Position numbers and translations under genes: made by a program
IMG/VR virus record: IMGVR_UViG_3300031227_000472
Span: 1 to 22,593 of that record
Reading direction: 5' to 3' (one strand)
From: a virus
Length of the DNA stretch: 22,593 bases
Notes under the pieces: model-generated
Database searches by the model: none
What the model saw: the letters and a program-made list of their open reading frames with translations, nothing else
Told to the model about the DNA's origin: nothing
Part shown: in pieces, positions 1-22,593 of the stretch
Numbering within the stretch: the first letter of the stretch is position 1
How the letters are laid out: each line of letters opens with the position of its first letter

Positions 1-38
1 ATCAGCAAAAAGTAAATTGATATTGAACTGAGGGGAGA

Positions 39-512
39 ATGAAAATCAAACTGTCAGCCCTGCACCTGAACGATGGCACACACGGCCTGCCGAAGAACCC
101 GCGCTTCATCAAGGATGACAAGTTCAAGAAGCTGTGTGATTCCGTGCGCGACTTCCCCGAGGCCATGCCTGCACGTGGGATTGTGGTGGACGAGCGCGGT
201 GTAATCCTGGGCGGGAACATGCGCTGGCGTGCCTGCCGTGAACTTGGCATGAAGGAGGTCCCCACAACATGGGTGCATCGGCTGACAGGGTTGACAGTGG
301 CGCAGAAGCGGCGGTTTATCATCATGGACAACAGGCCCTACGGCGATGATGACATGGACATGCTGGCGAACGAGTGGGATATTGCCGAGCTGATCGAAGC
401 AGGGTTTGACGACAAAGACCTTGCTGGCATGACCGAAGAAGATGATCCTCCCGCGGCGCCGGATATTTGCGTATGCCCTACGTGTGGCAATAAACATGGA
501 GCGGTGACATAA
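39..512 (+). CDS. ParB-like nuclease-domain protein with C-terminal zinc-knuckle motif
   Basis: A 157-residue protein. Residues 1-80 have the shape of a ParB/Srx N-terminal domain: a basic NPR near residue 20, then IVVDERGVILGGNMRWRA at about 48-65, where GGNMRWRA matches the nucleotide-binding GxxRxxA box. RRFIIMDNRPYGDDD (91-105) and the acidic helix after it are usual in phage ParB-like proteins that lack the DNA-binding half. The C-terminus has CVCPTCGNKH (144-153), half of a zinc ribbon. The start has GAGG five bases upstream. The stop overlaps the terminase start (TAATG), so the two are translationally coupled. In this family the domain can bind CTP or act as a nuclease; its role here is unknown. 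Its place before the large terminase, where a small terminase is expected, suggests a packaging or DNA-modification role, which is inference. Confidence 0.75.
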   Translation: MKIKLSALHLNDGTHGLPKNPRFIKDDKFKKLCDSVRDFPEAMPARGIVVDERGVILGGNMRWRACRELGMKEVPTTWVHRLTGLTVAQKRRFIIMDNRPYGDDDMDMLANEWDIAELIEAGFDDKDLAGMTEEDDPPAAPDICVCPTCGNKHGAVT

Positions 513-2551
513 TGGCGAAACTCACAAAGAGGGAAAAGGCAGTAGTAACGCAGAGCATTAAACACGCTCGACTTGTCAAGACCTCACGCCGATTGGCCCG
601 TATCGTTAAGACCGTCCATCCGTCCAGAGCATCCCTGAAGCGCCGGAAACGGTTGGAGCGCCATCTTGAAAAGTGGCTCAGTTATTATATGCCAGACACG
701 TTCTGCGACAAGTGGGGTTCGGTGCATCTCGACTGCATAAACCGACTACAGAACTGCATCAATAACGGAGGATGTTTTGCGCTTGCCATGCCTCGCGGTG
801 ACGGCAAGAGTGCCATCGGGAAGGGTGCGTCGGTGTACGCAACGCTCACTGGCCGGCGTTCATACGTGGTTCCAATCGGAGCCACTGACGAACTGGCAAT
901 GAGCTATCTAGACTTCATTAAGGATCAGTTGGATGGCAGTAATGAGTTGCTCGCAGAGGATTATCCCGAGGCTATTGTGTTCTTCAAGAAACTCGACAAC
1001 AAGGCAATCAACGGACCGCACCAACTTGACGCACAAGGCAACAGAACAAAAATATCATGGCGAGCGCGTGGCATCACATTCCCTTCGGTGTTGATGCCAG
1101 ACGGAGAGACACTCTACGCATTCAGCGGTGCGCGGATCGAGTGTCGCGGCATCACTGCGGCAATGAAGGGTATGTCTCGCGTGGTTGCCGGGAGGATATA
1201 CCGCCCTGATTTTGTTTTGCCGGATGACGTGCAGACTGAGGATGACGCGATTTCACCTACATCATGCAAAAAAATAGAGAGCAAAATCATCGGGACCGTC
1301 CTTGCATTGGCTGGACCGCGTAAGCGCATCGCCTGTTTTATGCCGTGTACTATCGTGGAGAACAACGATGTCAGTAGCAGGTTTCTCGACCACAAGATAC
1401 ATCCTGAGTTTCAGGGCAAGACGCATCCTATGATCGTAACATGGCCGACCGCGCAGGATACGCTTTGGAAAAAGTATGCCGAGATAAGGCGAGAAGCAGA
1501 TGACGACGAGACAGGAAAGAAGATGGCAACGGCTTTTTACAAGAAGAACCGCAAGAAAATGGACGCGAGCGCATCCGTGTCGTGGGATAGTAGGATAAGG
1601 GATAGCGAGATCAGCGCATTAGAAACGGCTGAAAATCTTCTTATTGAGATGGGTCCGATAAAGTTCGCGGCTGAGATGCAGCAAGATCCGCAGGATGAGT
1701 CTGGAACATCGTACAAACTTGAAGCCCTACACGTGGCACAGCACCAGGCGCAGTGGCCACGGTTCATTGTGCCGGACCAGGCAAGGATTCTTGTAGCCTC
1801 AACTGACATCAACCGCGTCGGACTCATGTGGGTGGTGGTGGGGTTCGATCAACTGCTTAGTGGTCATGTCGCGGTGTACGGACGCTGGCCGCAGAGGGGC
1901 GACGTGTGGCGCGAGAACGCACCAGAGCTCGAACGCAAGCAGAAGATTTTCACAGCCTTGACACAACTCTGTCAGCACTTGTCTGTCATGCCGCTGATCA
2001 GGCAAGGCCAAAGACTCAGGCCGTCAAGGTTCCTGATCGACAGGGGCTATGAGCCGGAGGTTGTGCATCGGTTCTGCAACCAGGGGAGTTTCCCGTTCAG
2101 GCTGATCCCGGCGCGAGGCTACGCGGCGCATAAGTACGGGCCGCGCAAGAACACGCTGGTTGGCGCACCGTTCGAGCAGTGCCACATCACGGAGTCGCCG
2201 CTGGGTCAGTTCGTAGCCTTCAACGCCGACTACTGGCGTGAGGTCATGCAGAGGGCGTGGCTTGGCGATGCCGGGGTTCCAGGGGGCGCAACGCTCTACA
2301 AGAGTGATCCGCGTCAGCATGTGACCTTCAGCGAGCATGTCACGGCTGAGAAGTTGAGGCAGAAGTACCAGACGGATGCCGGGATGCGATGGGAGTGGAC
2401 GCACGGCCCCGGTGCTTACTGGGACTACGGTGACGCAATGAGCATGGCGTACGTGGCGGCGGCGGCGGCAGGACTGACAACGCAGGGAGTACAGGTTGCT
2501 AAACGTCCGAGGAAGGAAACGCGGAAATCGAAAGTGGAGGTGACGGGATGA
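512..2551 (+). CDS. terL: Terminase large subunit (packaging ATPase and nuclease)
   Basis: A 679-residue DNA-packaging motor. The N-terminal ATPase shows a Walker A-like MPRGDGKS at 93-100, a variant common in phage terminases, and a Walker B-like DFVLPDD at 233-239. The C-terminal RNase H-type nuclease has the expected acidic residues: ASTDIN (Asp432), RFLIDRG (Asp510) and WDYGDAMSMAY near 637-647. The segment around 365-395, IKFAAEMQQDPQDE, is also typical of large terminases. The family cuts concatemeric DNA and pumps it into the prohead through the portal. The first 50 residues are very basic and the C-terminal tail is a basic extension. The start overlaps the ParB-like stop and the stop overlaps the next start (ATGA). 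No small terminase partner is recognised nearby. Confidence 0.93.
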   Translation: MAKLTKREKAVVTQSIKHARLVKTSRRLARIVKTVHPSRASLKRRKRLERHLEKWLSYYMPDTFCDKWGSVHLDCINRLQNCINNGGCFALAMPRGDGKSAIGKGASVYATLTGRRSYVVPIGATDELAMSYLDFIKDQLDGSNELLAEDYPEAIVFFKKLDNKAINGPHQLDAQGNRTKISWRARGITFPSVLMPDGETLYAFSGARIECRGITAAMKGMSRVVAGRIYRPDFVLPDDVQTEDDAISPTSCKKIESKIIGTVLALAGPRKRIACFMPCTIVENNDVSSRFLDHKIHPEFQGKTHPMIVTWPTAQDTLWKKYAEIRREADDDETGKKMATAFYKKNRKKMDASASVSWDSRIRDSEISALETAENLLIEMGPIKFAAEMQQDPQDESGTSYKLEALHVAQHQAQWPRFIVPDQARILVASTDINRVGLMWVVVGFDQLLSGHVAVYGRWPQRGDVWRENAPELERKQKIFTALTQLCQHLSVMPLIRQGQRLRPSRFLIDRGYEPEVVHRFCNQGSFPFRLIPARGYAAHKYGPRKNTLVGAPFEQCHITESPLGQFVAFNADYWREVMQRAWLGDAGVPGGATLYKSDPRQHVTFSEHVTAEKLRQKYQTDAGMRWEWTHGPGAYWDYGDAMSMAYVAAAAAGLTTQGVQVAKRPRKETRKSKVEVTG

Positions 2552-3039
2552 GTGAATGGACAATCGTATTTAAGGACGGTCACGAGGAGTGTGTGACGGC
2601 AATGATGTTTACAGATGCATGTATCATTGCGGTCCACCAGAGATTGATGCGCAAAGGATCATCGCTCATGTTCTCAGAGAGAAGGGTTGACAATACAAAA
2701 TGCTCAGAGGCGAGGAAGAAGCGAAAGATCGAGGAAAGCATGGGTATGGATTGGCAGGTCGAAATGGCAAGAGTTGCGGTTTTATTCGGTTCTAGAAACA
2801 AAACTGTACCGGATATTCCGAATCCCTCTCCACCTCCACCGCAGAAGGAAAAGAGAGTAGTCTGCAAGTGCTACGATGACGGGACGTATGTCGGACGGAG
2901 AGGATGTGCGAATTATTCTCAAGAGGAAATGCGTGAGAGAGTGACATTATGGGCGACAGAAATAAGAGAAGCAAGACGAACCTGCACGTTGGTTGTAAGA
3001 TACAAAGACGGAAACATCGAGCGCATAGATGAATCATAG
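2548..3039 (+). CDS. Hypothetical protein with central proline run
   Basis: A 163-residue protein I do not recognise. Its start overlaps the terminase stop by four bases (ATGA), which supports it as a real gene. A short strand-like segment near the start (WTIVFKDGHEE) resembles one near the end (CTLVVRYKDGNIE). A proline run (NPSPPPPQ, about residues 92-99) separates the halves, so the protein may hold two small copies of a beta-rich module. There are several cysteines (CKC, GC, TC) but no clean zinc-ribbon spacing. It ends in TAG, and the strong SD of the next gene overlaps this stop. No function can be given. Confidence 0.6.
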   Translation: MSEWTIVFKDGHEECVTAMMFTDACIIAVHQRLMRKGSSLMFSERRVDNTKCSEARKKRKIEESMGMDWQVEMARVAVLFGSRNKTVPDIPNPSPPPPQKEKRVVCKCYDDGTYVGRRGCANYSQEEMRERVTLWATEIREARRTCTLVVRYKDGNIERIDES

Positions 3040-3050
3040 GAGGTAACAGG

Positions 3051-3260
3051 ATGAACAAACCAGAGATCATCATGTCTGCTTTTGAAGATATGCATCACAT
3101 ATACATCTCGGTTGAGAGAAAGGAAGATGGAGAGTTTGAGGAATGTTGCATAAGACTTCGGTGTGATATAAGCGATAATCCACAACGCGCATCAAAAGCG
3201 TTTCGATATATGGCCGATAGTATTGACAAGTTGGTGAAAGAAAGAGAGGTGAAGACTTGA
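3051..3260 (+). CDS. Small hypothetical acidic/basic protein
   Basis: A 69-residue protein with a very strong SD, AGGAGG at 3039-3044, ahead of the ATG. The sequence alternates charged strand-like stretches (IYISVERKEDGEFEECCIRLRCD) shown here only by ends IYISVE and IRLRCD, then a helix (ASKAFRYMADSIDKLVKE). It has no signal peptide or membrane segment. Its stop overlaps a TTG start for the next gene. The fold could be a small beta-alpha domain; I cannot assign a role. Its position in the packaging operon is the only functional hint. Confidence 0.6.
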   Translation: MNKPEIIMSAFEDMHHIYISVERKEDGEFEECCIRLRCDISDNPQRASKAFRYMADSIDKLVKEREVKT

Positions 3261-3505
3261 AGAAAAAGAAGAAAGCGAAGAAGGTGGAACCGAAGCCGAT
3301 GCTCGAAAAAGAATTGTCGGTAGAGAATCAGCCCGTGAGAGCGCAGATCGTTTACCGCAAGATGGAGCGGTGTGAAAAGTGTGATGCGATCAATTCATTC
3401 AGGCAGAAAGGGGGGATGAGATACAAAAAAGCATTCGACCAGGCGTACGCATTCTGTAATAAATGCGGCCACAGAGTACACCTCAGGCGACTACATGTGA
3501 CATAA
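3257..3505 (+). CDS. Small zinc-ribbon protein, TTG start
   Basis: An 82-residue protein starting at TTG, which overlaps the previous stop (TTGA) and has AGAGGTG upstream. The N-terminus is a lysine-rich tail (MKKKKKAKKV). A zinc ribbon follows: CEKC at 39-42 and CNKCGH at 67-72, the classic two CxxC knuckles separated by about 24 residues. The ribbon probably binds one zinc ion and may contact nucleic acid together with the basic tail. It is one of three zinc-knuckle sequences in this operon, with the ParB-like C-terminus and the protease N-terminus. It is the last gene before the hairpin at 3545-3593. Confidence 0.65.
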   Translation: MKKKKKAKKVEPKPMLEKELSVENQPVRAQIVYRKMERCEKCDAINSFRQKGGMRYKKAFDQAYAFCNKCGHRVHLRRLHVT

Positions 3506-3544
3506 AAGGCCGAATACAAGACAAGCTGTCCATAATCTGGACAT

Positions 3545-3593
3545 ATAAGCCTCTGACCCTATTGACAGTAACAGGGTTTGGGGCTTATTTTTT
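3545..3593 (+). terminator. Rho-independent terminator-like hairpin before the head genes
   Basis: The arms ATAAGCC (3545-3551) and GGCTTAT (3582-3588) pair perfectly. The inner arms ACCCT (3556-3560) and AGGGT (3573-3577) extend the stem, with wobble pairs and one mismatch between them, around a 12-base loop. Six T residues follow (3588-3593). It lies between the zinc-ribbon gene and gpW and would separate packaging from head gene transcription, or attenuate it. Confidence 0.7.
3562..3591 (+). promoter_or_regulatory. Possible sigma-70 promoter inside the hairpin
   Basis: A perfect TTGACA at 3562-3567 is followed, after 18 bases, by TATTTT at 3586-3591. The start of transcription would fall at about 3597-3598, on the A of the gpW ATG. 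This would give a leaderless message, which would explain why gpW has no visible SD. The -10 box matches only four of six positions and overlaps the terminator T tract, so it may be chance. Confidence 0.3.
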
Positions 3594-3597
3594 AAGC

Positions 3598-3816
3598 ATG
3601 GCAGAGTTGACAACACTCGAAGAATACCATGCAGTCCGCGAAGCACTACAGACCCTAAGCACTACCAGCGCGACTACTGCATCATTTACACTCGGTTCGC
3701 TGACAGTAACTTACAACTCGTCACAAATAGATTGGCTCGTACAGCGTCAGAAAGAACTCGGCGCTATGCTGACAGCAAAGAACGTCCGCAAGCGGACAAG
3801 TCCTGACTTCTCATGA
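3598..3816 (+). CDS. gpW-like head-tail connector protein
   Basis: A 72-residue protein from the ATG at 3598. It has the gpW pattern: a short N-terminal helix (TLEEYHAVREALQTL), a small hairpin (TASFTLGSLTVTYNS), then a second helix (IDWLVQRQKELGAML) and a basic tail. In lambda, gpW sits between the large terminase and the portal and stabilises the filled head before tail joining; the position here is the same. A longer reading from 3463 exists but would overlap the zinc-ribbon gene by 43 bases and run through the hairpin, so I prefer the short form. No SD is visible before 3598. The stop overlaps the portal start (ATGA). Confidence 0.72.
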   Translation: MAELTTLEEYHAVREALQTLSTTSATTASFTLGSLTVTYNSSQIDWLVQRQKELGAMLTAKNVRKRTSPDFS

Positions 3817-5420
3817 GTAGTAAATCAAAACTCGAAAAAGCGAGGGACGAGAATGAGCTTGTCAAGCTGACCCTCGACACAGAGATACGCAAGAAGCGCA
3901 TAGAGATTGTCGCAAAGTATGATGCTGTTGAAAGAAGCACGGCACGACGACAGCCGAAACGCGAGACAAAGACAGAGGATAAGATATACGATCCGCGCAA
4001 GCGTCAGCTCGGGGTGAACATAGGACGTGACCTCGAACGCAACTACGCTCCGGCCAGAAGCATCCTGCATCAATTCCGAATGAACGTCGTCGGCGCACTT
4101 GGCAAGCTACAGGTTAACATAGAGGGCGGTGACGAGGCCGCGTCGTGGTTCAATCAAGTGTGGGCGAAGGACTGTGATTGGCGCGAAGATGGAACACATT
4201 GGAGCGAAATCTGCCAGAACGTGACAGTCGCGCCGATCCGTGAAGGTGACTGTCTTTCATTGGTAGACGACGGACTGATCCCTGAGAGCATGGGCGGTAC
4301 ACCGGGTGGCACAGGAAAGCTCTTGCATTGGGAGTCAGATCAGATAGTTCCGCTGTCCGATGCGGCTCTAAAGAAATCAAACTATCCAAAATTGAAACAG
4401 GAAAACGGAATACTCAGGAACGAATGGGGCCAGGTCGTCGCGTATGTCACGACGCACAAGCACGGCCTGTCGGTGATAGACGACATCAAAGATGCGGCAA
4501 TATGGAAACGTGATCTTGTACGACACATCAAGAACCCTTGGCGGCTAAACCAGGGGCGCGGTATTCCCTCGCTCATCACAAGCGCGACCAACTACCTTGA
4601 CCTGTACGAGATCCTCGGAGCCGAACTCCTGTCTGCCAAGCGTGCAGCGATCATTGCGGGATACGTGAAACGCTCGAACGCAGTTATAGATTGGAACAAT
4701 CCTCTAGCCGGTGCAGAGTTCTTGCCGGAGAATGTGGGTAAGGCCAAGGCGACGACAGACGATGAACCGGCGAACAGTGATGAACCAAGCGGCACGAACT
4801 ATGAGAAGTTTGAGAACCTTACAGGCGGATTATTTGAATATATAGACAAAGAGGATGAGATCGAGTTCCCTGACATCAAGCGTCCGAACGTAGACCTCGC
4901 GCCATTCATCGAGGCCGTTCTCGGGTATGCAGGAGCAAGTCTCGGCATGGCTAGGGCGTACAGCCTGCTCAGGGCCGATTCGTCATACACATCTTTCCGT
5001 GGTGATATGATCCTGACATGGGCGAGCGCGTTTTACCCTATGCAGAAATGGCTTGAGCGAAGGTCTGCTGATTGGACAGGGATCAAGGTGCTGGCCTGGG
5101 CGCAGAAGCAAAAGAAATTCAAAGCCCTCCCGGTAGGGTGGGAACAAACGCTCTCGTGGAACTGGCCTGTCATGCCTGCCGTTGACGAACTAAAGGAATC
5201 GAAAGCAGAAGCGCAATGGCTGAAGAACGGCACAAGAAACTATGCCGATCTTCTCGGGCCGGATTGGAAACAAAAGTTCTCAGCTCTTGCCGAGCAGTTC
5301 GATTTTGGAAGAGAGAAGAACTTGCCGCTAGGGTCATTTGAACAGAAGTCAGGCGGCGTGGCTCCGTCCGAAGAACCTGATGACACATCGAAGGCTAACG
5401 GATCAGATAAAGAATCCTGA
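3813..5420 (+). CDS. Portal protein, lambda gpB family
   Basis: A 535-residue protein. GRDLERNYAPARSILHQF (about 71-88) is the characteristic N-terminal block of lambda-type portals, with a conserved Arg-Asp-x-x-Arg-Asn pattern. The C-terminal part has WNWPVMPAVDELKESKAEAQ followed by NGTRNYADLLGPDW, typical of the same family. The portal forms the dodecameric ring at one head vertex through which the terminase pumps DNA and to which the neck attaches. The N-terminal 60 residues are highly charged. A Ser/Asp/Glu-rich disordered tail closes the protein. It starts within the gpW stop (ATGA) and is followed after 17 bases by the protease. Confidence 0.92.
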   Translation: MSSKSKLEKARDENELVKLTLDTEIRKKRIEIVAKYDAVERSTARRQPKRETKTEDKIYDPRKRQLGVNIGRDLERNYAPARSILHQFRMNVVGALGKLQVNIEGGDEAASWFNQVWAKDCDWREDGTHWSEICQNVTVAPIREGDCLSLVDDGLIPESMGGTPGGTGKLLHWESDQIVPLSDAALKKSNYPKLKQENGILRNEWGQVVAYVTTHKHGLSVIDDIKDAAIWKRDLVRHIKNPWRLNQGRGIPSLITSATNYLDLYEILGAELLSAKRAAIIAGYVKRSNAVIDWNNPLAGAEFLPENVGKAKATTDDEPANSDEPSGTNYEKFENLTGGLFEYIDKEDEIEFPDIKRPNVDLAPFIEAVLGYAGASLGMARAYSLLRADSSYTSFRGDMILTWASAFYPMQKWLERRSADWTGIKVLAWAQKQKKFKALPVGWEQTLSWNWPVMPAVDELKESKAEAQWLKNGTRNYADLLGPDWKQKFSALAEQFDFGREKNLPLGSFEQKSGGVAPSEEPDDTSKANGSDKES

Positions 5421-5437
5421 ATAGAGGACAAGTAACC

Positions 5438-6745
5438 ATGCCAGACGAAACCTTTAACTGCGAGTGCATCGAATGTGGTTACAAGATGGAGTCAGAGGAA
5501 CACTGCAAGGATCTGAAATGTCCTGAATGCGGCGGTCAAATGCGACGAGAAGAACGACCTGGTCCCGGTCAGGACAAAATCAATACGGAGGGAAAGTCAA
5601 TGAGCAGAATAGAAATCAGAGGAGTCATAGTCCCGAGCGAATACGATACCGGATGGACACAGGAATATATTGAGAAGGGTATCATCACTCCTGAGAGTTA
5701 CTTCCGCAGGGCTCTGGCAGAAGCAGCCGTGGATAAACCTCTCGATGTCTACATCAATTCTCCTGGTGGGAGTGTGTTCGCGGCCTATGAAATGGTCAAC
5801 GCTCTACGCGAGTGGAGAATGACAAGCAAGCAGCCTATCAATATCTCGCTCGGTGCTATGGTCGCAAGTGCAGCCAGCATGATCACCATATTCATCGGAT
5901 CAGCGGTTAGGGCTCATCGTAATTCAAAGATGATGTTTCATGGTGCAAGCTCATTCATAGACGGTGGACAGGGAGCCATGAAAGACGAAGCCGAGCTGCT
6001 TGGCAAGATCAATGCCGAGATTCAGCAAACACTTATATCGAAGTATAACATGAGTTCGGATGTCATTGGAGAATGGTTTGCCGAGGGCCGTATGGGATGG
6101 CTGACCGCCGATGAGATGGTTAAGGCCGGTATCGCTTCTGAGGTAATTACGGAAGACTCCGAGGAGATCAAGTTTGACTCTGCATCTATAGACGCTATCG
6201 GAGCGAAGGGCCTGGATATTGCGGCTCTTCTGGAAACCAAAGAGGAGGACTCGGATGGAACTAGAACACCCGGCAAAGATGGTGAAGAAGATACTAAGTC
6301 CGAAACCGACAAACCTGATAAAGAAGACACTGGATCGAGTGATGCCGAAGGCAACGAGTCCACAGACGAAGTCAAAGCGGCTCACGACCTCGGAATCACC
6401 GAAGGCCAGACAGCGGCGCAGACTGAATACGCTGATCAACTCGCGGCCATAGCGGAAAAGATGAGCGAGCTACAGGCCAAGCACGACACACTTGATGCTC
6501 TGCAACGGAAGACGCAGGGTGAGCGTGACAGTGCAAGGGCGCAGATCGAAAAGCAAGGCACGTCAATAGCTGATCTCACAGAGAAGCTCGAACGGTTGCT
6601 GACCGGGGGATTAAAATTTTCTCCGTCTATCGCGACCTGGGCCGACGCTCTTAATGCCTGTGATGGTGATTACGACAAGGCGCGGCAACAGTATCCTGAT
6701 ATTTACAAAGCAGGTCGAGAAGAGGCGAGGGCAAACAGGAAATAA
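5438..6745 (+). CDS. ClpP-type prohead protease with N-terminal zinc ribbon and scaffold-like tail
   Basis: A 435-residue three-part protein. Residues 8-32 form a zinc ribbon (CECIECG, then CPECGG). Residues 56-240 are a ClpP/S14-type protease: INSPGGSVFAAYEM (107-119), the serine segment GAMVASAASM with the likely nucleophile Ser144, and MMFHGASS with His168. Residues 250-310 are acidic and low in complexity. Residues 320-395 are a predicted coiled coil rich in Glu, Ala and Gln, and the last part is compact. This matches lambda gpC/Nu3-type genes, where the protease matures the prohead and the C-terminus serves as scaffold. SD is AGAGG at 5423-5427. A stronger SD precedes an in-frame ATG at 5600, so a form without the zinc ribbon is likely. 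Confidence 0.87.
   Translation: MPDETFNCECIECGYKMESEEHCKDLKCPECGGQMRREERPGPGQDKINTEGKSMSRIEIRGVIVPSEYDTGWTQEYIEKGIITPESYFRRALAEAAVDKPLDVYINSPGGSVFAAYEMVNALREWRMTSKQPINISLGAMVASAASMITIFIGSAVRAHRNSKMMFHGASSFIDGGQGAMKDEAELLGKINAEIQQTLISKYNMSSDVIGEWFAEGRMGWLTADEMVKAGIASEVITEDSEEIKFDSASIDAIGAKGLDIAALLETKEEDSDGTRTPGKDGEEDTKSETDKPDKEDTGSSDAEGNESTDEVKAAHDLGITEGQTAAQTEYADQLAAIAEKMSELQAKHDTLDALQRKTQGERDSARAQIEKQGTSIADLTEKLERLLTGGLKFSPSIATWADALNACDGDYDKARQQYPDIYKAGREEARANRK
5587..5602 (+). promoter_or_regulatory. Strong internal SD and in-frame ATG in the protease gene
   Basis: GGAGGG at 5587-5592 lies seven bases before ATG 5600-5602, in the reading frame of the protease gene. Translation from here starts MSRIEIRGV, exactly at the ClpP domain boundary and after the zinc ribbon. 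This SD is better than that of the upstream start at 5438, so two products, or an upstream start used weakly, are plausible. Confidence 0.55.
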
Positions 6746-6793
6746 GGATAGAAAGATCAACACAACAGTCCACAGAAAGAGAAGGGAAAAAAG

Positions 6794-8353
6794 ATGAAAA
6801 AATTTCTGATCAGTTTAATGTCGGCGCTCATGTTCGTTGGTATTACGTACGGAGCATCAACGGTGGAATCGTATTCAACGGTGAAGCTGGTTGAGGAAAT
6901 CAATGAGGCATTGGCTAATCCCGAAGTCGACAGCATAACTTGTCTCGGCGATTTAGGCATCACGGCAAGCAATTTGACCGTGAAGTTACGGGCGGCGGCA
7001 TCAACTGATCTTGGTCGGTTTGCCGTGCGGTCATTGGAAACCGTGGCCAATCGGTCAGACAGTGATTATGTAGAGTGGGCACTTTTGGAAGCGTATGATA
7101 GCGCGACTAACTGGCAGACATTCGCATGGTTGAAAGTAATCAGCTCGGACATAACAACCGCCGATGAAGATTGTACTATTCAATTATGGTATGACATTGC
7201 CGGAACGCCGACCTTGGGCGCGGTATGGGATAGTGGCGGTCTGACTATAAAGGCATTAAAAGTTGAAGGAGCGGCGACTTTTCAAGGCGCTGCGACGATC
7301 AGCGGCAAGACCACTTGTAATGGCGAGTTGGAAGTCAACGGTAGCGATGTGGATATTAACATGACGTTGACTAATAACATAGTTAGGATTGATCAGACTA
7401 ACGCTGCTGGGAACGCAGCTATGCCGCTGATTGCAGTTGCTGATGCGCGTACTGGCGTAACTGCCGATACAGCGGATGAAGCGACATTGGTTATTACGGC
7501 TGCTGGTGCGTATGGCCTGTCAGTTGCCGATGGTATTGTCAACATCGAAGGCGAGATTGATAGCACGGGCGATATCACTATTGATCCTGATGGTGACGAC
7601 GTAATCATTGATGGTACAGTTGACGCCACGGCTTACAAAGCTGATGCCGGTTCTGGCATTGATGCTGAATCGACAGGCGCGTTGGATATAGGTAACACGA
7701 CAGCGACCAGTATTGATTTCGGTAACACCAATGTTACTGCACATACGTTTGTCGCTAATGGTACAGGTGATGCGAAAGTTGTGTTGCCATTGCTTAGTAT
7801 TGGTGATGGCGAGATAAACGACGTGTCGGCGGCAAAACTGGCAGCGGCTTCCGTAGCTACTGCCATAGATATTAACGCTGCGACCAACTTCAATATGGCG
7901 AACTTAGCTGCAGGCACTACTGCCGCTGCGTTTGACGGTTCTGCTGTTACGGCATTAGATGCGGCCAATATATCGGCAGGAACGGTAATGCCAGCGGTGG
8001 ACGGCGGAGCCATTACTGGTCTGAATGTGTACGGTTCGCCTGGTATTGAGGTCACTGCGATTACAGCGGCAAGTCTGTTTAGCACGAACACCATAACCTT
8101 GAAGGATGTGGATGGTAATACCATGACGGGTTACGCTGTTGTCCATGTCTGGCAGGGCGCGGCTGCGTCTGCTATGACATTCCCCGATAGCGTTGCGGCA
8201 GTTACCGTGGCGGCTAATGAGGATTACTGGCGCGTAGTGACAAACGTAGGCACTATGAAGTGGGTAATTGAGGAAGCGTCAATTACTACAAACACAGCGT
8301 ATGTGTCGGTTGGGCCTAATGTGGCTTCGACGAACATCACACTGTTGCCGTAA
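6794..8353 (+). CDS. Fibre-like repetitive protein with Sec signal peptide
   Basis: A 519-residue protein. Residues 1-21 look like a signal peptide: two lysines, a hydrophobic core (FLISLMSALMFVGI) and a small-residue site YGA before Ser22. The remainder is rich in Gly, Ala, Thr and Asp and made of short strand repeats typical of phage fibres: VWDSGGLTIKALKVEG with ATISGKTT near 145-170, many IDxxGDITID-type turns, and two copies of N-x-x-AGT-x-x-A-x-DGxAxTxL near 375-415. No enzyme motif is seen. It sits between the protease/scaffold and the capsid genes, a place often used for head decoration or head-fibre genes. The signal peptide is odd for a cytoplasmically assembled virion. GAAGGGA upstream is the likely SD. 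Confidence 0.72.
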   Translation: MKKFLISLMSALMFVGITYGASTVESYSTVKLVEEINEALANPEVDSITCLGDLGITASNLTVKLRAAASTDLGRFAVRSLETVANRSDSDYVEWALLEAYDSATNWQTFAWLKVISSDITTADEDCTIQLWYDIAGTPTLGAVWDSGGLTIKALKVEGAATFQGAATISGKTTCNGELEVNGSDVDINMTLTNNIVRIDQTNAAGNAAMPLIAVADARTGVTADTADEATLVITAAGAYGLSVADGIVNIEGEIDSTGDITIDPDGDDVIIDGTVDATAYKADAGSGIDAESTGALDIGNTTATSIDFGNTNVTAHTFVANGTGDAKVVLPLLSIGDGEINDVSAAKLAAASVATAIDINAATNFNMANLAAGTTAAAFDGSAVTALDAANISAGTVMPAVDGGAITGLNVYGSPGIEVTAITAASLFSTNTITLKDVDGNTMTGYAVVHVWQGAAASAMTFPDSVAAVTVAANEDYWRVVTNVGTMKWVIEEASITTNTAYVSVGPNVASTNITLLP

Positions 8354-8365
8354 ATATAAACCAAC

Positions 8366-8391
8366 GGGGGCCAGGGCTAATCCCGGTCCCC
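8366..8391 (+). other. GC-rich hairpin in the leader of the next gene
   Basis: GGGGGCC (8366-8372) pairs with GGTCCCC (8385-8391), using one G-T wobble. After a bulged A, GGG pairs with CCC around a five-base loop. No T tract follows, so it is not a simple terminator. It ends five bases before the GGAG of gene 8405 and could protect or pause the message. Confidence 0.55.
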
Positions 8392-8404
8392 TCATGGAGA
8401 AAAT

Positions 8405-8767
8405 ATGAAACTATTGATTGTGATACTTGCAATGATTTACGCCGGTGTGTGTCATGCCGCTGATAGTTTCAGCACCTTTACCCTCACGACACACACACAG
8501 ACTTCGACGGTACAACAGACCGAGTATTCAGATCCTTTCACGGGTGAGATTGACGAAATATCCGTTTACTCTTCGGCTGGTGTTACGGGTTCAGTTGCCA
8601 TAGCAGCAATTGATTCGTACTCCGGCAACGCGCTTGTCTTGGCGACGAACGTGGCGGTAAGCGAGTATATGGTGTGGCGGCCAAGGGTTATGCCAGTGAG
8701 TATTGACGGCGCAACTACGTTGGTTATTACCAATTCAGCCACAGAAGCACGGTTCAATTGTCACTAG
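8405..8767 (+). CDS. Small secreted-type beta-rich protein, interrupted by amber codon
   Basis: The open frame codes for 120 residues. The N-terminus MKLLIVILAMIYAGVCHA is a clear signal peptide with a probable cut after Ala18. The mature part is beta-rich (Thr, Ser, Val) and resembles small phage decoration or fibre modules; no family is recognised. The frame stops at TAG 8765-8767, but the same frame stays open for 25 more codons to TGA 8843-8845, and the added segment ends in a convincing strand, VFRVYIKIKD. The longer end falls on the SD of the capsid gene, as expected in this tightly packed operon, whereas the short form leaves an 88-base gap. A nonsense change, a suppressed stop or readthrough are all possible. 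SD is GGAG at 8396-8399. Confidence 0.65.
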   Translation: MKLLIVILAMIYAGVCHAADSFSTFTLTTHTQTSTVQQTEYSDPFTGEIDEISVYSSAGVTGSVAIAAIDSYSGNALVLATNVAVSEYMVWRPRVMPVSIDGATTLVITNSATEARFNCH

Positions 8768-8845
8768 GAACGCATCAGAGCAATCCTGACTGGTGCGAAT
8801 ATTACGAGTTCAGTATTCAGGGTTTACATTAAGATCAAAGATTGA
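8768..8845 (+). other. In-frame continuation of gene 8405 after the amber stop
   Basis: Twenty-five sense codons follow TAG in the same frame and end at TGA 8843-8845. The predicted segment begins ERIRAILTGANI and ends VFRVYIKIKD, with alternating hydrophobic residues like a terminal beta strand. The TGA overlaps the GAGGAG SD of the capsid gene. Confidence 0.55.
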
Positions 8846-8855
8846 GGAGAATATC

Positions 8856-9797
8856 ATGCCTGGAATGGAAGCATATATGACGGAAGATGGCCGGAGAGAA
8901 GATCTCGAAGCTATCGAGGTAAATCCGATACTGAGTTACATCGGAACACGGTTCTATCCTATTCTGACGACAACTCAGAAAACAGGATCAGTATATTATA
9001 CCACGCTCACCGCTGATGCCGCATCGCAGGATGCACTTGCGCGTGGCACGGCTTTGACGCCGGTGTATCTGACTGAGAGCGTACTAACATATTCGGCAGC
9101 GAGTGTTGAGAAGCGGTATGCAATCGGACGCGATGAAGTCAAACAGATGAGTGGAATTGAGAAGGCCGACAGGCTTGGCGGCATGGCTTCAAAGCGCAGT
9201 GTGTTGAGAACGCAGGAAACGGCACTGGCATTACAGTTACAGACGGTAGGCTCGCATCAGACGGCGGCTCATGTGGCTGGTGCGTTTTTGTCAGAAGCAA
9301 ACATAGCACGCGAAGCAATCCGCAGGTATCCCGGGAAGATGGCCTTTGCATGTGGATTCACCGTATTCAACGCCATTATGAGGTTTACAGAAGTGCTTAA
9401 CCAGTTCAGTCTGGCAGCTCTCATGCTCGGCGGCGGCGAGGCGAAGGATGTGATTGCTGGCTCACCGAACGCATTGAAGATGATCCTTGCAGGGCTCTTG
9501 TCGGTTGACGAGATTCTTGTCGGTGACGACGACCATTGGGGCGTTGATGTCGGTTTTTCCGGTATCGGCTGTAATGGCGTGTTTGTGAAGCTGCCCGGGA
9601 CGGATGAGTTCAGTCACAAGATGGACCCTGTGCTTGGCAAGCTTGTTCAATATCTGCCGGATGGCGTTCAGCCTTACATAGTCGAATCGTTCTATCACAA
9701 AGAACTGAAATCGAATATGTACGACGCAGAGACATGGTATTCCATTGAGGAAATGAATGCCGAAGCAGCGTATGTCCTGACCGACATCATCGCGTAA
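8856..9797 (+). CDS. Major capsid protein (probable, HK97-like fold)
   Basis: A 313-residue protein from ATG 8856, which has a textbook SD (GAGGAG at 8844-8849, six-base spacing). A GTG at 8793 would lengthen it but has no SD and overlaps the tail end of gene 8405. The product lacks cysteine-rich or membrane features. Its length and its location after the protease/scaffold and before head-tail joining genes fit a major capsid protein. The middle holds a substrate-like block (YAIGRDEVKQMSG) and the C-terminus a segment VQPYIVESFYHKELKSN and then MYDAETWYSIEEMNAEAAYV, the type of ending seen in HK97-fold capsids. The call rests mainly on position, size and lack of a better candidate. A strong hairpin follows it. 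Confidence 0.75.
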   Translation: MPGMEAYMTEDGRREDLEAIEVNPILSYIGTRFYPILTTTQKTGSVYYTTLTADAASQDALARGTALTPVYLTESVLTYSAASVEKRYAIGRDEVKQMSGIEKADRLGGMASKRSVLRTQETALALQLQTVGSHQTAAHVAGAFLSEANIAREAIRRYPGKMAFACGFTVFNAIMRFTEVLNQFSLAALMLGGGEAKDVIAGSPNALKMILAGLLSVDEILVGDDDHWGVDVGFSGIGCNGVFVKLPGTDEFSHKMDPVLGKLVQYLPDGVQPYIVESFYHKELKSNMYDAETWYSIEEMNAEAAYVLTDIIA

Positions 9798-9805
9798 GGA
9801 AGTGA

Positions 9806-9853
9806 AGAATCCTATGCCGCGGAGAGGTCGGTTCCTTTCCGCGGCATAATTCT
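9806..9853 (+). terminator. Long hairpin after the capsid gene
   Basis: TATGCCGCGGAGAGG (9813-9827) pairs with CCTTTCCGCGGCATA (9834-9848), a 15-bp stem with one G-T wobble and a six-base loop. AGAAT (9806-9810) and ATTCT (9849-9853) extend it past a two-base bulge. The T tract is poor, so it may be a partial terminator or 3'-end stabiliser that raises capsid message over downstream genes. Confidence 0.6.
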
Positions 9854-9866
9854 ATACAAGGACATA

Positions 9867-10190
9867 ATGGCGATAGACATTAAAACACTCGCGCAAGCGG
9901 AACTCGCAAAGATCATTCTGGCGCATCCGACTACGGTAGTAACTGTCGTGAACGGCGAGAACTCTGCTCAGTGCATCAGGGATATGACGATGGGGGAGGC
10001 CGACCTCGGAGAGATGGGCGAGGCCGGAGAGACAACGGGGAAGGTCTACGGCAACGCAGACACGCTCGGAACGATTACGAACGGTCAGACGATTACAGTC
10101 GGAGACTCAGCGGCTAACGTCATGAATCACGACACGGATCCGGCAGGCGCGATAACAACAATCGACTACACACTACAGAAACCAAAATGA
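9867..10190 (+). CDS. Head-tail joining protein, gpFII-like (putative)
   Basis: A 107-residue protein with no cysteine pair or membrane segment. It has a short N-terminal helix (LAQAELAKIILAHP), then a strand-rich body: VTVVNGENSAQCIRDM, a GKVYGNADTLG strand, an ITNGQTITVGDSAANV hairpin, and a final strand TTIDYTLQKPK. This order of small strands, with a G-x-x-I-x-x-G turn and a closing beta strand, is like lambda FII-type joining proteins that link the connector to the tail. Its position immediately after the capsid gene agrees. AAGGA at 9858-9862 is the SD. The stop overlaps the next start (ATGA). Confidence 0.5.
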   Translation: MAIDIKTLAQAELAKIILAHPTTVVTVVNGENSAQCIRDMTMGEADLGEMGEAGETTGKVYGNADTLGTITNGQTITVGDSAANVMNHDTDPAGAITTIDYTLQKPK

Positions 10191-10858
10191 GCGCACCTTC
10201 AGGAAGTATTAAGATGATCGGCAACTGGAAGAAAGACATGGATGTCTCTCTCGGGTGGGCTTTGAACACGACGTACGATGTAGCAGGTAGGAGCATTGCA
10301 GAGGCGACGAAACACGCAATCATTTTAATGGCGAAGTCTTTAGCAAGCGCCAGAACCGGACTGACAAAGAAATCAAAGAAGAACCGGAAGATCGAGCGCG
10401 ACGAGAAGAAGCGTCCGTATATTGCCAAGCTCGAGAAGGACGGAGGCACTAAGCGCTGGTATCTCCCGAACAAGAAGCATAAGCCTGACGAATACGCACG
10501 TCTGCTCTCGGAACTCAGACCGATAGGCAACCAAGGGCTGGCAAGGCACTCGTGGTTATGGGGGCTCAAGGGTTTGAAAGTGAGCGCTAACACTCGCAAG
10601 CCGATGCCTGGTGTGTCTACCATGCGCCGACTCGTGACGAAGACGGTGGGGGGCTACATCCTAACGAACCGACTGAGCTATATCCGTAAGGCCCTCGCGC
10701 CGGGCTGGAAGCAGACTGTCCAGCGCCTTGCGGCCAACAAGATTATGAAGCAGGCGCAAATGAAGATGAAGAGCAAGTGGGAGCGAGAGTTGCGAAGATT
10801 CGGTACACGCAAGGCCGCAGCCAGACAACCTGACCTCGCTAAATACTTTATGAGGTAA
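10187..10858 (+). CDS. Neck/minor tail protein (putative, gp10 or gpZ-like)
   Basis: A 223-residue, strongly basic protein. The N-terminus (GNWKKDMDVSLGWALNTT, then a helix AEATKHAIILMAKSLASAR) resembles the opening helix of HK97 gp10 and lambda gpZ-type neck or tail-completion proteins, which begin with a helix followed by a basic linker. The middle is rich in Lys and Arg (KKSKKNRKIERDEKKRP). The C-terminal third contains several helices with positive charge. It lies between the joining protein and the tail terminator, exactly where such a protein is expected. ATGA overlap with the previous gene. The assignment is by position and composition; sequence similarity was not tested. Confidence 0.5.
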   Translation: MSAPSGSIKMIGNWKKDMDVSLGWALNTTYDVAGRSIAEATKHAIILMAKSLASARTGLTKKSKKNRKIERDEKKRPYIAKLEKDGGTKRWYLPNKKHKPDEYARLLSELRPIGNQGLARHSWLWGLKGLKVSANTRKPMPGVSTMRRLVTKTVGGYILTNRLSYIRKALAPGWKQTVQRLAANKIMKQAQMKMKSKWERELRRFGTRKAAARQPDLAKYFMR

Positions 10859-10860
10859 TC

Positions 10861-11307
10861 ATGAGTTGGGCCGTAGAAGAATATTCAGAGGATGCGGTTC
10901 TGGCATACCTGAACAGCAAGCTACAGACAGGCTTGCTTAAGCCGTATGTCGCATGGACGAATGAGGATCGCAAGTATCCGTGCTTTGTTGTTCACTGCGG
11001 AGAAACAGACAATGTGACTGACGAGTTCACAGGGCATCGTCAGGCGGCTATTGATGTCGCGGTAATGTCACAGGCTGTTGCTTCCGGTGGGGTATCGGCA
11101 AGGAACCGCAACAGGGTTTTTCGTGATGCCGTTATTACAGCTCTAGCACAGACGAAACTCTATAACGACATCAACGCTTTAGCGCCTACTGGTGTCGTAT
11201 TCTCAAAGGCGCGAATAGGCAGGATTACGAGAGCCGTGGAAACCGACCAGCGCGTTTTTGTTTCTGAAATAACAATCATCTCAACAGTAAGCCCAAAGGA
11301 AGTATAA
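10861..11307 (+). CDS. Tail terminator / tail-completion protein (putative)
   Basis: A 148-residue protein. The pattern is that of gpU-like tail terminators: an N-terminal helix (EDAVLAYLNSKLQ), a strand (YPCFVVHCGETDNV), a second strand (RQAAIDVAVMSQA), an RNRVFRDAVITALAQ helix, and C-terminal strands (ETDQRVFVSEITIIST). Such proteins cap the growing tail tube and link it to the head. It follows the neck gene after a two-base gap and its stop overlaps the next start (TAATG). GAGGT lies just upstream as SD. No cysteine motifs or catalytic signatures. The fold agrees well, but no comparison could be run. Confidence 0.58.
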   Translation: MSWAVEEYSEDAVLAYLNSKLQTGLLKPYVAWTNEDRKYPCFVVHCGETDNVTDEFTGHRQAAIDVAVMSQAVASGGVSARNRNRVFRDAVITALAQTKLYNDINALAPTGVVFSKARIGRITRAVETDQRVFVSEITIISTVSPKEV

Positions 11308-11714
11308 TGAAAAAACTTCTCTTAATCCTTATGCTCTGCGTTCCCTGTATAGTGTCCGGCCTTGAATCAGCGTCGATCACCATGACGAACCTGAGGGGCG
11401 AAGCGCAGACTGCCGCCGATTCAGCCACGTTCTATCGTGGAGATCAGATTCAGTTCACTAACTGTATCGCATACTCAGGAACAAGCACATCAAGCGCGAT
11501 ACAGGATTTAACGGGCCTGACGCTTACGGTGAGCCACGGTGACAGCATAGGAACTACAACGGTTGGACCGGGACAGTCAACAATGCAACGTCTGGCCTAT
11601 GGAGCGCTTCTACCGCGCTGGCAACGAATGAGGCCGACAAGACCTACAGCACATATATCCAAGTGCGGATCACGGACGGGACAAACTCATTTACATATCC
11701 ACGCAAGACACTGA
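11307..11714 (+). CDS. Secreted-type beta protein with probable frame change
   Basis: The open frame codes for 135 residues. Residues 1-18 (MKKLLLILMLCVPCIVSG) look like a signal peptide. The segment up to about residue 85 is a beta-rich domain (FYRGDQIQFTNCIAYSG, LTGLTLTVSHGDS) like small fibre or baseplate modules. After that the sequence turns into Arg/His/Pro-rich text (LPRWQRMRPTRPTAHISK) that does not look like the rest. The -1 frame is open from 11543 to TGA 11732-11734 and gives a natural continuation with strands such as STYIQVRITDGTNSF. That end overlaps the next start as ATGA, as in the neighbouring genes. The interruption is therefore a shift of frame, not a real C-terminus. TAATG start overlap; SD AAGGAAG. 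Confidence 0.62.
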   Translation: MKKLLLILMLCVPCIVSGLESASITMTNLRGEAQTAADSATFYRGDQIQFTNCIAYSGTSTSSAIQDLTGLTLTVSHGDSIGTTTVGPGQSTMQRLAYGALLPRWQRMRPTRPTAHISKCGSRTGQTHLHIHARH

Positions 11715-11734
11715 AAGTGCAACCGAAGCTATGA
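11543..11734 (+). other. Displaced -1 frame continuation of gene 11307
   Basis: This frame opens after TGA 11540-11542. It encodes NGWTGTVNNATSGLWSAS and later STYIQVRITDGTNSF, ending KTLKVQPKL at TGA 11732-11734. The stop forms ATGA with the start at 11731. The switch from the upstream frame lies roughly between 11545 and 11565. I see no canonical X XXY YYZ slippery heptamer there. Confidence 0.6.
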
Positions 11735-12408
11735 GCAACTGGGGAACAATCGCGCTCGGATGCAGGATAGGAGAGAGGGCCGATCCTCTATTCGTGCGCT
11801 CCTGGCAAAACATGATCGCAAGCGGATTGCGAAAGGGTGACGGGATGATCGATCCGGCAGTTGAGATGCCGCATCACTTTGCAGCTAACTATCTGGCCAA
11901 GCTGTTTTTGAAGTCAGACGCGAACACGCTTTGCATGGTGGACAGCGACATGATCTTCTCGGCTGATACTTTATCGAAGCTCAGGGACAACCCCGAAGGG
12001 GCAGGCTACGGTACGCTATCTCCGCTGTGTACGACACGCCGGAATCCCTACGTGCCAGTGGTTCTAACCACGAAGGGGAAGAGCGCATGGACGGCTAGGG
12101 TTGACCTCGTTGACGGTTCGCTGGTACAGGTTGACGCAACGTGTGTCGCGTTCGCCCTGATCAGACGGCAAGTATTCCTCGACATAGATGAGAAGTTCAA
12201 GGTCGGAGGCTGGTTCTTCGATTGGGGCCCGCAGGGCTACGGCGAGGATACGACATTCAGTGACAGGGCCAGGGCGTGCGGATATAAGATCGGGATAGAT
12301 ACCGGAATCCAGATCGGACATAGGGGCTCAATGACATTCGGATGGGATGTAGAGAAGAAACAAACAGTATTCAGCGACTACAATCAAGTGAAACTGTTTA
12401 CAACATAA
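11731..12408 (+). CDS. GT-A type glycosyltransferase
   Basis: A 225-residue protein with a GT-A glycosyltransferase layout. CMVDSDMIFS (68-77) holds the DxD motif (Asp71-Ser-Asp73) that binds the metal and nucleotide-sugar. GEDTTFSDRARACGYKIGID (171-190) carries the acidic pair after Gly171, and GHRG (196-199) provides the late histidine usual in this superfamily. It should transfer a sugar from a nucleotide-sugar donor; the acceptor is unknown. It has no membrane segment, so it probably acts in the cytoplasm. Its place between tail-completion and tail-tube genes suggests it glycosylates a virion or secreted structural protein, which is inference. ATGA overlap with the preceding displaced frame. 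Confidence 0.8.
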   Translation: MSNWGTIALGCRIGERADPLFVRSWQNMIASGLRKGDGMIDPAVEMPHHFAANYLAKLFLKSDANTLCMVDSDMIFSADTLSKLRDNPEGAGYGTLSPLCTTRRNPYVPVVLTTKGKSAWTARVDLVDGSLVQVDATCVAFALIRRQVFLDIDEKFKVGGWFFDWGPQGYGEDTTFSDRARACGYKIGIDTGIQIGHRGSMTFGWDVEKKQTVFSDYNQVKLFTT

Positions 12409-12421
12409 TAAGGAGGATATC

Positions 12422-12787
12422 ATGGCCGCAGTAGTACAAGGCACAACTCTCATGATCACGTTCGGAAGTTATGCATACACCGGGTTCATTCCGGAGACGA
12501 TGACCGTCAGCTACCCGAACGGAAACGTGAAGGTAGTGCGCGGAGTTAGTGGCGAAACTCTGACTAAGATATATATGGACCCGAGTCAGAGCGTCAAGGG
12601 CGATTTTATTATCCTCGGCGCAACCGGCACGATCATCCCTCCGATAGAGGGCGCGGCTGTTACGCTCACGCCTCCAACTGGAACATCGACGATTTACGGG
12701 TGTATATCCGCAGAGGTATCGTTCTCAGCCGACGAAACAAAGCTGACACTTGATCTGATCAAAGAAACCAGCATGACATATGCCTAA
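12422..12787 (+). CDS. Small tail-tube candidate
   Basis: A 121-residue beta-rich protein with no cysteine motif and no membrane segment. Strand-like stretches alternate with Pro/Gly turns (TTLMITFGSYAYTGF, NVKVVRGVSGETLTK, AEVSFSADETKLTLDLI). It has a very strong SD (AAGGAGGATATC before ATG). It lies immediately before the chaperone candidate and tape measure, where the major tail protein is found in siphoviruses. The length is short for most tail-tube proteins but within range for the smallest ones. Alternatively it is a minor tail component. Confidence 0.45.
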   Translation: MAAVVQGTTLMITFGSYAYTGFIPETMTVSYPNGNVKVVRGVSGETLTKIYMDPSQSVKGDFIILGATGTIIPPIEGAAVTLTPPTGTSTIYGCISAEVSFSADETKLTLDLIKETSMTYA

Positions 12788-12796
12788 GGAGGAACA

Positions 12797-13387
12797 ATGC
12801 AGGGTGCGTTCATTTCTGCGCTTACCTATCAACCTCCTGTTGTGCTAGGCCGTCAACTGCTACACTTCTCACCGTGGCACGGCCTCATGCTGGAGGCCGC
12901 TGGCTCTCCCTACCTGGTTGAAGGCAAGACTACCGTTGCAGATATGATTTACGGTGTATGGGTGTGCTCCACGAGTTTCTCAGAAGGGTATGCCAAGGCC
13001 GGTGATGGCATCGGCGCTTCTAAATGGGGTAAGAAGGAAAAGCGTTCTGATCGCACTGAGGCCAAAGCCCTGTTTGATGAGTATATTATCAAATCCTTTG
13101 CTTGTCCTGATTATTGGAGTACGGGCGGCGGCGCACAACTCAAAGCCCCCTACTGGTGGCATCTGGCTCTCTTCGGCCAGAATGTTCTCGGATTATCCGA
13201 AGCGAAGGCATGGGATCATCCGATTATGAAACTTGTGTGCTACCGCGCGTGTGATGCGGAATCCAACGGATGGGATAAGCTAAAGACAGAGAACGAGATG
13301 GAAGGTTCGAGAGTGTTGAGGGCTGATATGGAGAAGGAAGAGGCCGACAAGAACAATAATGCAGCACGCAAAACGAGAATGAAATAA
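12797..13387 (+). CDS. Tail assembly chaperone candidate
   Basis: A 196-residue protein with a strong SD (AAGGAGG at 12786-12792). It is helix-rich with Trp and aromatic residues (SPWHGLMLEAAGSPYL, APYWWHLALFGQ, MKLVCYRACDAESNGWD). The C-terminal 40 residues are highly charged (EMEGSRVLRADMEKEEADK) and probably disordered. Its position before the tape measure matches the tail assembly chaperone of siphoviruses, which wraps the tape measure. The usual -1 shifted extension was not found: no long overlapping frame and no slippery site stand out near the end. Recognition is by position and composition only. Confidence 0.42.
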   Translation: MQGAFISALTYQPPVVLGRQLLHFSPWHGLMLEAAGSPYLVEGKTTVADMIYGVWVCSTSFSEGYAKAGDGIGASKWGKKEKRSDRTEAKALFDEYIIKSFACPDYWSTGGGAQLKAPYWWHLALFGQNVLGLSEAKAWDHPIMKLVCYRACDAESNGWDKLKTENEMEGSRVLRADMEKEEADKNNNAARKTRMK

Positions 13388-14625
13388 TGGCCGTAACTCT
13401 TAAAGCTATAGGCAAACTGGACGGCAAGCAGTTCCATGGTGAAGTCAAGAAGATGGGGAACAATGTCGATCGGTTTGGCAAGAATCAGCTTGGCGCATTG
13501 AAGGGCATGATCGCCGGGGCGTTCTCTGTTGGGGTGATTGTTAACTTTAGCCGGAAGTTATTGAAGACCGCTGATGACTTACAGACCGCAGCCAACATCT
13601 TTTCACTCTCGATGGAAACGATGCTCGCATGGCAGAGCGTAATGGCAGAGAGCGGGATTACGGCGGAGCGGTTCAACAAGATTTTCGGTAGGATAGCCAG
13701 CGCGCAGGGTGACGTTCGGCGTGGCTTGGCAACATACGTTGACGCTATAAACGATATGAACATCGCGCAGGAAGAGTTTGTCGGCATCGGCGTAGACGAG
13801 GCATTGTTGTTGATGGCCAAAAGATATGAACAGGCCGGTGACAAGGGGATGTTTGTCGAGGGTGTTACGAAGTTGTTAGGCACTCGCGTGATTGGATTGG
13901 TCGAGGTTTTCCAGAGATTGAACCGGGACGGAATGGAACCGTACATCGCAAACGCGAAGACCGCAGCCGAGGGAATGACGGAGCTGGCGGCGGCAAGCGA
14001 CGCACTTGAAAAGGCCGGGAACAAGGTTACTCTATGGGCTGCTTCGGTGGTTCCACCGCTGATGAAGATCGGTGAAGTTCTAGGCAAGCTTGTTGATCTT
14101 GCGAGCGCGCTGGGGCCTACTGGAATCATTGGTTCAATTATGGGCGTTGGGTTCAAAGAAACATCAAGACAATTATTCAGTGGTGAAATATTCAAGTCTA
14201 TATTCCGAAAAAAACCAGAAGCAGGAGATACAACGGCTGGACCGCGCAAACAACCGGACATAGCCAAAGAGATCGCGAAGGTCAAAAAGGATTCCGGCAA
14301 GGACGATGAAGCTACCGAACGTAAGATACTGGCTATAGCAAAGCAGCGCGAAAAGATTGACGAGCAGCGCGAAAAGGTAATCTCTCAACACAGCGAACGC
14401 GAAAAAGACATTATGGGCGGCAAAGGAATCGCGACACCGGAACAGGCGCGTATAGATTCCATGCAAAGTATCGGCGGCATCATAGGTGGTGGCGGCAAGG
14501 CCGACCAGGCAAGTCGCTTTGCCGAACGCGCTGAGAATATCCGCAAGGAAATAAATGCCAACCTCGAAAAAACCAATAAGAAACTAGACGACCTCTATAT
14601 GGCAACACAAGCATTGGGTGAATAA
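13387..14625 (+). CDS. Tape measure protein (short)
   Basis: A 412-residue protein. The N-terminus (LKAIGKLDGKQFHGEVKKMG, then FGKNQLGALKGMIAGAFS) is like tape measure openings, with a helical segment and a hydrophobic part FSVGVIVNF. Hydrophobic stretches appear again at SVVPPLMKIGEVLGKLVDLA. The C-terminal third is a charged coiled coil (KILAIAKQREKIDEQREKVI) and it ends NLEKTNKKLDDLYMATQ, a typical last helix. Tape measures set tail length; by the usual rule of thumb of 0.15 nm per residue this one would give a tail of about 60 nm, which is short. Start overlaps the previous stop, and the stop overlaps the next start (TAATG). Confidence 0.75.
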   Translation: MAVTLKAIGKLDGKQFHGEVKKMGNNVDRFGKNQLGALKGMIAGAFSVGVIVNFSRKLLKTADDLQTAANIFSLSMETMLAWQSVMAESGITAERFNKIFGRIASAQGDVRRGLATYVDAINDMNIAQEEFVGIGVDEALLLMAKRYEQAGDKGMFVEGVTKLLGTRVIGLVEVFQRLNRDGMEPYIANAKTAAEGMTELAAASDALEKAGNKVTLWAASVVPPLMKIGEVLGKLVDLASALGPTGIIGSIMGVGFKETSRQLFSGEIFKSIFRKKPEAGDTTAGPRKQPDIAKEIAKVKKDSGKDDEATERKILAIAKQREKIDEQREKVISQHSEREKDIMGGKGIATPEQARIDSMQSIGGIIGGGGKADQASRFAERAENIRKEINANLEKTNKKLDDLYMATQALGE

Positions 14626-15404
14626 TGGGAATAGACAATCCAACATATTTTGAAGTCAAGGGTGAATCAGACATCATTGAACTGAATCCTCGGCGGGAAT
14701 GGGATCTGAATAATGGGGTGCAGACGATTCGCAGGTTTGTGGGAACAGCCGATGTTGTGGAGCAGAAGTTTAATGAGTTCGCCGCGTCCGATTCCCCCGG
14801 TATTGATACAATGGAGGAATCATCCAATGGCAAGGACGCGCAACTCGTATGCCGCATTTTCGAGGATAGCGGCAGTTCTGCCGGGGGAAACACCGAAGCC
14901 CTCAACTCGGTATGGGAACTGATTGCCACGCCTTTATATAAGCCGATTGAAACATTCACAGGCTTCAATTCGATTTCGGCAACGCGCAAGCGTGAGCTGG
15001 AAAAGCTGGCAAGGGATCTTGATATCAGCATTGCTGATCCTTCCACAGATCCAGAAAAACGGCTTTATGGTTTTTACGCAAACCAAACACTGGACTTTCT
15101 GCTGACAGAGTTCAGGCTCAGGAAAACAATTATCCTTTCCAGCCGGTCAGCAATTACCGCGAGCTACACGAGCATGAACAAGGTGGTTTCGCTTGCGACG
15201 ATTGGTCCTCCGACTGCATTACTCGGTACACTTACCAGCCTCCCGAAACAGGACGGTTCAAGCGGACAATGGGAATGGTTGAAGCTGGCCCCGCAACTCA
15301 GACAAGTTACCAAGCGTAAGTTTCAACTCGGGTATGAATGGTGGGGGGCCGAACTGTGGGCCAAATATCCCTACGGCGGCACATGGGAACCGGAATGGAC
15401 ATAA
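14625..15404 (+). CDS. Distal tail structural protein, unknown family
   Basis: A 259-residue protein that I do not recognise by name. It is beta- and charge-rich at the start (ELNPRREWDLNNGVQTIRRF), has a helical middle (SISATRKRELEKLARDLDI) and closes with a Trp/Tyr-rich segment (FQLGYEWWGAELWAKYPYG). Proteins in this slot, right after the tape measure, form the distal tail or baseplate hub. No peptidase or lysozyme motif was seen. TAATG overlap with the tape measure stop. The following gene begins after one base. Function from position only. Confidence 0.5.
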   Translation: MGIDNPTYFEVKGESDIIELNPRREWDLNNGVQTIRRFVGTADVVEQKFNEFAASDSPGIDTMEESSNGKDAQLVCRIFEDSGSSAGGNTEALNSVWELIATPLYKPIETFTGFNSISATRKRELEKLARDLDISIADPSTDPEKRLYGFYANQTLDFLLTEFRLRKTIILSSRSAITASYTSMNKVVSLATIGPPTALLGTLTSLPKQDGSSGQWEWLKLAPQLRQVTKRKFQLGYEWWGAELWAKYPYGGTWEPEWT

Positions 15405-15405
15405 T

Positions 15406-15927
15406 ATGCCTTTAGCAAATAAAAGATACGTGGACAATGCGATAGCTCAAAGCAGAAGTCCTGAGCATCCACGGCGGATGAAGCAATCTGGTAGTACGTT
15501 TCCGTGGACTGCAATAGGATTCGGGTATCAGATCAATCCTAACAGCGACGATCCTGACGAGGTACGGATATATGCCGGAGCCGTCAACGGCGTGGCGATA
15601 GCGCAGACGGATGTGACGTGTCCGGATGGTGCGGGTACGGTTTATGCCAGAGTTGCAAAGGAGGCGGGAGGCGCGGGAACGATACAGGTTGCGGCCTCTC
15701 TGCCGGCAGAGGATGCTACATACTATTATTATGACCTCTATACATTCACGGTGACAAGCGGATCAGTTGCGTTCACGAAGGCGAACAGGGCGTTCAACAT
15801 CGAGACAGGGCGGCAACTGCCGTCGAACGCAAGCGTAACACAGTATCATGTATTGCAGATTTCGGCTGATGTAGGCGGGGCAGACGACCCTACGAAGTGG
15901 ACAATAGCTACGGTGAAGTGGATTTAA
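15406..15927 (+). CDS. Tail or baseplate structural protein
   Basis: A 173-residue protein from ATG 15406. A longer frame opens at 15334 but overlaps the previous gene by 71 bases and adds a composition-odd N-terminus, so I chose the shorter start; its SD is weak. It begins with a basic helix (LANKRYVDNAIAQSRSPEHP) and then gives a beta-rich body (FPWTAIGFGYQINPN, ATYYYYDLYTFTVTSGSVAF, a closing strand WTIATVKWI). The body looks like a small strand-rich tail or fibre-base module. No known family is recognised. The next gene begins two bases downstream. Confidence 0.55.
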   Translation: MPLANKRYVDNAIAQSRSPEHPRRMKQSGSTFPWTAIGFGYQINPNSDDPDEVRIYAGAVNGVAIAQTDVTCPDGAGTVYARVAKEAGGAGTIQVAASLPAEDATYYYYDLYTFTVTSGSVAFTKANRAFNIETGRQLPSNASVTQYHVLQISADVGGADDPTKWTIATVKWI

Positions 15928-15928
15928 T

Positions 15929-16861
15929 ATGGCAACATTCACAACATTAAGCGCGGGTGGGAACACACAGGATAAGACCTGGGGCAATGAGATCATCCTG
16001 TCTTACAGCGAACACAGGCAGGTGCTTGGCGACTCCGCCGTGTCTGCAGTTTCCGGTGGTGACGACGCGCAGGACAAGACGCTCTGGCTGGCCATGCAAG
16101 TATGGCTGGAAGCGAACTGCACAGGCTTTGTCAATCATACCGATGAACCTAATCTTTACGCAGATGTGGCTGCATGGCGCGCGGTAGCTGGGTTGAACGC
16201 CAGCGGGTTTTCTCGATATAAGGACGAAGCGTTACTCGGATACGGGAATATGCAGAATGGTGACGACCGGGCAGTGGTAAATTTTCAGGAGTTGCAGAAA
16301 GGGTTTGACGCTCTGCGGTGGACACGCGATACAATAACCTGGACAGCAAAGGGCGAGGATAGCGGCTGGAATGGTGGTTCTACTGCATTCGCTTCTTGGG
16401 CCGATGCAAAGACCGATGCCGAGGGTGACTGGCAAGCTCTTGGCCCGACTGCTTATCCAAGCGCGGAATCAAATGGATTCTTTAACATTGGCCCGTCTTA
16501 TTTTGCTAATCTAATCAGAAGCTATGCCTACGCGCAAGCGTCTGGATTGTCCACAGTTGTGCAACACTCAGCCGAATTATGGATACGAGGGAAAAAGCGG
16601 GTTCCGGCGGCTGGCGATAATTATACATTCAGCGCACACGGTGACGATATTTCCGAAACGCTTGAAGAACAATATACCCTTGCAGAATCAGGTGCGAGCA
16701 GTCGTGAGCAGAAAGTCGGAGATGTGAGTTCTAGGCCAAGTTGGTGCGATACTCCCGACGCGGTTGACACGGTAAAATATCTTGGCTACGAACTAGATCA
16801 AAGCGTTGGATTGTGGCTGTTGAAATGGAACGGTGCAAACGGATTTTCATACACCCTATAA
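15929..16861 (+). CDS. Tail structural protein, unknown family
   Basis: A 310-residue protein. It is rich in Asp, Asn, Trp and Gly and has helix-strand alternation with many Trp residues (TLWLAMQVWLEANCTGF, DALRWTRDTITWTAKGEDSGWNGG). The end reads YELDQSVGLWLLKWNGANGF. No signal peptide, no membrane segment and no enzymatic motif. Adjacent to distal tail genes, two bases after the previous stop, so a baseplate or receptor-binding complex component is plausible. I do not recognise the family. Confidence 0.5.
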   Translation: MATFTTLSAGGNTQDKTWGNEIILSYSEHRQVLGDSAVSAVSGGDDAQDKTLWLAMQVWLEANCTGFVNHTDEPNLYADVAAWRAVAGLNASGFSRYKDEALLGYGNMQNGDDRAVVNFQELQKGFDALRWTRDTITWTAKGEDSGWNGGSTAFASWADAKTDAEGDWQALGPTAYPSAESNGFFNIGPSYFANLIRSYAYAQASGLSTVVQHSAELWIRGKKRVPAAGDNYTFSAHGDDISETLEEQYTLAESGASSREQKVGDVSSRPSWCDTPDAVDTVKYLGYELDQSVGLWLLKWNGANGFSYTL

Positions 16862-16873
16862 CGAGATAAGACT

Positions 16874-17542
16874 ATGAATATATACTGGAGTTTACAAGAA
16901 CAGATACTTGTTCCGAGTCTGAACAGCAACGTGAAGATCCTGCGATATGATTTTGTTGTCCGTGATCTTCTGCCTGTGGTTCTGCGAGTCTGTAATCAGC
17001 AATCCAACGCGACGGTTCCGTATGTGGTTACATCCATTGCCGCCAGTAGTTCAATTAAGTTCGGTGCTAAATCGTTGGCTGGCTTCACCACGGAAGAAGA
17101 TTTCCTGTTCAATCAGGCGACCTGGGTAAAAGCAGGGTCCGGCGAAACGACCACCTACACCGCGAACATTCCGCTGAATACCGCCGAGCTGATCGCCAAA
17201 CTTGGCACAAGCGATTTCCTGGACTGCAAGGCAGAGTTCACGATCCAGACCGTAGGGAACGAGAACGAGCTGAGTACGCAGGTGACGTTCCGAATCTATC
17301 CCGATGTAATCAAGGGAACCGAGGGCGTAGCGACAAGCACTTATCCGGTAATCGCGCAGTACACGGATGATGAGAGTGTGCCAGCCGTGCGAATCGTTGA
17401 CGCAACCGGCACAGCCGTATGGATCGGCAAGCAAGGATCGGGATACACTTTTTGTCTTGAGACCGGATTATGGTATCCAGATATAATTACAATAGTGGAC
17501 GGTGAGCCTATTAAATCACTTGGCGCGGGGGTAAGTTTATAA
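16874..17542 (+). CDS. Baseplate/upper-fibre protein (putative)
   Basis: A 222-residue beta-rich protein. The N-terminal half (KILRYDFVVRDLLPVVLRV, SAVTSI-like strands, GSGETTTYTANIPLNTAEL) has the pattern of an immunoglobulin-like or BppU-type fold: strands separated by TT turns, and then a second strand set (EFTIQTVGNENELSTQVTFR). The end is a Val/Ile-rich stretch. No signal peptide. It immediately precedes the long fibre (stop and start overlap, TAATG), as the fibre-anchoring baseplate protein does in many siphoviruses. The BppU comparison is a visual impression. Confidence 0.45.
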   Translation: MNIYWSLQEQILVPSLNSNVKILRYDFVVRDLLPVVLRVCNQQSNATVPYVVTSIAASSSIKFGAKSLAGFTTEEDFLFNQATWVKAGSGETTTYTANIPLNTAELIAKLGTSDFLDCKAEFTIQTVGNENELSTQVTFRIYPDVIKGTEGVATSTYPVIAQYTDDESVPAVRIVDATGTAVWIGKQGSGYTFCLETGLWYPDIITIVDGEPIKSLGAGVSL

Positions 17543-20500
17543 TGAAATTCAAACTATTGACCATCCTGATCCTGATGAGTTCTATATTGACGGCCAGGGG
17601 TCTGATAATCAGTAACGCGGTTCCTACGAATATCACAACTACAAGCGCGTATTTCCGCGTTTCGATTATCAGCACGAACGGGACAGGCACGAATCCGACT
17701 ATGACAGTGTTCTACGGCAAGGTGGATTATACCACCAACGCCGATTCATGGGCGAGTTCGAACGTGTACGGGACTTCGACGGTGGCGACTATCTCCACGC
17801 AGATAACGGCGTTGACGGCTATGAGCAAATACTATTATAGCTGGCGCGGTGTCGAAGGAACAGCAACTGCATGGACGGTGACATCGACAAACTTCTGGAC
17901 AAAGCCGAGCGCGCCGACCAGTACGCCTGCTGTCGTGAGCTATTCCGTGACCACGGATACGAACGGGGTACTGAAAGCGCCTACTAATTTCTTCGGGACG
18001 AACATAGACCTGATTACCGCTGCCGGTGGATTGACGAATGAACCGCTATGGGAGGCGGCAAGCGGTACTGTGGTTTATACGGATAATGATAGTGTGACAA
18101 ACTATACCTTGCGAACGCTGTGGTATCTTACGAATGGCATTTTTGAAGGACGTATAGGAACGAATGAGTCGGCAATAACAGCACAGGGTAATACAAACCT
18201 GATCTTTGAAGGGCGTATCGGAACCAACGAGGGTGATGTGCTTACCCTTCAAGGCAGAGTTGGCACGAATGATGGCCTAATAGTTACCATAGACGGACGG
18301 GTGGGAACGAATGAGTCGGCAATAACAGCACAGGGTAATACAAACCTGATCTTTGAAGGGCGTATCGGAACCAACGAGGGTGATGTGCTTACCCTTCAAG
18401 GCAGAGTTGGCACGAATGATGGCCTAATAGTTACCATAGACGGACGGGTGGGAACGAATGAATCTGGCATAGCGGCCAATTTGACAAACTCCCTTCTACT
18501 TGCAGGCGGGAACAAGATGGAAGCTGATATTGACGGCGGGATGTTTGGTTATACCAACGCCATAAAAGTTATTGCTGGCGATCTTACCGCCACGAATCAG
18601 GCTTATGTTCCGAAAGGTCTGACAGACGGTAGCGCGGTTAACCGTGAGCAACTTTATGATTTACTTGCCGCTGAAAGCGCATTGACTCTTTATGGGTCTA
18701 CGGGGCTGAACAGCTTCGGCTCAAGCGGGAGTTGGATTACTACGCCTGATGCGAACTCCACAGTTATTACAAGCGAATTTTCGGAGGTAAATGAAACCAA
18801 TTATATTGGAACCTACTGGACAACAAATGCGACAGATGTGATTCGCGCATCGATGTATAACGGCGTTTTTCATGCCGATAGATTTGATGGCAACGGAATT
18901 TGTTATGGTTATTTTGATTTGGTATATACCGATGATGGCGGAGCAACGACGAATCTAATAGCCACAAGTTCAATCAGCGGGACTATTATTGATCATACTG
19001 AATATAGGGTTAGTGCTCCAAATCTCAACAACATCGAAAATGGAACCAATTTGTTCCTCGGCGTTGATGTTTATATTGTAAAGGTTTCTGGAAGCCAAGC
19101 CACTGACATTAGACTTTATCTTGGTGCTGCTCATCCGTCGCGTTTAGAAACGCCCGGCTTTGGTGAATTGGATATTGGCACACGCGGGGCAACTGGTGTG
19201 GTTGAAAATATCAGTATCACGCAATCGGTGTACGACACAACTGCCAGGGCTTTCACTCTTGACACCGAACACCGGCTCTCGCAGTACAACAACGACACGC
19301 CGTTTTTGGAAGCATCGGAGTGGAGAGACAATGCACTGTCAGATAGCAACGCCGTCAATCTAACAAACAACGCGATATGGGATGGTGCTGTTACTGACCT
19401 CAATACCCTCGAGGGCCAATACGAAGCGACAAGTAATCTGGTTGACGGGGTAATAATCAGAACGAACGCATGGAACGCTGCCGCAACTGGCGCGTTTGCT
19501 GGCGCGGCCTCAACTGGACTTGTTACGAGCGCGGCTGGTGATGCCGGGAACTTTCTCAAAGCTGACGGCACATGGGCTACGCTTCCTGGAAGCGCAGAAT
19601 CATGGTCGTCATTCGATGCCACACAGCTTGTGGATATGGCACGGCAAACCGTAACAAACGCAGACAGCGTCCATGTGACCAATGAGTTTGTGGCATGGAA
19701 TGCGCCGACTAATACCGCCTTGAAGATGCAAGCCTTAATTAACATGGGTGTCAACATCCGAACAAGGGCAGGTACCTCTTTCAACATTGGTTCTGAAGGT
19801 GGAGCTTTTGGTGGATGGATAAGCATTCAGACAAATGGAGTTAGTAGCAGATCAAATGACTTCATCGGGTTTTCGCCTGTGCCTATGGGAGAGGCAGTCA
19901 CAAGTCCTGCATCGTTCAACAATTCAATGATCCTTGTGCAAAAGGGTGTCGGTGGCTTTGCCGCGCCAAGCGTGAAGCTCGGAATCGGAGGCTGGCCTAC
20001 GGCTCATTCCCTCGACATATACGGCAACGCTCGGATTGACGGGCCTCTTGACGTTGGCGTAATAAATGTGACAAACGACCTGAACTATGGCGGAAACAGC
20101 GCAACGGGTCTGCTCAACGTAACGGCATCAGGCGCAGGCACGTTCGGGGTTTTGGTAGCAACGAATCTTCCATATCTGGAAGCATACGCATCAAGTGGTG
20201 AGATTTATTCAAATTTAACCATTGCTACTATGCAATTTCATACAGTTGTAACACAATTCGGCGGGACATGGGCGAATAATACGACATGGACTCCCGGCAG
20301 GATAGGGCGTTGTAGAGCAGACGCAAACGCACGACTGAAGTTTGGTTCTACGGTGACTGGTACTTTGGAAATGTCTATTTATAGGAATCATGCGCCTTTA
20401 ATTACGGGTGATGATTACAGTAGCACCGAAAATCCACGCGTTTATCTGGGCAAGACGTTTTGGAACGCCTTTGCAACAAACATTTATGAAATAATTCTAA

Positions 20501-20577
20501 CCGCCGCAATGGGCGAAACTGGGACAAATAGAATCACTCAAGCTGACACTGCTATTACTTTTTCTATGCAACCATGA
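17542..20577 (+). CDS. Long tail fibre with signal-like N-terminus, FN3-like domain and coiled-coil repeats
   Basis: A 1011-residue protein. Residues 1-20 (MKFKLLTILILMSSILTARG) look like a signal peptide. Residues about 20-115 resemble a fibronectin type III fold (SAYFRVSII, VFYGKVDYTTN, SKYYYSWRGVEG). Residues 206-303 are two identical 49-residue units of heptad-like repeats (GRxGTNxx), probably a trimeric coiled coil. Later come Gly/Ser/Thr-rich strand regions, NFLKADGTWATLPG near 671, and a C-terminal domain from about 900 (LKFGSTVTGTLEMSIYRN, NIYEIILTAAMGETGTN, TAITFSMQP) that resembles TNF/C1q-like jellyrolls used as receptor-binding tips. It is the last tail gene. Role: adsorption. The signal peptide is unexpected for a virion fibre. 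Confidence 0.78.
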   Translation: MKFKLLTILILMSSILTARGLIISNAVPTNITTTSAYFRVSIISTNGTGTNPTMTVFYGKVDYTTNADSWASSNVYGTSTVATISTQITALTAMSKYYYSWRGVEGTATAWTVTSTNFWTKPSAPTSTPAVVSYSVTTDTNGVLKAPTNFFGTNIDLITAAGGLTNEPLWEAASGTVVYTDNDSVTNYTLRTLWYLTNGIFEGRIGTNESAITAQGNTNLIFEGRIGTNEGDVLTLQGRVGTNDGLIVTIDGRVGTNESAITAQGNTNLIFEGRIGTNEGDVLTLQGRVGTNDGLIVTIDGRVGTNESGIAANLTNSLLLAGGNKMEADIDGGMFGYTNAIKVIAGDLTATNQAYVPKGLTDGSAVNREQLYDLLAAESALTLYGSTGLNSFGSSGSWITTPDANSTVITSEFSEVNETNYIGTYWTTNATDVIRASMYNGVFHADRFDGNGICYGYFDLVYTDDGGATTNLIATSSISGTIIDHTEYRVSAPNLNNIENGTNLFLGVDVYIVKVSGSQATDIRLYLGAAHPSRLETPGFGELDIGTRGATGVVENISITQSVYDTTARAFTLDTEHRLSQYNNDTPFLEASEWRDNALSDSNAVNLTNNAIWDGAVTDLNTLEGQYEATSNLVDGVIIRTNAWNAAATGAFAGAASTGLVTSAAGDAGNFLKADGTWATLPGSAESWSSFDATQLVDMARQTVTNADSVHVTNEFVAWNAPTNTALKMQALINMGVNIRTRAGTSFNIGSEGGAFGGWISIQTNGVSSRSNDFIGFSPVPMGEAVTSPASFNNSMILVQKGVGGFAAPSVKLGIGGWPTAHSLDIYGNARIDGPLDVGVINVTNDLNYGGNSATGLLNVTASGAGTFGVLVATNLPYLEAYASSGEIYSNLTIATMQFHTVVTQFGGTWANNTTWTPGRIGRCRADANARLKFGSTVTGTLEMSIYRNHAPLITGDDYSSTENPRVYLGKTFWNAFATNIYEIILTAAMGETGTNRITQADTAITFSMQP
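18157..18461 (+). repeat. Perfect 147-bp tandem duplication inside the fibre gene
   Basis: Positions 18157-18303 and 18304-18450 are identical, and 11 bases of a third copy (18451-18461, GGAACGAATGA) follow. The unit is 147 bases, 49 codons, seven heptads, so the coiled-coil register is kept. Each unit holds GTNE/GTND blocks at spacings 21, 14 and 14 residues. Confidence 0.95.
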
Positions 20578-20615
20578 CAAAACGATTCAGAATCATACTG
20601 GAATGAAGGGGCGAA

Positions 20616-21344
20616 ATGGATTACAAGGCATGTCTTGAAGAGCAGAGAGAAGACCTCTCTTGGTACATTGCGGACAACGAGCTGAAAGAAATCCTCTTGC
20701 AAAACGTGGGCGCAGAACGTGGGGCCAAAATCCTAAACATAGGGTGCGGCACAGGAGAGGATTCAAAGATCCTTGCGGCGCATGGCAAGTTGTACGCAAT
20801 AGATATCAGCCCCGATGCCCTTGACTTGGTTCCTTCTGAATATTGTGAATATAAGACGGTTGCCGATGCGGAACACCTGCCGTTTGGTAATGAGTTTTTC
20901 GACATTGTGTGCATGTTCGGATCGCTGGAACACATGAAGGATGATAGGAAAGTTATTCTGGAAGTGCGGAGAGTTTTAAAACGGGGCGGAACTCTACTGC
21001 TTACGGGCCCGGCGTATCAATGGCTGTACTCAGGGCATGACGCAACCCTAAATCATTTTCGGAGGTACAACAGGCGGCGGGTGCAAGACTTGACAAAACT
21101 ATTTGCCAAAGTGAGGTTCAGTTATTGGAACACATTTTGCTTTCTGCCTATTATGATGATTAAATTAGTGGCTAAACTCGGACGTGCAAAACTGCATGAC
21201 ACCGGCAAGATACCGGGATGGGCTGATAGGATTGCATTGTGGTTACTCAGGCTTGAGAATGAGCTGGTTAAACATGGTATGTATCTTCCCTTCGGGATGA
21301 ATTTCTTTGCGGCGTGTATGAAACGATACGAAAGGAGCGGATGA
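20616..21344 (+). CDS. Class I SAM-dependent methyltransferase
   Basis: A 242-residue protein with the Rossmann methyltransferase fold. Motif I is ILNIGCGTG (39-47), the acidic residue of motif II is in AIDISPDAL (Asp63), DAEHLPF marks the substrate-proximal loop, and FDIVCMFGSLEHM (95-107) is the motif IV/V region. GGTLLLTGPAYQWLYSGHD follows. The C-terminal half has a hydrophobic stretch (FCFLPIMMIKLVAKL) that may form an amphipathic or membrane-touching helix. SAM-dependent methylation of a small molecule or glycan is likely; the substrate is unknown. The HFRRYNRRRV region is common in methyltransferases of polysaccharide clusters. It sits after the fibre and may modify a surface glycan together with the glycosyltransferase, which is inference. 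SD AAGGGG. Confidence 0.85.
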   Translation: MDYKACLEEQREDLSWYIADNELKEILLQNVGAERGAKILNIGCGTGEDSKILAAHGKLYAIDISPDALDLVPSEYCEYKTVADAEHLPFGNEFFDIVCMFGSLEHMKDDRKVILEVRRVLKRGGTLLLTGPAYQWLYSGHDATLNHFRRYNRRRVQDLTKLFAKVRFSYWNTFCFLPIMMIKLVAKLGRAKLHDTGKIPGWADRIALWLLRLENELVKHGMYLPFGMNFFAACMKRYERSG

Positions 21345-21348
21345 GGAT

Positions 21349-21594
21349 ATGGCGATAAAGGTAAATGGTTGGCTAAAGAGGGTTGGGCTGGTTGCCCTTA
21401 TTATCTCGGTCTTGATCTTGCTCGCTGATCGGGTAATGGGCGTTGGCGCATTACAGCAGACAGTGGTTCATCTGGTTGAAAGCGATAAGGCACAGAACAC
21501 AAAGGACGCAAAGCACGATCAGGATATAGTAGATTTGAAGGAGCTGGCAAGCGAGATAAAAGGGCAACTGACTATTCTGGTGGCACGGAAGTAG
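21349..21594 (+). CDS. Small membrane protein with coiled-coil tail (lysis candidate)
   Basis: An 81-residue protein. A single membrane segment covers about 12-27 (VGLVALIISVLILLAD). The rest is a heptad-like helix (QTVVHLVESDKAQNTKDAK, then DLKELASEIKGQLTILVA). This architecture fits inner-membrane spanins or holin accessory proteins. No Rz1-like lipoprotein partner is seen. SD GAGGAT upstream; it begins four bases after the methyltransferase stop. It ends in TAG directly followed by TAA, whose final A starts the next gene. Confidence 0.5.
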   Translation: MAIKVNGWLKRVGLVALIISVLILLADRVMGVGALQQTVVHLVESDKAQNTKDAKHDQDIVDLKELASEIKGQLTILVARK

Positions 21595-21596
21595 TA

Positions 21597-21782
21597 ATGG
21601 CAAAACAATGTAACATTTCAGCGTGTCCGTTCCACCGTCTCTTCTTGGCCGAGGAGAAGCTAAAGATGGTGCGCCCTGACCAGTATGAGGAATTGACACG
21701 TATGCGCGATTACTGCGAGACACTCAGAAAACATTGCCGGGAACACATTAGCCACGAAGGGCCGAACGGACATGGAGGGTGA
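21597..21782 (+). CDS. Small Cys/His-rich protein
   Basis: A 61-residue protein beginning MAKQCNISACPFHRLFLAEEK. It has Cys5, Cys10, His13, Cys40, Cys47 and His51, which could bind a metal, and a charged helical middle (RPDQYEELTRMRDYCETL). No membrane segment. Its start overlaps a TAA of the preceding tandem stop. SD weak. It lies between two membrane-protein genes. Unknown function. Confidence 0.45.
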   Translation: MAKQCNISACPFHRLFLAEEKLKMVRPDQYEELTRMRDYCETLRKHCREHISHEGPNGHGG

Positions 21783-22081
21783 TGAGCCAGAAAGATAAAG
21801 ACCAGGTTTTGAGACACATCGAAGAGGCTATGGATATTGCAGAGGTAAAAATCAACAGTAAAGGAGAAACGAAGATGAGTGAAGAAGAGAAAAAGAGTTG
21901 GTACGAGTCGAAGACGTTGTGGATAAACGCGGTTGGCATTGGCCTCCTGGTTGCCAAATATTTCGGCTTGATCGGTGAAGCCGATATTCCTGCTGAATAT
22001 GCAGTAACCGGTGTCGTCGCGTTCGTGGCAAACATCATCTTGAGAATTATCACCTCGAAAAAGATTACATCCTCGAAGTGA
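21779..22081 (+). CDS. Holin-like small membrane protein with two possible starts
   Basis: A 100-residue protein from GTG 21779, or 99 from ATG 21782. The first 32 residues are a charged helix. The remainder has a tail WYESKTLWINAVGI and two membrane segments (INAVGIGLLVAKYFGLI and AVTGVVAFVANIILRII), then a lysine-rich end ITSKKITSSK. This is a two-membrane-segment holin layout like small class II holins. An in-frame ATG at 21875 has a better SD and gives a 68-residue form without the N-terminal helix. Two forms would suit a holin/antiholin pair, which is inference. Its stop overlaps a further small frame at 22078. An endolysin is not in the window. Confidence 0.6.
   Translation: MMSQKDKDQVLRHIEEAMDIAEVKINSKGETKMSEEEKKSWYESKTLWINAVGIGLLVAKYFGLIGEADIPAEYAVTGVVAFVANIILRIITSKKITSSK
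21861..21877 (+). promoter_or_regulatory. Internal SD and start in the holin-like gene
   Basis: AAGGAGA at 21861-21867 is seven bases ahead of ATG 21875-21877, which is in frame. The short form begins MSEEEKKSWYESKTLW. Spacing and sequence are better than those before 21782, where GGAGG lies only three bases away. Confidence 0.5.
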
Positions 22082-22155
22082 AGAAGTGGCTCAAGCAGAT
22101 GCTTGAAGAGCTGAAACGGCGCGGAATCGTCATATCGTGGCGTTGGCGCTGGTAG
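22078..22155 (+). CDS. Possible 25-residue basic peptide gene
   Basis: GTG 22078 overlaps the holin-like stop (GTGA) and opens a 25-codon frame to TAG 22153-22155. The peptide is basic and amphipathic with a Trp-Arg end (ISWRWRW). The SD is weak and nothing similar is known to me. The overlap matches the coupling used in this operon, but the frame is short enough to be chance. Confidence 0.3.
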   Translation: MKKWLKQMLEELKRRGIVISWRWRW

Positions 22156-22172
22156 CCTAAAACGTCCGAGAA

Positions 22173-22224
22173 CGGCCTATCTCCCTCTGAGGGTACATTT
22201 ACTCATATTAGGGGAGGTAGGCCG
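22173..22224 (+). other. Hairpin after the lysis genes
   Basis: CGGCCTATCTCCC (from 22173) pairs with GGGAGGTAGGCCG (ending 22224), with one wobble and a bulged base. CCCTC/GAGGG (22183-22193) is a competing small hairpin, and AGGGGAG (22210-22216) could instead pair with CTCCCCT (22286-22292). No T tract follows, so a normal terminator is not evident. Confidence 0.55.
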
Positions 22225-22239
22225 CTGTGCGTTGCCATG

Positions 22240-22284
22240 CGTGATCGTTGATAGGCTGAGAGCCATATCTAAACCGCAATCACG
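22240..22284 (+). other. Two-part hairpin in the non-coding stretch
   Basis: CGTGAT (22240-22245) pairs with ATCACG (22279-22284). Inside it GATAGGCT (22250-22257) pairs with AGCC and TATC (22261-22269) past one bulged A, around a GAG loop. Confidence 0.45.
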
Positions 22285-22350
22285 ACTCCCCTCCACAAAT
22301 ACCCATTTTTGACCCCATAAAACTATTTTCATTTATTTTCACTTTAGGGG

Positions 22351-22378
22351 TTGACAAGATTCAGGACTGTGCTATTCT
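22351..22378 (+). promoter_or_regulatory. Sigma-70 type promoter
   Basis: TTGACA at 22351-22356, a 16-base spacer, and TATTCT at 22373-22378. An A/T-rich stretch lies just upstream (22317-22346). Transcription should start near 22385, a few bases before ATG 22389 and the structured region. It is the best promoter visible in the window and would drive the gene at 22543. Confidence 0.65.
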
Positions 22379-22385
22379 CTAAAAC

Positions 22386-22527
22386 AGAATGATGGAGACA
22401 GCACAATCGAATCAGCAAAAAGACAACAGACTTACTGCCTCATGTATCGGCGAGAGGGATTGGACCAGCCAAAAGGGTGCGCTCCATCATTCTACCCTCT
22501 TGAACGGCATGAGGCAGTTTACTTTTT
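22386..22527 (+). ncRNA. Structured leader or small RNA with crossing helices
   Basis: AGAATGATGGAG (22386-22397) is perfectly complementary to CTCCATCATTCT (22482-22493). GCAC/GTGC (22401-22404, 22477-22480) extends this pairing. ACTGCCTCATG (22434-22444) is perfectly complementary to CATGAGGCAGT (22508-22518), and AGAGGG (22453-22458) to CCCTCT (22495-22500). The first helix crosses the other two, so they form a pseudoknot or exclude one another. The region starts at the promoter's predicted start point and ends in a T-rich tract. A 46-codon frame (ATG 22389 to TAG 22529) runs through it without an SD; its product does not look like a known protein. No RNA family is recognised. Confidence 0.55.
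22434..22527 (+). terminator. Possible terminator arm of the structured leader
   Basis: The 11-bp pairing of 22434-22444 with 22508-22518 is followed by TTTACTTTTT (22518-22527 region), as in an intrinsic terminator, though the loop is long and holds a nested helix. It ends 15 bases before the start of gene 22543, so it could attenuate that gene. Confidence 0.4.
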
Positions 22528-22542
22528 AGCCGGGGGGCGCAT

Positions 22543-22593
22543 ATGAGAATCGCTCTACTCTATACATTTTTATCCCTGTGGACCGCCCTGACA
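22543..22593 (+). CDS. Start of a gene with hydrophobic N-terminus (truncated by the window)
   Basis: ATG 22543 follows a GGGGGG tract (22532-22537) that can act as SD. Only 17 codons are present: MRIALLYTFLSLWTALT. The charged start and hydrophobic run suggest a signal peptide or first membrane segment. It has its own promoter and leader upstream, apart from the phage operon, like a moron gene. The product cannot be told. Confidence 0.5.
   Translation, partial: MRIALLYTFLSLWTALT

Follow-up and report, generated by a model that had tools for sequence, protein, structure and literature searches.

Predicted Sec signal peptides on head-side and fibre-like proteins of a tailed phage with relatives in Verrucomicrobiota

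The window analysed here, a 22,593-base IMG/VR record, is a fragment of a tailed-phage genome in which four genes, at 6794, 8405, 11307 and 17542, begin with segments that are very probably genuine Sec/signal-peptidase-I signal peptides. Our best reading of the sequence is that 6794, 8405 and perhaps 11307 encode surface proteins of the head and 17542 a tail fibre, and that the phage belongs to a diverse group of Verrucomicrobiota tailed phages that appear to carry signals on separate fibres and on some head-side proteins. Tailed phages are thought to assemble wholly within the cytoplasm, and we know of no tailed phage that adds Sec-exported fibres. The explanation that we favour, although tentatively, is that these virion-surface proteins would be exported and would join the particle outside the cytoplasm, at or after lysis. 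We are somewhat less confident of the wider proposal that a lineage of phages finishes its virions outside the cytoplasm in this manner, with receptor-binding fibres and head-surface proteins passing through Sec, maturing in the periplasm and joining as the cell lyses or later; in sister phages the fibre would remain unexported, in a single chain with the tail domain.

In the proposed scheme the cytoplasm would remain the place where the head and the tail core are built. Fibre and decoration proteins would instead cross the membrane through Sec, would be trimmed and would fold in the periplasm, and would attach to the particle once lysis opens the envelope, or shortly afterwards. That the proteins are exported, cleaved and bound to the particle is our inference. 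The features of the window are as follows.

39 (start), ParB-like gene
512 (start), TerL gene
3813..5420, + strand, lambda-type portal protein, the marker that links the phage to its Verrucomicrobiota-associated relatives
5438..6745, + strand, ClpP-type prohead protease
6794..8353, + strand, SP1, a 519-aa fibre-like protein in the slot between prohead protease and major capsid protein (MCP), with a beta/repeat mature part
6794-6853, predicted signal peptide of SP1, 20 aa
8405..8767, + strand, SP2, a beta-rich protein of 120 aa that occupies the decoration-protein slot directly 5' of the MCP gene
8405-8458, predicted signal peptide of SP2, 18 aa, VCHA↓AD
8856..9797, + strand, MCP, start MPGMEAYM, without signal peptide
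11307..11714, + strand, SP3, a 135-aa ORF, predicted signal peptide at about 11307-11360
11731-12408, PHROG 1574 glycosyltransferase-like gene
13387-14625, tape measure protein, 412 aa
16874..17542, + strand, 222-aa gene directly 5' of SP4, in the slot of the relatives' gene B
17542..20577, + strand, SP4, a 1011-aa fibre-like protein with shaft repeats, start on the stop codon of 16874
17542-17601, predicted signal peptide of SP4
gene 21349, one-TM membrane protein
22543..22593, + strand, truncated ORF with a hydrophobic start, a possible fifth case

Signal peptides in the window

The N-termini of the four proteins read MKKFLISLMSALMFVGITYG↓A (6794), MKLLIVILAMIYAGVCHA↓AD (8405), MKKLLLILMLCVPCIVSG↓LES (11307) and MKFKLLTILILMSSILTARG↓LI (17542), with the predicted cleavage site of the last at TARG↓L or LTA↓R. 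All four have the n-region, hydrophobic core and -3/-1 residues of a Sec/signal-peptidase-I signal, and the signals are of the cleavable type, without retention signals. By inspection, the lipobox [LVI][ASTVI][GAS]C is matched neither at the cysteine in 8405 (AGVC) nor at those in 11307 (CVPC). A Shine-Dalgarno-like sequence lies just 5' of 6794, 8405 and 11307; 17542 instead has its start tied to the stop codon of 16874.

We evaluated these N-termini with a rule-based scorer that looks for a positive n-region, an uncharged h-region with a core of 9-16 residues and small residues at -3 and -1. Among the 28 window genes only the four and the one-TM protein 21349 pass. Whole-protein shuffles pass at a rate of 1.5%, and the observed score was reached by 4, 1, 0 and 1 of 5000 shuffles for 6794, 8405, 11307 and 17542, respectively. 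In a calibration on structural-region CDS from eight annotated phages, 2 of 197 pass, one a Fusobacterium phage lipoprotein and the other a 68-aa membrane protein, versus 4 of 27 in the window (Fisher p = 0.002). Shuffles and annotated phages thus place the background of the scorer at ∼1-2%. None of the 30 CDS of verrucophage P8625 pass, which agrees with its authors' finding that SignalP gave no signal peptide in any protein (PMC4642752). A preliminary description of this DNA had proposed that four genes with Sec-type starts are interleaved with capsid, neck and tail genes. The signals are present at these starts, with agreement among the scorer, shuffle and annotated-phage tests, and the gene order bears out the interleaving.

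Several further observations concern individual genes of the window. Gene 22543 supplies only MRIALLYTFLSLWTALT before the contig ends, which is too short for a signal call; the ∼460 bases just 5' of it (22081-22543) hold no clear gene and contain, just before gene 22543, the inverted repeat ACTGCCTCATG ... CATGAGGCAGT. Gene 11307 has an apparent frameshift near 11550, which may be a sequencing error or a real indel. From there the other frame reads on as NYNGWTGTVNNATSGLWSA...KTLKVQPKL to a stop at 11732-11734 that overlaps the ATG of 11731. The tape measure protein, with only 412 aa, would suggest a short tail if the phage is siphovirus-like. The gene at 15334-15927 has an overlapping start; its likely true start is MPLANKRYVDNAIAQ, which lacks a signal and resembles the fibre-shaft opening found right after the signals in relatives.

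The slots of two of the signal-bearing genes match those of known virion proteins. SP4 lies 3' of the tail-tip genes and has a long repetitive shaft, as expected of a tail fibre; its match to the PHROG 1219 tail needle is weak (4.6e-4, no single stretch passing alone), and it gave no Pfam match above cut-off and no phage tblastn match. SP2, when compared with the gene orders of L005, L007 and L008, occupies the slot between protease and MCP with a mature length of 102 aa versus ∼110 aa for the gpD type, and it matches nothing in Pfam or PHROG, decoration-protein profiles included. AlphaFold pLDDT values of 41 for 8405 and 37 for 16874 are too low for fold comparison.

No direct relatives were found by megablast of the window against phages, and neither IMG/VR scans with the MCP, TerL, 17542 and 8405 nor a search of genome contigs with the SP1 domain gave a match. 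The searches gave a single homologue of SP1, L002, which is 47-56% identical across the central domain. The L002 protein has a hydrophobic AxA-type segment, but after a 54-aa N-terminal extension. L002 also carries a PHROG 1574 glycosyltransferase-like gene (1214-1858), as the window does at 11731-12408, and in both phages with the SP1 domain, which are otherwise unrelated, this gene is found within the packaging and structural genes or close to them. Conservation of the N-termini in relatives is shown at the lineage level, by the relatives' own families and by a lineage-wide excess, and not for the four window proteins themselves, which together have L002 as their one homologue.

Relatives in Verrucomicrobiota and their signal-bearing families

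The best relatives of the portal, TerL and MCP are found in genomes of the phylum Verrucomicrobiota. A portal search of the phylum of the Kiritimatiellae MAG L157, which we take to be Verrucomicrobiota in GTDB, matched 15 of 388 genomes (best E = 2e-47), and a profile built from the portals detected related portals in 36 of the 162 genomes of one Verrucomicrobiota order, that of one of the hits. The closest relative, L239, has a portal 33% identical to that of the window (6e-82) and an MCP 30% identical (E = 5e-28), which together with a weak match to PHROG 1005 identifies 8856 as the MCP. These genomes are mostly fragmented assemblies, and their binning suggests Verrucomicrobiota as the host.

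For the recurrence count we considered ORFs of at least 120 aa located within 14 kb behind the portal, and took as signal-bearing those that pass the scorer and have at most one further hydrophobic segment. Control loci came from Pseudomonadota and Bacillota, where the portal profile and the pipeline were kept unchanged. Signal-bearing ORFs amount to 33 of 353 in the Verrucomicrobiota-order loci versus 5 of 338 in the controls (p = 3e-6), or by locus 16 of 36 versus 5 of 33 (p = 0.01). A few of the 33 are false or doubtful, among them L186 10818, L234 7360, L255 1037 and L257 6569, which are long open frames or else encode capsid or tape-measure proteins. The scorer also misses some, such as L240 9905, which has a Glu in the c-region, and L188 10859. 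At least two of the control matches, L312 and L318, have signals that look real. The trait occurs with two types of portal and so seems to go with the host group, not with a single phage lineage. It is absent from the related phages L190, L195, L231, L235 and P8625, and ClpP-type loci of other phyla show few clear head-module signal cases.

Three observations come from loci elsewhere. L165, a phage in a Bacteroidota MAG, encodes an F5/8C-like beta protein of 188 aa with a signal (5559-6125), located two genes 3' of the MCP, and given this case the trait may extend beyond Verrucomicrobiota. The IMG/VR phage L042 has a lipoprotein-type gene in the interval between protease and MCP (1644-2267), adjoining a zinc-ribbon membrane protein. 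In the Marinobacterium prophage L148 a fused protease-capsid ORF of 722 aa (9809-11977) has the signal-like opening MKKRLMTLAIVGALAAPLPGIMASA, probably a mis-set start.

The signal carriers of the relatives are tail-fibre-like proteins, tail-distal accessory proteins and small beta proteins adjoining the MCP. Fibre-like carriers with the usual shaft motifs are L187 15103, L188 9853, L255 10259 and L258 11769, and signal-bearing proteins of L187, L255 and L193 match tail PHROGs. Small beta proteins with a signal adjoin the MCP in L189 (7702), L191 (7658) and L259 (3625). Within the structural family PHROG 5707, L259 3625 is alike over the mature part and adds 18 residues, such that the profile begins approximately at the mature N-terminus, whereas the member L334 has no signal. 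L258 6271 likewise matches PHROG 22694 across its mature part and adds a signal, in the same 18-19 aa range, while its homologue in the head-neck region of Microcystis phage Mae-JY04 has none. The added segment is likewise absent from the profiles and from the homologues L334 and L261. The tail-distal family carries a signal in L256 and L240 and lacks it in L238, L247 and L250. Since the same families occur elsewhere without it, the predicted signal is an addition to virion-type families. In some families it is retained over families of only 27-42% identity: all four members of the A7 family (the L187 18228 family, ∼27% identity) have it, as do both versions of a head protein common to L189 and L191 (42% identical).

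Gene B, the fibre and the alternatives to export

In the relatives a tail gene of 160-240 aa, here called gene B, lies directly 5' of the fibre gene. Eight loci (L188, L191, L239, L240, L255, L256, L258 and L260) have B immediately followed by a fibre gene with a signal, whose start in many cases overlaps the stop of B, and four IMG/VR contigs found by B alone repeat the pattern (L339, which is almost identical to L256; L340; and L341 and L342, which closely resemble each other). Window genes 16874 and SP4 have the same arrangement, with the start of SP4 on the stop of 16874; homology of 16874 to the gene B profile is not detectable (E = 0.21). By eye gene B resembles a baseplate-upper protein, a name that we dropped as PHROG gave no support for the separate genes and 16874 does not match the B profile. 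Four phages, L231, L234, L235 and L238, join the B domain to a fibre-like region in a single chain that lacks a signal, and signal-bearing ORFs number 0 of 17 behind one-chain forms versus 17 of 30 behind split forms. L235 and L238 have a lipoprotein-like sequence further 3' of the chain that looks like a lysis gene. A fibre that these sister phages make in a single chain with a tail domain is most simply a part of the virion. Where the fibre is a separate chain it has a predicted Sec signal, and in L239 no other large proteins are candidates for receptor binding; we therefore favour export followed by later attachment.

The strongest competitor, to which we give a minor though real share of belief, accepts the signals and holds that the proteins are secreted or periplasmic non-virion products acting at the host surface or on lysis debris, for example free receptor-binding fibres that block receptors and so exclude superinfecting phages or prevent progeny from sticking to debris. 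Exported exclusion proteins encoded near tail genes are indeed known (Cor and Llp), the signals here are of the cleavable type with no retention signals, and L239 and L260 encode several signal-bearing proteins consecutively. On the other hand, the tail modules of L239, L258 and L188 have no large fibre candidates other than those with signals, so that a decoy role would leave these phages with no evident receptor-binding protein. In L239 the large genes behind B all bear signals, and as there are no other large candidates there they are the obvious candidates for receptor binding. The one-chain sister forms also weigh against free secreted products, as does the fact that the head-side members belong to families adjoining the MCP.

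It is improbable, in our judgment, that the hydrophobic N-terminus is instead a docking or membrane-active segment kept on a virion protein. This possibility draws on L189 and L260, where a fibre fused to B has a signal-like hydrophobic segment inside the longer chain with no Shine-Dalgarno sequence for a second start, and on L002 with its segment behind the 54-aa extension. The segments elsewhere, however, have the canonical layout of n-, h- and c-region, including the -3/-1 sites, and occur on unrelated head and tail families. Moreover, among L191, L340 and L341 identity is 32-58% in the signal and 72-83% over the first 29 residues of the mature part (APTANEDFV...), the reverse of what a docking peptide would show and as expected of a signal that is cleaved; docking is thus unlikely, and the retained virion anchor that the preliminary description had offered as one possibility is disfavoured. 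Of its two other possibilities, products acting at the host surface and a virion completed outside the cytoplasm, the one-chain sister forms favour the latter.

The same fusions (L189 13085-15355, in reversed orientation, and L260 13902-15248, neither with a Shine-Dalgarno sequence before the internal ATG) would suit a membrane-tethered tail, in which the fibre passes through the inner membrane and domain B and the tail dock on the cytoplasmic side. Such anchoring through a fibre-like protein has a proposed precedent in T6SSiv (PMC12210884). We regard this as quite improbable, as the one-chain order of B, hydrophobic segment and fibre is confined to two loci, most cases are separate cleavable-type signals and the window has no such fusion. 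Export and later attachment, the reading we prefer, needs a further assumption for the fibres fused behind B in L189 and L260. Chance, in the form of mis-set start codons or meaningless hydrophobic starts, is scarcely credible: a simple scorer has a 1-2% background, but the signals are more frequent than in shuffled proteins, in annotated phages and in the control phyla, and they are conserved within families.

Recurrent export signals on fibres and head-surface proteins, matched by signal-free homologues in sister phages, pose a directly testable question, namely whether some tailed phages complete their particles outside the cytoplasm or release fibres as free proteins that act at surfaces. 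Both outcomes would bear on receptor binding and exclusion in phages of the poorly known Verrucomicrobiota. Annotators are also warned that such genes should not be taken for host secreted proteins.

Comparison with known systems

Our search of openly licensed papers found no description of signal peptides on tail fibres. Signal peptides are reported for two Bacteroides phages, with 2 in phiBrb01 and 1 in phiBrb02 (PMC5723332). In T6SSiv the fibre-like protein through which inner-membrane anchoring has been proposed is Aasi_0556 (PMC12210884), a fibre-slot protein with a membrane function such as the fusions of L189 and L260 might have; unlike that system, the window has no sheath that we could find, and its signals are of the cleavable type.

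Verrucophage P8625 (NC_029047) is a tailed phage of Verrucomicrobiota that encodes a portal, a ClpP-type protease and tail fibres, like the window, but differs in having no signal peptide in any protein. The lambda-type head module of Lily, JD-Fnp3 and vB_EalM-137 (gpW, portal B, ClpP-type protease, decoration gene and MCP E) has the same gene order as that of the window, with related portal and protease. Whereas the Lily-type module has one cytoplasmic decoration protein before the MCP, the window has two signal-bearing proteins, of 519 and 120 aa, at this position. Phage-encoded exported exclusion proteins are known in Cor of phi80 and N15 and in Llp of T5, all encoded near tail genes. These are small exclusion proteins or lipoproteins, whereas those of the window are long fibre-like and head-slot proteins that have no lipobox and occur several to a phage.
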